Below the pieces are notes generated by a model, which made no database searches, was not told the DNA's origin, and was given only the letters and a program-made list of their open reading frames with translations. Positions 1 to 64,000 of a DNA stretch of 64,000 nucleotides are shown one piece after another. The translations under genes were made by a program, and so were the position numbers. Positions within the stretch are counted from its first letter, which is position 1, and every line of letters begins with the position of its first letter. The DNA lies in NCBI RefSeq assembly GCF_031880315.1, contig NZ_CP134771.1:372001-436000 (forward strand), in the 5' to 3' direction. The DNA is from Pseudomonas baltica. GTDB taxonomy: Bacteria > Pseudomonadota > Gammaproteobacteria > Pseudomonadales > Pseudomonadaceae.

Positions 1-1860
1 CGTGGTGGGCTTGAGCCCAAGCATTTCGGCCGCGCCCCCTTTGCCGAACAGCTTGCCGTGGCACTGCGCAAGCGCGGCCAGGGTGTTGTCGCGCTCCAAC
101 TGGCGAATCTGCTCGTCGGTGAGAATCCCCGGCGTCGCGCTGATCGCCGGACTGACGCCTGGCTGCGCGGTAACCTCCGGCAAATCGATTTTCAGGTCTC
201 GGCCCTGGGAGGTAATCAACGCCCGCTCGATGACGTTCTGCAATTCGCGAATATTGCCCGGCCACGGATAGCCCTGCAGGCGTTCCAGATCGGACTGCAA
301 CAAGCGCCTCCCCGTGAGGTTCAAGCGTCCACCGATCTGCTGGAGAAAATGCAACGCCAGCGGCGCGATATCCATGGGGCGCTCGCGCAGTGCCGGGGAC
401 TGCAGCGGGAAGACGTTCAGGCGAAAGTACAGGTCCTCGCGAAAGCGCTTGGCCTCCACCTCGTGACGCAGATTGCGATTGGTGGCAGCGACGATGCGCA
501 CATCGACCTTGCGTGTACGCTCCTCGCCGACCCGCTCGAACTGGCCCTCCTGCAACACCCGCAACAGCTTGCTTTGCAGATCCAGGGGAATCTCGCCGAT
601 CTCGTCGAGAAACAAGGTGCCGCCATCGGCCAGTTCGAAGCGCCCTACCCGGTCCCGCACCGCGCCGGTAAAGGCGCCGCGAATGTGGCCGAAGAACTCG
701 CTCTCGAACAGCTCCGCCGGTATCGCGGCGCAGTTGACCCGGATCAGCGGGTGGCCGCTACGCTTGCTGGCCTGGTGAATCGCCCGGGCAATCAGCTCCT
801 TGCCAGTGCCCGATTCGCCATGGATCAGCACGCTGGCATCAGTGGGCGCGACCACGTCGATCTGCTTGATGATCTTGAGGATCGGCTCGCTCTGGCCGAC
901 GATCTCGCGGTAGTTGTGCTCGATGTGGATTTCTTCCTGCAGGTAAGCGTTCTGTTCCTCCAGGCGTTTTTTCAGATCCTTGAGTTCATCCAGCGCGGTC
1001 TGCAGTTGCAGCTCGGTGGTGCGCCGCTCGGTGATGTCGCGAAACACTACCACCGCGCCGACGATGCGGCTGTCGGCGATCACCGGTGTGCTGGTGAATT
1101 CCACCGGGAACGAACTGCCGTCGCGGCGCCAGAACACTTCCTGACGCCCCTCGTGCACCACACCGTCGTGCACCGCGCGGTAGATCGGGCAGTCCTCGAC
1201 CGGATAGTGCGAACCGTCGGCGTGGCTGTGGTGATGGATGCGGTGGATGTTCTTGCCGATCATGTCCTTGGGCTGCCAACCGAGCATGCGCGCGCCGGCG
1301 GGGTTGACGAAAGTCGCCAGGCCCTGATTGTCAATGCTGTAGATACCGTCCCCGACCGCGCTGAGCAGCAACTGGTTGTCGCGCTCCGATTCCTGGAACA
1401 GGTTGAGGATATTGCGCCATTCCAGCAGGCCGCAGCGCATGGTCCGTGCGGTGTCGGCCTGATCGCGCTGGTACTGTTTTTCGCTGCGCTCGTGCAGCAC
1501 CAGGATGATCTGCAGCTGGCCCTTGATGCTGAGGGTGGTGGCGCTGATTTCGAGTTCGATGCGCTCGCCGCTTTTGCAGTTGCAACTGAGCCCGTCGGTC
1601 CAGCCACGGCCTTTTTCCAGTACGGCCTGACTGAACACGATGAGGTCGGCCAGTTGATGACCGAACAGCTTGCTCACGGGCAGCGCCAGCAACTCGTGGC
1701 GCGGGTAGCCAAGCAACTGGCACGCGGCGATGTTGAGATCCCCCAGGCGATCTCCATAAGGATCAAGCAGCGCGATGGCTTCACTGCAGTGTTCGAACAC
1801 CATGTGCCGTGACCCATAGGCCAGGTCCGCCCAGCCGCTGAGACAGTCATCGTCGGTCAT
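1..1860 (-). CDS. Sigma-54-dependent PAS-domain transcriptional activator (3' end cut by window)
   Basis: Bacterial enhancer-binding protein that remodels sigma-54 RNA polymerase. Reading from the ATG at 1860 the frame stays open for 620 codons to the window edge, so the C-terminus is missing, probably by about ten residues. Two PAS domains (about residues 20-130 and 160-290; the second ends FRDITERR) precede a short coiled linker and an AAA+ core. The core has Walker A GESGTGKE, the sigma-54 contact loop GAFTGA, the Walker B region FLDEIGEIP, and the arginine-finger region [10 protein letters not shown] Fis-type helix-turn-helix ([13 protein letters not shown]) lies at the cut end. GAGAA sits a few bases before the start. 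No membrane segment is evident, so it probably senses a cytoplasmic or redox signal through PAS. The target genes are probably outside the window. Family assignment is certain; the specific role is unknown. Confidence 0.93.
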
Positions 1861-1959
1861 ACGAATTCTCGTGAAAAGCCGCTACGAAGATTCGTATTTC
1901 TACGCCGTTGCCAAGGGATTGAACAGGGGCAGATGGCGTCGCAAAAGGCGGATCAGCGA

Positions 1960-3165
1960 TCATCGCCGAGCCGGTTCACCCTCGGCCTGTTCCTCACTGA
2001 TACCCCAAAAGCCCAGCAGGCATCCCACACCACCGATGCCCAATGCGACGCACAGCGGGACCGGCGTGCCATCGGCGAAGGCGCTGACCATCCAGCTGAA
2101 GGCCATGCCGCTGGCGAACTGGACCGCCACTGCCAGGCCGACCGCAGCGCCTGCCTGGCGCTGAAACAGGGCCATCAGGCTCGCCGTGCAGTTGGCGCCG
2201 ATCAGCCCGGCGGTGGTCATGTACAGCACCACGCACACAATGATCACCGCCGGTATCGCCCAACCCAGCAAACCGGCAGCCGTGAGCGCCAGCCCTGCCA
2301 GCGCAGCGACCCAGGCGCCTACCTTGAGCATTGCCAACGGCCCGACCTGGTTGACTTGGCGCGCGTTGATCACCGAGGCCAGGATGATGCCTAGAATGTT
2401 GAGCGCGAATACCCAGGCGAAGGCGCGCGGCGAGAAGCCGAAATGCTCGATGAACACGAACGGCGACGCGGTGACAAAGGCAAAGATGCCGCCGGAAGAA
2501 AACCCCATGCACAGGATGAACGACATCGCCTGGCGATGCCCTAACACGCTCAGGTAGCCGGCGAACGCTGCGCCGACGCTCGCGCTGCGCTGCGCGGGCG
2601 CGTGGCTTTCCTTGAGCCACAGCGCGGTGGCCAGCCAGCAGATCAAGGCCAGTAGCAACAATGCCAGGAAGATGCTGCGCCAGCCGTCGATCAACACCAG
2701 CCAGGTACCGGTCATGGGCGCGACCAACGTGGCGACCATGGTAATCAGCTGCATCAACGACAATACCCGCGCCGCCTGCCCCAAAGGGAACAGATCACGT
2801 ACTACCGCACGCGCCAGCACCAAGGCCGAAGCACCGCCCAATGCCTGGACGAAACGACAGACCAGCAGCTGCTCGACGCTTTGCGTCAGCATGCACCCCA
2901 GGCTGGCGACGATGTACAACGCAATGCCGCCCAGTAACAGCGGACGGCGCCCATAGCGATCCGACAACGGCCCATAGGCCAGCATGCCCAGGCACAGGCC
3001 GCCGAGAAACACGCCGATGGTCATTTGTACCAGCGCGGCGGAACTGCCCAGCTCGCGGGCGATGGCCGGCAGGCTGGGCAGATAGGTATCGATGGACAGC
3101 GGCACGAAAGCCGCCAGCGCGGCCAACAACAGGATCAGGCGGGGCGTACCGCTTTGGGCTTGCAT
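1960..3165 (-). CDS. MFS drug-resistance transporter, Bcr/CflA family
   Basis: Twelve-helix inner-membrane proton antiporter of the Bcr/CflA subgroup, which exports drugs such as bicyclomycin or small metabolites. The protein starts with a short cytoplasmic tail, followed by PLSIDTYLPSLPAIARELG, typical of the first helix and loop of this subgroup. The MFS loop motif GPLSDRYGRRPLLLGG lies between helices 2 and 3. Length is about 401 aa, normal for the family. I chose the ATG at 3165 because GAGTGAG lies just upstream; an in-frame GTG at 3177 falls inside that purine-rich stretch and would add four residues. It is transcribed in the same direction as the sigma-54 activator downstream, 99 bp away. 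The exported substrate cannot be read from the sequence. Confidence 0.88.
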   Translation of the reverse strand: MQAQSGTPRLILLLAALAAFVPLSIDTYLPSLPAIARELGSSAALVQMTIGVFLGGLCLGMLAYGPLSDRYGRRPLLLGGIALYIVASLGCMLTQSVEQLLVCRFVQALGGASALVLARAVVRDLFPLGQAARVLSLMQLITMVATLVAPMTGTWLVLIDGWRSIFLALLLLALICWLATALWLKESHAPAQRSASVGAAFAGYLSVLGHRQAMSFILCMGFSSGGIFAFVTASPFVFIEHFGFSPRAFAWVFALNILGIILASVINARQVNQVGPLAMLKVGAWVAALAGLALTAAGLLGWAIPAVIIVCVVLYMTTAGLIGANCTASLMALFQRQAGAAVGLAVAVQFASGMAFSWMVSAFADGTPVPLCVALGIGGVGCLLGFWGISEEQAEGEPARR

Positions 3166-3270
3166 GCAATGACTCACTCGTTACGCAAAAAAGGCAATGA
3201 TAGCCCTCTAGCCTGCACGGCGGCGAGCCTCGAGTGGGACAACGTCAGGCCACCTGACTGCGTCGACCCC

Positions 3271-3351
3271 TTCGCGGCCGAACGCGCAACCTTGCTCCCA
3301 CAGGTGTACGGCTTCGCAGCTGCTTGCACTGTGGGAGGGCTCTGCCCACGA
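3271..3351. repeat. REP-like inverted pair, degenerate (family 1)
   Basis: Intergenic segment with the recurring words TTGCTCCCACAG and CTGTGGGAG arranged as an imperfect inverted pair flanked by TTCGCGG and CACGAA. The same words recur in several other intergenic gaps of this window (5382, 13774, 30409, 41765). It lies in the 187-bp gap between the Bcr/CflA gene and the aminotransferase. Typical Pseudomonas extragenic palindrome; it may help end transcription. Confidence 0.6.
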
Positions 3352-3352
3352 A

Positions 3353-4546
3353 TCAATCGATTCGCGCGATCGCCTCGGCCACCACCTTGACGTTGCCGGC
3401 ATTCAAGCCCGCCAGGCACATGCGCCCGCTGTCGATCAGATAGATGCCACATTCGCGGCGCAGATGGGCGACCTGCTCGGCGCTCAGGCCGGTGTAGCTG
3501 AACATGCCCTTCTGGCGCAGCAGATAGTCATGGCGCCCGTCCGGGAACGTGTCGCGCAGCAGTGAAGCCAACTGGGTACGCATCGCGCCGATGCGCACGC
3601 GCATCTCTTCCACCTCGGCCAGCCACTGGGTGCGCAGGGCTTCATCGTTGAGCACGATGCTGACCAGGCGAGCACCGTGGCTGGGCGGGCTGGAATAGTT
3701 GCGGCGCACGGTGGCCTTCAGCTGACCGTGGACGTTGGCCGCAACCTGGGCGCTGGCACAGACCACCGACAGCCCGCCGACGCGCTCGCCGTACAGGGAG
3801 AAAATTTTCGAGAACGAGTTGCTCACCACCAGCGTCAGGCCGGCGGCCGTCATGGCGCGGATAGCGTAGGCATCTTCCTGCATGCCGTCGCCGAAGCCCT
3901 GATAGGCGGTGTCCAGGAACGCAATCAGCTCCCGCTCGGCCAGCACCTTGATCACCTCGTCCCACTGCGCCGGCTGCAAGTCGGCGCCCGTCGGGTTGTG
4001 GCAGCAGGGATGCAGCAACACGATGCTGTGCGCCGGCAATTGCCCAAGGGCCGCGAGCATGGCGGCGAAGGCCACGCCGCCGGTGCTCGGGTCGAAGTAC
4101 GGATAGGTGTTGACCGTGAACCCGGCGCCGCCGAACAGTGCATGGTGGTTCTCCCAGGTGGGATCACTGACCCACACCTGCGACTGCGGGAAATACTGAC
4201 GCAGAAAATCCGCACCGACTTTCAGCGCCCCCGAGCCACCGACCGTCTGGATCGTTGCCACGCGGTCTTCGCGCAGCGCCGGCGATTGGTCGCCAAACAG
4301 CAAGCGTTGCACCTGCACGCAATAGTCCGTCAGCCCTTCCATCGGCAGATACAACGCCGGACGCTCACCCTGTGCGAGCAGGCGGCGATGGGCTTCGGCC
4401 ACCGACGGCAAGGTCGGAATACGGCCCTCGGCGTCGTAATACAAGCCGATGCTGAGGTTGACCTTGCTGGCGCGGGCATCGGCCTGATAGGCGTCCATCA
4501 GCGACAGGATCGGATCGCCAGCGTAGGAATTGACGTGGTCAAGCAT
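3353..4546 (-). CDS. Aromatic/aspartate amino acid aminotransferase (class I, TyrB type)
   Basis: PLP-dependent class I aminotransferase of the AspC/TyrB group, converting aromatic or dicarboxylic amino acids and 2-oxoglutarate to the 2-oxoacid and glutamate. Landmarks are the [11 protein letters not shown] cofactor loop (about residues 101-111), [11 protein letters not shown] (179-189), [11 protein letters not shown] (211-221), and the Schiff-base lysine K247 in [16 protein letters not shown] with the phosphate-binding Arg of GERVG. The ATG at 4546 gives 397 aa, the usual TyrB length, and has GGAG eight bases upstream; an in-frame ATG at 4576 lacks such a site and would overlap the upstream gene. 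It follows the YitT gene by 29 bp and is probably co-transcribed. Pseudomonads usually carry several TyrB paralogues, so the symbol is left blank. Confidence 0.9.
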
Positions 4547-4575
4547 ACAAATAGCTCCAGCAAGAAAGGCAGACA

Positions 4576-5187
4576 TCAGGCGTGGTACCGGCCCGAACGG
4601 TGGTTAAGCGCAATGATCAGGTTGATCAGCACGGCGCCGAGCACCGAGATGGCCAGAATCGGCCACGACACGATAGTCAACGACAGCAGCAGGATCAGCA
4701 CGTCGGCGCCCATCTGCAGCCAGCCGGCGCGCCAGCCAAAACGTGCTTGCAGGAACAGCGCAAGAATATTCAGGCCGCCTAGGCTGGCACGGTGCCGGAA
4801 AAGCACGATGAAGCCAACCCCCAGAATGATGTTGCCGATGACCGCTGCGAACAACGGCTGGATCTGCTGCAGGGTAATGAAATGCTGCACCTGATCGGAG
4901 AACAGCGACACCAGGCCGATGGCAGCGAAGGTCTTGAGGGTGAAGACCCAGCCCATGCGCCGGAACGCCAGATAATAGAACGGCAGATTGATCATGAAGA
5001 AGGTCAGGCCAAAGGCATAGCCGAACGCGTAATGCAGGTAAAGGGCGATGCCGGCGGTGCCACCGGTCATGACCCCGCCCTCGCGCGCCAGCATCAGACC
5101 GAAGGCGATCAGCAGCGTGCCAACCAGCAAGGCCATGGCGTCTTCGCCACGGCTGTGGGGATAGGGGGTGACGGTTGCAGTGGTCAT
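4576..5187 (-). CDS. YitT family (DUF161) integral membrane protein
   Basis: Hydrophobic protein of 203 aa with about five or six transmembrane helices. The first segment contains [20 protein letters not shown], the characteristic glycine-rich stretch of YitT/YpjC proteins, and a second glycine motif [14 protein letters not shown] follows in the C-terminal half. The family is thought to be made of small membrane transporters of unknown substrate. I start at the ATG at 5187 ([16 protein letters not shown]), which has GAG nearby; the frame continues upstream through an AT-rich stretch that looks like promoter DNA. The gene is just upstream of the aminotransferase on the same strand, suggesting a role with amino acids or 2-oxoacids, but this is only context. 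Confidence 0.82.
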
Positions 5188-5381
5188 GTGGTGCTCGACG
5201 TTGCGGGGCGGAAATCGGCGGGTCCAAAAGTCGAACGCAAAATAGCAAGAATGACGTATCCGTGTATATAAATAAGATTGAATGCACGGATCGCGCATAT
5301 ATAGGCTTTAAATAAGCCAGGTGTGCATGGCTCTGGACTGTCCACGCGGCTCTGCAAGATCTGCGGTGAAGCCACTGGCGC

Positions 5382-5466
5382 TTTCGCAGGCAAGCCTTGC
5401 TCCCACAGTGCAAGCAGCCCTGGGCCTTACACCTGTGGGAGCAAAGCTTGCTCGCGAAGAGGCCGG
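5382..5466. repeat. REP-like inverted pair (family 1) in the 5188-5534 gap
   Basis: Two inverted copies, TTCGCAGGCAAGCCTTGCTC and GAGCAAAGCTTGCTCGCGAA, separated by about 35 bases that include the CCCACAGTG/CACCTGTGGG arms. The rest of the 347-bp gap between the YitT gene and the Lrp regulator gene holds an AT-rich stretch near 5235-5310 that probably contains the promoter of the YitT-aminotransferase pair; no gene is seen. Confidence 0.8.
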
Positions 5467-5534
5467 CACAGCTTGCCCAAAACCGTAATGTTATCCATCA
5501 CCCGACGCTGTGGGAGCCTTCTCAGTGCATTTCC

Positions 5535-5993
5535 TCAGCCCGCCACCAACCCCGCTTCCTTGAGACGCTGCAGCACCACGGCGGTTTTCAAATGGCCGAT
5601 CGTGGCGCTGCCCGACAACCGGCCCATCAGCGCATTGAGCTCCACCAGCCCCGCTACCGCGACCTTCAAGGCGTAGTCGGCGTCGCCCGTGGTCTTGTAG
5701 GCATCGATGATCGCTGAGTCATGCACCACAAAGGCTTCGAACGCGGCAGAGGTCTGCGGGCTATGGCTGTTGAGGCTGACCTCGATCATCGCGACCATCT
5801 CGGTATTCATCGCCTGGGGCGCCAGCCGGGCGTGATAGCCAAGGATCAGCCCCGCCTGTTCGAGGCTCATCCGCCGACGCGAGCATTGCGAAGCCGAAAG
5901 GCCCACCATTTCGCTCAGGTCCTGATTGCTCAAGCGCCCATTGCCCTGCAACAGGGTCAGGATCTTCAGGTCGAATTCGTCAATCGCAGTCAT
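5535..5993 (-). CDS. Lrp/AsnC family transcriptional regulator
   Basis: Feast/famine regulator of 152 aa, normal length. The N-terminal winged HTH starts MTAIDEFDLKILTLLQGNGR and contains the recognition helix region VGLSASQCSRRRMSLEQAG. The C-terminal half (from about residue 65) is the RAM/ligand-binding domain with TTGDADYALKVAVAGL, the conserved glycine-aspartate turn. Start at the ATG at 5993; the open frame upstream is non-homologous. It lies in the same direction as the YitT and aminotransferase genes and next to them, so these are plausible targets together with its own promoter. Such regulators typically respond to an amino acid; the ligand is not readable. Confidence 0.9.
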   Translation of the reverse strand: MTAIDEFDLKILTLLQGNGRLSNQDLSEMVGLSASQCSRRRMSLEQAGLILGYHARLAPQAMNTEMVAMIEVSLNSHSPQTSAAFEAFVVHDSAIIDAYKTTGDADYALKVAVAGLVELNALMGRLSGSATIGHLKTAVVLQRLKEAGLVAG

Positions 5994-6393
5994 GGGTCTA
6001 CCGTTCCTCGCAAAACAGGACGCGCAGATTAACAGCTTCAAGCGGATCCATGACGTCACACCTCTAGCATGGGCTGCAGGGATTCGCACCACAGTGGCGC
6101 ACCCCAACCAAAAGTTGCGCCACGATGCAGCAGTCCGCGTGCGCCAGACCGATAGAGGGGCAAGCGCAAGAGGCACCAGCGTGCCCACTCAACTCTCTGT
6201 TTATCTGGACTTGAGGCTGCATTCGGTGAATTCTCATGCGTGACCAGCATTAATTCCCTCAGTCGCCAGTAGCGATGACAAAACTGGCAGGCAAACTGCA
6301 ATAGCTGACCAAACGATCAGGTTTTATACTGCCCTCCTCTATGGCCAGCTTGCCAACCTCATCACGTTGTCATTTCAATCACGGTGCATCGCC
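5994..6393. promoter_or_regulatory. Divergent intergenic region between the Lrp gene and hpxO
   Basis: A 400-bp divergent region. A TATACT hexamer at 6325-6330 is a reasonable minus-10 element for hpxO, 64 bp before its ATG, but no good minus-35 is seen at the right distance. The half near the Lrp gene is GC-rich without a clear motif. No small gene with a convincing ribosome site was found. Confidence 0.35.
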
Positions 6394-7587
6394 ATGTCTC
6401 TTTCTGCTTCGACCTCACAGCCTCTGGACATCGTCATCATTGGTGCCGGCATCGGCGGGCTGTCGGCGGGCATCGCCCTGCAGCAACGCGGCCACCGCGT
6501 GCGCCTGTTCGACCGGGTACCCGACCTGACACCTGCCGGCGCTGCGATTTCGGTATGGCCCAATGGCGTCAACGTCCTCGAAAAACTCGGCCTCGGCGCG
6601 GCGATCAAAGCGGCCAGTGGCGAGATGCAGAGCATGAGCTACAGCACCCACGACGGCGCGTTGCTCACCCGCTTCAGCTTGCAGCCGCTGTACGACGCGG
6701 TCGAGCAGCGGGCCTGCCCTATCGCCCGCACCGCCTTGCAGCAGATCCTCCTAGATGGCTGTGGCCGCGACAACGTCACCCTGGGCGTCAGCTGCGAAGG
6801 CGTCGAGCCCAGCGGCGACGGCATGCGGGTAAAGTTTTCCGACGGCCAGCAGATCCAGGCCGACCTGGTGGTGGCTGCCGACGGCACCCATTCGCGGCTG
6901 CGCAACTATGTCGTGGGCCATGAGGTGACACGCGATTACTGCGGCTACGTCAACTGGAACGGTCGCGTCGACGCCACCGACGACCTGGCACCTGCCACCG
7001 AGTGGACGCAGTTCGTCGGCGATCACAAGCGCGTGTCGCTGATGCCTATGGGCAACGGCCAGTTCTATTTCTTCTTCGACGTGCCCCTGCCAGCAGGCAC
7101 CCCCAATGATCGCACCCACTATCGTGACGAGCTGCGCAGTCATTTCAGCGGTTGGGCCGCGCCGGTGCAACACCTCATCGAGCGCCTGGACACCGCTATC
7201 GTCAGCCGGGTCGAAATCCACGACATGGTCCCGACATCCAGCTTCGTCAAGGGGCGTGTGGTGCTGCTCGGTGATGCCGCGCACCCCATGGCGCCGGATC
7301 TGGGTCAAGGCGGCTGTCAGGCCATGGAAGATGCCTGGGTACTTGCCCGCTGCCTGGACGCTGGCGATGTCGACGCTGCCCTCGCCCGCTACAACACCGC
7401 CCGCGCCGAGCGCACCGCGCAGATCATGCTGCGCGCCCGCGCACGCTCGCAGGTCACCCATGGCGGCGTACCGGCCGAGACGCAAGCGTGGTACGCAGAG
7501 CTGGCGCACGAAACCGGCGAACGCGTGATTGCCGGGTTGGTGAAGACGGCCACCGGTGGCGGCGAGTTGCTCAGCGATAAAGGCTGA
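6394..7587 (+). CDS. hpxO: FAD-dependent urate hydroxylase-type monooxygenase
   Basis: Group A flavoprotein monooxygenase of 397 aa. The FAD-binding GxGxxG is DIVIIGAGIGGLSAGIAL at residues about 9-26; the second FAD motif is GRVVLLGDAAHPMAPDLGQGGCQAMED. The protein follows the pattern I recall for Klebsiella HpxO along its length: AAISVWPNGV, GYVNWNG, the active-site block KRVSLMPMGNGQFYFFFDVP carrying the Arg and Tyr equivalent to HpxO Arg204 and Tyr216, and ETGERVI near the end. HpxO converts urate to 5-hydroxyisourate with NADH and O2. I use the ATG at 6394; the upstream in-frame start is a TTG. No other urate-pathway gene adjoins it, although two NodB-fold hydrolases, a fold shared with PuuE allantoinase, lie 5 kb away. 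A related aromatic hydroxylase remains possible. Confidence 0.78.
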   Translation: MSLSASTSQPLDIVIIGAGIGGLSAGIALQQRGHRVRLFDRVPDLTPAGAAISVWPNGVNVLEKLGLGAAIKAASGEMQSMSYSTHDGALLTRFSLQPLYDAVEQRACPIARTALQQILLDGCGRDNVTLGVSCEGVEPSGDGMRVKFSDGQQIQADLVVAADGTHSRLRNYVVGHEVTRDYCGYVNWNGRVDATDDLAPATEWTQFVGDHKRVSLMPMGNGQFYFFFDVPLPAGTPNDRTHYRDELRSHFSGWAAPVQHLIERLDTAIVSRVEIHDMVPTSSFVKGRVVLLGDAAHPMAPDLGQGGCQAMEDAWVLARCLDAGDVDAALARYNTARAERTAQIMLRARARSQVTHGGVPAETQAWYAELAHETGERVIAGLVKTATGGGELLSDKG

Positions 7588-7621
7588 GAATCGATGGGCA
7601 ACTGAGGCCCGGCACAGACAA

Positions 7622-7664
7622 CAAAAAACCCGCCTGGCATCACTGCCAGGCGGGTTTCTTTTCA
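7622..7664. terminator. Bidirectional intrinsic terminator between hpxO and mqo
   Basis: The sequence AAACCCGCCTGGCA, a short loop, then TGCCAGGCGGGTTT forms a long GC-rich hairpin with A residues on one side and TTTCTTTT on the other. It sits between the two convergent genes and can terminate both. Confidence 0.9.
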
Positions 7665-7683
7665 ACTCAAGGTCAGGCCGCTA

Positions 7684-9339
7684 TTACAGCGCCATGTCCT
7701 GAGCCGGTTTGCTTTCCTGCGGCTTGGCCGGCTTGGCCGGGGCCGCAGCGCCAGCAGCCGGGTAGGCAGCTGCGTCGAGCACTGGAGGCTTGTTCAGCAG
7801 CAAGACGTCGGCAGTGTAATCCCACTCCTGCTGAACACGTGCTGGCGAATCGTTGAGCTTGGTGCCGTAGCTTGGCACGATCTGATGCATCTTCTCTTGC
7901 CAGGCCGGGGTGGCTACCTGGGTTTTGAAGGCTTTTTCGAGCACGTCGATCATGATCGGCGCTGCGGTCGAAGCTCCTGGGGAAGCACCCAGCAGACCGG
8001 CGATAGAGCGGTCCTGAGAGTAGACGACCTCGGTACCCAACTTCAGCACACCGCCCTTCTCGGCATCACGCTTGATGATCTGCACGCGTTGGCCGGCTTG
8101 CCACAAGCGCCAGTCTTCCTTCTTGGCGTGCGGGAAGTACTCTTTCAGTGCGTTGAAGCGGTCGTCGTCCGACATCATCAACTGGCCTGCCAGGTACTCG
8201 ATCAGCGGGTACTGCTCCACGCCCACCTTGGTCATCGGCCACACGTTATGGGTCGTAGTGGTCGACAGCAGGTCAAGGTAAGAACCTTGCTTGAGGAACT
8301 TGGTGGAGAAGGTCGCGAATGGCCCGAACAGGATCATGCGCTTGCCATCCAGCACGCGGGTGTCCAGGTGCGGTACGGACATGGGTGGTGCGCCAGTCGA
8401 CGCGATACCGTAGGCCTTGGCCATGTGTTGCATGGCGATGTCCTGGTTATCGGTCACCAGGAACGAGCCGCCGACCGGGAAGCCGCCATATTCGCGGGCT
8501 TCAGGGATGTCCGCTTTTTGCAGCAGTTTCAACGCACCGCCGCCGGCGCCGACGAAGACGAACTTGGCATCGGTGCCGTGGGTGGTGCCGTCTTTCAGAT
8601 TTTTGTATTCGACGTGCCAGCCGCCGTCCTTGTTGCGAGTGATTTCTTCGACTTCGCTCGACAGCTTCAACGTGAAGTTAGGCTTGGTCTGCAGGTTGGC
8701 AACGTACTGGCGAGTGACTTCGCCCCAGTTCGCGTCGGTACCGAGCGGCGACCAGGTGGCGGCGATCTTCTGGTTGGGATCACGCCCTTCCATCATCAGC
8801 GGAACCCACTGTTTGATCTGCGCCTGGTCTTCGCTGTACTGCATGCCACCGAACAATGGGCTGGCTTTGAGCGCCTCGTAGCGGGCCTTGAGGAATTTGA
8901 CGTTATCGTCTCCCCACATGAAGCTCATGTGCGGAGTGGAATTGATGAAGGAGTGCGGGTTTTTCAAGACGCCCGACTTGACCTGCCAGGACAGGAATTG
9001 CCGAGTGACCTGGAACGCCTCGTTGATCTCGATCGCCTTGGCGATTTCGATCTTGCCGTCTTTACCGTAAGGGGTGTAGTTCGACTCGGCCAGGGCGGAG
9101 TGACCGGTACCGGCGTTGTTCCAGCCGTTGGAGCTTTCTTCGGCCACGGCGTCGAGACGCTCGACCATTTCCATCGTCCAGGTCGGTTCCAGCTCGTTGA
9201 GCCAGGTGCCCAGGGTGGCACTCATGATGCCGCCGCCGATCAACAGCACGTCGACCTTCTTGGCCTCTTCGGCGTGTGCCTGAATCATGCCCATCGACAG
9301 GGCGAGGCCCAGCAGAGCCTTGTTCGCTTTCTTCAACAT
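7684..9339 (-). CDS. mqo: Malate:quinone oxidoreductase
   Basis: FAD-dependent, membrane-associated malate dehydrogenase of the TCA cycle that passes electrons to quinone, oxidising malate to oxaloacetate without NAD. The 551-aa protein has an N-terminal signal-like segment ([23 protein letters not shown]), the FAD motif [16 protein letters not shown], the hallmark [17 protein letters not shown], and the C-terminal family block [23 protein letters not shown]. The last about 45 residues are Pro/Ala/Lys-rich ([19 protein letters not shown]) and look like a disordered tail beyond the enzyme fold. The ATG at 9339 has GGAAA seven bases upstream. Pseudomonads often carry more than one mqo; which paralogue this is cannot be judged. 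Confidence 0.95.
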
Positions 9340-9772
9340 ACTGTGATTTCCAGGATAGAACGTCATCCGCCCGCCCGCTGCGATCGCGTGGTTTGCTGGC
9401 TCACGGGTTGCCAGCAAAGCGGGCAATCGGCGAACAGGCGGGGTGGACATACAAGGCCGATAAAAACTGCATCGTCCTCACTCTCATGCCCCCTGCGCTG
9501 ACTTCTTGTAGGTTGTCTTCAGCTACTTGAGAAACAATGAATGGCTGGCCCTGCTTCGGGGCGCACAACATGAACTTACTGAAGCAATTGTAAAATTTGG
9601 GCGCACATTAGCGGCTTCGCCAGAGCATTGCAATGCTGGGGTGCGTCTAATTGCCACTAGTCGAGGAGTGGGCTGAAACGGTTGCGCGATTTGACTGTCG
9701 CGATGACCATCTAACGGCCGCGTGGAGCAGATCTTTAGGGCTCCCTTGACCAGAGGCCAGGTGCATTGCCAG
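9340..9772. other. Non-coding region upstream of mqo (433 bp)
   Basis: The part next to mqo must hold its promoter. The remainder, 9500-9770, has lower GC content in places (for example AATTGTAAAATTTGGG near 9585) but no ORF with a ribosome site and no clear hairpin. It also forms the downstream flank of the binding-protein gene that ends at 9773. Confidence 0.4.
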
Positions 9773-10579
9773 TCACTGCCCACCATCCACAGTCACCTGT
9801 TTGATGCCCTGACTTTGCAGGTGCCACTGGTCGAGTACGCGCTGGTAGCTGCCGTCCGCCAACGACGCCTGCAGGCCCTTGACCAATTGATCACGCAGCG
9901 CGTCCTGGCCCTTGGCCACGGCAAAGCCGAAGTAATGCACCGACAACGGCTCGCCCACCAGCACATAGGTATCGGGCTCTTCGCTCATCAGGTATTTGAC
10001 GTACTCAGGCCCCAGTACGGCGGCGTTCAGGCGGCCTTGCTTGAGGTCCAGGCGTACCGCCGCCGCGCCTGCCGCGCCTTGTGCCTGGGCGGCGGGCTTG
10101 CCTGCGCCGACGCAGGTCCTGTCGCTCCAGGCGTTGAGTTCGATGAAGTAATTGGTGGTGCGTGGGCTGCCGATGGCTTTGCCGCAGAAGGCATCGGGGG
10201 TCATTGCCGCTGGAGCATTTGCGCGCGTGGTGAACATCTGCGCACCGGTCTGCAGATAATCGACGAAGGTCATATTGCTGCGGCGGGTCGGCAGGTCGGT
10301 AATGGCCGTGCCGATCACATCGATGCGCCCGGTGGCCAGGCCGCTGGTGAGTTGTTCGAAGCTCATCTCCTCAAACTTGAGGTCGACGTTCATCTGCTTG
10401 GCCAGAACCTTGAACAGGTCGATGTTGAAGCCGGTGCTTTCGTTGGTGGTGGGGTTGCGGTAGGACATCGGCGGATAGGTGGCTTCGATGCCGACGGTCA
10501 GGGTGGTGGCGGCGTTGGCGGCAGTGGCGCCAGAGACGATCAGGGCAGTAGCGAGCAGTTGGGTCAGGCGTGGGGTCAT
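9773..10579 (-). CDS. Periplasmic amino-acid-type ABC substrate-binding protein (SBP-1)
   Basis: Family 3 solute-binding protein of 268 aa. A signal peptide (MTPRLTQLLATALIVSGATAANA, then ATT) is followed by TLTVGIEATYPPMSYRNPTT, the usual ligand-contact strand. It shares with two other binding proteins in this window a Cys pair about 28 residues apart (FCGKAIGS ... WSDRTC) and a VRLDLKQGRLNAAVLG segment. The start at 10579 is supported by AAGGAG directly upstream. It is the last gene of the leftward cluster and follows the PrpD gene by 45 bp across a REP element. It probably feeds the ATPase/permease pair at 14.8-16.4 kb. Ligand unknown; a polar amino acid or amino-acid conjugate is likely from the family. 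Confidence 0.88.
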   Translation of the reverse strand: MTPRLTQLLATALIVSGATAANAATTLTVGIEATYPPMSYRNPTTNESTGFNIDLFKVLAKQMNVDLKFEEMSFEQLTSGLATGRIDVIGTAITDLPTRRSNMTFVDYLQTGAQMFTTRANAPAAMTPDAFCGKAIGSPRTTNYFIELNAWSDRTCVGAGKPAAQAQGAAGAAAVRLDLKQGRLNAAVLGPEYVKYLMSEEPDTYVLVGEPLSVHYFGFAVAKGQDALRDQLVKGLQASLADGSYQRVLDQWHLQSQGIKQVTVDGGQ

Positions 10580-10605
10580 GGGGCGCTCCTTGAGGTCGAG
10601 AATGT

Positions 10606-10632
10606 TCGGGGGCAAGCCCCCTCGCTACAGGG
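10606..10632. repeat. REP element (family 2) overlapping the PrpD stop codon
   Basis: TCGGGGGCAAGCCCCCTCGC followed by TACAGGGG, a member of the short palindrome family also seen near 27434, 42034, 46313, 47990 and 61843. It overlaps the stop codon of the MmgE/PrpD gene, so the last residues of that protein and its stop lie in REP sequence. Confidence 0.8.
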
Positions 10633-11992
10633 GTGAGGCGGTTTGCAGCAGGCCAAGCAGCCGCGGCACATCGGTGTCGGCGCCCAGCGTCATGCACAGC
10701 TCGACCAGGCCATCGACCTGTGCGGTGGGCAAGGCGCGGATCGCCAGCGAGCGAAATTTGTCGATCAAGGCTTCGTCGCTCAGCGGATTGAGTGGGCCGC
10801 CCAGCGCCAGCTTGACCTGACGCGTGGCGCTGCGACCGTCCGCGCTGGTGACCTGAACGAACGGTTCGTCCAGCGGCGCCAGGCGCGGCTCGATGCGCAG
10901 GCTGATGGCCGCCATCAAGCCCTGCACCTCGGGTGCTGCCCTGACCGCCCCCTCGTAACTGTCGAGGCCGGCATTGCCACGCAGGCAGCGCACCGCCAAC
11001 GCATACGGCAGGCTCATTTGCGCGGCGGCCAGGGTGCGGGTGTCGACGCCCGCGCACATGTCCACCAAAAAGGCACTGGCGCGCACATCGATACGCTCGA
11101 CCTGCGTGCCGTCAATGCCGAGCTCGGCCAGTAGTTCCCCGACCGCATCGATCGCCGCGTGGGTACCGCGGCAGGCGGCATAGGGCTTGATCGAACAGCG
11201 CGCGAGCTTCCACACGCGGCCCAGGTCGGCGGTCAGTGCCTGGGGCTCGGCCGCGGCCTGCGCATAGGTGCGCAAAAAACCACCCCAGCTGTCCTCGAAT
11301 ACCTGGCTGGGGCCGCTCATGCCTTGGCGGGCGAGCAGCACGGCGAGCACACCCGCCTCGGCCGGGCGCCCGGCGTGCAGCTTCTTGCTGTCGGCGCCGT
11401 CATGAATGAACGACCACAGGCCACCGCTCATGCTCGCTGCCAACCCGAGTGCATGGGCAGTCTGGTCGGCGTTCAACTGCAGCAGCCGCGCGCAGGCCGC
11501 TGCGGCGCCGAACACGCCACACGTGCCGGTGGAGTGCCAGCCGGCGCCGTTGTGCGGCGAATAGCCACCGCACGCTTCCAGCACGCGCCGGGCCACGTCG
11601 TAGCCCAGCACCATGGCCGTCAGCAAGGCCTCGCCGTTCGGTGGCTTCGCACACAATGGCAGGACTGCCAGCATCGCCGGCACTACCACCGCGCCGGAGT
11701 GATCGCAGCCACCGGCATCATCCAGCTCCAGGGCGTGGGCAGCGACGCCATTGACCAACGCCGCACTGCGCGCCGACAGCCGTTGCGCCCCGCCCCATAC
11801 GGCCACGTCGCCCGGCGGCTCGCTGCACAGCAACGCCCCCAGGCAGCGTTGGGTCAGCTCAGTGTTGGCGCCTGCCAGAGCGGCGCCCAAGGTGTCGAGA
11901 AAGTGTCGACGCGCCTTGGCTACCACCGCCTCGGGGATCGCCGCGAACGGTGTATCGCAGACGAACCCGGCCAATGTGTGCAAGGCATTCAT
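10625..11992 (-). CDS. MmgE/PrpD family protein (2-methylcitrate dehydratase / epimerase fold)
   Basis: A 455-aa member of the MmgE/PrpD superfamily, which includes 2-methylcitrate dehydratase, cis-aconitate decarboxylase and iminodisuccinate epimerase. Visible family blocks are RRHFLDTLGAALAG, AALVNGVAAHALELDD, the alpha-helical GWHSTGTCGVFGAAAACARLL, GADSKKLHAGRPAEAGVLAVLLA, and IKPYAACRGTHAAIDA. The ATG at 11992 gives the standard N-terminus (MNALHTLAGFVCDT) and overlaps the preceding deacetylase gene by four bases (ATGA), showing translational coupling. There is no prpB/prpC nearby, so a methylcitrate role is unlikely. The adjoining C-N lyase and amino-acid transporter favour an epimerase or dehydratase acting on a polycarboxylate. 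The exact reaction is inferred, not shown. Confidence 0.85.
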   Translation of the reverse strand: MNALHTLAGFVCDTPFAAIPEAVVAKARRHFLDTLGAALAGANTELTQRCLGALLCSEPPGDVAVWGGAQRLSARSAALVNGVAAHALELDDAGGCDHSGAVVVPAMLAVLPLCAKPPNGEALLTAMVLGYDVARRVLEACGGYSPHNGAGWHSTGTCGVFGAAAACARLLQLNADQTAHALGLAASMSGGLWSFIHDGADSKKLHAGRPAEAGVLAVLLARQGMSGPSQVFEDSWGGFLRTYAQAAAEPQALTADLGRVWKLARCSIKPYAACRGTHAAIDAVGELLAELGIDGTQVERIDVRASAFLVDMCAGVDTRTLAAAQMSLPYALAVRCLRGNAGLDSYEGAVRAAPEVQGLMAAISLRIEPRLAPLDEPFVQVTSADGRSATRQVKLALGGPLNPLSDEALIDKFRSLAIRALPTAQVDGLVELCMTLGADTDVPRLLGLLQTASPL

Positions 11993-12882
11993 GGGCGCGG
12001 CTCCTGAGCCTGATGCCGGGCAAATACCGCGGCCGGATGATCGTCGGGCAACTGCGGATGCTCGACCGCCCACCACTGCGCGACCTCCTCGGCGGTGGCG
12101 AACCACACCCCCGGCTGCGCCTTGAGCCAACCAAGCCACTCGTCGAGCAAACCGCTGCGGCCCACCGTACCGAGGATTTCCGGGTGCAGGCGCATCAGGT
12201 AGCACAGCCCGAAACGCTGGAAACCTTCGAAGTCGCGCTGCCAATTGAGCAGCACTTCAGCGTAACTGGCGATGCGCGCCTGGCTGGCGGGCACGGCCGG
12301 CGCCAGGTTGAAAGCGAAATACGGCTCGTCCTCCAACTCAACGTGCAGCGGCAGTTCCACCAAAGGCGCCGCTACCTGGCCTGCGGGATGCACATAGGGC
12401 AGATCGTCACCGCCCCAGGATGACGACCAGCGCAGGCCGGCGCTGCGCAGGTCGTCCGCCAGGCCCTGGGCATAGCTGCCCGCCGGTGCGCGAAAGCCGC
12501 GCGGGCGCCGCCCCGTCAAGCGCTCCAGGGCTTCACAACCGCGCAGCACCGACGCCTGTTGCTGCTCGCGCGTCAGCGCGCTGAAGTCCTCATGCAGATA
12601 ACCGCTGCATGCCAGCTCGTGGCCGGCGGCATGCACTGCCGTGACGACGTCGGGATTCTGTTCGGCGACGATGCCCGGCACGCACCAAGTGGTGCGCAGG
12701 CCGTGCTCGGCGAATATCGACAGCAATCGTTGGGCGCCGCGGGTGGTGCCGTAACGCCACACCGAAAGGCTTTTTTCGCGCCCGGCGATTGCTGGCACCT
12801 GGGTCTGAATCCCATGGATATCGTTGTAATCCACCGTAATGACCACGGCGCAGGTATAGGGGGCGGGCCAGGGGCTAGTCAT
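11989..12882 (-). CDS. Polysaccharide deacetylase (NodB-fold) family hydrolase, copy A
   Basis: NodB/CE4-fold protein of 297 aa, of the PuuE-like branch whose characterised members act on C-N bonds of small cyclic amides (allantoinase, cyclic imidases) rather than on polysaccharide. Blocks seen: VVITVDYNDIHG near the N-terminus, HELACSGYLHEDFSAL, RPRGFRAPAGSY, and a C-terminal LMRLHPEILGTVGRS. In the metal motif the first histidine of HxxxH is replaced: copy A has SGYLH where copy B has HGYRH. There is no signal peptide, so it is cytoplasmic. The start at 12882 overlaps copy B by eight bases; the end overlaps the PrpD gene by four. It is a diverged tandem paralogue of copy B. Confidence 0.83.
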   Translation of the reverse strand: MTSPWPAPYTCAVVITVDYNDIHGIQTQVPAIAGREKSLSVWRYGTTRGAQRLLSIFAEHGLRTTWCVPGIVAEQNPDVVTAVHAAGHELACSGYLHEDFSALTREQQQASVLRGCEALERLTGRRPRGFRAPAGSYAQGLADDLRSAGLRWSSSWGGDDLPYVHPAGQVAAPLVELPLHVELEDEPYFAFNLAPAVPASQARIASYAEVLLNWQRDFEGFQRFGLCYLMRLHPEILGTVGRSGLLDEWLGWLKAQPGVWFATAEEVAQWWAVEHPQLPDDHPAAVFARHQAQEPRP

Positions 12883-13723
12883 TGCCGTGCTCCCGCGCCC
12901 AGAATTCGGCGACCTCATTACAGGTGGCGAACCACACGTCGGCATGGCTGTGCATGTGCTGCACAAACTGCTCCAGCACGCTAATGCGCCCCGGCTTGCC
13001 GGAGATCTTGGGATGGAACAACGTGGTCATGCACAGGCCTTCGCGGTAGGTGCCGTCGAACTCGCGGCACCAGTTGTCGAGGGTCTGCTCGTAACTGGCG
13101 ATGCGGTCGAGCCCGGCGGGGTAATTGGGTGCACGGGTATAGGCCAGCGAGGCGTAGTCGTCGAGTTCCCAGCGGCCCGGGATTTCCACCAGGCGCCGGC
13201 TGGCGTCGAGGGTATCAATGAAGTACGGGCGATCGTCGCCGCGCATGCTGCTGGAATACTTCACCCCGCAGTCCATCAACAGCGCCGGGGTCTCGCTGTG
13301 CCAGTCACCGGACGGCGTGCGAAACCCCGTGGCGGTGATGCCCAAATGGCGCTTGAAGACCTCGGCGCTTTTGTCCATGACCCAGCGTTGCTCGGCCAGG
13401 TCGAGGGCGAAGAAGGATTCGTGGCGATAGCCGTGATAGGCCACTTCGTGGCCGCGTTCGAGGATCGCCTGGCACTGCCTGGGCCAGTTCTCGACCACCC
13501 AGGCCGGGACGAAAAAGGTGGTGGGCGTGCGGTGCGCGTCGAGCATGTCGAGCAACCGTGGCAAGGCTCGATAGGGGCCATAGCCGCCAAAGGTGAAGTA
13601 CTCGGGTTTCTGCCAGATGGAACCGTCGAGCATCGCCGCGCCCGTTGGCCCGTCGAGGTCGAACGCCATGGCCACGCAGGCTCGGGCCTTGCCGGGCCAG
13701 CGCAGATCGTTAGAGGTGTACAT
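12875..13723 (-). CDS. Polysaccharide deacetylase (NodB-fold) family hydrolase, copy B
   Basis: NodB/CE4-fold hydrolase of 282 aa. It carries VAMAFDLDGPTG (first metal-site aspartates), GHEVAYHGYRHESFF with an intact HxxxH, GFRTPSGDW, and the C-terminal MTTLFHPKISGKPGR. The HFP/HPK and RTPSG blocks align one to one with copy A, showing duplication. PuuE allantoinases and cyclic imide hydrolases belong to this branch; a ring-opening amidohydrolase in the cytoplasm is the most likely role. It is the first of three overlapping genes (copy B, copy A, PrpD), so these three products are probably needed together. A REP pair separates it from SBP-2 upstream. Substrate unknown. Confidence 0.85.
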   Translation of the reverse strand: MYTSNDLRWPGKARACVAMAFDLDGPTGAAMLDGSIWQKPEYFTFGGYGPYRALPRLLDMLDAHRTPTTFFVPAWVVENWPRQCQAILERGHEVAYHGYRHESFFALDLAEQRWVMDKSAEVFKRHLGITATGFRTPSGDWHSETPALLMDCGVKYSSSMRGDDRPYFIDTLDASRRLVEIPGRWELDDYASLAYTRAPNYPAGLDRIASYEQTLDNWCREFDGTYREGLCMTTLFHPKISGKPGRISVLEQFVQHMHSHADVWFATCNEVAEFWAREHGND

Positions 13724-13773
13724 CGGGATTGCTCCGTGTCATTGGCGAAGATTTGGCGTGCCTGTGACGGCCT

Positions 13774-13845
13774 GTTCGCGGGCAAGCCTTGCTACAGGTG
13801 TACATCCCTTGCACCTGTGGCAGCGAAGCTGGCTCGCGAGAGCGG
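13774..13845. repeat. REP-like inverted pair (family 1)
   Basis: GTTCGCGGGCAAGCCTTGC with TACAGGTGTACA on one side and CACCTGTGGCAGCGAAGC with TGGCTCGCGAGAGC on the other form an imperfect inverted pair. It lies in the 167-bp gap between SBP-2 and the deacetylase genes and may lower read-through or stabilise the upstream transporter mRNA. Confidence 0.8.
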
Positions 13846-13890
13846 TCTGATGGACACCGCCGCTATCGCGGTTGTGTGCCAGAGCGAGCA

Positions 13891-14724
13891 TCACCTCCCC
13901 TGGTTCAACTGCGCCTTGGCGACCGCGCCCTGCTCCAGGTTCCACTTCTTGAGAATCTTGCCGTAGCTGCCATCGGCAATCATGGCGTCAAGCGTGGCGA
14001 CGATGGCCGCGCTCAAGCCCGGATTGCCCTTGGCCACGCCCAGACCGGCGAGCTGAAAGGTCAATGGTTCGCCGATCACCCGATAGGCACCCGACTCCTG
14101 CGTCTGGATATACGGCAGGGTTTCGCTGCCCTGCACCGCCCCATCCAACCGCGCCTGCCGCAACTGCGCACGGGCGTCCGCGGAGCCTTCGGTGCCCACC
14201 ACCACGATCGCCGGCTTGCCCTTGGCCTCGCAGTTGGCGGCGCTCCACTTGGCGATTTCCACCGGGAAGTTCGTGCGGCGGCTGGTGCCGACTTTCTTGC
14301 CGCACAGGTCGGTGGCGACCTTGACGTCCTTGCTGGTGTCCAGGATGTAGAACTGCGGGCCGGTCTTGAAGTAGTCGACGAAGTCCACGGTCTTCTGCCG
14401 CTCGGGGGTGTCGGTCATGCCCGACAGCACGATGTCCAGCCGCTGGGTCACCAGGCCGCTGACCATTTGCTCGAAGGCGGTTTCCTGCCATTTCACCTCG
14501 ATGCCCAGACGCTTGGCGATCTCCATGCCGAGATCGTAATCCACCCCGGTCAGCTGGTTGGTGCCAGGGTCCTTGAAGTCCATCGGCGGATAGTTGGGCA
14601 TGATCCCGGCGGTGATAAAGCCCTTGTCCTTGATGGCGGTGGGCAGCCCGGCCGGATCAGCGGCCCAGGCGCCAGCGGCGGTGAAGACGGACAGTGCTGC
14701 GGTCAGAACGAGCATCTTTTTCAT
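13891..14724 (-). CDS. Periplasmic amino-acid-type ABC substrate-binding protein (SBP-2)
   Basis: Family 3 solute-binding protein of 277 aa with signal peptide MKKMLVLTAALSVFTAAGAWA followed by AD. FITAGIMPNYPPMDFKDPGTNQLTG forms the ligand-binding strand, and DYDLGMEIAKRLG, the usual second block, follows. It has the same Cys pair (LCGKKVGTSRR ... WSAANC) and the ARAQLRQARLDGAVQGSET segment found in SBP-1 and SBP-3. The ATG at 14724 has GGAAG eight bases upstream; a longer in-frame start adds seven residues without a better site. It lies 36 bp downstream of the ATPase gene in the same operon and is the most likely primary receptor of this transporter. Confidence 0.92.
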   Translation of the reverse strand: MKKMLVLTAALSVFTAAGAWAADPAGLPTAIKDKGFITAGIMPNYPPMDFKDPGTNQLTGVDYDLGMEIAKRLGIEVKWQETAFEQMVSGLVTQRLDIVLSGMTDTPERQKTVDFVDYFKTGPQFYILDTSKDVKVATDLCGKKVGTSRRTNFPVEIAKWSAANCEAKGKPAIVVVGTEGSADARAQLRQARLDGAVQGSETLPYIQTQESGAYRVIGEPLTFQLAGLGVAKGNPGLSAAIVATLDAMIADGSYGKILKKWNLEQGAVAKAQLNQGR

Positions 14725-14760
14725 AACGGCTTCCAGAGTCAGCAAACAAAGGGATGGGAA

Positions 14761-15525
14761 TCAGTTGAGTACCGCAGCGATGAATTCCTGGGTGCGCGGA
14801 TTGCGCGGGCTCATCAGCACTTCTTCCGGCGAGCCGGTCTCGATGATCTGCCCGGCGTCCATGAACACCACGCGGCTGGCCACCTCTCGGGCGAAACCCA
14901 GCTCGTGAGTGACCACCACCATGGTCATGCCACTGGCCGCCAGGTCGCGCATCACCGACAGCACCTCGCCGACCAGTTCCGGGTCGAGGGCCGAGGTGGG
15001 CTCGTCGAACAGCATCAGCTTGGGGCGCATGGCCAGGGCGCGAGCAATCGCCACCCGTTGCTGCTGGCCGCCGGAGAGCTCGATCGGGTAACTGTGGGCC
15101 TTGGCCGTCAGCCCTACCCGCTCGAGCAGGTCCATGGCCTGCTCGCGGCATTCCTTTTGCGGGCGGCGCAACACCTGGGCCGGGCCCTCGATGATGTTTT
15201 CCAGCACCGTCATGTGGGCGAACAGGTTGAAGCGCTGAAAGACCATGCCGGTGGCCAGGCGCTGGCGGGCGATCTGGGTGTCGCTGAGCTCGATCAACTT
15301 GCGGTCCACCGAGCGATAGCCCAGCAGTTCGTCGTTGACCCACAGGCCACCCTGATCGACCTTTTCCAGCTGGTTGATGCAGCGCAGCAAGGTGCTCTTG
15401 CCCGAACCCGAGGGGCCGATGATGCACACCACCTCGCCGTGGGGGATGTCGAGATTGACGTCCTTGAGCGCCTGGAAAGCGCCGAAGAACTTGTTGACGT
15501 TGACCGCCTTGACGATATTTCGCAT
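14761..15525 (-). CDS. Amino acid ABC transporter ATP-binding protein (GlnQ/HisP type)
   Basis: Cytoplasmic ATPase of 254 aa powering polar amino-acid-type uptake. Walker A GPSGSGKS at residues 37-44, Q-loop [12 protein letters not shown], signature [15 protein letters not shown], Walker [15 protein letters not shown] and switch VVTHE are all present. The start at 15525 is preceded by GGGGACAC. It lies 12 bp downstream of the permease gene and 36 bp upstream of SBP-2, in one operon led by the lyase gene. All catalytic residues are intact. Confidence 0.95.
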
Positions 15526-15537
15526 GTTCGTGTCCCC

Positions 15538-16413
15538 TTAGCTGCGCTTGCCGGCGCCGCGGCCGAAACGACGTTCCAGGCGGCTCTGGCCGAAGGTCAG
15601 CACCGTGACCACCGCCAGATACCAGATGCCCGCGACGATCAGCAGCTCCATCACTCGGGCGTTGGCGTAGTAGATGTTCTGCGCGTTGTAGAGCAGCTCG
15701 GAGTACTGGATCACGCTCGCCAGGCTGGTCATCTTGACCATGCCGATGAATTCGTTGCTGACCGGCGGGATGATGATGCGCATCGCCTGTGGCAGGATGA
15801 TCCGCCTCAGCGCCTGCAAGCGCGGCATGCCGATCGACTTGGCCGCCTCGTACTGGCCGCTGTCCACCGACAGCAACCCGGCACGCACCACTTCCGAGGT
15901 GTAGGCGCCTTGATTGATGCCAAGCCCGAGCAAGGCCGCGGCGAACGGCGTGATCACCTCGACGGTCTTGAACTCGAACAACCCGGGGATGCTCAGGGTC
16001 GGGAAGATCAACGCCAGGTTGAACCACAGCAGCAACTGCAGGATCAGCGGGGTGCCGCGGAACAGCCACACGTAACCACTGGCCACGTAGCGCAGCACCG
16101 GATTGTGCGACATGCGCATGATCGCCACCACCACCCCGAGGACCACCCCCAGCGCCATGGCCAGCACGGCCATGACGATGGTGTTGAGCAAGCCGAACAT
16201 GATCGAGCGCGCCGTCAGGAACTGCTCCACGTAAGACCACTCGATATTGCCCTTGGCAAATGCCTGGGCCAGGCCCAGCAGCAATAGCACGATGATCGTC
16301 GCCGAGGCGTAGCGGCCGTAGTAGCGACGCTTGACGACCTTGTAGGTCGAGAGGTCGTAGTGGGCGTCTTGCGCGGTCAGCGCCGCAGCGCCAAAAACGT
16401 GAGTCTGTGGCAT
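15538..16413 (-). CDS. Amino acid ABC transporter permease (HisM/GlnP family)
   Basis: Integral membrane subunit of 291 aa. After an unusually long cytoplasmic N-terminus (about 40 residues, including VVKRRYYGRY) come five or so transmembrane segments. The His/Glu/Gln/Arg family signature GLLNTIVMAVLAMALGVVLG and the EAA loop EAAKSIGMPRLQALRRIILPQAMRIIIPP are clear. Only one permease gene exists in the operon, so the channel is probably a homodimer. The ATG at 16413 has GGGGA upstream and lies 17 bp from the lyase stop. Function in uptake is secure; the transported compound is not known. Confidence 0.93.
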   Translation of the reverse strand: MPQTHVFGAAALTAQDAHYDLSTYKVVKRRYYGRYASATIIVLLLLGLAQAFAKGNIEWSYVEQFLTARSIMFGLLNTIVMAVLAMALGVVLGVVVAIMRMSHNPVLRYVASGYVWLFRGTPLILQLLLWFNLALIFPTLSIPGLFEFKTVEVITPFAAALLGLGINQGAYTSEVVRAGLLSVDSGQYEAAKSIGMPRLQALRRIILPQAMRIIIPPVSNEFIGMVKMTSLASVIQYSELLYNAQNIYYANARVMELLIVAGIWYLAVVTVLTFGQSRLERRFGRGAGKRS

Positions 16414-16429
16414 GGGAGTCCCCTGTCGG

Positions 16430-17857
16430 TCAGCCGCGCGGGCCGGAGTAATCCAGCGCCCATTGCTGCTGGGCGCCCAACTGCTGCTTGAAGCGTTCGA
16501 TCTGCGCACTGACCTGGGCCGGCGCGGTGCCGTTCCAGCCGTTGCGTGCCGCGAGCGCGGCCTCCAGCGTCAGGGCCTTGCGCACGTCTTCGGTCAGGCG
16601 CGCGTCGACTTGCAGCAGCAATGCGGGGCTGGCGTCTTCCAGGCCGATACCGGCTTCTTCGCAGGCCTGTACCAGCTTGCCGGTCACTTCATGGGCCTCC
16701 TTGAACGGCACGCCGCGCCGCGACAGCCAGTCCGCCACTTCGGTGGCCAGGGTGAAACCGAGCGGGGCCTGGCGCAGCAGTTCGTCAGTGCGCACCGTCA
16801 TGGTCGCGACCATTCCGGCGAACGCCGGCAGCACCAGGTGAATGGTGTCGAGGCTGTCGAGCACCGCATGCTTGTCTTCACTCAGGTCGCGGTTGTAGGA
16901 CAGTGGCTGGGCCTTGAGCACCGAGAGGATGCCGGTCAGGGTGCCGATCAGACGGCCCGACTTGCCCCGCGCCAGCTCAGCGATATCGGGGTTCTTTTTC
17001 TGCGGCATGATCGAGCTGCCGGTGGCGTAGCCGTCGTCGAGGCTGACCCAGTTGAACTGGCGCGAGGTCCACAGGCAGAACTCTTCGGCCAGACGCGAGA
17101 CGTTGACGCCAAGCATGCTCACCGCAAAGAGGAATTCGGCCACGTGATCGCGGCTGGCCACGGCGTCGATGGAGTTTTCGCACGGGCCGCTGTAGCCCAT
17201 CTCGGCCGCCGAGGCGTGCAAGTCGCCAGTGATGGCGGAGCCGGCCATGGCTGCGGCGCCCAGCGGCGACAGGCTGAAGCGTCGATCCCAATCCTGCAGG
17301 CGCTGGATGTCGCGGTGCATGGCCTGAGCGTGGGCCATCAAGTGATGTGCGAAGACGATCGGCTGCGCCTGCTGCAAGTGGGTGAAGCCCGGCGCAATGC
17401 TGTGCACGTGCTGCTCGGCCTGGGCCACCAGCGCCTTTTGCAGCTCAAGCAGCGCCATTACCAGCACCCGTGCCTGATCGCGCAAAAACAGGCGCATGTC
17501 GTTGGCCGATTGATCGTTGCGCGAGCGTCCGGCGCGCAGCTTGCCGCCCAAACTGCCAAGGCGCTCGGTGAGCAGGCGTTCGATAAAGGTGTGCACGTCT
17601 TCGTCGGCAGCGATCGGTTCGATGCGCCCGGCGGCGAAATCTTCATCGATGCCCTGCAGGGCCTGGATGATCTGGGCGGTCTCAGCCGCTTCCAGCAAAC
17701 CGGCGCGCTGCAGCTCGTTAGCGTGGGCCTTGGAGCCGGCGACGTCATACGGGGTCAGGCGAAAATAAGCCTTGGGTGAGCGCGACAGGTTGGCCATGGC
17801 TTCACTGGGGCCGGTTTTGAAACGGGCGCCCCAGAGGCGGTCGGTTGGCTCGGACAT
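16430..17857 (-). CDS. Argininosuccinate lyase-like C-N lyase (fumarase/aspartase superfamily)
   Basis: A 475-aa lyase that closely follows the ArgH pattern: DRLWGARFKTGPSE at the N-terminus, EDVHTFIERLL, LHSGRSRND-type block LRAGRSRNDQ, the catalytic GFTHLQQAQP (Thr-His pair), and the flexible signature loop GSSIMPQKKNPD with the catalytic serine. ArgH homologues split C-N bonds releasing fumarate; the group also includes EDDS lyase and related aminopolycarboxylate lyases. The context is not arginine synthesis: this gene heads an operon with an amino-acid-type ABC transporter, two ring-opening-type hydrolases and an MmgE/PrpD protein. I therefore favour a catabolic lyase on an imported N-succinyl compound. 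The ATG at 17857 has GGAGAA upstream. A genuine second ArgH cannot be excluded. Confidence 0.88.
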   Translation of the reverse strand: MSEPTDRLWGARFKTGPSEAMANLSRSPKAYFRLTPYDVAGSKAHANELQRAGLLEAAETAQIIQALQGIDEDFAAGRIEPIAADEDVHTFIERLLTERLGSLGGKLRAGRSRNDQSANDMRLFLRDQARVLVMALLELQKALVAQAEQHVHSIAPGFTHLQQAQPIVFAHHLMAHAQAMHRDIQRLQDWDRRFSLSPLGAAAMAGSAITGDLHASAAEMGYSGPCENSIDAVASRDHVAEFLFAVSMLGVNVSRLAEEFCLWTSRQFNWVSLDDGYATGSSIMPQKKNPDIAELARGKSGRLIGTLTGILSVLKAQPLSYNRDLSEDKHAVLDSLDTIHLVLPAFAGMVATMTVRTDELLRQAPLGFTLATEVADWLSRRGVPFKEAHEVTGKLVQACEEAGIGLEDASPALLLQVDARLTEDVRKALTLEAALAARNGWNGTAPAQVSAQIERFKQQLGAQQQWALDYSGPRG

Positions 17858-18032
17858 GTACAGTTCTCCATTGGCACGTAGCTTGCAATTTGCCTTTGTC
17901 GCAAGCCCCTTTATGCAGGGGCTTGTTGGCCACTCTGTGAAGAGTTGCTAAAGGATCGATTAAACAGGTCGCGGTGAATCGACCGGATGAGAGGGATACT
18001 AGAAAGCCGACAGAACGGGGTAAATACATTAA
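17858..18032. promoter_or_regulatory. Divergent promoter region between the lyase operon and its LysR gene
   Basis: A 175-bp divergent region. It holds a perfect nine-bp hairpin, CAAGCCCCT TTATGC AGGGGCTTG, at 17902-17925, and an imperfect dyad CGATT...AATCG near 17957-17983. Either could be the LysR site, though neither is a clean T-N11-A box. The hairpin lacks a T run, so it is not an obvious terminator. Confidence 0.45.
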
Positions 18033-19019
18033 ATGGAAAGTCAACTTTCTCAATCCGCCAATGTACCGAAAAGAGCCAGCGATACTGCACTTTCCATGGC
18101 CACCGCCATGGACCTTAAACTATTCAAAGTATTCAAGGCCGTGGTGGAATCCGGTGGTTTTACCGCCGCACAATCCGAACTCAATATTGGCCTGGCCGCG
18201 ATCAGCAAACAGATATCCGATCTGGAGATTCGCCTGGGCATGCGTTTATGTACGCGCGGGCGCGAGAAGTTCGGTTTGACTGAACAAGGCAAAGTTATAT
18301 ATCAGGCCAGCCTCGACCTGTTTTCGGCGCTGGACGAGTTTCGCGGGCGCCTGGGCAATGTCCGCGGCGAGCTGCTGGGCGACCTGAATATCGCCGTCAT
18401 CGACAACACCTGCTCCGACCCCAACTCGCCGCTGGTGCGCGTGCTGCAGGACTGGCAGGCCAAGGCGCCCAAGGCACGCATGCGACTGAGCGTCGCGCCC
18501 CTGGAAGAGATCGAACAAGGCATCCTCAAGGGCCAGTTCGCCGCCGGCATCGTGCCGGTGTACACCGACAAGCACGAGTTCGAGGTGCTGTCGATGTACA
18601 AGGAAACCTCGGAGCTCTACTGCTCTTGCGATCACTCGTTCTTCAACTTGAACGATGACGAGATCGACGACGCCAAACTCTCCCAGGCCGAATACATCGA
18701 GCATGTCTACGCCAATCACCAGGATAAATTCCGCCCGCTGGGCCCGCGCAACATCAGCGCCATCGCCACTCAGGTCGAGGCCGTAGCCATGCTGGTGCTG
18801 ACCGGGCGCTACCTGGGCCATCTGCCCACCCACTGGGCCAAGCACTACGTCGACCGCGGGCAGATGCGCTCGGTAAAGCCCAAGCGCTTTCGCGTCACCA
18901 CCCCTTTCAAGCTGCTGCACAAGCCCACTGGCCGCAGCAACCCGCTGCTGGATGTGTTCCTCGAAATCCTTCAGCAACACCTGGCCAACAACGTCGCGAT
19001 CCTCGCCAACGGCGCCTGA
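18033..19019 (+). CDS. LysR family transcriptional regulator, divergent from the lyase/ABC operon
   Basis: LysR-type regulator of 328 aa. The winged HTH begins only at about residue 26 (MDLKLFKVFKAVVESGGFTAAQSELNIGLAAISKQISDLE), preceded by a 25-residue Ser/Ala-rich lead; internal ATGs at 18096 and 18108 would remove it, and the latter would give the usual LysR length. The C-terminal two-thirds is the LysR substrate domain (LLGDLNIAVIDNT, FAAGIVPVYTDKHEFEV, LVLTGRYLGHLPTHWA). Its divergent position makes it the likely regulator of the lyase, ABC, deacetylase and PrpD genes. It ends two bases from the stop of the convergent LysR gene. Confidence 0.9.
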   Translation: MESQLSQSANVPKRASDTALSMATAMDLKLFKVFKAVVESGGFTAAQSELNIGLAAISKQISDLEIRLGMRLCTRGREKFGLTEQGKVIYQASLDLFSALDEFRGRLGNVRGELLGDLNIAVIDNTCSDPNSPLVRVLQDWQAKAPKARMRLSVAPLEEIEQGILKGQFAAGIVPVYTDKHEFEVLSMYKETSELYCSCDHSFFNLNDDEIDDAKLSQAEYIEHVYANHQDKFRPLGPRNISAIATQVEAVAMLVLTGRYLGHLPTHWAKHYVDRGQMRSVKPKRFRVTTPFKLLHKPTGRSNPLLDVFLEILQQHLANNVAILANGA

Positions 19020-19021
19020 AT

Positions 19022-19984
19022 TCAGACCGTGGCGTCTGCCAGGGCGGCCGTGGCTTCGCGCAGGCCTTGCAGGAACTGCGCCTCGGCGCGGCTCAGGCGC
19101 TGCTCCTTGTTCCACAGCAGATTGACGTCCACGGTGCACACCTGCTCCGGCGGCAGGGGCCACAAATGCCCGGCCGCGCGCTCGCGCTGATACAACGGAT
19201 GGGGCAGGCAACCAATGCCAAAGCCCGCCAGCACCAGGCGCAAGACCTCCTGACTGTTGGCCGAACAGCCCTTGATCGGCCCACGCCAGCCGTGGCGATG
19301 ACGAAACTCGGCCAAAGCGTTGAGGGTGCCGCCCAGCAGGTCGCTGGTGAACAGGATCAGCGGCTCGTCCTTGAGCATCTCGACACTCACGTCTTCGCGG
19401 CCGAACAACGGATGCTCAGGGCCGCAATAGAAGCGGTAATGTTCACGGGTCAGGCATTCCTGAGCCAGCCAGGGGTAGCTCAGCGGGGTGATCGCCAGGC
19501 CGAAGGTGGCGGTTTTCTGCTCCAGGGCGCTGAGAATTTCGTCGTTGGATTGCACCACGATTTCCACCGCCACCCCAGGAAAACGCCGGTTCAGGCTGGC
19601 CAGGCTGCGATCGTAGGCAGCGCAGCTGATGCCATCGATCGACAGCAGCCGCACCTTGCCCACAACCTGGTCACTGGAGCCCTCGATGGCGGCGTCCAGC
19701 TGGGCGAACTGCCCCTGTACGTCATTGGCGATACGCAGCGTCTCGATGCCGGCGATGGTCAACTGGAAGCGCGGGCCGCGACGCTCGATCAAGGCGGTGC
19801 CCAGTTGCTCTTCGAGCCGCTTGAGCGCCTGACTGACCGCAGGCTGTGACAGATGCAAGCGCACCGCCGCCTTGCTGATGCTCAATTCCTGGGCAATGGC
19901 CTGAAAGGTGCGCAACAGGTTCCAATCGACCCGCTCACTGGAGGAACGCAGGTTCGGTCGTACCCTTCCCAGACTTTTACTCAT
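19022..19984 (-). CDS. LysR family transcriptional regulator
   Basis: LysR-type regulator of 320 aa with a short basic N-terminal extension before the HTH (VDWNLLRTFQAIAQELSISKAAVRLHLSQPAVSQALKRLEEQLG). The effector domain follows (KVRLLSIDGIS, FGLAITPLSYPW, LRLVLAGFGIGCLPHPLY). The ATG at 19984 opens onto a 600-bp gap upstream of the OprD porin gene, transcribed the other way. It is the best candidate regulator of the porin, SBP-3, aldolase and reductase genes. It is not a close paralogue of the LysR gene it faces at 19019. Confidence 0.9.
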   Translation of the reverse strand: MSKSLGRVRPNLRSSSERVDWNLLRTFQAIAQELSISKAAVRLHLSQPAVSQALKRLEEQLGTALIERRGPRFQLTIAGIETLRIANDVQGQFAQLDAAIEGSSDQVVGKVRLLSIDGISCAAYDRSLASLNRRFPGVAVEIVVQSNDEILSALEQKTATFGLAITPLSYPWLAQECLTREHYRFYCGPEHPLFGREDVSVEMLKDEPLILFTSDLLGGTLNALAEFRHRHGWRGPIKGCSANSQEVLRLVLAGFGIGCLPHPLYQRERAAGHLWPLPPEQVCTVDVNLLWNKEQRLSRAEAQFLQGLREATAALADATV

Positions 19985-20584
19985 ATCACTGCTCGTTCAA
20001 ATACTGAATGTAAAAAACAATAATGCGCTGCCCCTCGAGATCGACCCGAGCGTTCTATACAGCCGTTTCCAATAGCAGCACAACGCGCGCACTGAATACT
20101 GCCATAGTTTCACCTTGAAGCGTTCATGATCAATATGAATTGACGGATACTTTAAATATACCGACCAAGATATTGCCCGCCGATGGCGCATAATCTAGAT
20201 TGGCGCCCCAGAATGAAGCAACCTACTCCCAATCTAATAACCTCAGGATAAAATCAATATCAAGCGCTGACGCTGTTTATTTGGCAGACCAATATTCACT
20301 ATAAGAAATGCTTTCTTGCACCTGTCCACTGGCGCTTATAACAATAGATTCAACGCCAGATAGCGCCCCTCCACAAGAGCGATTCAACGCGTCGGTAAAA
20401 GCCCGTCCACCGTGTTTTCAGTGACGCCGTATACGGTCGCCACCGCCCGCCTGCACGCCGCTTTCCCGCCTAAAGGCATGACCGTCCATTGAACGGTCAG
20501 CCGCCCCCCTGTCCGCCAAAGACTGCCCACCCAACTGCACCGCGCGCCTTGCTGCGGTGACGATCGTGTAAAGGAGCCGTTCCA
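19985..20584. promoter_or_regulatory. Long divergent regulatory region upstream of the OprD porin (600 bp)
   Basis: The half next to the LysR gene (about 19985-20340) is markedly AT-richer than its surroundings and carries several TATA-like words (for example TACTTTAAATATACC near 20150). The half next to the porin is GC-rich and includes a perfect seven-bp inverted repeat, TGACCGT at 20479-20485 and ACGGTCA at 20493-20499. AAGGAG at 20572-20577 is the porin ribosome site. No convincing small gene was found; a long 5' leader on the porin mRNA is possible. Confidence 0.4.
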
Positions 20585-21832
20585 ATGAGTGTCAGCAAAA
20601 TCAGTTTCGCCGCCCTGCTCGCTACCGCCTGCACCAGCCCCGCAACCTGGGCCAGTGATCAGTCGGATGCGACGGGTTTTATCGAAGGCACCCATCTGAC
20701 CATCAAGACCCGCAACATGTACATGCAGCGCGACAACCACGCCAAGGGCGCTGCACAGAACTACGGTGAAGAATGGGCGCAGGGCTTCGTCGGCGTGCTG
20801 GAATCGGGCTTCACCCAAGGCGCCGTGGGCTTCGGCGTCGACGTGCTGGGGCAATATGCGATCAAGCTGGACACCGGCGGCGGACGCTACGGTGGCGGCA
20901 CCAACCTGCTGGAAACCGACAGCAGTGGCCCCAAGGACCAGTACGCCAAGGCCGGCGGCGTGTTCAAGATGCGCGTCTCCAACACCGTGCTCAAATACGG
21001 CACGCAGATCCTCTCGATCCCCGTGCTGAGCACCTCCGACAGCCGCCTGCTGCCCGAGACCGTCGACGGTTTCTCGGCCACCAGCAAGGACATCAAGAAC
21101 CTGCGCCTGGACGCCGGCCATTTCACCGCGCTGACCAACCGCAACCAATCGTCCTACGACAGCGGCCGCATGACTTCGGTCGACTATGTGGGCGGCCAGT
21201 ACAAGCTCACCGAGGCGCTGTCGGGCAGCCTCTATTACGCCAAGACCGACGATTACTTTCGCAAGTACTACGTCAACGCCAACTACGTGCTGCCTCTGAG
21301 CCAATCCCAAGCGCTGAAATTCGACTTCAACGGCTACGACACCAAGAGCATCGGCCAGGCCCGCAGCGGCGACCTGGACAACCGCATCTGGAGCCTGGCG
21401 GCCGCCTACAGCATTGGCTCCCACACCTTCACCCTCGCCCACCAACGGGTATCGGGCACCGGTGACTACATCTATGGCCCGGACGGCAACGCCAACTTCT
21501 ACTTTGCCAACTCGGTCCAGTATTCGGACTTCGACTACGAGAACGAAAAGTCCTGGCAGGCCCGCTACGACCTCAACATGGTCGGCTACGGCGTGCCAGG
21601 CTTGACCTTTATGACCCGCTACATCAAGGGCTACGACTTCAAGAGCGGCACCGCTGCCGACCTCGACGGCAAGGCCTGGGAGCGTGACATCGAAGCGCGT
21701 TACGTGGTGCAGAGCGGCCCGGTCAAGAACCTGTCGTTCCGGGTGCGCCAGGCGGCCTATCGCAGTTCCGATCGCGGTGGGCAGATCGACGAGATCCGCA
21801 TCATCACCGAGTACCCGTTCAACATCCTGTAA
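20585..21832 (+). CDS. OprD family outer membrane porin
   Basis: Substrate-specific 18-strand porin of 415 aa. A signal peptide (about 23 residues, ending TWA before SDQSD) precedes GFIEGTHLTIKTRNMYMQRD, the usual first strand of OprD proteins. The middle carries YGTQILSIPVLSTSDSRLLPETVDGFSATSKDI, the L3/constriction-loop region of the family, and the protein ends in an aromatic-alternating strand IITEYPFNIL. OprD proteins import basic amino acids, aromatic acids or other carboxylates. Being followed by SBP-3 and sugar/hydroxyacid-type enzymes, it probably admits an acidic or amino-acid-like nutrient. AAGGAG precedes the start. Confidence 0.93.
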   Translation: MSVSKISFAALLATACTSPATWASDQSDATGFIEGTHLTIKTRNMYMQRDNHAKGAAQNYGEEWAQGFVGVLESGFTQGAVGFGVDVLGQYAIKLDTGGGRYGGGTNLLETDSSGPKDQYAKAGGVFKMRVSNTVLKYGTQILSIPVLSTSDSRLLPETVDGFSATSKDIKNLRLDAGHFTALTNRNQSSYDSGRMTSVDYVGGQYKLTEALSGSLYYAKTDDYFRKYYVNANYVLPLSQSQALKFDFNGYDTKSIGQARSGDLDNRIWSLAAAYSIGSHTFTLAHQRVSGTGDYIYGPDGNANFYFANSVQYSDFDYENEKSWQARYDLNMVGYGVPGLTFMTRYIKGYDFKSGTAADLDGKAWERDIEARYVVQSGPVKNLSFRVRQAAYRSSDRGGQIDEIRIITEYPFNIL

Positions 21833-21965
21833 TCCGGAAAGGCTTTTGCATGGTGATTGGCTCGTTGGTGAATCGCTGGCTGGTGAATCGATAGCACCGT
21901 GCAGACCGCCGGACACGAGCCACGGGCGATGCCTGTGGCTCCCCCTTTCGTGACTGGAGTGACCG

Positions 21966-22835
21966 ATGTTCAAGCGCACGTTTCGTCACCTGAGTACCGC
22001 GGCCATTGGCAATGCTGCCCTGGCCGTCGCCCTGCTTTCGTGCACTGGCATGGCCAATGCCGCCGACACCCGTCAGGCCGCTATCGCCCTGCCCGCCAAC
22101 ATCCTGGCCGCAAAAAAAATCAAGATCGCGCTGTTCGCCGGCTTCCCGCCCATGGCCTGGAAGAAGCCGGACACCAACGAGCTGGTGGGCGTCGACGTCG
22201 AGCTTGCCCACTACCTGAGCAAGCGCCTGGGCGTGGCCATCGAATGGCAGGAGGTGTCTTATGAATCGGCCATCAACTCGCTGGTCACCGGCCGCGTCGA
22301 CATGGCCTTCAGCCTGCTGGACGCCCCGGAAGCGGCCGACCGGCTCGACTATCTGCCCTACCTGACCTCGGGCATGCAACCCTACGCGCTCGCCAGCCAT
22401 GCACCGATCGCCAGCGCGCTGGATATCTGCGGCCTCAAGGTCGGCGCCAACCGGCGCAATGGCTTCGACGCGGCCATGCGCAAATGGAGCGATGCCAACT
22501 GCCTGCCCGCAGGCCTGCCTGCCGTGCAGGTACAAGCCACTGACGGCACCGCCACCGCGCGCCTGGACCTCAAGCAAGGCCGCGTCGACGTCGCCGTGCA
22601 GAGCAGCGAATCGGTGCCCACCAGCATGGCGCTGGAACAAGGCACCTACGTGACCATCGGCAAGCCGCTCAACAGCCTGCAGATCGTCGCCGCGTTCCCC
22701 AAACAGTCCAGCGCCCTGCGCGATGCGGTCAGCCAGGCACTCAAGGACGCCGTGGCCGACGGCAGCTATGCCACCGCACTGGCCAAATACGACCTCGGTA
22801 ATAACAGCGCCGCCAACGCTATCCTGGCCCATTGA
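21966..22835 (+). CDS. Periplasmic amino-acid-type ABC substrate-binding protein (SBP-3, orphan)
   Basis: Family 3 solute-binding protein of 289 aa with signal peptide ending MANA before ADT. The block IKIALFAGFPPMAWKKPDTNELVGVDVELAHYLSKRLG matches the ligand-strand regions of SBP-1 and SBP-2. It shares their Cys pair (ICGLKVGANRR ... WSDANC) and TARLDLKQGRVDVAVQSSES segment. GGAG lies seven bases before the ATG. No ATPase or permease adjoins it; the nearest are those at 14.8-16.4 kb in the same window, so the three binding proteins may share one transporter. It is 133 bp downstream of the porin and probably co-transcribed. Confidence 0.88.
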   Translation: MFKRTFRHLSTAAIGNAALAVALLSCTGMANAADTRQAAIALPANILAAKKIKIALFAGFPPMAWKKPDTNELVGVDVELAHYLSKRLGVAIEWQEVSYESAINSLVTGRVDMAFSLLDAPEAADRLDYLPYLTSGMQPYALASHAPIASALDICGLKVGANRRNGFDAAMRKWSDANCLPAGLPAVQVQATDGTATARLDLKQGRVDVAVQSSESVPTSMALEQGTYVTIGKPLNSLQIVAAFPKQSSALRDAVSQALKDAVADGSYATALAKYDLGNNSAANAILAH

Positions 22836-22991
22836 TAGGCCAGCGGATCAAGCACAACCTGACGTGAAGACCGCGCCTGCCGATGAGCGAAGACACGCAT
22901 GGACGCCCGACCGACCGTCAAACTGCACTGCCACGCTCAACCGCCCACACCTGCTCGATACCTGAGCAGCCACAAGAGGAATGACCCCACC

Positions 22992-23762
22992 ATGAACACC
23001 CTGCCCAACACTTTGCTGACCAGCATGCCGGAACCTGAGCGAACCGCGCGCTGCGAACTGGCCGCCCTGTACCGGCTGCTGGCACACTTTCGCATGACCG
23101 ACCTGATCGACACCCATATTTCCCTGCGCTTGGAGGACGGCTCCGGGCATTTCCTGATCAACCGCTACGGCGTGCTGTTCGAGCACATGAAAGCCAGCGA
23201 CCTGGTGCGCATCGATGGCGACGGCAACGTGGTCGATCGCTATTTCCCCGATCACCGGGTCAACCGCGCGGGCTTCGTCATCCACTCGGCCATCCACGCC
23301 GCGCGCGCGGATCTGCATTGCGTGATCCACACCCACACCGCCGCCGGCATAGCCGTGTCGGCCCAGGCCAAGGGCTTGCTGCCGATCAGTCAGCACGCGT
23401 TGAAGTTCTACAACCGCTTGGGCTATCACCGCTACGAAGGCATCGCCCTGCGCCTGGACGAGCGCGAACAACTGGTGCGCGACCTCGGCCCGCACAGCGC
23501 CATGATCCTCTGCAACCACGGCCTGCTGGCTGCGGGGCCGAGCGCGGCGGCAGCCTTCCAGACTATCTTCATCCTCGAACGGGCCTGCCAGGCGCAGATC
23601 CAGGCCTTGGCGGGCAACAGTGAGTTGATCCTGCCGGATGCCGAAACCTGCGAGTTCACTGCCCAGCAGTATGAGGGCGATGACGAAAGTGGCTTGATCG
23701 AACTCGGCTGGCACGCCGCGCTGACCCTGATCGAACCGCAACGCCAGGACTACTGCGCATGA
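22992..23762 (+). CDS. Class II aldolase/adducin family protein
   Basis: Zinc-dependent class II aldolase/adducin-fold protein of 256 aa. Family landmarks are DLIDTHISLRLEDG near residue 40, the metal-binding CVIHTHTAAGIAVSAQ (two His) and ILCNHGLLAAGPS (third metal His). GQHALKFYNRL-type segment ISQHALKFYNRLGYH and the central GVLFEHMKASDLVRID are also typical. Such proteins split or epimerise small phosphorylated or hydroxyacid sugars, and some act as decarboxylases. I use the ATG at 22992, with AAGAGGA upstream; a longer in-frame start at 22899 exists without a clear site. It overlaps the next gene by four bases. Confidence 0.85.
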   Translation: MNTLPNTLLTSMPEPERTARCELAALYRLLAHFRMTDLIDTHISLRLEDGSGHFLINRYGVLFEHMKASDLVRIDGDGNVVDRYFPDHRVNRAGFVIHSAIHAARADLHCVIHTHTAAGIAVSAQAKGLLPISQHALKFYNRLGYHRYEGIALRLDEREQLVRDLGPHSAMILCNHGLLAAGPSAAAAFQTIFILERACQAQIQALAGNSELILPDAETCEFTAQQYEGDDESGLIELGWHAALTLIEPQRQDYCA

Positions 23763-24685
23763 GCCCGATCGTGTTGATCGATATGGGCAACGACATCACC
23801 CAGGCGCAGCGGATCATGGTGCAGCGCCGGCCCGAGTTGCAGTTCTGCCGCCCCGGCGATCCCGAAGCCCAGCACGCCGAAGTGGCCATCTGCTGGACGC
23901 CGCCACCCGGAAGCCTGGGCGCCTTGCCCATGCTCAAGCTGGTGCATTCGGTGGGAGCCGGGGCCGATCCGATCATCCGTGAACCCAGCCGCCCGGCCAC
24001 CTTGGCCGTGTGCCGGATCGTCGATCCGGGGCACTGCCAGGGCATGCTCGAATACGTGCTCTGGGGCGTGCTGCATTACCACCGGCAGTTCGACCAGATA
24101 CTCGCCAATCACCAGCGCCAACACTGGCAGCGGCTGGCGCAAAAGCCGGCGCAGCAGACTCGCGTCGGCGTCATGGGCCTCGGCCAACTGGGCAAGGCGG
24201 CGGCGGTGCAGCTGGCCCGGCTGGGCTTCCATACGCGTGGCTGGGCCCGTAGCGCGCAGCAGATCGACGGCGTGCAGACCTTCGCCGGCTCGCAACTGCC
24301 GGCCTTCCTCGAGGGCCTGGATATCCTCGTGTGCCTGTTGCCCCTGACCGAGCACACGCGCGGCATTCTGTGCGCCGAGACGTTCGCCCAGCTGGCGCCC
24401 GGCGCCGTGGTGATCAACTGCGGGCGCGGCGCGCACCTGCGCAGCGCCGACTTGCAACACGCCTTGGCCAGCGGTCAGCTGCGCGCGGCCTTGCTCGACG
24501 TATTCGAAACAGAGCCGTTGGCGCCCGACCACAGCCTGTGGCAGACACCCGGCGTCACCGTAACCCCGCACATTGCCTCCAGTGCTTCGTTCGAGGTGAT
24601 CGCCGAGCAGATCCTGGCCAACATCGACCGTCTCGAGGCCGGCTTGCCATTGCTCAATACCGTCGACAGTCAGCTGGGCTACTGA
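23759..24685 (+). CDS. D-2-hydroxyacid dehydrogenase, GhrA-type glyoxylate/hydroxypyruvate reductase
   Basis: NAD(P)-dependent reductase of 308 aa. The nucleotide-binding GVMGLGQLGKAAAVQLARLGF (GxGxxG) lies near residue 140. The catalytic Arg is in VVINCGRGAHL, the Glu in LLDVFETEPLAPDHSLW and the His in VTVTPHIASSAS, the standard D-2-hydroxyacid dehydrogenase triad. The GhrA-like pattern is shown by ARSAQQIDGVQTFAG and LEGLDILVCLLPLTEHTRGIL. Its start overlaps the aldolase stop (ATGA), so the two act together, for example an aldolase product being reduced or a hydroxyacid oxidised. The physiological substrate is unknown. Confidence 0.88.
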   Translation: MSPIVLIDMGNDITQAQRIMVQRRPELQFCRPGDPEAQHAEVAICWTPPPGSLGALPMLKLVHSVGAGADPIIREPSRPATLAVCRIVDPGHCQGMLEYVLWGVLHYHRQFDQILANHQRQHWQRLAQKPAQQTRVGVMGLGQLGKAAAVQLARLGFHTRGWARSAQQIDGVQTFAGSQLPAFLEGLDILVCLLPLTEHTRGILCAETFAQLAPGAVVINCGRGAHLRSADLQHALASGQLRAALLDVFETEPLAPDHSLWQTPGVTVTPHIASSASFEVIAEQILANIDRLEAGLPLLNTVDSQLGY

Positions 24686-24857
24686 GTGCCGATGCGCTGA
24701 TTTGCCCCGGCAAAAGGCCGCGCCAGACCCTTGACGGACCGTAGATATTCAGGTCAATCAGGGCCTTAGCAGCCGCTCGTCGCCTTTGATAATTTTTTGA
24801 CTGAATTTTGCGCTTTGCCCCGAATCATTTAATCATCGCCACCGGGGAGCCCCAGAC

Positions 24858-25106
24858 ATGCCAAACGCAAAACTCTACGTCATCGATTACAACCTGCATG
24901 GCGAGCACAAGTCATTCATCCTGCGTGCCGACAAGATGGACAACGCCGAAGCCTGGCATTGGGCGAGCTGCGACGCCGGCATTGGACGCATCGGCCGTTT
25001 TGGCCGCAGCGAGGTGAAAAAGACCAGCAAGCCCATGGCCGAGAAGTACGGCATTACCGATGTGGTCTGGCGCGCGTCGGAGATGGCACCGATGATGCCG
25101 GACTGA
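24858..25106 (+). CDS. Small conserved Pseudomonas protein (DUF6555-like)
   Basis: An 82-aa soluble protein, MPNAKLYVIDYNLHGEHK..., rich in Trp and charged residues, with KMDNAEAWHWASCDAG and GRFGRSEVKKTSKPMAEKYGITDV blocks. It resembles a small family I recall as widespread in Pseudomonas and numbered DUF6555, of unknown function; this recollection needs a profile search. GGAG lies nine bases before the ATG. It stands alone, with 172 bp upstream and the LysR stop 37 bp downstream. No signal peptide or membrane segment. Confidence 0.75.
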   Translation: MPNAKLYVIDYNLHGEHKSFILRADKMDNAEAWHWASCDAGIGRIGRFGRSEVKKTSKPMAEKYGITDVVWRASEMAPMMPD

Positions 25107-25143
25107 GCTCGGGAGGGAGATCTCGACCCTGTTCACTGGCCTC

Positions 25144-26076
25144 TCAACGCTGAGCATTATCGATCAATATCTGCGCAAACTCCTGCGCTGGCCCCACCAG
25201 CGCCTCGCCCTTGCGGGTGAGGATGCCGTAATCCTGTGGCGCCAGCCGTAGCGGCGTCTCCAGCACCTTGAGCAAGCCACTGTCGATATGCGGCCCGACC
25301 ATCGAGTCGGGCAGCATGGCGATCATCGGCCCGCTCTGCAACACCTGCAGAAAGGTCTGCATCGAGATCGTATCGATGGTGTTCTTCGGCGTGGCGATGC
25401 CGGCACGGGCGAAGGCAGCGTCCATGCGCGCCCGGATCGGCACCCCCACCGGGTAGAGAATCCACGGCCACTTGCCCAGCTCCGCCAAGGGCGTCGGCCC
25501 CGACTCGCACAGCGGATGGCGGCTGTTGACGACGATGCTGAAGGGCTCCGGGCCCAGCGCGGTGAAGTCGTAACGATGCTGCTGACGCTCATCGGTGTAG
25601 CGCGCCACGGCCAGGTCCAGGGTGCGGGCGTCGAGCATCTCCATCAGGTGATCGCTGGTCTGCTCCACCACCTCGATCGACAGCAACGGCCAGCGCTCTT
25701 TGATGGTGACGATGGCACCGGGCAACGACACCGCGGTGGCGGCAAAAATACCGCCGACTTTGAGATAACCATGACCGCCCTCGCGCAGGCTGCTGATCTG
25801 TTCGACGAAACCGCGGGCGTCGTTGAGCGCGATATGGGCATAGCGCACTACGTATTCACCGAGGGCAGTCGGCGGCATGCTGCGTGGCAGGCGCTCGAAC
25901 ACGGCAAAGCCGAGCAGGCTTTCGATCTCTTTGAGCATTTTGCTGATGGCCGGCTGGCTGAGGTTCATCTGCTCGGCAGCGGCATGCATGTTGCGGGTGC
26001 GGCCCAGGGTATCGATGAGCACCAGATGGCGAAATTTGAGCCAGTTGCAGAAGTTCGAAAAGGACAGGTCCGACAT
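25144..26076 (-). CDS. LysR family regulator of the sugar-acid (xyl) module
   Basis: LysR-type regulator of 310 aa. HTH at residues about 15-60 (FRHLVLIDTLGRTRNMHAAAEQMNLSQPAISKMLKEIESLLG), followed by the effector domain with YLKVGGIFAATAVSLPGAIV, PFSIVVNSRHPLC and SGPMIAMLPDSMVGPHID. The N-terminal LKFRHLVLIDTLGRTRNMH form is shared with LysR proteins that control sugar-acid catabolism (GbpR-like). I use the ATG at 26076; a longer open frame crosses the divergent operator region. It is transcribed away from xylX and probably responds to a sugar acid or its 3-deoxy product. Confidence 0.9.
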   Translation of the reverse strand: MSDLSFSNFCNWLKFRHLVLIDTLGRTRNMHAAAEQMNLSQPAISKMLKEIESLLGFAVFERLPRSMPPTALGEYVVRYAHIALNDARGFVEQISSLREGGHGYLKVGGIFAATAVSLPGAIVTIKERWPLLSIEVVEQTSDHLMEMLDARTLDLAVARYTDERQQHRYDFTALGPEPFSIVVNSRHPLCESGPTPLAELGKWPWILYPVGVPIRARMDAAFARAGIATPKNTIDTISMQTFLQVLQSGPMIAMLPDSMVGPHIDSGLLKVLETPLRLAPQDYGILTRKGEALVGPAQEFAQILIDNAQR

Positions 26077-26118
26077 GGGGAAGCCTTTGTTGTGGGGGGT
26101 GACGGGCGCAGGTTGGCA

Positions 26119-26156
26119 ATAACCCGGCGTTATCAATGACTGAAGATATGTCATTG
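26119..26156. promoter_or_regulatory. Candidate LysR operator pair upstream of xylX
   Basis: Two dyads lie side by side in the divergent gap. ATAACCCGGCGTTAT at 26119-26133 fits the T-N11-A LysR box. CAATGAC at 26134-26140 and GTCATTG at 26150-26156 form a second perfect seven-bp inverted repeat. The arrangement suits recognition and activation sites for the LysR protein. Confidence 0.6.
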
Positions 26157-26213
26157 GAGTTTATCGGTCACCCCCTCTAGCGTGAAGGCTTTACACAATA
26201 AGGAAGGCCTGCG

Positions 26214-27404
26214 ATGACGATCACCCTCACTGCCCAGAATACCCTGCCCGCCGACGGCCTGGCCGGCACCCTGATCGGTCGCGCCTGGGTGCCGGGCCAG
26301 GTCGCGGGGCCTTCGCCAGTGGTGTTGCGCGCCGATGGGGTGTTCGATCTGTCCGAGCGCTACAGCACGTTGAGCCAATTGCTCGAGGCCGAGGTGCCGT
26401 TGCAAGCGGTGCGTGGCATTGCGGGCAAACGCCTGGGCAGCGTCGAGGAGCTGCTGGCCAATAGCGGCGCCCATACCGACCCGAGCAAGGCATTCTTGCT
26501 CGCTCCGGTGGACCTGCAGGTGATCAAGGCGGCCGGGGTGACCTTTGCCGCCAGCATGATCGAGCGCGTGATCGAGGAACAAGCCAAGGGCAATCCAGCC
26601 AAGGCCGAAAGCGTGCGCGCCACCGTGCAGCAAGCCATCGGAGATAACTTGCGCAGTATCAAGCCAGGCTCCGAACAGGCGGCCAGGCTCAAGGCGGTGC
26701 TGATCGAACAAGGGCTGTGGTCGCAGTACCTGGAGGTGGGCATCGGCCCCGATGCCGAGATCTTCACCAAGGCGCCGGTGCTGGCGGCGATCGGCAGTGG
26801 CGGCGAGATCGGTATTCACCCAAAATCCGAATGGAACAACCCCGAACCCGAGGTGGTGCTGGCGGTCAACAGCCGCGGACAGATCGTCGGGGCGACCCTG
26901 GGCAACGACGTCAACCTGCGCGACTTCGAGGGCCGCAGTGCGCTGCTGCTGAGCAAGGCCAAGGACAACAACGCCTCGTGCGCCATCGGCCCGTTCATCC
27001 GCCTGTTCGATGAACACTTCAGCCTCGACGACGTGCGCCGCTGCGTAGTCGGCCTTGAAGTGCGTGGCGAGGACGGTTACGTGCTGCAGGGCTCCAGCTC
27101 CATGGATCAGATCAGCCGTGATCCCGAAGACCTCGCCGGCCAGGCGCTGAATGCCAACCACCAGTATCCGGACGGCTTCGTGCTGTTCCTCGGGACGCTG
27201 TTCGCGCCCACCGAGGACCGCGACCATGCCGGCGGCGGCTTCACCCACAAGCTGGGCGACCAAGTGAGCATCAGCTCGCCGCTGCTGGGCACCCTGCGCA
27301 ATCAGGTCACCCATAGCAGCGACGCCGCGCCCTGGACCTTCGGCGTCGGCGCGCTGCTGCGCAATCTGGCCGGGCGCGGGTTGCTGTCACCCGACTCACA
27401 CTGA
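26214..27404 (+). CDS. xylX: 2-keto-3-deoxy-sugar-acid dehydratase, FAH family (XylX type)
   Basis: Fumarylacetoacetate-hydrolase-fold protein of 396 aa. It matches, block for block, what I recall of Caulobacter XylX, the 2-keto-3-deoxy-D-xylonate dehydratase of the Weimberg pathway: LLAPVDLQVIKAAGVTFA, IGPDAEIFTKAPVL, SEWNNPEPEVVLAVN, GNDVNLRDFEGRSALLLSKAKDNNASCAIGP, and YPDGFVLFLGTLFAP. The acidic metal ligands of the fold (PEPEVVL and the NDVNLRD region) are intact. It dehydrates the 3-deoxy-2-ketoacid to 2-oxoglutarate semialdehyde. AAGGAAGG precedes the ATG. It is followed by the dehydratase gene after 85 bp containing a REP element. The parent sugar could be D-xylose, L-arabinose or another pentonate. 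Confidence 0.85.
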   Translation: MTITLTAQNTLPADGLAGTLIGRAWVPGQVAGPSPVVLRADGVFDLSERYSTLSQLLEAEVPLQAVRGIAGKRLGSVEELLANSGAHTDPSKAFLLAPVDLQVIKAAGVTFAASMIERVIEEQAKGNPAKAESVRATVQQAIGDNLRSIKPGSEQAARLKAVLIEQGLWSQYLEVGIGPDAEIFTKAPVLAAIGSGGEIGIHPKSEWNNPEPEVVLAVNSRGQIVGATLGNDVNLRDFEGRSALLLSKAKDNNASCAIGPFIRLFDEHFSLDDVRRCVVGLEVRGEDGYVLQGSSSMDQISRDPEDLAGQALNANHQYPDGFVLFLGTLFAPTEDRDHAGGGFTHKLGDQVSISSPLLGTLRNQVTHSSDAAPWTFGVGALLRNLAGRGLLSPDSH

Positions 27405-27433
27405 CCGCGCGTACCATTGACCAGCCTGCAACC

Positions 27434-27458
27434 GATCGCGAGGGGGCTTGCCCCCGAC
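27434..27458. repeat. REP element (family 2) between xylX and xylD
   Basis: GATCGCGAGGGGGCTTGCC followed by CCCGAC, the short palindromic family recurring six times in this window. It sits in the 85-bp gap inside the operon. Confidence 0.75.
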
Positions 27459-27489
27459 TGCACTCCCATAACTACAAGAGCACACCGCC

Positions 27490-29277
27490 ATGAGCGATAC
27501 CCGCCCCCGTCCCCTGCGCAGCCAGCAGTGGTTCGACGACCCCGAACACGCGGACATGACCGCGCTCTACGTCGAGCGCTACATGAACTACGGCCTGACC
27601 CGCGACGAGCTGCAATCCGGCCGGCCGATCATCGGCATCGCCCAGACCGGCAGTGACCTGACCCCCTGCAATCGCCATCACATCGAACTGGCCCAGCGCG
27701 TCAAGGCCGGCATTCGCGACGCGGGCGGCATCCCCATGGAATTCCCGGTCCACCCGATCGCCGAACAGAGCCGCCGCCCGACCGCCGCGCTGGATCGCAA
27801 CCTGGCTTACCTGGGGCTGGTGGAAATCCTCCATGGCTATCCGCTCGATGGCGTGGTGCTGACCACCGGTTGCGACAAGACCACCCCCGCCTGCCTGATG
27901 GCGGCGGCGACCACCGACCTGCCCGCCATCGTACTCTCCGGCGGGCCGATGCTCGATGGCTGGCACAAGGGCCAGTTGATCGGCTCCGGCACCGTGCTGT
28001 GGCACGCCCGCAACCTGATGGCCGCCGGCGAGATCAACTACGAAGGCTTCATGGAAATGACCACCGCCGCCTCGCCGTCGGTGGGCCACTGCAACACCAT
28101 GGGCACGGCGCTGTCGATGAACGCTCTGGCCGAAGCACTGGGCATGTCGCTGCCGGGCTGCGCGAGCATCCCGGCGCCCTATCGCGAGCGCGGGCAGATG
28201 GCCTATGCCACCGGCAAGCGCATCTGCGACCTGGTGCGCGAGGACATCCGGCCGTCGCAGATCATGACCCGCCCGGCGTTCGAGAACGCCATCAAAGTGG
28301 CCTCTGCACTCGGCGCCTCCAGCAACTGCCCGCCGCACCTGATCGCGATCGCCCGGCACATGGGCGTCGAGCTGAGTCTGGCGGATTGGCAAGCGCTGGG
28401 CGAAGACGTCCCCCTGCTGGTCAACTGCATGCCGGCCGGCAAGTACCTGGGCGAGAGTTTTCACCGCGCCGGTGGCGTACCGGCGGTGATGCACGAGCTG
28501 CGCAAGGCCGGCCAGCTGCATGAAGACTGCGCCACGGTCAGCGGCAAGACCATCGGCCAGATCGTCAGCGCTACCGCCAGCAGCGATGCCGATGTGATCC
28601 AGCCATACGACAATCCGCTCAAGCACCGCGCCGGCTTCATTGTGCTGAGCGGCAACTTTTTCGATAGCGCGATCATGAAGATGTCGGTGGTCGGCGAAGC
28701 GTTTCGCAAGACGTATCTTTCGGAACCTGGCGCGGAGAACAGCTTCGAAGCCCGCGCCATCGTCTTCGAAGGGCCCGAGGACTATCACGCGCGCATCAAC
28801 GATCCGTCGCTGGACATCGACGAGCGCTGCATTCTGGTGATTCGCGGCGCCGGTACCGTGGGCTATCCGGGCAGCGCCGAGGTGGTCAACATGGCGCCGC
28901 CGGCAGCCTTGATCAAACAAGGTATCGACTCGCTGCCGTGCCTGGGCGATGGTCGCCAGAGCGGTACGTCGGCCAGCCCGTCGATCCTCAACATGTCCCC
29001 CGAAGCGGCCGTGGGCGGCGGCCTGGCGCTGCTGAAAACCAATGACCGGCTGCGCGTCGACCTCAACAACCGCAGCGTCAACCTGCTGGTGGACGAGGCC
29101 GAGATGGCCGAGCGCCGCGCCGCCTGGTCGCCCAGCTATCCGGCTTCGCAGACGCCCTGGCAGGAGTTGTATCGCCAATTGGTGGGCCAGCTGTCGACCG
29201 GCGGCTGCCTGGAGCCGGCGACGCTGCACCTGCGCGTGATCGCCCGTACCGGTGGCGAGCCGCGCCATTCCCACTAA
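27490..29277 (+). CDS. xylD: Sugar-acid dehydratase, IlvD/Edd family (D-xylonate dehydratase type)
   Basis: Iron-sulphur dehydratase of 595 aa that removes water from an aldonate to give the 2-keto-3-deoxy acid. The three cluster cysteines of the pentonate branch are present: C60 (TGSDLTPCN), C128 (TTGCDKTTPA) and C201 (VGHCNTMGT). The N-terminus RSQQWFDDPEHADMTALYVERYMNYGLT, the PAPYRERGQMAYATGKRI block and the C-terminal GGCLEPATLHLRVIARTGG match the Caulobacter XylD/arabinonate dehydratase subgroup. With xylX upstream it gives two consecutive steps of a Weimberg-type path to 2-oxoglutarate. Pentonate stereochemistry cannot be read from the sequence. Confidence 0.88.
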   Translation: MSDTRPRPLRSQQWFDDPEHADMTALYVERYMNYGLTRDELQSGRPIIGIAQTGSDLTPCNRHHIELAQRVKAGIRDAGGIPMEFPVHPIAEQSRRPTAALDRNLAYLGLVEILHGYPLDGVVLTTGCDKTTPACLMAAATTDLPAIVLSGGPMLDGWHKGQLIGSGTVLWHARNLMAAGEINYEGFMEMTTAASPSVGHCNTMGTALSMNALAEALGMSLPGCASIPAPYRERGQMAYATGKRICDLVREDIRPSQIMTRPAFENAIKVASALGASSNCPPHLIAIARHMGVELSLADWQALGEDVPLLVNCMPAGKYLGESFHRAGGVPAVMHELRKAGQLHEDCATVSGKTIGQIVSATASSDADVIQPYDNPLKHRAGFIVLSGNFFDSAIMKMSVVGEAFRKTYLSEPGAENSFEARAIVFEGPEDYHARINDPSLDIDERCILVIRGAGTVGYPGSAEVVNMAPPAALIKQGIDSLPCLGDGRQSGTSASPSILNMSPEAAVGGGLALLKTNDRLRVDLNNRSVNLLVDEAEMAERRAAWSPSYPASQTPWQELYRQLVGQLSTGGCLEPATLHLRVIARTGGEPRHSH

Positions 29278-29280
29278 GCG

Positions 29281-29358
29281 CTTCGCCGCCGCGCGGGCGC
29301 GCCTGCTCCCACATTTACCTGTGTAAACCTTTGGGAGCGGGCGTGCGCGCCCGGGGGC
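29281..29358. repeat. REP-like inverted pair downstream of xylD
   Basis: GCGCGGGCGCGCCTGCTCCCAC and GGGAGCGGGCGTGCGCGCCCG form a long imperfect hairpin just after the xylD stop. It could attenuate read-through from xylD into the isomerase gene. Confidence 0.75.
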
Positions 29359-29459
29359 GCCAGGGTCCAGGAGGCGACAAGGGCTTTTTGACGTGTTTAC
29401 TTCAACCCCCTTGTTGCTGCCGCGCTTGCATCTGCCTAGCATCGAATCCGAGCGTTCAT

Positions 29460-29487
29460 AACAATAAAGAGCTTCGGAGAACAACAA
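29460..29487 (+). promoter_or_regulatory. Two Hfq-Crc type CA motifs over the translation start of the isomerase gene
   Basis: AACAATAA at 29460-29467 and AACAACAA at 29480-29487 both fit AANAANAA, the motif bound by Hfq-Crc in Pseudomonas catabolite repression. The second ends at the A of the ATG, and the ribosome site CGGAGA lies between them. Repression on preferred carbon sources is a reasonable prediction. Confidence 0.6.
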
Positions 29488-30389
29488 TGAAGATCGCCCT
29501 CGACCCCTACATGCACCGCCACCTGAGCTTGCCCGAGCTGTGCCGGAAAACGGCCGAAATGGGTTTCGAATACCTGGAGATGTCGCCGCGCGATGATTTT
29601 CTGCCCTGGTGGGTGCATCCGCGCGCCCACAAGGAGCGCATCGGCGAATTCAACAAGGCCCTGCGTGATCATGGCGTGCAGTTGGCGTCGATCCTGCCGA
29701 TGTACCGCTGGGCCAGCCCCCATGAAGACGAACGACGCACCGCCGTCGAACACTGGAAACAGGCCATCCAGATCGCCGTGGACATGGGCTGCACCACCAT
29801 GAACTCGGAATTCGGTCGCGGCCCGTCACCCGATCGTGGCCATACCGTGAGTTGCTGTGGCGGCGTGCACAGCCACGAATCCAGTGAAGCGGCCTGGTGG
29901 CGCTCGATGGAAGAGTTGGTGCCGATTCTGGAACACGAAGGCGTCACCCTGAACGTCGAACCGCACCCTGAAGACTGGTGCGAAACCTTGAACCCGGCGC
30001 TGGACATCATCAAGACCATCGGCTCGAACAACGTCAAGTTCCTGTATTGCGCACCGCACACCTATTACTTCGGCGACGACATGGCGAAGATGATCGCCGA
30101 GGCGGGCTCGATGATCGCCCATGTGCACATCGCCGACACCTACAACCACAAGGCGTCCTCAGGGCTGCGCTATATCGTCAATCCACCGGGGGCGAAGGTC
30201 ACGGTGCACCAGCACATGGACATGCATCAGGGCGAGATCGACTGGGACGTGTTTTTCGGCGCGCTGGCCAAGACCGGCTTCGACGGTATCGTCACGGCGT
30301 GCGTGTTCGGCTGGGAAGAGCGCGCGGATGAGTCGGGCAAATTCATGCGCCAGGAAATCCAGAAGTACGTGGACAAGTATTTTCGTTGA
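29487..30389 (+). CDS. Sugar phosphate isomerase/epimerase (AP endonuclease 2-like TIM barrel)
   Basis: TIM-barrel protein of 300 aa of the IolE/xylose isomerase-like superfamily. The start MKIALDPYMHRHLSLPELCRKTAEMGFEYLEMSP shows the first strand and the glutamate. Metal-ligand candidates are the Glu in GVTLNVEPHPEDW, the His in HVHIADTYNH and the His in VHQHMDMHQGEIDW. GGAGA sits seven bases before the ATG at 29487. It probably interconverts sugars or sugar acids feeding the neighbouring dehydratases, but the substrate is unknown. Most homologues I recall lie in inositol or pentose gene clusters. It ends the LysR-controlled module. Confidence 0.82.
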   Translation: MKIALDPYMHRHLSLPELCRKTAEMGFEYLEMSPRDDFLPWWVHPRAHKERIGEFNKALRDHGVQLASILPMYRWASPHEDERRTAVEHWKQAIQIAVDMGCTTMNSEFGRGPSPDRGHTVSCCGGVHSHESSEAAWWRSMEELVPILEHEGVTLNVEPHPEDWCETLNPALDIIKTIGSNNVKFLYCAPHTYYFGDDMAKMIAEAGSMIAHVHIADTYNHKASSGLRYIVNPPGAKVTVHQHMDMHQGEIDWDVFFGALAKTGFDGIVTACVFGWEERADESGKFMRQEIQKYVDKYFR

Positions 30390-30408
30390 TTGCTGGCGGC
30401 CTTTAGGG

Positions 30409-30484
30409 CCGCTTCGCGGGCCAGCCCTGCTCCCACGTTCCAGCGTCGTACACCTGTGGGAGCGAGGCTGGCCCGCGAAGCGGC
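30409..30484. repeat. REP-like inverted pair (family 1), best-formed copy
   Basis: CCGCTTCGCGGGCCAGCCCT followed by GCTCCCACG, then CACCTGTGGGAGCGAGGCTGG followed by CCCGCGAAGCGG: a near-perfect inverted pair that defines family 1 in this window. It follows the isomerase stop and may end that transcript. Confidence 0.9.
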
Positions 30485-30590
30485 GCGCTCGGATGATGTC
30501 ACTGCCCTGCACCTGAACAATATTTAAGCTTTATCCCCCCCGTTGGTTATGGTTTATTGGCAGCCTTTTCCCCCTGCCAAGGATTTGCCC

Positions 30591-30968
30591 ATGCCTGCCT
30601 CCCGCCTGAAACTGCTGTTCGCCGGTACCTCTGTGCTGCTCGGCTGCCTGCTGTCGCCATTGGCCTTTGCCCACGCCCACCTGAAAACCCAGACGCCTGC
30701 CGCCGATGCCACGGTTGCCGCGCCCACCGAGCTGCGCCTGAGTTTTTCCGAAGGTGTCGAGCCGAGCTTCAGCCAGGTCACCGTGACCGGTGCAGATGGC
30801 AAAAGTGTCGCGGTCAAGGCACTGAACACCGCCACCGGCGATAACAAGACTCTGATCGTGACCCCCGCCGCACCGCTGGCGGCCGGCAAATACAAGGTGC
30901 AGTGGCAGGTGCTGTCGGTGGACACCCACAAGAGCAACGGCGACTACAGCTTCACGGTTGGCCAGTAA
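30591..30968 (+). CDS. copC: CopC-like periplasmic copper-binding protein
   Basis: Periplasmic CopC/YobA-type protein of 125 aa. The signal peptide ends PLAFA, leaving mature HAHLKTQTPAADA, the N-terminal histidine brace that binds Cu(II). The other Cu(II) ligands lie in LSVDTHKSNGDYSF (Asp and His). The mature protein has no methionine-rich stretch, so the Cu(I) site of plasmid CopC/PcoC is absent; this is the Cu(II)-only type. It is followed three bases later by copD, forming a two-gene copper uptake or homeostasis unit. The ATG at 30591 begins the signal peptide; an upstream in-frame start is unsupported. Confidence 0.9.
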   Translation: MPASRLKLLFAGTSVLLGCLLSPLAFAHAHLKTQTPAADATVAAPTELRLSFSEGVEPSFSQVTVTGADGKSVAVKALNTATGDNKTLIVTPAAPLAAGKYKVQWQVLSVDTHKSNGDYSFTVGQ

Positions 30969-30971
30969 TTC

Positions 30972-31823
30972 ATGAGCGTTCTGGTCCTGCTGCGGTTCGT
31001 GCACTTTTCGGCGGTGCTGGTGTTGTTCGGGGTCAGCGTGTTTCGGCCATTGCTGGTCGGCTCACCGGCCCTGCTGGCCAGCCTGCGCCGGCGCATGGAC
31101 CCGTTCTTGTGCATCATCGCGCTGCTGGCGTTTCTCAGCGCGGTCGGCTGGCTGCTCGCGGCGGCCGCCGACATGGCCGGTTCATGGCCGGTGGGCGTCA
31201 AGGCCGAGACGCTGCGCAAGGTTCTGTTCGAGACCTTCTTCGGCAAGGTCTGGGCCGTGCACGTGGTGTTGTGCCTGGTGCAACTGGTCTACTGGCGTAT
31301 TCCCGGCGGGCGGTCGGCGCGCATTCCACTGGTGCTGGCCAGCCTGGTGCTGCTGACCCTGGCACCGGTCGGGCATGGCGCGATGTTCAACGGTATCGCT
31401 GGTGTGTTGTTGATCGCCAACCAAGCCCTGCACCTGGCGTGCACCGGTGCCTGGCTGGGGGCGCTGACCTTGCTCGCATGGCTCCAGAACCGCCCGCAGG
31501 ACGACGACCTGCGCGCCCTGCTGGCACGCTTCAGTGGCTATGGGCTGTGGCTGGTGGCAGGTATCATCGCCTCCGGGATCATCAACGTGCGGGCCATGAC
31601 CGGCACCTTCTTGCCTGGGGCGTCAGGCTTTGCCTGGGTGCTGGTCATCAAACTGGTACTGGTGCTGGGGATGCTGATCCTGGCCAATTACAACCGCCGC
31701 TGCAGCGCGACAGCCAGCCTGGAACGCCTGCGCGCCAGTGTTTCGGCGGAATGGCTGCTGGGCTTCGGCGCGTTGGCGGCGGTATCGCTGCTGGGTACCC
31801 TGGCTCCTGTGCCGCTCAACTGA
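30972..31823 (+). CDS. copD: CopD family copper-transport membrane protein
   Basis: Inner-membrane protein of 283 aa with about eight helices. It shows the CopD family features RFVHFSAVLVLFGVSVFRPLL at the start, a central HVVLCLVQLVYW, and NQALHLACTGAWLGALTLLAWL, where conserved His residues (H in VHFSA and LHLACTGAW) are candidate copper ligands. CopC delivers copper and CopD moves it across the inner membrane. The ATG is four bases from the copC stop. It is a standard-length CopD without a fused CopC domain. Confidence 0.88.
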   Translation: MSVLVLLRFVHFSAVLVLFGVSVFRPLLVGSPALLASLRRRMDPFLCIIALLAFLSAVGWLLAAAADMAGSWPVGVKAETLRKVLFETFFGKVWAVHVVLCLVQLVYWRIPGGRSARIPLVLASLVLLTLAPVGHGAMFNGIAGVLLIANQALHLACTGAWLGALTLLAWLQNRPQDDDLRALLARFSGYGLWLVAGIIASGIINVRAMTGTFLPGASGFAWVLVIKLVLVLGMLILANYNRRCSATASLERLRASVSAEWLLGFGALAAVSLLGTLAPVPLN

Positions 31824-31935
31824 GTCGGTCATGTCGGCAGTTCGTCCGGCGCCGCATGCAAATCCGCAGCGGCGCAGTGATCGGCCGGGTATACTGCCGC
31901 GCTCAATTACCACTGTGTACGTTTCGGAGTCGTTT

Positions 31936-32193
31936 ATGCCTGCCAAGCCCCCTACTGTCGCCGCCGCACCAGACACCGGCATCGAGGCTGACATCGACGC
32001 CGCTGCGGTCGCACCCGAAACCGCCCCCGCTCAAGACAGCAAAGCTGCCGTTCCGGCCTTCCGCTTTCCTTTCAACGCAGGCGCATTGACCAAGCCGGGC
32101 CCGGCCAACTATCCGGGCGCTGGCAAATCCAACCACGACAAGACGCCGGGCCGCGCCCCTAACGGCACGCGCCGCTCGATGGGCAAGCGCTGA
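31936..32193 (+). CDS. Small conserved proline/alanine-rich protein of unknown function
   Basis: An 85-aa soluble protein. The first 40 residues are low-complexity Ala/Pro/Asp-rich; the rest is a better-defined block FRFPFNAGALTKPGPANYPGAGKSNHDKTPG ending in basic RRSMGKR. CGGAG lies seven bases before the ATG, and a TATACT minus-10 candidate is at 31890-31895, so it probably has its own promoter. I do not recognise a function. The conserved-looking tail and spacing argue that it is real. Confidence 0.68.
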   Translation: MPAKPPTVAAAPDTGIEADIDAAAVAPETAPAQDSKAAVPAFRFPFNAGALTKPGPANYPGAGKSNHDKTPGRAPNGTRRSMGKR

Positions 32194-32199
32194 CAGCGA

Positions 32200-32442
32200 T
32201 CAAGGCGTCACCGGGACATTGGTGGTAACCAGGTGCGGCTGCGGCGCGCTGCTGCGGATCACTTCACTGACCAGTTGCTGCGGGCCCCGGTGGCAACGGT
32301 ATTTGACGCCGCGCCGTGCCGGCATGGCATTGACCGTCTCCATGCATTCGGCCTCCGAGGCATACGCCACGCGCTTGCGCTCGTCGACACACCCTTCCGT
32401 ACCGCTGCACAGTGTCATCACTACGAAAAAGACTGTCATCAT
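32200..32442 (-). CDS. Small Cys-containing protein with a hydrophobic N-terminus
   Basis: An 80-aa protein, MMTVFFVVMTLCSGTEGC..., whose hydrophobic first 14 residues look like a short signal or anchor. Four cysteines follow (SGTEGCVDE, AECMETV, YRCHRG, plus LCSG). AGGAG nine bases before the ATG at 32442 supports this start over a longer open frame. It runs convergent to the preceding 85-aa protein, with stops six bases apart. No function recognised; disulphide-containing periplasmic or lipoprotein-like product possible. Confidence 0.65.
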   Translation of the reverse strand: MMTVFFVVMTLCSGTEGCVDERKRVAYASEAECMETVNAMPARRGVKYRCHRGPQQLVSEVIRSSAPQPHLVTTNVPVTP

Positions 32443-32845
32443 TGCCGAGATCTCCTTGCTTGCCGGGCGGTGACCCACAGTCGTCCGTGCTCGGGGCATG
32501 GCTGCCACAAACGGTCTGAAAGGCTGCGGAAATAGCCAATGGGGAAGCGCCTGGCGGCTGCCAAAACGGGGATTTGCCCATCGATTGAGGCGGATTCTGC
32601 GCTTGGATATCAGGGCGAACAATGGCCCAAGGCCGCCACCCGTCGGAATAACGTCATATAGCTAACGAAATTTTCACGTTATTTTTAACTTGTTGATTTA
32701 TATGGATTTTATAAGTGACGACAACTTGGCGCGCTAATTCCGAGTGATTTTCGTTACACCGCTATATTGGCGCCAATAATTCCCACACTGGCGGTAAACC
32801 CCCGGTCTAGAAGGGTTTATCGCAGTTTCCGGCATCTTGGTGACG
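32443..32845. other. Gene-free region with an AT-rich promoter-like block (403 bp)
   Basis: From 32640 to 32790 the base composition drops sharply (TTATTTTTAACTTGTTGATT and TATGGATTTTATAAG) in an otherwise GC-rich window, and CTTGGCGCGCTAATTC is loosely like a sigma-54 promoter. Nothing on the plus strand begins downstream: the next gene is on the minus strand and ends at 32846. The block may start an unannotated RNA or be the orphaned upstream region of a lost gene. Confidence 0.4.
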
Positions 32846-33625
32846 TCAGCCACGGCCGGCAAAAGGCATATTAGTGGCCATCACCGTCATATTCAGCACG
32901 TTGGCCGACAGCGGCAGCGATGCCATATAACGCACGGCTTCGGCCACATCCTTCACGTCGCACATCGGCTCCACCGCTGTAGTGCCATTGGCCTGCAGCA
33001 CGCCCTTGGTCATGCGCGCCGACAGTTCGGTCAGGGCATTGCCGATGTCGATCTGGCCTGCGGCGATATTGAATGCTCGACCATCCAGCGCCAGGGTCTT
33101 GGTCAGGCCCAGCACGGCGTGCTTGCTGGCGGTATAGGGAGCGCTGAAGGGCCGCGGGGTGTGGGCCGAGATCGAGCCGTTGTTGATGATCCGCCCGCCC
33201 TGAGGCTGTTGCCGACGCATGAGTGCGAAGGCGCCACGGCTGCACAGGTACACGCCGGTCACGTTGGTGTTGATGACGTTGAGCCAGTCCTCGACGGGCA
33301 GCTCGTCGATAGGCACGGCCTTGGCGCCGATGCCGGCATTGTTGAAGATCACATCGAGGCGGCCATAGACCTCTTCCACGGTGGTGAACAGGGCGTCGAC
33401 ACTGGCCTGGTCGCGCACGTCGGTAGAAATGGCCACGGCTTCGCGCCCTTGCGCGCGAAGCTCTTGCGCCAGGGCTTCCAGCGGCTCGATGCGACGCCCG
33501 GCCAGTGCCAGGCGATAGCCATCGGCGGCGAGCTCCAGGGCTACGGCGCGGCCGATGCCACTGCCGGCGCCTGTCACCAGCGCGATCTTGCCGTGGGCGG
33601 GAGTGGTCGGGTTGTTATCGGACAT
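32846..33625 (-). CDS. Short-chain dehydrogenase/reductase (SDR)
   Basis: Classical SDR of 259 aa. Cofactor site [11 protein letters not shown], stabilising NNAG (VIFNNAGIG), catalytic Ser in [13 protein letters not shown], and Tyr/Lys in [13 protein letters not shown] are all present. The Arg in [12 protein letters not shown] after the second strand suggests NADPH preference. Start: AGGAG at 33634-33638 is eight bases from the ATG at 33625 and only two from the ATG at 33631, so 33625 is preferred. The C-terminal [16 protein letters not shown] matches a common Pseudomonas SDR type acting on unknown alcohols or ketones. It stands alone. Confidence 0.88.
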
Positions 33626-33731
33626 TGTCATGACTCCTGGGCAGTTATGCAGCGGGTGCAGAGCGGTGCGCTCAAAGGCCTACAGCATAGACTGCCTGCC
33701 ACCGTTGCCGCCAAGGCTAATTCCAGCCGGT

Positions 33732-35879
33732 TCAGCCCTGAACGCTACCCGCCGCAAGGGGCTGCTGAGTCAATACCGTGCGCAGCATGGTGCCCAGGTC
33801 CTGCGGGGAATAGGGCTTGCTCAATAGATAGGTGCCGGCATGCAGCTCGTTGTTGCGGGTAATGACCTCGCGGGTATAGCCCGAGGCGAACAACACCGGA
33901 ATCGGCGGGTGCTGCTGCCGTGCCCAGGCGGCCAGATCGGCGCTTTTGATTCGACCGGGCATCACCACATCGCTGAAGATCAGGTCGACCGCCAGCCCTT
34001 GGCGCAAAAGCGCCATGGCCTCATCGCCATTGCTCGCCGCCTCGACCTGATAACCCAGTAGCCGTAGCAATTCGATGGCGGTCTGGCGCACGCCTGGGTC
34101 ATCCTCCACCACAAGCACGGTCTCGTGCCCGCGCAACGGGTCGTCGTCGGCAAGTTCGACGCCCAGGGGCTGGTCGATGCCATCGTGACACCGGGCGAAC
34201 AGCAGGTGCACCGTGGTGCCCAGCCCGGGCTGGCTGGTGATGCTCATGTAACCGCCGCTCTGCTTGACGAAGCCGAACACCATGCTCAGCCCCAGCCCCG
34301 TACCTTGCCCCACGGCCTTGGTGGTAAAGAACGGCTCGAACGCCCGACGCAGCACCTCGGCGCTCATGCCGCGGCCGCTGTCGGCCAGCGCCAGCAATAC
34401 GTAATCGCCGGGCACCAGCTCCTTGTCGGCGCAGAACTCGGCGTCCAGGTGGCGATTGGCACCGGTGATGCGCAAGGTGCCTTCGCCGTCCATGGCGTCG
34501 CGGGCGTTGATGGCCAGGTTGAGGATGGCGTTTTCCAGCTGGTTGCGGTCGACCCTCAGGTTCCAGGGTTCCTCAGGCATCTGCACATCCACCGTGATGG
34601 TTTCACCCAAGGCACGCTGCAGCAGATCGCCCAGGCCTTCATAGATGTGGCGCACGTTGTACACCGCCGGGGACAACGGCTGGCGCCGGGCGAATGCCAG
34701 CAACTGCGCCGAAAGCCGTGCCCCGCGGTCCACTGCACCAAGCGCCGAAGTCACCCGCGCCTGCACGCGGGGGTTGTCGCCCTCATGGCGTGCCAGCAAG
34801 TACAGATTGCTGGCAACCACCTGCAGCAAATTGTTGAAATCGTGCGCCACGCCGCCGGTCAGCGCGCCGATCGCTTCGAGCTTCTGCGACTGGCGCAGTT
34901 GTTCTTCCATGGCGACGCGGGCCTGGACCTCATCGATCACCCGTTGCTCGAGGGTGCGCGACAGGCTCAGCAGCGCCTCTTCGGCGATCTTGCGCTCGTG
35001 GATATCGATCAGCACGCCGGGGAAACGCAGCGGTTGGCCGGACGCATCGAAATCGCAACGGCCACTGGCGAGCACCCATAGCCAGTGGCCGTTCGGGCGG
35101 CGGATGCGGTATTCGGCGCTGTAGTTACTGCCATTGGCGACGGCCAGAGCGATCTGCTGGTTGACGTATTCGAGGTCGTCGGGGTGGATGATGCGCGTGG
35201 CCTCTTCGATGGGACGTCCTTCCAGCATCTGCTCATGAGAGAAACCGAACGTGCGGGAGAAACGCTCGTCGCCAGAGAGCCGATTGATGCGGATATCCCA
35301 CACGAAGGTGCCCAGCAAGGCGCCGGAATTGAGTGCCAGTTGCAAGCGCTCGTTAGTGATGCGCAAGGCATTCTCGGCCGCGACACGCCGCTGCTCCGAG
35401 ATGATATGGCTCGTGGTCTCGATCACCACCGCCAGGACCCCGGCCGGCGCGCCGTCATCACCCGGCACCGGGCTGTAATGCAGGTCCATCCACACCGTTT
35501 CGGGCTGGCCATCGCGCAGCAGTACCAGTTCCTTGTTGCTATAGGACAAGGTGCCACCGGCCAGGCAGGTGTCCACCACGTAGCGGTTGAACTCCGCCAC
35601 CTCGGGCCAGCCCAGCTCGACGGCGGTGCCCAGCAAGTAAGGATGGCGCCCACCGGCGAACACGGCATAGGCATCGTTATAGATCATGTAGCCGTCCGTG
35701 CCCCACAGCATCACCAGCGGCATCGGCGAGGCCAGCAAATACTGCACGGCCTGACGCAGCGCCGGGCTCCACTGCTGCAGCGGCCCGAGGCCCGTGGTCG
35801 ACCAGTCGAGCGTGCGGATACGCTCGGCCATTTCACCGCGCCAGCCGGGGCAACCATGGTCATCAGATAGAAAGGACAT
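33732..35879 (-). CDS. Hybrid sensor histidine kinase with PAS domains and C-terminal receiver
   Basis: Soluble hybrid kinase of 715 aa. An N-terminal PAS-like region (about 40-155) contains MPLVMLWGTDGYMIYNDAY; a second PAS/PAC lies at about 178-297 (GTFVWDIRINRLSGDERFSRTFG, ending DIHERKIAEEAL). The HisKA box has the phospho-accepting H346 in GGVAHDFNNLLQ, followed by HATPase blocks NLAINARDAM, DSGRGM and GTGLGLSMVFGF. A receiver domain starts at about 587 with acceptor D637 (IFSDVVMPG). There is no membrane helix, so it senses a cytoplasmic signal. No separate response regulator adjoins it. The architecture is common in pseudomonads. Confidence 0.93.
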   Translation of the reverse strand: MSFLSDDHGCPGWRGEMAERIRTLDWSTTGLGPLQQWSPALRQAVQYLLASPMPLVMLWGTDGYMIYNDAYAVFAGGRHPYLLGTAVELGWPEVAEFNRYVVDTCLAGGTLSYSNKELVLLRDGQPETVWMDLHYSPVPGDDGAPAGVLAVVIETTSHIISEQRRVAAENALRITNERLQLALNSGALLGTFVWDIRINRLSGDERFSRTFGFSHEQMLEGRPIEEATRIIHPDDLEYVNQQIALAVANGSNYSAEYRIRRPNGHWLWVLASGRCDFDASGQPLRFPGVLIDIHERKIAEEALLSLSRTLEQRVIDEVQARVAMEEQLRQSQKLEAIGALTGGVAHDFNNLLQVVASNLYLLARHEGDNPRVQARVTSALGAVDRGARLSAQLLAFARRQPLSPAVYNVRHIYEGLGDLLQRALGETITVDVQMPEEPWNLRVDRNQLENAILNLAINARDAMDGEGTLRITGANRHLDAEFCADKELVPGDYVLLALADSGRGMSAEVLRRAFEPFFTTKAVGQGTGLGLSMVFGFVKQSGGYMSITSQPGLGTTVHLLFARCHDGIDQPLGVELADDDPLRGHETVLVVEDDPGVRQTAIELLRLLGYQVEAASNGDEAMALLRQGLAVDLIFSDVVMPGRIKSADLAAWARQQHPPIPVLFASGYTREVITRNNELHAGTYLLSKPYSPQDLGTMLRTVLTQQPLAAGSVQG

Positions 35880-35951
35880 CGAGCCACTCGAAAAAGGGGG
35901 GCAAATACGTGTTTTGCAGTGAGCGCTATATAGCCTATCTGCGAGGGCGGT

Positions 35952-36170
35952 TCAATCTCCGACTGGGCGCGATCGCCGGTGTTCACGTGCTTCAAGCATC
36001 TGCCTGCAAGTCGCGCTCCTCGCTGGCAGGGCCTCGGACAACGTGGCGCGCAGGTGTTCGACCCAGGTCTTGATCCTGGCATCGAGAAACTGGCGGGACG
36101 GATAGATGGCGTAGAGGTTGAGGTCGCGCAGACGGTACGCCGGCAGCAGCCAGGACGTTCGCTGATCCGG
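35952..36170 (-). pseudogene. C-terminal remnant of a LysR family regulator
   Basis: On the minus strand this stretch reads LPAYRLRDLNLYAIYPSRQF and on through LDARIKTWVEHLRATLSEAL, the typical last strands and helix of a LysR effector domain (the vernacular YPSR... F..W end). There is no HTH or N-terminal half upstream; the similarity stops near 36165. The downstream reading drifts into unrelated Arg-rich sequence without a normal end. It is a decayed fragment. Confidence 0.6.
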
Positions 36171-36332
36171 GCCTTCGAGGAGCCTTCGGCGAGCAACCGC
36201 CAACGCGCGCTGACAGCAGTGGAGGAAGCCCCCGAGCAACCGCAGTTGTCACCGCGCTCGACCCGCTACCTGCACTTCATCCGCGCGGCGCTGCTGGACG
36301 AGCAATCGCCGCTGGCCCGTAGCGAGGGATGA
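36165..36332 (+). pseudogene. Possible C-terminal fragment of a second, unidentified gene
   Basis: On the plus strand the reading RAFEEPSASNRQRALTAVEE, then APEQPQLSPRSTRYLHFIRA and ALLDEQSPLARSEG, ends in a stop at 36332 and looks like a natural C-terminus, but no start or upstream domain is present because it abuts the LysR remnant. The family is not recognised. The two remnants meeting tail to tail suggest an old deletion or insertion scar. Confidence 0.35.
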
Positions 36333-36392
36333 GGTCGGGCCGTGGACAGGGTTGGGCGTTAGGCATACCCATCGCGATCAAGAGCGCTTATC

Positions 36393-37016
36393 ATGCGCGT
36401 TTCCCTTGGTCAGCCTTCCACGCCCATGTCCGAGCTCCCTCCTCACGAGCCCTGCGGCCCACCTCCAGCCACCGAGCCGTCTGCCGGCGGCTCCGAGGCC
36501 ATGCTGCAGACGTTTCTGCAGCAACAGGGGCGTATGGAAAAACAGCTGAGCCGTTGGGTGGCTTGCCGCGCCACGGCTGCTGACCTGGTCCAGGAGCTGT
36601 TCATTCGCCTGTGGCGGCGCAAGGATGTGCAGGTCGAAGACCTGGGCCAATACATGATGCGCAGCGCGCGCAATCTGGCCATCGACCATTTGCGCAGCCA
36701 ACGCAGCCGCCTGCGCACCGAATCGGCGCTGCTGCCCGAGCAGATGGTGGGCGCGCCCAGCGCGGTGGAAGATGGCCACCAGGCCGACCACGATCTGCAT
36801 CAGGTCGATGCCGCGCTGCGGACACTGCCCGAGCGTACTCGCCACGTGTTCCTGCTCAACCGCATCCATGGCCAGTCCTACAGCGAAATCGCCGGTGCGT
36901 TGGGGATCTCCGCCAGCGCCGTGGAAAAGCATATGATGCGTGCCCTGCAGGTCTGCAAAGACAGCATCGACATGGACTCGTCCAGCCGTAACAGCCACCG
37001 GAAGGCCCGATCATGA
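36393..37016 (+). CDS. ECF sigma factor, FecI family
   Basis: Extracytoplasmic-function sigma factor of the iron-starvation (FecI) group, 207 aa from this start. Region 2 is ATAADLVQELFIRLWRR and YMMRSARNLAIDHLRSQ (minus-10 recognition); region 4 is LRTLPERTRHVFLLNRIHGQSYSEIAGALGISASAVEKHMMRAL (minus-35 HTH). The first 45 residues are Pro-rich and outside the fold; an ATG at 36426 (MSELPP) is an equally possible start and closer to the usual size. Its end overlaps fecR by four bases (ATGA). It should transcribe the STN-bearing receptor gene at 39314 when that receptor is occupied. Confidence 0.92.
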   Translation: MRVSLGQPSTPMSELPPHEPCGPPPATEPSAGGSEAMLQTFLQQQGRMEKQLSRWVACRATAADLVQELFIRLWRRKDVQVEDLGQYMMRSARNLAIDHLRSQRSRLRTESALLPEQMVGAPSAVEDGHQADHDLHQVDAALRTLPERTRHVFLLNRIHGQSYSEIAGALGISASAVEKHMMRALQVCKDSIDMDSSSRNSHRKARS

Positions 37017-38017
37017 CCCCGATCACTCCTGCATCGCGCCAGCAGAGCGAAGACGTCGCCCTGCTGTGGGTCACCCGCCTGGCGGCCGAGCCGGATAACC
37101 GGCAACTGGCCGAAGCGCGCTTGAGCCCTCAGGAGCGAGGTGACCTGCAGCGCTGGCTCGACGCCGACACCGGCAATGCGCAGGCCTACGCCCGTGCCCG
37201 CCAGTTGTGGCAGCTGACCGCGATGCCGGCGGCGCGTCTGGCTGGCGAAGAAGATGCCGCGCTGCAAGCGATCCTGCGCCGTGGCCGACAGCGACCACGG
37301 CGACGCCTGGCGGCGCTGGCGATTGCCGCGAGCCTGCTGTTCGCGGCCGTCTCGATGCTCGCCTGGCAGCCTGAGCGCTGGATTGACAACCTGCAGGCCG
37401 ACTACTCCAGCGCGCCTGGGCAGCTGCGCACCGTGACCCTCGCCGATGGCAGCGAAGTGACCCTCGACGGCGACAGCGCGCTGGACGTGTCAGTGACCGA
37501 TTCTGCTCGCAACGTGCACCTGCGCCGTGGGGCGGCGTTCTTCAAGGTTCGCCATACCGGCCAGGCCTTTGTGGTGCACGCTGACACGGGCGAGGTGACG
37601 GTGCTCGGGACGCGCTTCGAAGTGCGCCGCGAAGCGCATGGCACTGAAGTCACTGTCGAAGAAGGCCGGGTCGCGGTCAGCCCGTTGCCAGGCATCGGTG
37701 CTCAGGTGCTGACCGCCGGCGAACGTATCGACTACCGCGACGGCCACGCCGGCGCCCTGCAAAGCGTCGACCCACAACAGGCCTTCGCCTGGCGCGAGGG
37801 CCGCCTGAGCTTTCGCCGCGTGCCACTGGCCGATGCCCTCGCCGTGGTGCAACGCTACTACCCGCAGCGTATCGTGCTACTCGATAGCAGCCTCGGCGCC
37901 CGCCCGGTCAGTGGCGAGTTCAGCAGTCAGGATCCGACGGTGGTCCTGGCCGCCTTCCAGGCCGTGCTGGGGTTTTCCCAACAGCGCCTGCCGGGCGGTA
38001 CCTTGCTGATTCGTTGA
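37013..38017 (+). CDS. FecR family anti-sigma regulator / signal transducer
   Basis: Inner-membrane regulator of 334 aa. A cytoplasmic N-terminal anti-sigma domain (VALLWVTRLAAEP with the conserved Trp; FecR_N domain to about residue 75), one transmembrane helix (LAALAIAASLLFAAVSMLAW, about 98-117), and a periplasmic part with VTLADGSEVTLDGDSALDV and LTAGERIDY. The C-terminal domain ending LPGGTLLIR has the STN-like fold that meets the receptor N-terminus. Translationally coupled to the sigma factor gene. Partner of the receptor at 39314. Confidence 0.93.
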   Translation: MTPITPASRQQSEDVALLWVTRLAAEPDNRQLAEARLSPQERGDLQRWLDADTGNAQAYARARQLWQLTAMPAARLAGEEDAALQAILRRGRQRPRRRLAALAIAASLLFAAVSMLAWQPERWIDNLQADYSSAPGQLRTVTLADGSEVTLDGDSALDVSVTDSARNVHLRRGAAFFKVRHTGQAFVVHADTGEVTVLGTRFEVRREAHGTEVTVEEGRVAVSPLPGIGAQVLTAGERIDYRDGHAGALQSVDPQQAFAWREGRLSFRRVPLADALAVVQRYYPQRIVLLDSSLGARPVSGEFSSQDPTVVLAAFQAVLGFSQQRLPGGTLLIR

Positions 38018-38067
38018 TGCGTGCGCCTGCGCGTGCAAACCGATACAAAACTGCCAAGGCTGCCGCT

Positions 38068-39213
38068 ATGCCCATCACTGTAAGAAACCTCCTGTCGTTG
38101 GCCGTGCTCGTGTTCGCCACCGGAGCCAGCGCCGCATCCGCATCCGCATCCGACCCGCGAGACCAACAGGTGCGCGAGCGCATTAGGGCGGTCATGCAGC
38201 AATACGACATCCCCGGCATGGTGGTGGCCATTACCGAGCAAGGCCAACATCGTTTCTACAGCGTCGGCCAGGCGACCCGAGCGCCGGCCACGGCGGTCAG
38301 TGCCGATACCCTGTTCGAAGTAGGTTCGGTCAGCAAAACCTTCACCGCCACCCTGGCAGCGGTCGCGCAGATCGAAGGCCATCTGCAACTCCAGGACAGT
38401 GTCGGCAAGTATGTCCCGTCGCTGGCAGGTTCAGCGTTTGGCCAGCTACCGCTACTGGCCCTTGCAACCCACACGACTGGCGGCCTGCCCTTGCAGGTGC
38501 CCGACTCGATCGGCAGCAATGAACAACTATTGAGTTACCTGAGCGCTTGGCACCCTGAACAGGCGCCAGGCAGTTACCGCACCTACTCCAATATCAGCAT
38601 CGGCGTGCTGGGTGTGATCGCCGCGCAAACACTCGCCCAGCCCTACGATCATGCCGTGGTGCAGAACATCTTCAAGCCATTGGGCATGCAACACAGCTTT
38701 ATCGAAGTGCCCGCCAGCCAGCAGCGTTTTTACGCGTTCGGCTACACCAGGGACAACCGTGAAGTACGCGTCAACCCGGGCGTGCTTGCCACTGAGGCCT
38801 ACGGCGTGAAGACCTCCGCCCGGGACATGCTGCGCTTCGTCGACGCCAATCTCGGCCGCATCGACCCGCACTCGGTACTGGGCCGCGCCATCGCCATGAC
38901 CCACAGCGGCTACTATCGGGCCGGGCCGTTTACCCAGGCGTTGATCTGGGAGCAATACCCGTCGTCGGCGCCGCTGACAGCATTGGTGGCCGGCAATGCT
39001 GGCGAAGTCATCACCCAAGGCCTGCCTGTCACCGCGATCGACCCACCTCAGCCTGCGTCCGCCGCCAGCTGGATCAACAAGACCGGCTCTACCAACGGCT
39101 TTGGTGCTTATGTGGCGTTCATGCCCGCACGTCAAAAGGGCATCGTCATCCTCGCCAACAAGAACTACCCCAATGAAGCTCGGGTGCGCCTGGCGTATGC
39201 ATTGCTCAACTGA
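38068..39213 (+). CDS. ampC: Class C beta-lactamase (AmpC type)
   Basis: Periplasmic serine hydrolase of 381 aa. All three class C motifs are in place: S87-x-x-K90 (FEVGSVSKTFTATLA), Y173-S-N175 (YRTYSNISIGVLG) and K338-T-G340 (WINKTGSTNGFGAYVAF). The signal peptide ends at ASA about residue 22. Length and the PLGMQHSFIEVP and KTSARDMLRFVDANL blocks are typical of chromosomal Pseudomonas AmpC. It is wedged between fecR and the iron receptor on the same strand, an unusual place: no ampR precedes it. Start at the ATG 38068; AAGG lies ten bases upstream. It may be expressed with the iron regulator genes. Confidence 0.93.
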   Translation: MPITVRNLLSLAVLVFATGASAASASASDPRDQQVRERIRAVMQQYDIPGMVVAITEQGQHRFYSVGQATRAPATAVSADTLFEVGSVSKTFTATLAAVAQIEGHLQLQDSVGKYVPSLAGSAFGQLPLLALATHTTGGLPLQVPDSIGSNEQLLSYLSAWHPEQAPGSYRTYSNISIGVLGVIAAQTLAQPYDHAVVQNIFKPLGMQHSFIEVPASQQRFYAFGYTRDNREVRVNPGVLATEAYGVKTSARDMLRFVDANLGRIDPHSVLGRAIAMTHSGYYRAGPFTQALIWEQYPSSAPLTALVAGNAGEVITQGLPVTAIDPPQPASAASWINKTGSTNGFGAYVAFMPARQKGIVILANKNYPNEARVRLAYALLN

Positions 39214-39263
39214 ATCCACAGGAAGGCCTGCGCGCCACCCACTTGACGCGTGCACATCAATTG

Positions 39264-39286
39264 TTAATGAGATATATTCGCATTAA
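39264..39286. promoter_or_regulatory. Fur-box-like palindrome upstream of the STN receptor
   Basis: TTAATG at 39264-39269 and CATTAA at 39281-39286 flank a 17-to-19-bp AT-rich core (AATGAGATATATTCGCATT), close to the classical Fur box pattern. It lies 28 bp before the receptor start, as expected for iron repression. Confidence 0.6.
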
Positions 39287-39313
39287 TTTCCCTGATCAAG
39301 AGCTTAGCCCGCG

Positions 39314-41728
39314 ATGCGCTGCCGGTTGCCCTATACCCTGCTGGCACTCTTGCTCAATGGCATCGCGGTAGCGCCCAATGGCTTCGCCGCCGACCTGGGC
39401 CAGAGCAGCATTCCGCGCTACGGTTTCGCCCTCCCCGCGCAACCCCTGAGTGACGCCTTGGCCGCCGTCAGCCGCCTGACCGGCCAGAACGTGGTGTATG
39501 CCGAGGACCTGCCCTATCGCCTGCAAGCGCCGCCCCTCAAAGGCACTTTCAGCGCCGAAGAAGCCTTGACGCGGCTGCTGGCCGGCACCTCGCTGGCGGT
39601 CCAGCGCAGCGACATGCATACCCTGGCGATCAGCGCACCGGCGCCCACGGGCGATAACATCCAGCTGCAGCCCCTGAACATCGATAGCGACCGCCCGCGC
39701 GGCTATCAGCCCGATGCCGTGACCCGGATCAGCCACTCCCGCCAGCTCTGGCTGGAACAACCGCAAGCCATCAGCCGCGTCAGTAACGACGTACTGCGCG
39801 ACCAGCAGCCGCGCAACCTGGACGACGCCTTGCGCCACGTCAGCGGCCTGACCCAGGGCAACACGCTCGGCAGCACCCAGGACACGCTGATCAAGCGCGG
39901 CTTTGGTGACAACCGCGACGGCTCGATACTGCGTGACGGCATGCCCGTGGTGCAAGGCCGCAACTTCAACGCCGCCACCGAAAGCATCGAGGTGCTCAAG
40001 GGCCCTACCGCCCTGCTTTACGGTATTCAGGACCCTGGCGGGGTCATCAACGTGATCAGCAAGACCCCGCAGCTGCGTGCCCGCAACGAGCTGCAAGGCA
40101 AGGCCTCGAGCTTTGCCCAAGGCCGCAATGGCGGCGATGTGACCCTCGACAGCACCGGCCCGCTGTTCAGCGACGCGACCGGCAGCACCGGCCTGGCCTA
40201 CCGGATGATCATCGATCATCAGGACGAAACCTACTGGCGCAACTACGGCCAGCACCGCGAAACCCTGGTGGCACCGTCCCTGGCCTGGTACGGCGAGGCC
40301 GATGAAGTGCAGATCGGCTATGAGCACCGCACCTTCGTCACCCCCTTCGACCGCGGCACGGTGATCAACCCTTCCACCGGCCATATACTCGACATCCCCT
40401 ATGACCGGCGCCTGGATGAACCCTTCAACGACATGACGGGGGGCTCGGAGCTGCTGCGCCTGAGCTACACCCATCACCTGGACGATGACTGGCAGCTGCG
40501 CGCGGCCTACAGCTACAACGAAGAATCCTACGATGCCTATCAAGTGCGCATCAGCGGCGTGAACACCCAGACCGGCACCCTGACGCGGCGCATGGACGGC
40601 ACCCTGGACTCCATCAGCCGCGACCAGCAAGGCCAGCTCGAGCTGTCCGGCAGCACGCAGCTGTGGGGCCAGGCGCACGACCTGCTGCTAGGCATGAGCA
40701 ACGAGCACCGGCTCTACTATCGTGGCGATCTGCTGCGCCAGAGCGCCCTGAGCACCTTCAGCTATCTGGACCCGGTGTACGGCCGTGAAGTCGCGCCCAC
40801 CACTGTCTCGCCCGGCGACAGCGATCAGTCGGACCGCCTGCGCACCAGCGCCTGGTACCTGCGCGACAGTATTCACCTCAATGATCAATGGATCGCCACC
40901 CTCGGCGCCCGCGCCCTGGTATACGACCAGTACGCCGGTCGTGGTCGGCCGTTCCATGCCAACACTGACATCAACGGCAGCGCCTGGGTGCCCAGCGCCG
41001 GGCTGGTGTATCGCTTCGCCCCGCAGTGGTCCTGGTACGCCAGCTACAGCGAATCGTTCAAGCCCAACTCCAGCATCGCCCCGCTCAATGCTGCCACCAC
41101 GCAGATCATCGACTCCACCATCCGCCCGGAACAAGCCAAGGCCTGGGAAACCGGCCTCAAATACGAGCGCGATCAAGGCCTCACCGCCAGCCTGGCGCTG
41201 TACGACATTCGCAAGCGTAACGTGCTGGTCAGCGAAACCGTCAATGACGAGCCCGTCAGCCGCAACGCGGGCGCTGTGCGCTCGCGCGGCATCGAACTGG
41301 AAGCCAGTGGCACCGTCGCCGAGCACTGGGAGCTGATGGCGGCATACTCGTTCACCGACGCCTGGGTCACACGCGACCCGCAGTTGCAGGGAAAGCCGCT
41401 GCAGAACGTGCCGCGCCAGAGTGGCTCGTTGTACGCGAGCCGGGATATGGGCAGTTTGATGGGCCTGGGCGACGTGCATATCGGCGGCGGCCCGCGCTAC
41501 GTCGGCGAGCGCGCCGGTGACGCCGCCAACAGCTTTCGTCTGCCGGCGTATACGGTGACGGACGCCTTCGCGCGGCTGGACACCCATGTAGGGGGGCACA
41601 AAATGCAGTTGCAGTTGAACGTGAACAACCTGTTCAACCGCGAGTATTACCCGTCTAGCGTGAGCCAGTACATGGTATCGGTGGGCGATCCACGGCAGGT
41701 AGTGTTGTCGAGTAGTGTGGAATTCTGA
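39314..41728 (+). CDS. TonB-dependent siderophore receptor with N-terminal STN signalling domain
   Basis: Outer-membrane transducer of 804 aa. A signal peptide ends NGFAA; the STN domain (about 35-105) contains IPRYGFALPAQPLSDALAAVSRLTGQNVVYAEDLP. A TonB-box candidate LQPLNI follows near 120. The plug carries NLDDALRHVSGLTQGN, RGFGDNRDGSILRDGMPVV and VLKGPTALLYGIQDPGGVINVISKTP. The barrel ends VGDPRQVVLSSSVEF with terminal Phe. It is the partner of the upstream FecI/FecR pair. Sequence blocks in plug and barrel (for example PFDRGTVINPSTGHILDIP) are shared with the next receptor, so the two are paralogues. Ligand unknown. Confidence 0.95.
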   Translation: MRCRLPYTLLALLLNGIAVAPNGFAADLGQSSIPRYGFALPAQPLSDALAAVSRLTGQNVVYAEDLPYRLQAPPLKGTFSAEEALTRLLAGTSLAVQRSDMHTLAISAPAPTGDNIQLQPLNIDSDRPRGYQPDAVTRISHSRQLWLEQPQAISRVSNDVLRDQQPRNLDDALRHVSGLTQGNTLGSTQDTLIKRGFGDNRDGSILRDGMPVVQGRNFNAATESIEVLKGPTALLYGIQDPGGVINVISKTPQLRARNELQGKASSFAQGRNGGDVTLDSTGPLFSDATGSTGLAYRMIIDHQDETYWRNYGQHRETLVAPSLAWYGEADEVQIGYEHRTFVTPFDRGTVINPSTGHILDIPYDRRLDEPFNDMTGGSELLRLSYTHHLDDDWQLRAAYSYNEESYDAYQVRISGVNTQTGTLTRRMDGTLDSISRDQQGQLELSGSTQLWGQAHDLLLGMSNEHRLYYRGDLLRQSALSTFSYLDPVYGREVAPTTVSPGDSDQSDRLRTSAWYLRDSIHLNDQWIATLGARALVYDQYAGRGRPFHANTDINGSAWVPSAGLVYRFAPQWSWYASYSESFKPNSSIAPLNAATTQIIDSTIRPEQAKAWETGLKYERDQGLTASLALYDIRKRNVLVSETVNDEPVSRNAGAVRSRGIELEASGTVAEHWELMAAYSFTDAWVTRDPQLQGKPLQNVPRQSGSLYASRDMGSLMGLGDVHIGGGPRYVGERAGDAANSFRLPAYTVTDAFARLDTHVGGHKMQLQLNVNNLFNREYYPSSVSQYMVSVGDPRQVVLSSSVEF

Positions 41729-41764
41729 CCAGTGAATGGCGCTGAGGCGTCTGGTCCCTTCCCT

Positions 41765-41843
41765 GCCGAACTCGCACCCTTGCTGCCACAGATGCATGCC
41801 GACAGTTCCAGCTCTGTGGGAGCACAGCTTGCTGGCGAAGAGG
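41765..41843. repeat. REP-like inverted pair (family 1) between the receptors
   Basis: GCCGAACTCGCACCCTTGCT, then GCCACAG, pairs with CTGTGGGAGCACAGCTTGCT then GGCGAAG. It is a degenerate copy of the family-1 pair seen at 30409. Confidence 0.7.
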
Positions 41844-41870
41844 CCGGTACAGGTTGCATAAAATCCAGCC

Positions 41871-41888
41871 TGAATGAAAATTATTCAA
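41871..41888. promoter_or_regulatory. Weak Fur-box-like sequence upstream of the second receptor
   Basis: TGAATGAAAATTATTCAA has TGAAT/ATTCA symmetry around an A/T core, resembling one Fur site. It lies about 90 bp before the receptor ATG. Confidence 0.45.
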
Positions 41889-41975
41889 ACTTTTTACTGA
41901 GGTGTTTACCCTCGGTCTCCGTGTAGTGAATGAAAAGCAATCTTGTTCGCACTCACTTCATACGGATCACCACTC

Positions 41976-44186
41976 ATGAAACACCCTGTTGCGATGGCGC
42001 CCGGCGCCCTGATGGCGTCACAGTTGGAGATTATCGGGGGCACGCCCTCTCGCTACAGGAGCGCTGCGTGCGCCGCCGGGGTATTGATGCTGGCGCTGGG
42101 GCAACCCGTGTGGGCTGCGGACACGCTCGAGATCGGCGCGGTGAATATCGACAGCACCACCGAGCAGACCGCCACCGAGAAAAGTCAGGTCAGCTACCAG
42201 GCTGTCAGCTCCACCGTGGCTACCCGCACCGAAACCCCGCTGATCGAAACGCCGCAGTCGGTCAACGTCGTCACCCATCGGGTGATCGAAGACCGCGCCC
42301 CGCAAAGCCTGGACGAGGCCATCAACGCGGTCAGCGGCGTCAAACAGGGCAACACCCTGGGCGGCACTCAGGACGCGATCATCAAGCGTGGCTTTGGTAC
42401 CAACCGCGACAACTCGATCATGCGTGACGGCATGCAATCGGTGAACGCGCGCAACTTCACCCCCACCACCGAACGCGTCGAAGTGCTCAAGGGCCCGGCG
42501 TCCATGCTCTACGGCGTTCAGGACCCGGGTGGCGTGATCAACGTGGTGACCAAGAAGCCACAACTGACCCAGGCCAATTCCATCTCTGCCTGGGACACCA
42601 GCTTCGGCGGCGGCGGCGCGCAGATCGACAGTACCGGGCCGCTGGGCAACACCGGCCTGGCCTATCGTTTTATCTATGACAAGCAACAATACGATTACTG
42701 GCGCAACTTCGGCAGCACCGATCAGGAAGTGATCGCGCCGTCGTTGTCGTGGTTCGGTGAAGACACCACTCTTACCGCCGCCTACGAGCACATGGAGTAT
42801 TCGGTGCCGTTCGACCGCGGCACGCAGATCAACACCACCACCGGCAAGGTCCTCGACATCCCCCGCTCGCGGCGCCTGGACGAGCACTTCAACATCACTA
42901 CCGGGCGCTCGGACGCCTTCAACCTCAACGCCGAGCATCGCCTCAACGACGACTGGACCCTGCGCGCCGCGTATGGCTACAGCCGCAACTATTACAATGA
43001 CCATCAGCAGCGTTACATCTCGGGCAACTTCGTCACCGGCACCATCGTGCGCCGCGGCGACGCCACCCGCGATGCCTTGCAGACCGCTCACACCGCCACC
43101 GTCAATGCGCTGGGCAATGTCGAGTTCGCCGGCATGCGTCACGAGCTGCTGGTGGGTGTCGACTACATGAAGAACGACCGCACCCTGGGCGACCTGATGC
43201 GCAGCGCCAACGAGAGCTCTTTCAACTACAACGATCCGGTGTACGGCAACGTGCCGGTGCCGAGCACCGTCAGCGCCAAGGACAGCGACCAGACCGACAA
43301 TCTCAAAACCCACGCGCTCTTCGTACAAGACAACCTGCACCTCAACGACCAGTGGATCCTGCAGGCCGGCCTGCGCTACGACTCATTCACCGAATACACC
43401 GGCAAGGGCCGGCCCTTCATCGTCGGTTCCGATCAAGATCGCAGCAAGCTGGTACCGCGCCTGGGCCTAGTGTACCTGATCCGCCCGGACTGGTCGGTGT
43501 ATGGCAGCTACACCAAGTCGTTCCGGCCTAACACCTCGATCGCCACGCCGATCGGCGACTTGCCGCCCGAGGAAGGCACGTCCTACGAGGTGGGCACCAA
43601 GTTCCAGAACGACAAGGTCACCGCCACCCTGGCGGTGTTCAATATCGTCAAAAAGAACGTTCAGACTAGCGAAACCTGCGGCCCCGAGACTTGCACCCGG
43701 GTCGGCGGCGAAGCGCGCTCGCGCGGTGTCGAACTGGACGTCACCGGCCAGCTCAGCGCCGCCTGGAGCGTGACCGGCAGCTATGCCTACACCGACACCG
43801 AATGGACCGAAGACCCGATCCTCAAGGGCACCCCGCTGGACGGCGTGTCGAAAAACACCGCCGCGCTGTACCTGACCCGCGACTTCGGACAGGTCGGCAT
43901 CGGCAATCTGCGCGCAGGCTTCGGCGGGCGTTACATGAGCAAATGGGGGGTCAACGACGGCGCAACGGGCGCAGCCAACCACGAGTACTACCTGCCTGAA
44001 GCCAAGGTCGCCGATGCCTTCGTCGCCTATAAGCTCAAGGTCGAGCACAAGGATGTAACCCTGCAGCTCAACGTCAAGAATCTCTTCGACGAAACCTACT
44101 ACGTCAGCAGCAGCGGCCTTGGCTCGCCCGCCATCGTGATCGGCGAACCGCGCCAGGTCATCGGCAAAGTGACCGTGGCCTTCTGA
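41976..44186 (+). CDS. TonB-dependent siderophore receptor without STN domain
   Basis: Outer-membrane receptor of 736 aa. A long signal region has its hydrophobic core at AACAAGVLMLALGQPVWA before ADTLEIGAVNI (TonB-box region). Plug: SLDEAINAVSGVKQGN, RGFGTNRDNSIMRDGMQSV, VLKGPASMLYGVQDPGGVINVVTKKP. Barrel end: IGEPRQVIGKVTVAF. The STN domain of its neighbour is missing, so it imports but does not signal. The first half of the signal region is odd: a REP element (42034-42060) is read in frame as IGGTPSRYRS. The start at 41976 gives a 35-residue lead before the core; its true start may differ. Followed directly by two PstS-like genes. Confidence 0.93.
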   Translation: MKHPVAMAPGALMASQLEIIGGTPSRYRSAACAAGVLMLALGQPVWAADTLEIGAVNIDSTTEQTATEKSQVSYQAVSSTVATRTETPLIETPQSVNVVTHRVIEDRAPQSLDEAINAVSGVKQGNTLGGTQDAIIKRGFGTNRDNSIMRDGMQSVNARNFTPTTERVEVLKGPASMLYGVQDPGGVINVVTKKPQLTQANSISAWDTSFGGGGAQIDSTGPLGNTGLAYRFIYDKQQYDYWRNFGSTDQEVIAPSLSWFGEDTTLTAAYEHMEYSVPFDRGTQINTTTGKVLDIPRSRRLDEHFNITTGRSDAFNLNAEHRLNDDWTLRAAYGYSRNYYNDHQQRYISGNFVTGTIVRRGDATRDALQTAHTATVNALGNVEFAGMRHELLVGVDYMKNDRTLGDLMRSANESSFNYNDPVYGNVPVPSTVSAKDSDQTDNLKTHALFVQDNLHLNDQWILQAGLRYDSFTEYTGKGRPFIVGSDQDRSKLVPRLGLVYLIRPDWSVYGSYTKSFRPNTSIATPIGDLPPEEGTSYEVGTKFQNDKVTATLAVFNIVKKNVQTSETCGPETCTRVGGEARSRGVELDVTGQLSAAWSVTGSYAYTDTEWTEDPILKGTPLDGVSKNTAALYLTRDFGQVGIGNLRAGFGGRYMSKWGVNDGATGAANHEYYLPEAKVADAFVAYKLKVEHKDVTLQLNVKNLFDETYYVSSSGLGSPAIVIGEPRQVIGKVTVAF
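42034..42060. repeat. REP element (family 2) lying inside a coding region
   Basis: TCGGGGGCACGCCCTCTCGC then TACAGGA, the same palindrome family as at 10606 and 46313. It lies within the signal-peptide coding part of the second TonB receptor and keeps the frame open. Confidence 0.75.
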
Positions 44187-44212
44187 TGCCTGCCTATTTG
44201 AAAGGACCCTGC

Positions 44213-45259
44213 ATGCCCGTTACCCTGCTGCGCGCACTGGCCTTGGCCACGGGCGCCCTGCTCGCCGGCCACGCCAGTGCGGCTAGGCCACCCGTGCTCG
44301 ATGCCGGATTGAGCGACTACCAGCCACAAAGCCTGAGCCCCACGGCAGGCGCCTCGTATCTGGACGCCACAGGTGCCATCCGCATTGGCGGCGCCGAACA
44401 CGTGAACTACATCGTCGAGCGCTTCAACACGGCGCTGGCCACGGCGCATCCGGGCTGGCGTTTCGTCAACGAATCCAAGGGCACCACCAGTGCCGTGCCA
44501 TTGCTGACCCACGGCGTAACGCTGTTCGGTGCCATGGGCCGTGGCATCAATGAGCTGGAAACCAGCGCCTACCGCAAGATCGTCGGCACCGCGCCGCTGG
44601 AAATCCGTATCGCCTATGCAGCCAACGACACCTCCCAGCACCTGGCCACGTCGCTGGCGGTGTATGTCAACCGTGCCAACCCGCTGGCTCAGCTCAGCGC
44701 GCTGCAGGTGACCCGCGCCTTGAGCGTCGGCAACCCTGAGGGCGACCTGTCGACCTGGGGCCAACTGGGCCTCGCGGGCGAATGGCGCCTGCGCCGCATT
44801 CATCCATACGGCACGCCTGAATTCACCGGCTTCGGTACCTACATGCAGGCCGCCCACCTGCGGGGCCGGCCGTTGACTCCGGGCTATGAGGCCTATGGCA
44901 ACACCGAGGCAATCCTCGAACGCCTGGCCGCCGACCCCGCCGGCCTGGCCGTGGCCGCCATCGGCCTGGAGAACGCGCACATCAAGCAACTGCCGATCGC
45001 TGACGCCAGTGGCGCGCTGACCACCGGCACCCCGGCGCAAGTGCGCGACGGCCGATACCCTTATGGCCGTTACTTGTATCTGTACCTGCGCCGCGAACCC
45101 GGCAAGGCCATCGACCCGGCGGCCCGTGAATACCTGCGTTTTGTGCTGTCGCGTCAAGGCCAGCAGATCATCGCCGCCCAGCCCAAGGGGTATTTCCCGT
45201 TGAGCGCAGCGGATGCCCGTGCCGAATTGGCCAAACTGGATGAGGTAGCACCGCAATGA
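44213..45259 (+). CDS. PstS-like periplasmic phosphate-family binding protein, copy 1
   Basis: Periplasmic protein of 348 aa of the PstS (PBP_like) superfamily. Signal peptide ends HASA before ARPPVLDAG. Landmarks: IRIGGAEHVNYIVERFNTALATAHPGWRF, ESKGTTSAVPLLTHGVTLFGAMGR, LAVYVNRANPLAQLS, and TWGQLGLAGEWRLRRIHPYG. The glycine- and Ser-rich loop differs from canonical PstS phosphate ligands. AAAGGA precedes the ATG, 26 bp after the receptor stop. It overlaps copy 2 by four bases. No pstCAB genes follow; partner is probably the TonB receptor rather than a phosphate pump. Function is not known. Confidence 0.85.
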   Translation: MPVTLLRALALATGALLAGHASAARPPVLDAGLSDYQPQSLSPTAGASYLDATGAIRIGGAEHVNYIVERFNTALATAHPGWRFVNESKGTTSAVPLLTHGVTLFGAMGRGINELETSAYRKIVGTAPLEIRIAYAANDTSQHLATSLAVYVNRANPLAQLSALQVTRALSVGNPEGDLSTWGQLGLAGEWRLRRIHPYGTPEFTGFGTYMQAAHLRGRPLTPGYEAYGNTEAILERLAADPAGLAVAAIGLENAHIKQLPIADASGALTTGTPAQVRDGRYPYGRYLYLYLRREPGKAIDPAAREYLRFVLSRQGQQIIAAQPKGYFPLSAADARAELAKLDEVAPQ

Positions 45260-46308
45260 TGGGCCCTGCATTGATCAAATCGACCCGACGCGCCGCCGCC
45301 CGCTTCGCCTTGCTGGCGCCCCTGCTGATCGCCGCGCCACTGGGCGCAGGTGCGGCGCACGCTGAAGACTTTCGCGTACCCGCCAAAGCAAGCTACGTGA
45401 CCCGCGACGGCGCCATCGCCATTATCGGCAACGACGGTATGCAGCCGCTGATCGAGCAGCTCGATGCGCTGTTCATCCAGCAGCACCCGGGATTGCGTTT
45501 TGCCGTGCGCGGCGAAGGCTCCTCAGTCGGCCTGCCGGCCCTGACCGCAGGCGCCACGGCAATCGCGCCGCTGTCGCGGGAACCCTGGCTGGGCGATATG
45601 CACGGCTATGAGCAGGTGTTCGGGCGCAAGCCGCTGGACATCCGCATCGGCTATTCCGGCTGGGGCCCGCGGGACAGCGGCAAGACGCCACCGGCCGTGT
45701 ATGTGCACCCGGACAACCCCTTGGCGCAGTTGAGCCTGCAGCAGCTGGCGCAGGTGGTGACCGCCGGGCAGGCAGCAGGCGATATCAACACCTGGGGCCA
45801 GTTGGGGCTGACCGGCGACTGGGCGGCGCGGCGCATCCATGTGTACGGCCTGCGCGACGATGGCGGATTTGCCACCAATCAGCGGATGGATCGCTTTGGC
45901 GGCTTGCCGTTCAGCGTCCACTACGAGGCATTGGACAGCGTCGCCCAGGTGCTCAAGGCAGTGGCCGGCGACAGTCATGGCATCGCCCTGACCGGCTGGG
46001 CCAGCACCGGCAAACTCGCGCCGGGCTTGCGTTTGGTGGCGTTGAGCACGGCCCCGGGACAGGCGGCCCATGGCCCGGCCTATGACGAGGTGGCCAGCGG
46101 CGCCTATCCGTTGTCGTCGTACTTGCACTTGTTCGTCAATGCCACGCCGGGGCAGCCGCTGGAGCCGTTTATCAAGGCGTACCTGCAAGTGGCGTTGAGC
46201 GACGAGGGTCAAGCGCTGGTGAGGGCTCAGCGTGATACCGCCGAGGGGTATGTGCCGTTGAGTGCCGAGGAGCTGGCGACAGAGCGCGAGAAGCTGAAGG
46301 GGTTGTAG
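45256..46308 (+). CDS. PstS-like periplasmic phosphate-family binding protein, copy 2
   Basis: Paralogue of the preceding protein, 350 aa, signal peptide ending GAAHA before EDFRVP. Corresponding blocks: IAIIGNDGMQPLIEQLDALFIQQHPGLRF, RGEGSSVGLPALTAGATAIAPLSREP, PAVYVHPDNPLAQLS, TWGQLGLTGDWAARRIHVYG. The start codon overlaps the copy 1 stop (ATGA). Ends near the 28-bp palindrome at 46313. Like copy 1, it lacks any linked permease or ATPase. Together the pair may carry a ligand from the TonB receptor across the periplasm. Confidence 0.85.
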   Translation: MMGPALIKSTRRAAARFALLAPLLIAAPLGAGAAHAEDFRVPAKASYVTRDGAIAIIGNDGMQPLIEQLDALFIQQHPGLRFAVRGEGSSVGLPALTAGATAIAPLSREPWLGDMHGYEQVFGRKPLDIRIGYSGWGPRDSGKTPPAVYVHPDNPLAQLSLQQLAQVVTAGQAAGDINTWGQLGLTGDWAARRIHVYGLRDDGGFATNQRMDRFGGLPFSVHYEALDSVAQVLKAVAGDSHGIALTGWASTGKLAPGLRLVALSTAPGQAAHGPAYDEVASGAYPLSSYLHLFVNATPGQPLEPFIKAYLQVALSDEGQALVRAQRDTAEGYVPLSAEELATEREKLKGL

Positions 46309-46312
46309 CCCT

Positions 46313-46340
46313 GCAGCGAGGGGGCATGCCCCCTCGCTGC
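46313..46340. repeat. Perfect 28-bp palindrome of REP family 2 between convergent genes
   Basis: GCAGCGAGGGGGCA and its exact reverse complement TGCCCCCTCGCTGC follow one another without spacer. It lies between the PstS-like operon and the Old Yellow Enzyme gene, where it can form a strong hairpin in both transcripts and may act as a bidirectional terminator. Confidence 0.9.
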
Positions 46341-46357
46341 ATTGAGGTGCCGGGTTA

Positions 46358-47479
46358 CTAAGCCAGTTCGCCCAGATCGGCAGCATTGAAAGGCTTGAGG
46401 CTCTCACGGTCGCCATCTCGGACCTTGGCGACCCAGCGCGGATCGCTGAGCAACGCGCGGCCAACGGCGATCAGGTCGAATTCGTCCTTTTCCATACGCT
46501 TGACCAGCTTGTCGAGACTGGTCGGCTGCGAGCTCTCCCCGCCAAACGCGGCCATGAAGTCTCCGGACAACCCCACCGAACCCACGCTGATGGTCGCCGC
46601 ACCGGTGAGCTTTTTCGCCCAACCGGCGAAGTTCAGCCCTTCTTCACCGTCCAGCTCCGGAAATTCCGCTTCCCAGAAGCGTCGCTGCGAGCAATGCAGA
46701 ATATCCACCCCGGCTTCGACCAGAGGCACCAGCCAGTCGGTCATGGCCTGCGGTGTGGTGGCCAGGCGTGCGGCGTAGTCCTGCTGCTTCCATTGGCTCA
46801 GGCGCAGGATGATCGGGAAGTCCTCGCCCACCGCGGCACGCGTGGCCTTGACCACCTCGGCGGCAAACCGCGAGCGCTCCTTGATGGTTGCGCCGTTGAA
46901 ATGATCGGTGCGCTGGTTGGTGCCGCCCCAGAAGAACTGGTCGATCAGGTAACCGTGGGCACCGTGGATTTCAACGGTATCGAAACCCAGGCGCTGCGCA
47001 TCGGCAGCAGCTTTGGCGTAGGCGGCGATGGTGTCGGCGATGTCTTCGTCAGTCATGGCGGCGCCACGCGGAGTATTCGGGGCCACCAGGCCTGACGGGC
47101 TTTCGATGCCGTGCGACGGGGTCCAGTCGGTGAGGAAGCTGGCCACCGCGCCGACGTGCCAGATCTGCGGGGCCATCTTGCCGCCAACCGCATGCACCTC
47201 GTCGATCACCTGCTGCCAACCGGCCAGGGCCGCTTCGCCGTGGAAAAACGGAATGCCAGGGTCGTTACGCGAAGCTGGACGATCAATGACCGTACCTTCA
47301 GACAGTATCAAGCCGACGTCGCTTTCGGCACGACGGCGGTAATAGGCGGCGATGTTGGCATCCGGCACGCCTTCGGGGGCGAACGAACGCGTCATCGGCG
47401 CCATGACGATGCGGTTCTTCAGGGTCAGCGACTTGAGCGTGAAAGGCTTGAACAACGGATCGAGGCTGGATTGGCTCAC
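46358..47479 (-). CDS. Old Yellow Enzyme family NADH:flavin oxidoreductase (NemA-like)
   Basis: FMN-dependent ene-reductase of 373 aa that reduces electrophilic alkenes, quinones or nitro compounds. Family blocks: FKPFTLKSLTLKNRIVMAPMTR, GLILSEGTVIDRPASRN, APQIWHVGAV, and the active-site pair in VEIHGAHGYLIDQFFWGGTNQRTDHFNG (His/His rather than His/Asn). The C-terminus has LIAVGRALLSDPRWV, the FMN phosphate site. Start is the GTG at 47479, with GGAG nine bases upstream. Divergent from the HxlR regulator, which probably controls it in response to an electrophile. Confidence 0.92.
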   Translation of the reverse strand: MSQSSLDPLFKPFTLKSLTLKNRIVMAPMTRSFAPEGVPDANIAAYYRRRAESDVGLILSEGTVIDRPASRNDPGIPFFHGEAALAGWQQVIDEVHAVGGKMAPQIWHVGAVASFLTDWTPSHGIESPSGLVAPNTPRGAAMTDEDIADTIAAYAKAAADAQRLGFDTVEIHGAHGYLIDQFFWGGTNQRTDHFNGATIKERSRFAAEVVKATRAAVGEDFPIILRLSQWKQQDYAARLATTPQAMTDWLVPLVEAGVDILHCSQRRFWEAEFPELDGEEGLNFAGWAKKLTGAATISVGSVGLSGDFMAAFGGESSQPTSLDKLVKRMEKDEFDLIAVGRALLSDPRWVAKVRDGDRESLKPFNAADLGELA

Positions 47480-47521
47480 GGTTGAAAGCTCCAGTGGAAA
47501 TGAACGCCCATAGTATAAGAT

Positions 47522-47565
47522 GTATACCTGATATCAATCAGGCACCGAAAAGCTATCAGGTATAC
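47522..47565. promoter_or_regulatory. Inverted-repeat operator between the OYE and HxlR genes
   Basis: GTATACCTGATA at 47522-47533 and TATCAGGTATAC at 47554-47565 form a perfect 12-bp inverted repeat. Between them, ATCAGG at 47537-47542 repeats the inner half-site. This strongly fits a dimer-binding operator for the divergent HxlR regulator controlling both promoters. Confidence 0.85.
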
Positions 47566-47580
47566 CCGAGGAAACCCGTC

Positions 47581-47976
47581 ATGCCCGCCGATCAAAATGA
47601 ACACGTCGAACGCAAGGTGTTTCGCGCCGATTGCTCCAGCCGCTTGCTGCTGGAGCAGATCGCCGATAAGTGGTCGGTCCTGATCCTCGCGGCGCTGTGC
47701 CCGCAGCCCTTGCGGTTCAACGAAGTCCGCCGACGACTCGATGGCATCACACAGAAGGCCCTGACCCAGGCCCTGCGGCGCCTGGAGCGCAGCGGGATCG
47801 TCGCGCGGCGAGTGATTCCCAGCTCGCAGGTCGCGGTGGAGTACAGCATCACGCCACTGGGCCGGACACTGGAAGAGCCGTTTCGGGCGTTGTATCACTG
47901 GACGGTGAATCATTCAGAGCAAGTGCTGCAGGCGCAGCAGGCGTTTGATGAGCGGGTGCTGGAAACCACTGACTGA
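47581..47976 (+). CDS. HxlR family transcriptional regulator
   Basis: MarR-like winged-helix protein of 131 aa. The HxlR pattern is VFRADCSSRLLLEQIADKWSVLILAALCPQPLRFNEVRRRLDGITQKALTQALRRLERSG with the recognition helix at ITQKALTQALR and wing near SSQVAVEYSITPLG. The N-terminal Cys in RADCSS sits at the position of the redox Cys of electrophile-sensing family members. GAGGAA lies eight bases before the ATG at 47581; the longer open frame upstream runs through the operator, so it is rejected. Divergent from the ene-reductase. Confidence 0.92.
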   Translation: MPADQNEHVERKVFRADCSSRLLLEQIADKWSVLILAALCPQPLRFNEVRRRLDGITQKALTQALRRLERSGIVARRVIPSSQVAVEYSITPLGRTLEEPFRALYHWTVNHSEQVLQAQQAFDERVLETTD

Positions 47977-47986
47977 ACCCGACGCT

Positions 47987-48073
47987 TGTAGCGAGGGGGC
48001 TTGCCGCCGATCCGATCCCCCAGATACCCCCGGGTGCCAGGCCGATTTCCGGGGGCAAGCCTGCGCGTTACAG
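47987..48073. repeat. REP family 2 inverted pair between convergent genes
   Basis: TGTAGCGAGGGGGCTTGCCG at one end and GGGGGCAAGCCTGCGCGTTA with CAGG at the other are inverted copies, with a GC-rich centre. It lies between the HxlR gene and the glutathione peroxidase gene stops. Confidence 0.8.
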
Positions 48074-48083
48074 GAGCGGGATC

Positions 48084-48626
48084 CTACTTGGCCAGCTCAG
48101 CCTCGATCGCCGCCAGCAGCTGCGGATCGTGGGCAGCGATGTCCGGAGTAAAGCGCCCGACCACGTCGCCGGTGCGGCTGATCAGAAATTTTTCGAAGTT
48201 CCACTGCACTTCCGGCACGGGACGTACCGGGATGCCCTTGCCAGTCAGACGTTCACGCCATGGCCCTTCGCCAACCGCGTCCGGTCTGGCCGCCGTGAGC
48301 GCCTGATACAGCGGATGCTTGTCTTCATCCACTACCGAGATCTTCGAGAACAACGGGAATTTAACGCCGTAGGTCAGGCTGCAGAAAGCCTTGATCTCGT
48401 CCTCGGTGCCGGGCTCTTGCGCCTTGAAGTCGTTAGCCGGGAAGCCAAGCACTTCCAGCCCTTGCGCATGTTTTTCCTCATAGAGCTTTTCGAGGCCTTC
48501 GTATTGCGCCGTCAGACCACACTTGGACGCCACATTGACCACCAGCAGTACCTTGCCGGCATAGGCTTGCAGGGTTTGTGGGGCGCCGTCGATGGTGGTC
48601 AAGGGGATGGTGTAAAGGTTGCTCAT
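48084..48626 (-). CDS. Glutathione peroxidase
   Basis: Thioredoxin-fold peroxidase of 180 aa. The peroxidatic Cys is C36 in NVASKCGLTAQYEGLEKLY, with the Gln/Trp partners in FPANDFKAQEP and VQWNFEKFLIS. It lacks the FPCNQF cysteine: the Pseudomonas-type FPANDF is used instead, and the second Cys is in EIKAFC (about residue 83). It detoxifies peroxides using a thiol donor, probably thioredoxin. The start at 48626 has GGAGC nearby; a longer frame is unsupported. It stands alone near the oxidative-stress type OYE locus. Confidence 0.9.
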   Translation of the reverse strand: MSNLYTIPLTTIDGAPQTLQAYAGKVLLVVNVASKCGLTAQYEGLEKLYEEKHAQGLEVLGFPANDFKAQEPGTEDEIKAFCSLTYGVKFPLFSKISVVDEDKHPLYQALTAARPDAVGEGPWRERLTGKGIPVRPVPEVQWNFEKFLISRTGDVVGRFTPDIAAHDPQLLAAIEAELAK

Positions 48627-48715
48627 GCTCAGCTCCAGAAGAGAAGTCGGGCAACCACTGTAATGACCACGGGCAGCCCCTACAATCAAATGTTCCCGCA
48701 CTGCCCCTCCTCACG

Positions 48716-49954
48716 TCAGGCCTGGCGCGGCTGATCGTCATCGCTGAGGCGCTGGGCATCATGCAACTCCATCGGGCTGCCGAGCAGAAAGCCCTGGATC
48801 CGATGCACGCCCAAGGCTCGCAAGGCATCCAGTTCACCGGTAGTTTCCACCCCTTCGGCGATCACCGTGCTGTCGGTTTCACGGGCGAAAGCGATCAGTG
48901 CCGACGCCATGGCGCGCAAGATTGGATCTTGATCGATGCCGCGGGTCAGACTCATGTCGAGCTTGATCATGTCGGGGGCCAGCTTGACGATATGGCGCAT
49001 GCTGGCGAAACCGGCGCCGGCATCGTCAATGGCCAGGCGCACACCCGCACGACGCAGGTTGACCAGCGCCGTTTGCAGGCGTTCGTAATCGGAGATGACC
49101 GCATGCTCGGTGATTTCCAACACGATGCGCCGCGCCGAATAACCGTGCAGCAACGGCGTCAGGCGGCCGCTGAAGATCAACTGCGGCGAGCAGTTGACAC
49201 TCACATAGATGTTATCAGGCAAGCGCGACAGCCCCAGCAGCGCCAACTCGATGGCCCGGCACTCGAGCTCGAGCCCCAGGCCGGCTTCCGTCGCGTCCTG
49301 AAACCACAGGTCCGGCGTGCGCGCGGTATCGCTGGTGAATCGCGACAGCGCCTCCCAGCCGCCGATGGCCAGGGTCCTGGCGTCGAAGATCGGCTGATAG
49401 ACGATCGAGGGTTGAAACTCCTGCAGCAGCGCGCTGATCCTGCGGTGCTTGATGGTCCGCTCGCTGACCGCCTTGAGGTCCAGCTCGAGCTGCTCGGTGA
49501 CCAGCTCGGCGAAGGCACGCATCACCTGCATGTCGCGGTCGCTCAAACTCTGGTCGGGGGCGAAGCCGAAGCAGCAAAAGGTGCCATACAAGTTGCCGTC
49601 ACTGAGGTAGATCGGCACGCTCATGTGCGAGCCGATCGGCAGTGCGGCGGTTTCCGGCAGGCTCATCGCCAACGGCACCTGGGAGGTGTCGGCGATCAGT
49701 TCGGGCAATGCGCCGTCGACGACGCGCTGGCAGTAGCCCACTTCCAGCGACAGCACATCGCCCTGCTTGATGGGCGAAATACCCTCGGCATCGACATGCA
49801 TGAACACCCGGTCGGCACTGCGAAAACGCGAAACGAAGGCGACATCCATGCCCAGATGCTTGCGCAGGGAGCGCAGGACCCGTTCGATATGACCGGAATC
49901 GGCATCGACGGTATCTTTTAGGCTGATCAGTTCGGCGAGTTGAACGGCTGACAT
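48716..49954 (-). CDS. GAF-EAL domain protein, probable c-di-GMP phosphodiesterase
   Basis: Cytoplasmic protein of 412 aa. An N-terminal GAF domain (about 20-160; YCQRVVDGALPELIAD, GSHMSVPIYLSDGNLYGTFCCFGF) is joined to an EAL domain. Catalytic pattern is largely kept: E201 in WEALSRF, Asn in VSVNCSPQL, Glu in VLEITEH, Asp-Asp in IDDAGAG, Lys in IKLDMSL, and Glu in IAEGVET; the QG motif is QGFLLG. Active hydrolysis of c-di-GMP is therefore likely, under control of GAF ligand. GGAGG lies before the ATG at 49954. Confidence 0.92.
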   Translation of the reverse strand: MSAVQLAELISLKDTVDADSGHIERVLRSLRKHLGMDVAFVSRFRSADRVFMHVDAEGISPIKQGDVLSLEVGYCQRVVDGALPELIADTSQVPLAMSLPETAALPIGSHMSVPIYLSDGNLYGTFCCFGFAPDQSLSDRDMQVMRAFAELVTEQLELDLKAVSERTIKHRRISALLQEFQPSIVYQPIFDARTLAIGGWEALSRFTSDTARTPDLWFQDATEAGLGLELECRAIELALLGLSRLPDNIYVSVNCSPQLIFSGRLTPLLHGYSARRIVLEITEHAVISDYERLQTALVNLRRAGVRLAIDDAGAGFASMRHIVKLAPDMIKLDMSLTRGIDQDPILRAMASALIAFARETDSTVIAEGVETTGELDALRALGVHRIQGFLLGSPMELHDAQRLSDDDQPRQA

Positions 49955-50214
49955 TCCATTGACCTCCAGTGGCCTGCGACTACAGATAAAACACGCGGGT
50001 ATAGGGGGAGCACTGCTCTCAGATTAGCAGTATTGTGTAACGCCGGCGAATCAACTGCCGAACGGCCGTCAATTATCTGACTAATGGCCACCCCGTCGAT
50101 ATGCGAAGGATTTCGGCCGGGTAATGGATAAAAACAGTGACCTGCCTCGTGCTAGCGCGAATGCATGCCTACACTCAGGGCTGAGTCTATTGGTACACCG
50201 GATAAGGGATGTCT

Positions 50215-50679
50215 ATGAAACGACTAGCAGCGACGGGACTCTGCTGCATTCTGGCAGGCTGTAACACAGGTCAATTTACCGAGGGGCAAAGCAGCAACTT
50301 TCCGGTTCAGGTCACGCAGATGAACGCGTCGGTCGACAGCGCGACCGACAGCGTCGATGTTGCGGTGGCGGTCAAGAACGCTTCGGCGGTGGCAATCCGC
50401 TCCATCACACTGGTCATCACGCCTTACGATGTCGCTGGCAAACGCACCTCGGCGCCCGGTGGCGAAGTCACCTTCAGTGCGCCGCTCAAGTCCGGCGACA
50501 GTATCGGTCCGCAAACTTTCAACCATGTGTGGCAGGGCTCCGATGTACGCTGCATCGAGGTCAGGCTGATCAAGGTCACGCTGATGGACTACTCCATGTC
50601 GAGCATCAACGGCCATGCGGCCAATAACTTGGTGGCCAATAACAGCCGGCGTGAATGCCATAGCAGTGGCGACGACTGA
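50215..50679 (+). CDS. Small predicted lipoprotein of unknown function
   Basis: A 154-aa protein whose first residues MKRLAATGLCCILAGCNTG form a lipoprotein signal with lipobox LAGC. The mature part looks like a single beta-sandwich domain (VTQMNASVDSATDSVDVAVAVKNAS, ITLVITPYDVAGKRTS) with a conserved Cys near VRCIEVRL and another in RRECHS. AAGGG seven bases before the ATG at 50215 favours this start over the ATG at 50209. Probably attached to the inner or outer membrane. No function known. The 260-bp gap upstream holds no other gene. Confidence 0.75.
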   Translation: MKRLAATGLCCILAGCNTGQFTEGQSSNFPVQVTQMNASVDSATDSVDVAVAVKNASAVAIRSITLVITPYDVAGKRTSAPGGEVTFSAPLKSGDSIGPQTFNHVWQGSDVRCIEVRLIKVTLMDYSMSSINGHAANNLVANNSRRECHSSGDD

Positions 50680-50784
50680 ATTGAGGCGTGTATCAACCAT
50701 GATACTCGCTGGATACTCGATTTCACTTGCCTGACACCGGGTGCAGCGATGAGCATCGCGCACCTTTTTCTACCTGTGTGAGTC

Positions 50785-51120
50785 ATGCGAATGAAAGTCC
50801 TCTCTGCCTTGGCCTTGGCGTTGTCCCTGGCAAGCACTGGCGCCCTCGCCAATGAAGTGGTGGGCGCGGTGGTCGGTGGAGCTGCCGGTGCCGTGGTGGG
50901 TAATCAGGCCGCCGGCACTCAGGGCGCTGTAGTCGGTGCGGTGGCCGGCGGCGTGCTGGGCGCAGTGGTGTCGAACCTGCTGGATGAGGGTCACGGCGGC
51001 GGCCATCACGATCATCATGAAGAGCGCGGCCGCGGCCCCGAGATGCGTGGCCCAGGTGGACCCGGCGGCGAGCACTTTCACGATGATCGTCGCGGCCCGC
51101 CCGGTGACGGACCACGCTGA
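50785..51120 (+). CDS. Glycine-zipper outer-membrane-type small protein with His-rich tail
   Basis: A 111-aa protein: signal peptide ending GALA, then two glycine-zipper helices VVGAVVGGAAGAVVGNQAAG and AVVGAVAGGVLGAVVSNLL, followed by a tail rich in His, Gly and Asp/Arg (GGHHDHHEERGRGPEMRGPG). Glycine-zipper proteins of this kind insert in envelope membranes; the histidine cluster may bind metal ions. In the same direction as the preceding lipoprotein, 105 bp away. No function recognised. Confidence 0.75.
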   Translation: MRMKVLSALALALSLASTGALANEVVGAVVGGAAGAVVGNQAAGTQGAVVGAVAGGVLGAVVSNLLDEGHGGGHHDHHEERGRGPEMRGPGGPGGEHFHDDRRGPPGDGPR

Positions 51121-51185
51121 TCCTCAGAGCCTGAGTCCATTTGCCATTGCAGTCGCTGCAGCGCTTTGGAAGGCCTGCATTCAAG

Positions 51186-51932
51186 TCAGAAGACCACTTG
51201 CAAGATCCCCTGACGGCACTCTTTCAAGGCCATCTTGATGCTGTCATGGGCCTCGGCAATCCGAGCAGTCGGGCCAACGACCGAAACTGCATAGTGGCCC
51301 TGATCGATCGGCAGGCTGGTCGACACTGAACCGACCCCTGTCCTGTGCTCCCCCGCATCATAGGCGAAGCCCTCACGGCGAACTGCGGCGAGCTCGACCA
51401 GCAATTGCTCCAGCGTCCGCGTCATGGGTGTCATCTGTTTCATCTTGCCGGTCAGCATCTCGATCACCGCGTCATCGCTCATCGATGCCAGCACCACCTT
51501 GCCTGCCGACGACGCATAGACCGTCAGGAAGGTCCCCGAACCAGGCGCCACGCGCAGCTCCTGATGCGACACCACTGAATGCAGGATCAACATTTCCAGG
51601 CCATTGGCGTGGGTCAGCACTGCGGTTTCACCGGTCTGGTGCGACAGGGCCTCGAGGAACGCCCGGGCGCGGTGGGTGATGTCCAAGTGGCTGCGCGCGG
51701 CCAGGCGCATCAGCGCAGGCCCAAGACGCACGCCGCCTGCGCCGCGCACCTCGAGCAACTGCTCGAGCGCCAGGGCATCGACCAGCCGTTGTACGGTGGA
51801 ACGCGGTAACTCGATACGCTTGGCTATCTCCCCCAGGCTCAGCCCCTTGGGCTCATCTTCAAGACTGCGCAGGATAGACGCCGCGCGCGAAATCACTTGA
51901 ATGCCACTGCGCTCTGCATCATCGGAACTCAT
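51186..51932 (-). CDS. IclR family transcriptional regulator
   Basis: IclR-type regulator of 248 aa. Winged HTH: IQVISRAASILRSLEDEPKGLSLGEIAKRIELPRSTVQRLVDALALEQLL; effector domain: SHQTGETAVLTHANG, YASSAGKVVLAS, and REGFAYDAGEHRTGVGSVSTSL. The start at 51932 is backed by AGGGAG. It is divergent from the MFS/HlyD/OprM efflux operon at 52058 and should control it, as seen for several tripartite pumps that export aromatic or phenolic compounds. Ligand unknown. Confidence 0.92.
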   Translation of the reverse strand: MSSDDAERSGIQVISRAASILRSLEDEPKGLSLGEIAKRIELPRSTVQRLVDALALEQLLEVRGAGGVRLGPALMRLAARSHLDITHRARAFLEALSHQTGETAVLTHANGLEMLILHSVVSHQELRVAPGSGTFLTVYASSAGKVVLASMSDDAVIEMLTGKMKQMTPMTRTLEQLLVELAAVRREGFAYDAGEHRTGVGSVSTSLPIDQGHYAVSVVGPTARIAEAHDSIKMALKECRQGILQVVF

Positions 51933-52057
51933 CTGCCTTGCTCCCTGTATCGCTGATCGGTACACTGCACCGAATTCTAGCCCATTTTGTGTTCGGCACT
52001 GCCAGTTTATTTCAGCAGGCTGCCTGTCGAGCCCCCCCTTGCGATGAAACCCCTGTC

Positions 52058-53584
52058 ATGAGTCCGCCTCCTGCTCCACCCGCCCCTGCGCCTTTTACCT
52101 GGCGCCTGGCCCTTGGCCTTGTCGGGGTGCTGATCGCTGCCCTGACCTCAGGCATCAACGACCGCGTCACCGACATCGCGCTGATCGATCTGCTTGGACA
52201 TTTCGGCCTGGGCCATGACCAAGGCACGTGGATCAGCACCGCCTACGCCGCCGCTGAAGTCTCGGCGATGCTGCTGGCACCATGGTTTGCGGTGACCTTG
52301 TCGCTGCGCCGCTTCGCTATCGTCGTCACCTTGCTGTTCGTCACTTTCGGCATGCTCTGCCCCTTTGCTCCCAACGTCGCCAGCCTGGTGACCTTGCGCG
52401 TGCTGCAGGGCCTCGCCGGCGGCGCGCTGCCGCCGCTGTTGATGACGGTGGCGCTGCGCTTTCTGCCTTGGCATATCAAACTGTACGGTTTGTCGGCCTA
52501 TGCGCTCACCGCCACCTTCGGCCCCAACCTGGCGCTGCCCTTGGCCGCACTGTGGACCGAAGGCGCCGACTGGCGCCTGGTGTTCTGGGAGATCGTACCG
52601 GCCGGTTTGCTGGGCGCCGCGTTGATCGCCTTCGGTTTGCCCCAGGACCCGGTCCGCTTTGAACGCTTCAAGCAGTTCGACTGGCGCGGTGCGCTGCTCG
52701 GCGCCGGTGGTTTGAGCATGCTGATCGTTGCCCTGACGCAAGGCGAACGCCTCGATTGGCTGGAGTCACCGCTGATCGCCTGGCTGCTGCTGGGCGCCGC
52801 GGCGTGCGTGCCACTGTTTGTGCTGAACGAGTGGTTCCATCCGCTGCCGATCTTCAAGATCCAGCTGCTGGAACGGCGCAACTTCGCCTACGGCGTACTG
52901 ACCCTGATGCTGTTTTTGTTCGTGGGCCTGGCCGGCACCGCCATTCCGACCGCCTACCTGACGAGCGTACAGGGCTATCGACCGCTGCAAAGCATGCCGC
53001 TGGCACTGAGCATCGGCTTGCCGCAATTATTGCTGGCGCCGCTGGTGGCGACCCTGATCAACCGCAACTGGGTCGACGCCCGCTACGTGATCGCCACCGG
53101 CCTGGTGCTGCTGACGGTCGCCTGCCTGGGCGGCGCGCAGTTGACCGATGACTGGAACCGCGACAATTTCTATTGGCTGCAGGCAATTCATGCGGTAGCG
53201 CAGCCCATGATCGTGGTGCCCTTGCTGATGCTGGCCACCGGCGTGATCCATCCGATGGAAGGACCGTTCGCCTCGGCCATGGTCAACAGCATGCGCGGCC
53301 TGGCCTCGGTACTGGCCAGCGTCGCCCTGGAAAACTTCATCACTGCCCGTGAACATTTTCATTCCAACGTGCTGCTCGACCAGCTCGGTAACCGTCACAG
53401 CCTGGTCGCACCGTTGCTGGACAGCAACACCGCACAAATGGCCGCCCGGGTGCATCGACAGGCCCTGGTGCTGACCTACGCCGACGCGTATATGGCCGTA
53501 CTTGTAGTGATCGCCCTCCTGGCATTGGTGTTGTTGATCCTGCCCAAGCGCGCCCTTCCCCCGCAACCCCCGATTCCCACGTGA
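52058..53584 (+). CDS. MFS multidrug efflux transporter (EmrB/DHA2 type), first gene of tripartite pump
   Basis: Inner-membrane proton antiporter of 508 aa with about 14 helices. Blocks TWISTAYAAAEVSAMLLAPWF, LVTLRVLQGLAGGALPPLLMTVALRFLP and TATFGPNLALPLAALW are typical of the DHA2/EmrB drug:H+ branch, with an embedded Arg after the first motif. A long Pro-rich start precedes helix 1. ATG at 52058; the longer frame is not protein-like. The stop overlaps the HlyD gene start. Exports a hydrophobic or aromatic substrate with its partners. Confidence 0.9.
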   Translation: MSPPPAPPAPAPFTWRLALGLVGVLIAALTSGINDRVTDIALIDLLGHFGLGHDQGTWISTAYAAAEVSAMLLAPWFAVTLSLRRFAIVVTLLFVTFGMLCPFAPNVASLVTLRVLQGLAGGALPPLLMTVALRFLPWHIKLYGLSAYALTATFGPNLALPLAALWTEGADWRLVFWEIVPAGLLGAALIAFGLPQDPVRFERFKQFDWRGALLGAGGLSMLIVALTQGERLDWLESPLIAWLLLGAAACVPLFVLNEWFHPLPIFKIQLLERRNFAYGVLTLMLFLFVGLAGTAIPTAYLTSVQGYRPLQSMPLALSIGLPQLLLAPLVATLINRNWVDARYVIATGLVLLTVACLGGAQLTDDWNRDNFYWLQAIHAVAQPMIVVPLLMLATGVIHPMEGPFASAMVNSMRGLASVLASVALENFITAREHFHSNVLLDQLGNRHSLVAPLLDSNTAQMAARVHRQALVLTYADAYMAVLVVIALLALVLLILPKRALPPQPPIPT

Positions 53585-54624
53585 GCCCTCGTCTGATGAA
53601 ACATAGAACCGCTGTCTCCCTGGTCAGCCTGGCCGTCGTCCTGTGCGTCGGCTATGGCGCCTTCCACCTGCTGCGCAGCGATGCCCGGCAAAGCACCGAC
53701 GACGCCTATATCAGCGCCGACTCGGTATTGATTGCCCCGCGTATCGCCGGCCAGCTGAGCGAAGTGGCCGTCGAAGACAACCAGCGGGTCAAGGCCGGTG
53801 ATCTGCTTGCACGCCTGGACGACGGCGATTACCTCGCAGCCCAGGCCGCTGCGGCGGCGACCCTGGCCGGGACCCGCGCCGAGCTGAAAAACCTCGACGC
53901 CAGCATTGCCCGTCAGGCCGCAATCATCGATCAGGCCGCGGCGGCCACCCGCGCCAGCAGCGCCTCACTCAAATACGCCCAGGCCAACGCCCAGCGTTAT
54001 CGCAACCTGTCGAGCAGCGGTGCCGGCACCCAGCAGGAAAGCCAGCGCTCGGATGCCGAACTGCAAGGCGCCGAAGCCGCCCGTGATCGCGACGCTGCGG
54101 CGCAGGTAGCAGCGGCGCGCAGCCTGGATGTGCTCAAGGCCCAGCGCGAAGTGGCCCAGGCCACCGTCGATCACGCTCAGGCCGCACTGCGCCAGGCGGA
54201 TCTGAACGTCGGCTACACGCGCATCACCGCGCCGCAGGACGGCATGATTGGCCAGCGCTCAGCGCGGGCGGGTGCCTACGTGCCGGTCGGCACGCCGCTC
54301 ATGGCAGTGGTTCCGCTGGACCAGATCTACGTGGTGGCCAATTTCCGCGAAACCCAGCTGGCCGACATGCGCGCCAATCAAACCGTGAGCATCCATGCCG
54401 ACAGCCATCCGGATCAGCTCTTCAAGGGCCATCTGCAAAGCCTGTCGCCTGCCACCGGTTTGAGCTTTTCGGCGATTGCCCCGGACAACGCCACGGGCAA
54501 CTTCACCAAGATCGCTCAGCGCATTCCGGTAAAAATCATCTTCGAACCCGGTCAGCAGCATATGGATGCCCTGCGCGTGGGCATGTCGGTGGTGGTCGAT
54601 GTCGACACTCGCGAGGGCCAGTGA
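53581..54624 (+). CDS. HlyD/EmrA family membrane-fusion protein
   Basis: Periplasmic adaptor of 347 aa, anchored by one N-terminal helix (VSLVSLAVVLCVGYGAFHLL). The lipoyl block VLIAPRIAGQLSEVAVEDNQRVKAGDLLARLD is followed by a long Ala/Gln-rich coiled-coil hairpin (about 75-200) and the returning barrel AVVPLDQIYVVANFRETQLADM. Start GTG at 53581 overlaps the MFS stop (GTGA); an ATG at 53596 would remove five residues. Bridges the transporter to the outer-membrane channel. Confidence 0.9.
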   Translation: MSPRLMKHRTAVSLVSLAVVLCVGYGAFHLLRSDARQSTDDAYISADSVLIAPRIAGQLSEVAVEDNQRVKAGDLLARLDDGDYLAAQAAAAATLAGTRAELKNLDASIARQAAIIDQAAAATRASSASLKYAQANAQRYRNLSSSGAGTQQESQRSDAELQGAEAARDRDAAAQVAAARSLDVLKAQREVAQATVDHAQAALRQADLNVGYTRITAPQDGMIGQRSARAGAYVPVGTPLMAVVPLDQIYVVANFRETQLADMRANQTVSIHADSHPDQLFKGHLQSLSPATGLSFSAIAPDNATGNFTKIAQRIPVKIIFEPGQQHMDALRVGMSVVVDVDTREGQ

Positions 54625-54625
54625 C

Positions 54626-56029
54626 ATGCGTCGTCTTGCCCTGTTATTGAGTGTCGCCAGCCTCGCCGCGTGCAGCGTCGGGCCGGATTTCGTCAAGCCG
54701 ACGCCCGCGCTGCCCAGCCAATGGCAGGCCGACAAGGCACAGGCCGCACCAGTGGATCGCCAGTGGTGGCAGCTGTTGGGCGATCCGCAGCTGACGGCGC
54801 TGATCGAGCGCGCGGCCAAGGCCAACCTCGATATTCGCACCGCCAGCAACCGCCTGGATCAGAGCCGCAACAGCCGCCAGATCAGCGCGGCGGCGCAGCT
54901 GCCAGGGGTGAGTGGCACGGGTAGCTATCAGCGGGCTCGCAACAGTGGGGTGGGCCTCAATGACCCGTCCTTCGAGGACGGCAAGGCGCCCTATGAACTG
55001 TGGAACAGCACCGTCGATGCCAGTTGGGAAGTCGATCTGTGGGGCCATGTGCGCCGCAGCCTGGAAGCCGCCGACGCCGAGATCGCCCTCACCCAGGCCG
55101 AGCGCGATGGCGTGGTGCTGAGCATTACCGCGCAGATGGCCGATGACTATGTGCGCCTGCGCGGTGTTCAGGCGCGCCTGGACGTGGCCCGGCAAAACCT
55201 CGAGATCGCCCGCCAGAACCAGACGCTAACCCAGACGCGCTTTGAAAACGGTGTGACCACCAACCTGGACACCGCCAACGCAGCGGCTGCGGTCGAAACC
55301 ATCCAAGCGACGCTGCCGATGCTGGAGGCCGAACAAGCGCGCCTGATCAATGCCATGAGCTTCCTGCTGGGGGCCGAGCCCGGCGCCTTGCACGCCCAAT
55401 TGCAGACCCCCAAGGCGATCCCCCATGCGGCGCCTGACGTGCCCCTGGGCCTGCCCTCGGAGCTGGCGCAGCGGCGCCCCGATATCCAGCGCGCCGAGGC
55501 GGCCCTGCACCGCGCCACAGCGGCCATCGGGGTGGCCAAGGCGGACTTCTATCCGCGCATCAGCCTGGGCGCCAGCGTCGGCTTTCAGGCGCTGGACGGC
55601 AGTGATCTGGGCAGCTGGAATTCCCGTGACTGGTCCTATGGACCCAGCCTGTATCTGCCGATCTTCCAGGGCGGCCGCCTGACCGGCACCCTGGCCTTGC
55701 GCGAGCATCAGCAGCAGGCCGCAGCGATCGATTACCAACGGACGGTCCTGGCCGCCTGGCATGAAGTGGACGACGCGCGCACCGACTACGCCGCCGAGCA
55801 GCAGCATTATGCGGCGTTGAATCGCGCGGTCGAGCAGAACCAGCTCGCACTGAGCACCGCTCGCCAGCGCTACAAGGAGGGCGCGATCGACTTTATCAAC
55901 GTGCTGAATGTGCAACGGGCATTGCTGGAGACGCAAAGCGCACTGGTGGGCAGTGCGACCCAGGCGGCGCTGGATCGAGTGCAGTTGTACAGGGCGCTGG
56001 GTGGGGGCTGGCCGCAAGCGTTGCGCTGA
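54626..56029 (+). CDS. Outer membrane efflux lipoprotein (NodT/OprM family)
   Basis: TolC-like channel of 467 aa. MRRLALLLSVASLAACSVGP is a lipoprotein signal with lipobox LAAC. The repeated OEP domains show DIRTASNRLDQSRNSRQISAAAQLPGVSGTGSY, WEVDLWGHVRRSLEAADAEIALTQAERD and WREVD-type WHEVDDARTDYAAEQQHYAALN. The GRLTGTLALREHQQQAAA block and IDFINVLNVQRALLETQSALV are family hallmarks. GAGGGCC precedes the ATG at 54626, one base after the adaptor stop. Completes the pump. Confidence 0.92.
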   Translation: MRRLALLLSVASLAACSVGPDFVKPTPALPSQWQADKAQAAPVDRQWWQLLGDPQLTALIERAAKANLDIRTASNRLDQSRNSRQISAAAQLPGVSGTGSYQRARNSGVGLNDPSFEDGKAPYELWNSTVDASWEVDLWGHVRRSLEAADAEIALTQAERDGVVLSITAQMADDYVRLRGVQARLDVARQNLEIARQNQTLTQTRFENGVTTNLDTANAAAAVETIQATLPMLEAEQARLINAMSFLLGAEPGALHAQLQTPKAIPHAAPDVPLGLPSELAQRRPDIQRAEAALHRATAAIGVAKADFYPRISLGASVGFQALDGSDLGSWNSRDWSYGPSLYLPIFQGGRLTGTLALREHQQQAAAIDYQRTVLAAWHEVDDARTDYAAEQQHYAALNRAVEQNQLALSTARQRYKEGAIDFINVLNVQRALLETQSALVGSATQAALDRVQLYRALGGGWPQALR

Positions 56030-56057
56030 GGCTGACGGCCTCTGCGCCATCACCCTC

Positions 56058-57074
56058 TCAGCTCTCGCGCACCATCAACTCGAACCCCAGGTCCTGCACC
56101 TGGGGCTCGCCGGGCTTGTGATCCAGCAGGTCCAGCAGCTTCTGCGCCGCGTGCCGGCCAATGGCGGCGCGCGGCGTACGGATCGAGGTCAACCGCGGCA
56201 CCACGTGGGCCGAGGCCGGCAAATCGTTGAAACCGATCATCGCCACCTGCTGCGGCACCGCAACGCCCTGACGCGAGGCTTCATAGATCGCCCCGTGTGC
56301 CAGGTCATCGTTGCAAAAGAACAGCCCATCGACCTGCGGGTGCTCGCGCAGCACCCTGGCGAACATCTCGCCGCCCAGGCCAATGGACGATGGCAACGGC
56401 GACATGAACTCCAGTGCCGGGTCATAACAGCCGGCATCGCGCAGGGTCTGCCGGAAGCCCTCGGCGCGTTGCATCACGCGGGGATCCAGTTGCGCCGCGA
56501 CGTAGCCGATATGCCGGCGCCCGCGCTCAAGCAGATAGCTGGCGGCCACCTGCCCGGCCTGTTGCTGGGAAAACCCCACGCACGGCGCGTCGCTCTGGGC
56601 CTGCAACTCCATCATGTGCACACACGGCACCCCGCTGGCCGCCAGCATGCGCCGCGACGCCTCGGTGCGATCGAAGCCGGTCAGCAGAAAACCGCGCGGC
56701 TGATAGGCCAGGTAGTTGCGGATGAGGTTTTCCTCGGCGCCGACATCGTAGTGGAAATTGCCGATCAGCACTTCCAGGCCACGGCCATGCATGACCTGGT
56801 GAATGGCTTCGAGGGTATCGATGAACAGCTGGTTGGACAGCGACGGGATAAGCACCACGATCGATTGGCTCTGGGCGCTGGCCAGCGCGCGCGCCGCCGT
56901 GTTGGCCACGTAACCCAGGCTGGCCGCGGCCTGCTGGACCTTGGCCACCAGCTCGGGCGCGACAGTAGGCACGCCACGCAAGGCGCGCGAAGCGGTGATG
57001 GGCGAAACGCCAGAGAGCTTGGCCACCTCGCTGAGCGTAGGACGACCGGTGGTACGGGTGCCGATTCGGGTCAT
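56058..57074 (-). CDS. gntR: LacI family regulator, gluconate type (GntR)
   Basis: LacI/GalR regulator of 338 aa. HTH TGRPTLSEVAKLSGVSPITASRALRG with hinge LGYVANTAARALASAQSQSI (GntR/IdnR subgroup); effector domain with FSQQQAGQVAASYLLERGRRHIGYV and IRTPRAAIGRHAAQKLLDLL. Start: the ATG at 57074 (MTRIGTRTTGRP), preceded by an A-rich run lacking an obvious ribosome site; a GTG 14 codons earlier is possible. It is divergent from gntK-gntT and probably represses them until gluconate binds. Confidence 0.93.
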   Translation of the reverse strand: MTRIGTRTTGRPTLSEVAKLSGVSPITASRALRGVPTVAPELVAKVQQAAASLGYVANTAARALASAQSQSIVVLIPSLSNQLFIDTLEAIHQVMHGRGLEVLIGNFHYDVGAEENLIRNYLAYQPRGFLLTGFDRTEASRRMLAASGVPCVHMMELQAQSDAPCVGFSQQQAGQVAASYLLERGRRHIGYVAAQLDPRVMQRAEGFRQTLRDAGCYDPALEFMSPLPSSIGLGGEMFARVLREHPQVDGLFFCNDDLAHGAIYEASRQGVAVPQQVAMIGFNDLPASAHVVPRLTSIRTPRAAIGRHAAQKLLDLLDHKPGEPQVQDLGFELMVRES

Positions 57075-57291
57075 GATTTTTGTTTTTTTCGACTTGCAAG
57101 GACGGGGAACGGGCACTAAGGTAGCGCTGTCTCAGCGTAGTGGCAATATTGCTTTGTAACGCGCTGCTACGCTGCGCGGATAATCGAATATAACAACGTT
57201 GCACAAACTACATTAATAAAATCAAGGGCATGGCGAACCTCGACACCTTTTGCGGTGATCGACGACGGCAATGACCCCCCTGGAGGTACCG
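57075..57291. promoter_or_regulatory. Divergent gntR/gntK regulatory region
   Basis: AT-rich between 57180 and 57225. It holds an eight-bp dyad CAACGTTG at 57194-57201 in ATAACAACGTTGCAC, with the central CG typical of LacI-family sites, a candidate GntR operator. TGGAGG before 57292 is the gntK ribosome site. Confidence 0.45.
57080..57087 (-). promoter_or_regulatory. Hfq-Crc type CA motif just upstream of the gntR start
   Basis: Read on the minus strand, AAAAACAA fits AANAANAA and ends six bases before the gntR ATG, inside GAAAAAAACAAAAATC, where a normal Shine-Dalgarno is missing. This fits catabolite repression of translation. Confidence 0.5.
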
Positions 57292-57831
57292 ATGGTTTCC
57301 CCTCTTTCCGCGATCGTGGTCATGGGCGTGTCAGGTTGCGGTAAAAGCAGCGTCGGCGCCGAAATTGCCAAAGTCAGCGGCGGTCACCTGATCGAAGGTG
57401 ACAGCTTTCACCCTGCTGCCAATATCGAAAAAATGAGTGCTGGCCACCCGCTGGATGATACCGACCGTGCCGGTTGGCTCACCAAGCTGGGCGAAGAGCT
57501 CGCGCGCTGCGTCAAAGCCGGTGATCGCCCCATCCTGACCTGCTCGGCATTGAAGAAGTCCTACCGCAAGACACTGCGCGACGCGGTGCCCAACCTGGGT
57601 TTCGTGTTCCTCGAGCTGACGCGCAGCGATGCCGCCTACCGCGTGTCGCACCGCCCAGGCCATTTCATGCCCGCCAGCCTGATCGACAGCCAGTTCGCCA
57701 CGCTCGAGTCACCGACAGGTGAACCCCTGACGCTGACCGTCGACGCGTCAGTGCCTATCCCCGACATCGCCGTGCAGGTCGACCACTGGATCGACGACCT
57801 CGGTGCACCGACCCTGACCCGTACGGCTTGA
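57292..57831 (+). CDS. gntK: Gluconokinase
   Basis: Carbohydrate kinase of 179 aa that phosphorylates gluconate to 6-phosphogluconate with ATP. Walker A GVSGCGKS at residues 12-19, HLIEGDSFHPAANIEKMSAGHPLDDTDRAGWL (gluconate and Mg site), CSALKKSYRKTLR and SHRPGHFMPASLIDSQFATLE are all diagnostic of the GntK/IdnK family. The ATG at 57292 has TGGAGG just upstream; the earlier ATG at 57271 would place this site inside the gene. First gene of the gntK-gntT unit. Confidence 0.95.
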   Translation: MVSPLSAIVVMGVSGCGKSSVGAEIAKVSGGHLIEGDSFHPAANIEKMSAGHPLDDTDRAGWLTKLGEELARCVKAGDRPILTCSALKKSYRKTLRDAVPNLGFVFLELTRSDAAYRVSHRPGHFMPASLIDSQFATLESPTGEPLTLTVDASVPIPDIAVQVDHWIDDLGAPTLTRTA

Positions 57832-57919
57832 AACGCGCATGTGTGGGGTTGCAAAGACAGCGCTACCCCACATTGATCGGCCTTGAAAAAAACCACAAAC
57901 AAGATGAGGCATTGAGTCC

Positions 57920-59272
57920 ATGTTTGGATTAGCGAACGACACGTACCTGCTGCTGGATGCAATGGTGACCATTATTGGCCTGATCCTGCTGATCACCTGG
58001 GCCAAGGTTCACCCTTTCGTGGCCTTGACCATCGCCGCCGGCTTTTTGGGCCTGACCTCCGGCATGCCGGTGGCCAAGGTGATGAAATCCTTCCAGGACG
58101 GCTTCGGCGGCGTACTGGGCTTTGTCGGTATCGTGCTGGCGCTGGGCACCATGCTCGGCAAGCTGATGGCCGACTCGGGCGGCGCCGACCAGATCGCGCA
58201 AACCTTGATCCGCAAGTTCGGCAAGCAGAACATCCATTGGGCAATGATGTTCTCGGCGTTCCTGGTGGGTATCCCGCTGTTCTTCGAAATTGGCTTCGTG
58301 CTGCTGATCCCGCTGGTGTTCATCGTCGCGCGGCGCTCAGGCGTATCGCTGGTGAAAATCGGCATTCCGCTGCTCGCCGGCCTTTCCGTAGTCCACGGCC
58401 TGGTGCCGCCGCACCCGGGGCCGCTGCTGGCCATCGGGGTGTTCGGTGCCGACATTGGCAAGACCATCCTTTACGGCCTGATCGTCGCCCTGCCGACTGC
58501 CATCGTCGCCGGCCCGATCTACGGTAACTGGATTTCCAAGCGCATTCCGGGCAACCCGTCCACCGAACTGATGGACCAGATCGCCAAGGAATCGACCCAC
58601 GAAAACCTGCCAAGCTTCAGCATCACTCTGATCACCATTCTGTTGCCGGTGTTCCTGATGCTGCTCAAGACCTTCGCCGATATCATCCTGCCGGCCGATC
58701 ATATCTTCCGGCAGTGGATGGACTTTCTCGGTCACCCGATCACCGCGTTGTTGGCGGCGTTGCTGTTGGCCTTCTACACCTTTGGTTCGGCGCGCGGGTT
58801 CAGCCGTCAAGCAATCATGAAGATGCTCGACCAGAGCCTGGCGCCTACCGCAGCCATCGTGCTGATCGTGGGTGCGGGTGGCGGCTTCAAGCAGATGCTG
58901 GTGGACACCGGGGTCGGTAACATCATCGGCCACATGGCGGTGCAGGCCGAGATTTCGCCGATCCTGCTGGCGTGGCTGGTGGCTGCGGTGATTCGCGTGG
59001 CCACAGGTTCGGCGACCGTAGCGACCATCACGGGCGCCGGTATCGTCGCCCCGGTGGTTGGTTTGATCCCGGGCGTCAACCGCGAACTGCTGGTACTGGC
59101 GACCGGCGCTGGCTCGGTGATCCTCTCCCACGTCAACGATGCGGGTTTCTGGCTGGTCAAGCAGTACTTCAACATGACCGTGGCTGAAACGTTCAAGACC
59201 TGGAGCATGATGGAGACCATCCTCTCGGTGGTGGGCATCATCCTGATCATGCTGTTGTCGCTGGTGGTCTGA
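57920..59272 (+). CDS. gntT: Gluconate:H+ symporter, GntP family
   Basis: Inner-membrane carrier of 450 aa with about 12-14 helices. Family blocks: GLILLITWAKVHPFVALTIAAGFLGLTSGMP, FEIGFVLLIPLVFIVARRSG, VPPHPGPLLAIGVFGADIGKTI, and the end block ATGAGSVILSHVNDAGFWLVKQYFNMT, the GntP signature. Imports gluconate for GntK. The 88-bp gap to gntK contains an inverted repeat (GTGGGGT at 57842-57848 and ACCCCAC at 57864-57870) and an A-rich run, possible sites of RNA processing or Hfq-Crc binding. Confidence 0.95.
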   Translation: MFGLANDTYLLLDAMVTIIGLILLITWAKVHPFVALTIAAGFLGLTSGMPVAKVMKSFQDGFGGVLGFVGIVLALGTMLGKLMADSGGADQIAQTLIRKFGKQNIHWAMMFSAFLVGIPLFFEIGFVLLIPLVFIVARRSGVSLVKIGIPLLAGLSVVHGLVPPHPGPLLAIGVFGADIGKTILYGLIVALPTAIVAGPIYGNWISKRIPGNPSTELMDQIAKESTHENLPSFSITLITILLPVFLMLLKTFADIILPADHIFRQWMDFLGHPITALLAALLLAFYTFGSARGFSRQAIMKMLDQSLAPTAAIVLIVGAGGGFKQMLVDTGVGNIIGHMAVQAEISPILLAWLVAAVIRVATGSATVATITGAGIVAPVVGLIPGVNRELLVLATGAGSVILSHVNDAGFWLVKQYFNMTVAETFKTWSMMETILSVVGIILIMLLSLVV

Positions 59273-59297
59273 TACACCACATCCCCTGCCGGGAGGA

Positions 59298-59339
59298 GGT
59301 TCTGCCTGCGAGACCGTTAAAGGCTTTGCAGGCAGAGCC
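59298..59339. terminator. Hairpin between convergent gntT and ilvA
   Basis: GGTTCTGCCTGC at 59298-59309 pairs with GCAGGCAGAGCC at 59328-59339 (one G-T pair). No strong T run follows, so termination efficiency is uncertain; a REP-like origin is also possible. Confidence 0.55.
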
Positions 59340-59352
59340 GCTCTCACAGGCA

Positions 59353-60960
59353 TCAGCTGAGAAACATCCGATACGCCGGGTTATCGCTCTCATCCCAATA
59401 GCGATAACCCAGTTGGCTCAGCGCCTGCAGCAATTGCCCCCGCGCCCCGGGCGCCACCTGTAACGCCACTAACACCCGCGCATCCGCCGAACCATGATTG
59501 CGATAGTGGAACAGGCTGATATTCCAGCGCTCGCCCAATGCCTGCAAGAACGTCAGCAAAGCCCCCGGCCGCTCGGCGAATTCGAAGCGCAGCAAACACT
59601 CCTCACCGTTATGCAGGGCGTGGCCACCCACCGTATGGCGCAGGTGCGCCTTGGCCAGCTCGTCGTCGGTCATGTCCAGCACCGCAAAGCCCTGCTGGCC
59701 CAGGCTCTTGAGCAATTGCGCGCGGGGATCGTGCTGCGGGTGGGTCTGCACGCCGACGAACAGATGCGCGGCGCGATCACTGTGATAACGGTAATTGAAC
59801 TCGGTGATCTGGCGTTTGCCCAACGCTTGGCAGAAGCGCTGGAAGCTGCCGGGGCGCTCGGGGATGGTCACGGCGATGATCGCCTCGCGCTGTTCGCCCA
59901 CTTCGGCCCGTTCGGCCACATGCCGCAGGCGATCGAAATTGACGTTGGCGCCGGAATCGATGGCCACCAGCGTTTGGCCGGTTACCCCGTAACGCGCCAC
60001 ATAACGCTTGATGCCGGCCACACCCAGCGCGCCTGACGGCTCGGTGATCGAGCGGGTATCGTCATAGATGTCCTTGATGGCCGCGCACAGTTCATCGCTG
60101 CTGACCGTGATCACTTCATCCACCAGATGCCGACACAGCGCGAACGGGTGCTCGCCGATCTGCGCCACTGCCACGCCATCGGCAAAGCTGCCGACCTGGG
60201 GCAACACCACCCGCTCCCCTGCCGCCATCGCCATCTGCAGGCAATTGGAATCATGGGGCTCGACCCCGATCACTTTGACCTCCGGGCGCAGATACTTGAC
60301 GTACGCGGCGATGCCCGCGATCAAGCCACCGCCACCCACCGGCACGAAGATCGCGTCCAGCGCGCCAGGCTGCTGGCGCAGGATCTCCATGGCCACGGTG
60401 CCCTGGCCGGCAATCACGTCGGCGTCATCGAAGGGCGCGACAAAGGTGTAGCCCTGTTCCGCCAGTTTGAGCGCGTGGGCCAACGCCTGAGGGAAGGCAT
60501 CGCCTTTGAGCACCACCTGGCCACCGCGCGAACGCACGCCTTCGATCTTGAGCGACGGCGTGGTGGTGGGCATGACGATGATCGCCTCGATACCTAGCTC
60601 CCGTGCCGCGAGCGCCACGCCCTGGGCATGATTGCCGGCCGACGCAGTGACCACCCCCTGCGCGCACTGCTCGGCGGTCAGTTGCGCCAACTTGTTGTAG
60701 GCGCCGCGAATCTTGAAGGAGAACGTGGGCTGCAGGTCTTCGCGCTTGAGCAGCACCTGATTGCCCAGACGTTCGGACAGCGCCGGGGCGGCATGCAGCG
60801 GCGTTTGCACGGCAACGTCATAGACCGGCGCGGCGAGGGTTTTTTTCACGTATTCGGCAAGCAGCGGTGCCAGCGCCGCGGCCGGCACCAGCGCCGGGCG
60901 AAAAAGCGGCTGGGATGGCGTCTGGGTGGCGTCGGTGCGGGTGGCGAGGGTAGTGGGCAT
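59353..60960 (-). CDS. ilvA: Threonine dehydratase, biosynthetic (L-threonine ammonia-lyase)
   Basis: PLP enzyme of 535 aa making 2-oxobutanoate from threonine, the first step to isoleucine. The PLP lysine is K83 in PTFSFKIRGAYNK; the phosphate loop is VPVGGGGLIAGIAAYVK; SAGNHAQGVA is the substrate loop. Two ACT-like regulatory domains follow from about residue 355 (AVTIPERPGSFQRFCQALG and FEFAERPGALLTFLQAL), so it is the feedback-inhibited long form. The N-terminus has about 30 extra residues before the catalytic domain. GGAG lies before the ATG at 60960. The 145 bp upstream encode an attenuator. Confidence 0.95.
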   Translation of the reverse strand: MPTTLATRTDATQTPSQPLFRPALVPAAALAPLLAEYVKKTLAAPVYDVAVQTPLHAAPALSERLGNQVLLKREDLQPTFSFKIRGAYNKLAQLTAEQCAQGVVTASAGNHAQGVALAARELGIEAIIVMPTTTPSLKIEGVRSRGGQVVLKGDAFPQALAHALKLAEQGYTFVAPFDDADVIAGQGTVAMEILRQQPGALDAIFVPVGGGGLIAGIAAYVKYLRPEVKVIGVEPHDSNCLQMAMAAGERVVLPQVGSFADGVAVAQIGEHPFALCRHLVDEVITVSSDELCAAIKDIYDDTRSITEPSGALGVAGIKRYVARYGVTGQTLVAIDSGANVNFDRLRHVAERAEVGEQREAIIAVTIPERPGSFQRFCQALGKRQITEFNYRYHSDRAAHLFVGVQTHPQHDPRAQLLKSLGQQGFAVLDMTDDELAKAHLRHTVGGHALHNGEECLLRFEFAERPGALLTFLQALGERWNISLFHYRNHGSADARVLVALQVAPGARGQLLQALSQLGYRYWDESDNPAYRMFLS

Positions 60961-60996
60961 GCAGGTCTCCGGGTTTCGGTACGCCCAGAGACAGAG

Positions 60997-61021
60997 AAAA
61001 AACCCGCCTCTTGGGCGGGTT
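60997..61021 (-). terminator. Attenuator terminator upstream of ilvA
   Basis: On the minus strand AACCCGCC, loop CAAGA, GGCGGGTT, then a T run (TTTTTT counting the stem end). A strong intrinsic terminator between the leader peptide stop (61037) and the ilvA ATG (60960), correctly oriented to stop the ilvA transcript early. Confidence 0.92.
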
Positions 61022-61036
61022 GGGTGCAGATGAGCG

Positions 61037-61105
61037 CTAGCCCGCCAAGTGAGGAATGGCGGTAATAATAATGTTGGCGGCAAACATCGGCGTGTTCAGG
61101 TTCAT
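61037..61105 (-). CDS. ilvA leader peptide with isoleucine codon cluster
   Basis: A 22-codon reading frame, MNLNTPMFAANIIITAIPHLAG, with three successive Ile codons (ATT at 61064-61072), a Thr, and a fourth Ile at 61055-61057. It ends 16 bases before the terminator. Segment CCGCCAA (61074-61080, just before the Ile codons) can pair with TTGGCGG (61042-61048, at the peptide end), and that second segment can instead pair with the terminator's 5' arm CCCGCC. Stalling at Ile codons would mask the first segment and favour the antiterminator. The ribosome site before the ATG is weak. Confidence 0.8.
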   Translation of the reverse strand: MNLNTPMFAANIIITAIPHLAG

Positions 61106-61219
61106 GGCAAGGAAACTAACCCGTAGCGTGGGCAGTCGTCAACCACTCGTCGCCTCAATGGCACCTGCGACGCGCGGCGGCAGCCCAACTGCAAGAGACC
61201 CTAATAACGGAGATCGACC

Positions 61220-61546
61220 ATGATACGCACTTCGTTCACTGCCCTGACCTTCGCCCTGGCGATGGCGGGCTGCAGCATCGGCGCCCAGGCCGACGACAGC
61301 ACCGGCCCGACTAATCCGGCGCCCAAGGGCACCAATCCGTCCACTGTCGGTGTGCCTGCCGGTACCAGCCAGGGCATGCCCAACGGTAATACTGATGGCT
61401 CGGCGACTACCGGCTCGGCCGGCAGTAGCGGTGCCAACATTACCCCGCAGAAATCCGGCAATCCGGAGGGCAGTTCGATGGGTGGCCAGACGAACAAAGC
61501 CAACAGCGCCGGCGATGATGACGACGACGATGACGACGCCAAATAA
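61220..61546 (+). CDS. Small exported protein with poly-Asp C-terminus
   Basis: A 108-aa protein. MIRTSFTALTFALAMAGCSIGAQA is a signal sequence; either signal peptidase at AQA or a lipobox-like MAGC could be used. The mature part is low-complexity Gly/Ser/Thr/Asn/Pro with an Asp-rich end (GDDDDDDDDAK). GGAG lies before the ATG. Followed 17 bp later by another acidic disordered protein, same strand. No function recognised; acidic tails of this type can bind cations. Confidence 0.7.
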   Translation: MIRTSFTALTFALAMAGCSIGAQADDSTGPTNPAPKGTNPSTVGVPAGTSQGMPNGNTDGSATTGSAGSSGANITPQKSGNPEGSSMGGQTNKANSAGDDDDDDDDAK

Positions 61547-61563
61547 CCGCACGGGAGATCAGC

Positions 61564-61812
61564 ATGAGCACTCAAACGCCAACTCCGAATGAAGACACGC
61601 CACGTACGCCCTCCGATCCAGCGGCTGGGCGCAACGACCCGGCGATCGACCCGGATGGCAAGCTGCCTGAGGGTAGCGAGACCACCAGTGGCGCGGGCGA
61701 CGACAAGGCCAAGGATAATGCCTTCAGCCCGGATTTCGCACCTGAACCCGATCCGGACAAGAGCAAGCCGGGTGTCGCCAAGGATGCCGATATCGATACA
61801 GACGGCGGTTAG
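61564..61812 (+). CDS. Small acidic, disordered protein of unknown function
   Basis: An 82-aa cytoplasmic-type protein, MSTQTPTPNEDTPRTPSDPA..., almost wholly Pro/Asp/Glu/Ser/Thr/Lys, ending KDADIDTDGG. GGGAGAT lies nine bases before the ATG. No signal peptide or known domain. It is co-directional with and 17 bp from the poly-Asp protein; both are probably one operon. Composition suggests an intrinsically disordered stress or osmotic protein, but this is a guess. Confidence 0.65.
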   Translation: MSTQTPTPNEDTPRTPSDPAAGRNDPAIDPDGKLPEGSETTSGAGDDKAKDNAFSPDFAPEPDPDKSKPGVAKDADIDTDGG

Positions 61813-61842
61813 CCCCAGCGCCCCCGGCCGTGCCCCCAGACC

Positions 61843-61942
61843 CTGTAGCGAGGGGGCAGCCCTGCGGCGCCGAAAAATCTTCGCCCCATCGGAAATTGCA
61901 GGGCGGCAGGGATTTTTCGGGGGTAACCTCCCTTGCCACACT
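61843..61942. repeat. REP family 2 element with a nested inverted repeat
   Basis: CTGTAGCGAGGGGGCAGCC at the left and GGGGGTAACCTCCCTTGCC with ACA at the right are related arms. Between them CGAAAAATC at 61871-61879 and GATTTTTCG at 61911-61919 form a perfect nine-bp inverted repeat. Between the acidic protein operon and lysE; may act as terminator. Confidence 0.75.
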
Positions 61943-62027
61943 CTCAGGCATGTCAATTTCCTTCAATACCGCCCTCCTCTCACCTCGCTAAGGTCAGCCC
62001 TCCTCTGGCTATCTGGCGATCCCCCGC

Positions 62028-62615
62028 ATGACTCTGTTGCTCTCGATGGCCGCCTTCGCGCTGGTCTCGTCCATCACCCCTGGCCCCGTCAATCTAGTCG
62101 CGCTCGGCAGCGGCGCTCGCCACGGCCTGCGCGCCACACTGGCGCATATCACCGGCGCCACGGCCGGGTTCACCTTGCTCTTGGTACTGATAGGTATGGG
62201 GCTGTACGAGGTACTCATCCGCTGGCCATTGTTGACCACCGGCATTCGCCTGGCCGGCGTGCTCTACCTGCTCTACCTGGCCTGGAGACTCGCCACTGAC
62301 AACGGCCGGCTGCAGGCGCACGGCACCTCGCCGCGCCCCACCTTGCTCGGCGGCGCAGCCATGCAATGGCTCAACCCCAAGGCCTGGCTGGCCAGCTTGG
62401 CGGGCATGGGCGCCTTCGCCGCCGATGGCGACAGTGGTACGGTGAGCCGCTTTGCGTTGATCTACTTTGTGGTGTGCTTTGTCTCGATCGCCTGCTGGGC
62501 GGTGGCCGGCACCTACCTGCAGCGTCACCTCGACAAGGCGGCGGGTGTGCGCCTGTTCAATCGGGTGATGGCGGTGCTGCTGACGCTGTGTGCGGCGGGG
62601 TTGCTGGTGGAGTAG
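62028..62615 (+). CDS. LysE family amino acid exporter
   Basis: Inner-membrane exporter of 195 aa with six helices. The family signature SSITPGPVNLVALGSGARHGLRATLAHITGATAGF lies at the start, followed by a middle NPKAWLASLAGMGAF block. LysE/RhtB proteins expel amino acids or homoserine lactones. Convergent with an AraC regulator downstream, a common arrangement where the AraC protein controls the exporter. Substrate not readable. Confidence 0.88.
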   Translation: MTLLLSMAAFALVSSITPGPVNLVALGSGARHGLRATLAHITGATAGFTLLLVLIGMGLYEVLIRWPLLTTGIRLAGVLYLLYLAWRLATDNGRLQAHGTSPRPTLLGGAAMQWLNPKAWLASLAGMGAFAADGDSGTVSRFALIYFVVCFVSIACWAVAGTYLQRHLDKAAGVRLFNRVMAVLLTLCAAGLLVE

Positions 62616-62674
62616 CAAGCGTTCAGTGACAGTGTCGCTGGGTTTCATGGTCTGTTCACCGCCACCATCGTCCC

Positions 62675-63520
62675 TCACCGTCCCTGCCGATAATGCCCAG
62701 GTGTTGTCGCCAGGCTGCGCTTGAATAGCCGCTGCAAGTGCGCCTGGTCGGCAAACCCCGCAGCCTGCGCCGCGTCGGCAATCGCCACGCCATCGCGCAA
62801 CTGCCGGCGCGCGTGCTGCAGGCGTGCATCGTTGAGCCAGGCATGGGGCGTCATGCCGTAGCGTTGCTTGAAGGCGCGAATCAGGTACGACGGCGACAGC
62901 CCCGCCACCTCGCTCATCTGCTCCAGGGTCAATGCCTCGGTGCACCGCGCGCGAATCAAGTCGACTACTCGCTGCAACCGCACACTACCGTCTTGCATCG
63001 TGTCATCCACCACGGCAAGCGTGCGCAGCATGACGGTAAAGAATTCCACCGCCATGCGCTCCTTCTCGGCATGGCTGCAGCCGGCGTCGACCAGGCAGGC
63101 GTACAGGTCGACTACCCCATCGAACAAAGCCCGATCGCTGGACAGCAATGGCGCCAGCGGCACCCAGTGCGTGCCGTCGCCTATGCCCATGCGCCCCTGC
63201 AATGCCGCCAGCCAAGGGGTATCGACGTAGAGCATGTGATACGCCCAGGGCTGGTCGTCGAGCGGATTACAGGCATGCGCGGCGCCGGGGTTCATCAACA
63301 CCACGGTGCCCGCCTGGATGTCGCAGCGCAGGTCGCCATTGAGATAGGTGCTCTGCCCGGCTGTGACCGCGCCAATCGAGAAACTCTCGTGGGCATGCAG
63401 GGCATGGCTGATCCAGCGGCCGTCGCTGACGTCCCGCGCCTCGATAAACGGCAGCGCCGGGTCACGCCAGAAACGCGAAACAGCCTCGGCTTTCAGCGAG
63501 GCAGGCACGAACACGGACAT
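62675..63520 (-). CDS. AraC family transcriptional regulator
   Basis: AraC/XylS-type regulator of 281 aa. The N-terminal cupin holds HAHESFSIGAVTAGQSTYLNGD and GTVVLMNPGAAHACNPLDDQPWAYHMLYVD (AraC_binding). Two HTHs end it: LTLEQMSEVAGLSPSYLIRAFKQRYGMTPHAWLNDARLQHARRQL and GVAIADAAQAAGFADQAHLQRLFKRSLATTPGHYRQ. GGA precedes the ATG at 63520. Convergent with the LysE gene, probably its regulator. Confidence 0.92.
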   Translation of the reverse strand: MSVFVPASLKAEAVSRFWRDPALPFIEARDVSDGRWISHALHAHESFSIGAVTAGQSTYLNGDLRCDIQAGTVVLMNPGAAHACNPLDDQPWAYHMLYVDTPWLAALQGRMGIGDGTHWVPLAPLLSSDRALFDGVVDLYACLVDAGCSHAEKERMAVEFFTVMLRTLAVVDDTMQDGSVRLQRVVDLIRARCTEALTLEQMSEVAGLSPSYLIRAFKQRYGMTPHAWLNDARLQHARRQLRDGVAIADAAQAAGFADQAHLQRLFKRSLATTPGHYRQGR

Positions 63521-63568
63521 GGCAGTTCCATCCCTAGGACACAGTGCCCAAAGCTTACCCCATCGCCG

Positions 63569-64000
63569 TCACGGTGACACCGGCGGCACGTAGGCCAACG
63601 TCGACCCCAGCGCCCACAGCAGGAACAGCACCAGCGGCGCGTGCACCAGCAGCTGGACGAACGAAAAACCGATCAAGTCCCGCGCCTTGAGCCCCAGCAC
63701 ACCCAGCAGCGGCAGCATATAGAACGGGTTGATCAGATTGGGCAATGCCTCCGCGGCGTTGTAGATCTGCACCGCCCAGCCCAGGTGATATTGCAGATCC
63801 TTGGCCACTTGCATCACATAGGGCGCCTCGATGATCCATTTGCCGCCACCGGAGGGGATGAAAAAGCCCAGCACCGCGGAGTAGATGCCCATCAGCAAGG
63901 CGTAAGTATCGTGGGAGGCGATCTGTACGAAAAAGCTCGAAATGTGATGCGCCAAGGTCTGCCCGTCGCCGCCCTTGACCGTGGTCATGATCGCCGCGAT
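63569..64000 (-). CDS. atoE: Short-chain fatty acid transporter, AtoE type (5' part outside window)
   Basis: Only the C-terminal 143 residues are inside the window; the frame stays open to base 64000, so it is cut at its 5' end. Membrane segments and the family signature YSAVLGFFIPSGGGKWIIEAPYVMQVAKDL, followed by AEALPNLINPFYMLPLLGVLGLKARDLIGF, fit the TIGR00366 short-chain fatty acid (acetoacetate/butyrate) transporter. The rest of an ato operon, if present, lies beyond the window. Confidence 0.88.
   Translation of the reverse strand: MAAIMTTVKGGDGQTLAHHISSFFVQIASHDTYALLMGIYSAVLGFFIPSGGGKWIIEAPYVMQVAKDLQYHLGWAVQIYNAAEALPNLINPFYMLPLLGVLGLKARDLIGFSFVQLLVHAPLVLFLLWALGSTLAYVPPVSP

Follow-up and report, generated by a model that had tools for sequence, protein, structure and literature searches.

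A conserved gene cluster in Pseudomonas baltica could serve the uptake and breakdown of an argininosuccinate-type N-succino-guanidine bearing a blocked or altered head, a reading that we give an even chance of being right. In the window, by which the whole analyzed stretch of 64,000 nucleotides is meant, the cluster comprises minus-strand genes for a substrate-binding protein (SBP2), an MmgE/PrpD protein, NodB2, NodB1, a further binding protein (SBP1), an ABC ATPase, an ABC permease and a lyase, flanked by a divergent LysR gene (Table 1). All genes named in the original prediction were found where it had placed them, and both gene overlaps that it had claimed hold: the likely ATG of NodB2 at 12882 overlaps the NodB1 end at 12875, and the likely ATG of PrpD at 11992 overlaps the NodB2 stop at 11989.

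Table 1. Genes of the cluster and the adjoining regulator, with positions in the window.
Feature	Position	Strand	Domain and family matches
SBP2, second family-3 substrate-binding protein	9773..10615	-	PF00497, 101 bits
MmgE/PrpD protein	10625..11992	-	PF03972, 210 bits; PF19305, 102 bits
NodB2, NodB-fold amide hydrolase-like protein	11989..12882	-	PF01522, 68 bits
NodB1, predicted NodB-fold amide hydrolase	12875..13723	-	PF01522, 69 bits
SBP1, family-3 (polar amino acid type) substrate-binding protein	13891..14745	-	PF00497, 114 bits
ABC ATPase, polar amino acid type	14761..15525	-	PF00005; best NCBIfam match GlnQ, 327 bits, under the cut-off of 379
ABC permease	15538..16413	-	PF00528, 83 bits; start probably ATG at 16413
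ArgH-derived lyase, amino-acid-head residues altered	16430..17857	-	PF00206 and ASL_C2; TIGR00838
LysR1, divergent regulator	18033..19019	+	PF03466/PF00126

The cluster is a real, conserved gene set and not a product of chance, since NodB1 retrieved 61 loci from public genomes, 57 of which yielded a cluster-type lyase. Clusters without NodB1 are missed by this sampling because NodB1 was its sole marker. A search for the same gene set in other genomes, proposed along with the original prediction, found the order lyase-permease-ATPase-SBP-NodB1-NodB2(-PrpD) recurring in Pseudomonas, Enterobacterales, Caballeronia and Saccharopolyspora, and it is also kept on Burkholderia plasmids. The MmgE/PrpD gene is present at 47 of the 61 loci, absent from 13 and undecidable at one, while a relative of SBP2 adjoins the cluster at 6 of the 61. 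LysR occupies the same divergent place at most loci of Pseudomonas and enterobacteria whose available sequence extends to it. Three rhizobial plasmids carry the core cluster with a different ArgH paralog, and no lyase was seen within 24.8 kb at the Paracoccus locus. Its hosts, bacteria of soil and plants, are only distantly related to one another, and the set counts seven or eight genes. A description of the cluster was not found in the literature under open licences (CC0, CC BY or CC BY-SA), which does not establish its absence in print.

The window lyase, which carries GSSIMPQKKNPD and a Thr-His pair, reaches 528.3 bits against TIGR00838 and thus exceeds the cut-off of 279.5. Its identity amounts to 42-53% with the bacterial ArgHs compared, 38% with duck delta-crystallin and 32% with EDDS lyase. 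In a tree that took in 19 of the 67 rows of cluster lyases (the window lyase and 66 further rows), the clade of these 19 is sister to actinobacterial ArgH with a support of 100/99, and EDDS lyase falls outside it on a very long branch. Judged by sequence, the window lyase hence lies within the ArgH radiation and is phylogenetically derived from ArgH. In duck delta-crystallin numbering, S114, R115, N116, T161, H162, S283, K289, N291 and E296 are invariant in all 66 cluster rows, which include same-genome repeats, one of them being the window genome; among the best 120 of 7981 database matches, the same catalytic residues recur, with S283 missing from one. In all 66 cluster rows, D33 is replaced by Y or F, Q328 by S, I, V, A or G, and E332 is lost, so that none of the three is kept in any of them, whereas all are kept in 25 of 25 canonical ArgH rows (own ArgH counted twice). 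All three are associated with binding of the amino-acid head, and D33 and Q328 are the residues that we take, from delta-crystallin structures, to contact the alpha-amino group of the substrate. The original prediction had named a true ArgH with argG nearby as one outcome that would speak against it. The lyase does fall within ArgH, but argG was found at 0 of the 61 loci and in 0 of 20 wider neighbourhoods; the same search recovered argG at 7 of 21 canonical argH loci as a positive control. Moreover, canonical ArgH is present besides the cluster lyase in 21 of 21 host genomes tested.

The rhizobial lyase is an ArgH paralog that branches within proteobacterial ArgH. A shared origin of the window-type and rhizobial-type lyases was rejected by an AU test (p-AU = 0.00037), for which the group had been named after the identities were seen. 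Rhizobial-type lyases retain D33 and Q328 and show other changes around the same site, as judged from 85 rows (those of 89 hits with more than 440 residues): Y323F in 81, S, C or T at position 330 in 84, E332P in 83 and S29C in 84. Three rhizobial-type lyases (L265, L260 and L266) were actually seen inside a cluster. On phylogenetic grounds, ArgH was recruited for the cluster two times independently, which suggests an argininosuccinate-like step. The window lyase resembles ArgH (EC 4.3.2.1) in catalytic residues, signature, a score above the NCBIfam equivalog cut-off and ancestry. The departures from ArgH are the loss of D33, Q328 and E332 in the window type and, mostly, of Y323, D330 and E332 in the rhizobial type.

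The informative neighbours of the cluster point to arginine/guanidino chemistry. Guanidinobutyrase lies beside it in four Erwiniaceae genomes (Erwinia, Pantoea and Winslowiella), astC, astD, astB and astE do so in Prodigiosinella and one close relative, the Paracoccus locus adjoins genes for arginase and ornithine cyclodeaminase (OCD), and the Saccharopolyspora locus has a weak AruI-like neighbour (367 bits, cut-off 500). As a panel, guanidinobutyrase, arginase, OCD, Ast and AruI-like genes match 7 of 69 loci (61 genome and 8 plasmid loci), with zero matches at Pseudomonas loci, and 7 of the 20 wider neighbourhoods, or 8 when a 40% ureohydrolase some 15 kb away is included. No single product is fixed by these neighbours because they differ between lineages. 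In one even sample of 198 enterobacterial genomes including the centre genome, guanidinobutyrase is present in 5 of the 9 genomes that have the cluster versus 4 of the other 189, counts that ignore phylogeny and relatedness. A GldA-like Fe-alcohol dehydrogenase is found in all 9 cluster genomes of this sample and in 23 of the 198 overall; it was rejected as an essential cluster partner, being detected (E <= 1e-70) in 0 of 57 Pseudomonas-centred genomes, 8 of them with adjacent NodB1 and NodB2.

The arginase, ast and guanidinobutyrase genes that adjoin in some lineages would also suit plain argininosuccinate salvage, in which an ordinary lyase is used catabolically and the head changes only tune affinity, as would the TIGR00838 score (528 vs a cut-off of 279.5) and the retained core catalytic residues. 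Nevertheless, this explanation is unlikely. No window-type lyase keeps the residues that are invariant across the canonical ArgHs compared, and nearly all rhizobial-type lyases have such residues exchanged as well, though in a different pattern; two NodB hydrolases and PrpD have no obvious role on plain argininosuccinate, and the 21 genomes tested already own a canonical ArgH.

Quite improbable is a locus like that for S-(2-succino)cysteine (2SC), which would repair or salvage an amino acid other than arginine succinated at S or N and might include an acetylation step. The yxe/scm 2SC locus of B. subtilis combines the same types of parts, i.e. a polar amino acid ABC importer, a fumarate lyase (the 2SL variant), an N-deacylase and an MmgE/PrpD protein, and recovers the parent metabolite and fumarate (PMC9706529). 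Of the B. subtilis components YxeK, YxeL, YxeMNO, YxeP and YxeQ, the cluster has counterparts in kind, going by its domains, solely for the ABC set and the MmgE/PrpD protein; YxeQ is also among the matches of an MmgE/PrpD protein given in another report (PMC8752978). A GNAT gene is located just beyond LysR at three Erwinia/Pantoea loci (L081, L084 and L086) and occurs also at the B. pyrrocinia locus L258, in total near 4 of 69 loci. Yet, the conserved set contains neither an acetyltransferase nor an M20 deacetylase, its hydrolases being of the NodB fold, and its lyase is ArgH-derived. In addition, Winslowiella harbors a separate yxe-like locus alongside the cluster, with an ADSL-type lyase and GNAT-like and M20-like genes of its own (named by eye), and the identity of the cluster with 2SC was rejected on this basis.

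Turning to the remaining enzymes, the link to IDS epimerase drawn in the original prediction is borne out insofar as, among solved structures, this enzyme is closest in sequence to the PrpD protein (136 bits). Iminodisuccinate catabolism uses IDS epimerase and a C-N lyase. For IDS epimerase, H99 and Y145 are the proposed base pair (PMC7347537). In the cluster PrpD proteins, H99 is kept in 47 of 47 rows, the Y145 position is N in 47 of 47, and the window protein is devoid of the RGHP motif. The assignment as IDS epimerase was rejected on account of this broken base pair; the protein is a possible epimerase of the succinyl carbon. Both hydrolases are NodB-fold proteins with weak PuuE similarity, in keeping with the predicted opening of amides. 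The NodB fold is that of amide-opening hydrolases, and several motif residues are shared with PuuE allantoinase and HP0310-type enzymes, but the scores against TIGR03212 (PuuE) of 73.4 and 94.8 bits stay well below the cut-off of 424.6. NodB1, whose best solved relative is 3rxz (149 bits), has intact D-x-D and HxxxH residues in 61 of 61 rows, and NodB2 has lost the first metal His of HxxxH to A or S in 56 of 62.

The original proposal, that the cluster degrades an aminopolycarboxylate resembling EDDS, IDS or aspergillomarasmine, would agree with the kinship of PrpD to IDS epimerase and with a lyase from the superfamily that includes EDDS lyase, the two parts shared with iminodisuccinate catabolism, but is very improbable given the 32% identity to EDDS lyase of an ArgH-derived enzyme that keeps H162, Y323 and K331 (all missing in EDDS lyase) and does not show the EDDS-lyase combination of Q at 162 and an altered 323-332 loop as in 6rx8, the lack of the Y145 base and the arginine/guanidino neighbours. 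The NodB hydrolases are extra relative to iminodisuccinate catabolism. As the leading idea, an EDDS/IDS substrate was rejected by identity, tree and residues. The original prediction was right in its frame, a catabolic-looking uptake cluster with a predicted fumarate-releasing lyase, and probably wrong in the substrate class.

The gene set, its conservation, the residue changes, the two ArgH recruitments and the neighbours in some lineages are read from the sequences; the substrate and all reactions of the pathway we infer. For the preferred reading, breakdown of an N-succino-guanidine with a modified head, this head would be acylated, cyclised or without an alpha-amino group. Following import via the SBP/ABC system, NodB1 together with NodB2 may hydrolyze one amide bond or two, belonging to a ring or an acyl group, and MmgE/PrpD, where present, would probably adjust the stereochemistry at the succinyl carbon. 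Then, the ArgH-derived lyase could eliminate fumarate and release arginine or a close guanidino acid, conceivably 4-guanidinobutyrate or N-acyl-arginine, before arginine/guanidino catabolism takes over. The logic of this pathway parallels the recently described 2SC salvage. More tentatively, at least two phyla may share an undescribed salvage of a blocked metabolite of the argininosuccinate type as a carbon and nitrogen source, with a neofunctionalised ArgH recruited at least twice. Candidate compounds are the cyclic anhydride, N-acyl-argininosuccinate or N-succino-4-guanidinobutyrate.

If such salvage takes place, many genes called argininosuccinate lyase would not serve arginine biosynthesis, and there would be an unrecognised pool of these compounds in soil and on plants. 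Both altered lyase groups have lost residues conserved in canonical ArgH, were seen in clusters that look catabolic, and should probably not be counted as arginine biosynthesis. The proteins called polysaccharide deacetylases and the MmgE/PrpD proteins would likewise gain a place in a pathway that can be tested with a small number of candidate substrates. The existing annotation of the cluster offers only an arginine-biosynthesis enzyme and sugar deacetylases. By the NCBI equivalog rule, the window lyase qualifies as argininosuccinate lyase, and its named database matches are labelled likewise, one of them being marked argH1.

Judged from sequence, the most likely role of the cluster is the breakdown of an argininosuccinate-type compound whose head is modified; this would yield fumarate and arginine or a closely related guanidino acid. 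We infer every reaction of this pathway from observed sequences, gene order, ancestry, residue changes and, in a minority of loci, gene neighbours. The original prediction of a lyase, an ABC importer, two NodB-fold hydrolase-like proteins (NodB1, NodB2), an MmgE/PrpD protein (PrpD) and a divergent LysR gene was right in all its parts, as every gene named was located at 9773–19019 of the window, which lies on a 6.63 Mb chromosome with near relatives in Pseudomonas.

Coordinates of the cluster, its surroundings and related loci (L-numbers: loci fetched from other genomes or plasmids, or from elsewhere in the same genome)
Feature	Source	Coordinates	Strand	Position
Lyase	window	16430–17857	-	first in transcription order
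ABC permease	window	start probably 16413	-	second
ABC ATPase	window	14761–15525	-	third
Substrate-binding protein SBP1	window	13891–14745	-	fourth
NodB1	window	12875–13723	-	fifth
NodB2	window	11989–12882	-	sixth
MmgE/PrpD	window	10625–11992	-	seventh
Substrate-binding protein SBP2	window	9773–10615	-	eighth
LysR1	window	18033–19019	+	divergent from cluster
HpxO	window	6367–7587		beyond cluster
LysR2, OprD-type porin (named by eye), SBP3, class II aldolase, GhrA-like dehydrogenase	window	19022–24685		
ArgH-family paralog	L100, same genome	1189–2787 (C1 about 3348474)		
Altered cluster	L166	8665–11900		
Cluster remnant	L096	10001–11099		
YdeE-like MFS gene	L050	13138–14316		
Plasmid cluster	L261	9023–21073		
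GNAT acetyltransferase	L081 (Erwinia/Pantoea)	3560–4087		just beyond cluster LysR
GNAT acetyltransferase	L084 (Erwinia/Pantoea)	3328–3855		just beyond cluster LysR
GNAT acetyltransferase	L086 (Erwinia/Pantoea)	3904–4431		just beyond cluster LysR
GNAT acetyltransferase	L258 (B. pyrrocinia)	6356–6886		just beyond cluster LysR
yxe-like locus	L180 (Winslowiella)	3681–12987		
Lyase–PrpD pair	L164 (enterobacterial)	5040–7977		

A NodB1 scan of GTDB contigs returned 61 loci, and a cluster-type lyase was recovered from 57. The order LysR, then divergently lyase–permease–ATPase–SBP1–NodB1–NodB2–PrpD, was found again in Pseudomonas, Acerihabitans, Pantoea, Serratia, Erwinia, Prodigiosinella, Rouxiella and Winslowiella; the Rahnella contig starts at the lyase, and Caballeronia and Saccharopolyspora carry the same enzymes with different regulators. 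Because PrpD is missing from 13 loci, all from Pseudomonas (47 have it, one is undecidable), the core consists of the lyase, the ABC transporter genes and both NodB proteins. The distribution is sporadic: at E ≤ 1e-60, NodB1 occurs in one of 396 sampled actinomycete genomes (Saccharopolyspora itself) and in nine of 198 enterobacterial ones. The copy in L166 (genome G085) may be broken or mis-sequenced, since its NodB1 reading frame is short and its permease is split over two frames. Pseudomonas sp. FEN harbors a remnant (L096) in which NodB1 and NodB2 similarity run together, followed by an MFS gene, without lyase or cluster transporter. A YdeE-like MFS transporter gene (>50% identity) is present in 33 of the 61 loci, from Pseudomonas, and lies downstream of NodB2 or PrpD in those inspected. 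HpxO scores as a FAD-dependent urate hydroxylase (574 bits, cut-off 500); among the loci compared, a relative was seen in L037 and L038 alone, the pair closest to the window. On the other flank, LysR2 and the aldolase adjoin the cluster in 14 of 61 loci, as do the porin and the GhrA-like dehydrogenase in 12; SBP3, for which no permease of its own was seen in this stretch, may share that of the cluster.

The window lyase clears the argH equivalog cut-off by far. All 21 genomes searched encode a second, canonical ArgH (592–697 bits versus 514–545 for the cluster lyase), which in the window genome is 42–43% identical to the window lyase, and argG was not found near any of the 61 loci or in 20 wider neighbourhoods. 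The cluster lyases make up a single clade (100/99) in a tree of 45 rows, with actinobacterial ArgH as the sister group (100/99). While the tested catalytic residues are invariant, D33 is replaced by Y/F, Q328 by S/I/V/A/G and E332 by H/N/R/S/T in 66 of 66 cluster rows (duck δ-crystallin numbering); the three are unvarying across 25 canonical ArgH rows. Presumably, D33 and Q328 contact the α-amino group of the arginine part in δ-crystallin complexes. The 120 window-type rows taken as the best of 7981 database matches all have Y at 33 and S at 328 and have lost E332. EDDS lyase diverges further than the cluster lyase (H162Q, Y323M, K331E). A third ArgH-family paralog of the window genome (L100, 532 aa), with an N-terminus that resembles a signal peptide by eye, is nearest to EDDS lyase (170 bits).

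A second type of lyase emerged from plasmids, where 19 of 72,556 records matched NodB1, including window-like Burkholderia and Caballeronia clusters as well as an alphaproteobacterial variant. The order permease–ATPase–SBP–NodB1–NodB2–PrpD–lyase–LysR is found in Rhizobium sp. 11515TR, Ensifer adhaerens (ATPase missing from the ORFs picked) and Ochrobactrum quorumnocens. The Rhizobium lyase shares 39% identity with the window lyase versus 52–56% with canonical ArgH of Pseudomonas and Caballeronia, and together with that of Ensifer it nests within proteobacterial ArgHs (100/99). A tree constrained to unite both types was rejected (p-AU 0.00037, for a group defined post hoc with identities already seen, and with long branches in the tree). 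The Rhizobium enzyme retains D33 and Q328, with separate changes around the same site: 85 rhizobial-type database proteins display Y323F (81), S/C/T at 330 (84), E332P (83) and S29C (84), and 31 canonical-like proteins retain Y323 (31), D330 (29) and E332 (29). Common to both types are loss of E332 and S29C (81 of 120 window-type rows). Two independent ArgH recruitments beside the same core suggest an argininosuccinate-type elimination with a different substrate head. In L261, a Paraburkholderia PGU19 plasmid locus, ORF picking gave permease, SBP and LysR-like genes, two of each, surrounding one NodB1–NodB2–PrpD set and one lyase.

All 61 NodB1 rows keep D22, D24, H97, H101, R135 and H237. NodB2 retains D6 and H221 (62/62) and D9 (61/62); A or S replaces its first metal histidine in 56 of 62 rows, and the second is H in 54. 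Hence, the two may work as a pair with one degenerate subunit. Both score far below the allantoinase cut-off. Among solved structures, PrpD is nearest to iminodisuccinate (IDS) epimerase and is expected to be an epimerase or related acid–base enzyme. Of the proposed IDS epimerase bases, H99 is kept in all 47 rows; since Y145 is N in all 47 and GCDHSG replaces the RGHP motif, PrpD cannot be called an IDS epimerase.

Arginine or guanidino genes adjoin some clusters. The Paracoccus seriniphilus core, with no lyase seen within 24.8 kb, adjoins arginase (288 bits, cut-off 228) and ornithine cyclodeaminase (571, cut-off 350). Downstream of the cluster, Prodigiosinella and one close relative carry astC, astD, astB and astE, with astA not identified alongside. 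In four Erwinia/Pantoea/Winslowiella genomes, the genes near the cluster include a guanidinobutyrase, closest among solved structures to 3nio (520 bits), and a GldA-like Fe-alcohol dehydrogenase (Fe-ADH). A Saccharopolyspora TPP enzyme matches 5-guanidino-2-oxopentanoate decarboxylase best in NCBIfam, but the score is below cut-off (367 versus 500) and hardly differs from that of an unnamed family. A panel of such proteins matched seven of 69 loci (61 genome, eight plasmid), none from Pseudomonas. The 20 wider neighbourhoods contain guanidinobutyrase in four, a 40% ureohydrolase in a fifth, ast genes in two, an AruI-like gene in one and a GldA-like gene in 11. Across the 198 enterobacterial genomes, guanidinobutyrase occurs in 5/9 with the cluster versus 4/189 others (hypergeometric p 6e-6, ignoring relatedness), in four of those five beyond the 40 kb that surround the cluster. 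The window genome encodes one elsewhere (71%). Fe-ADH is found in 9/9 versus 14/189 (p 8e-10, likewise ignoring relatedness). Its absence (E ≤ 1e-70) from all 57 Pseudomonas-centred genomes, eight of them with adjacent NodB1 and NodB2, argues against a general need for it.

The nearest functional analogue is the Bacillus subtilis yxe/scm locus. As outlined in PMC9706529, it breaks down S-(2-succino)cysteine (2SC) using an ABC importer, an acetyltransferase, YxeK or the lyase 2SL, a deacetylase and YxeQ, which has no known function in that account; PMC8752978 gives YxeQ as a database match of an MmgE/PrpD protein. According to the former, 2SC-type lyases favour synthesis, and free amino acids are not drawn upon when the enzyme acts on an acylated substrate. 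This reasoning would also account for the loss, in a catabolic ArgH, of recognition of the usual arginine head. In the four loci with a GNAT gene just beyond LysR, the pathway may include acetylation, as it does for 2SC. Winslowiella arboricola harbors the present cluster and a yxe-like locus (L180: ADSL-type lyase, MmgE/PrpD, ABC genes and, by eye, GNAT- and M20-like genes), so that the two look like parallel systems. Another lyase–PrpD pair occurs in an enterobacterial genome, where an ADSL-type lyase gene is directly followed by MmgE/PrpD (L164).
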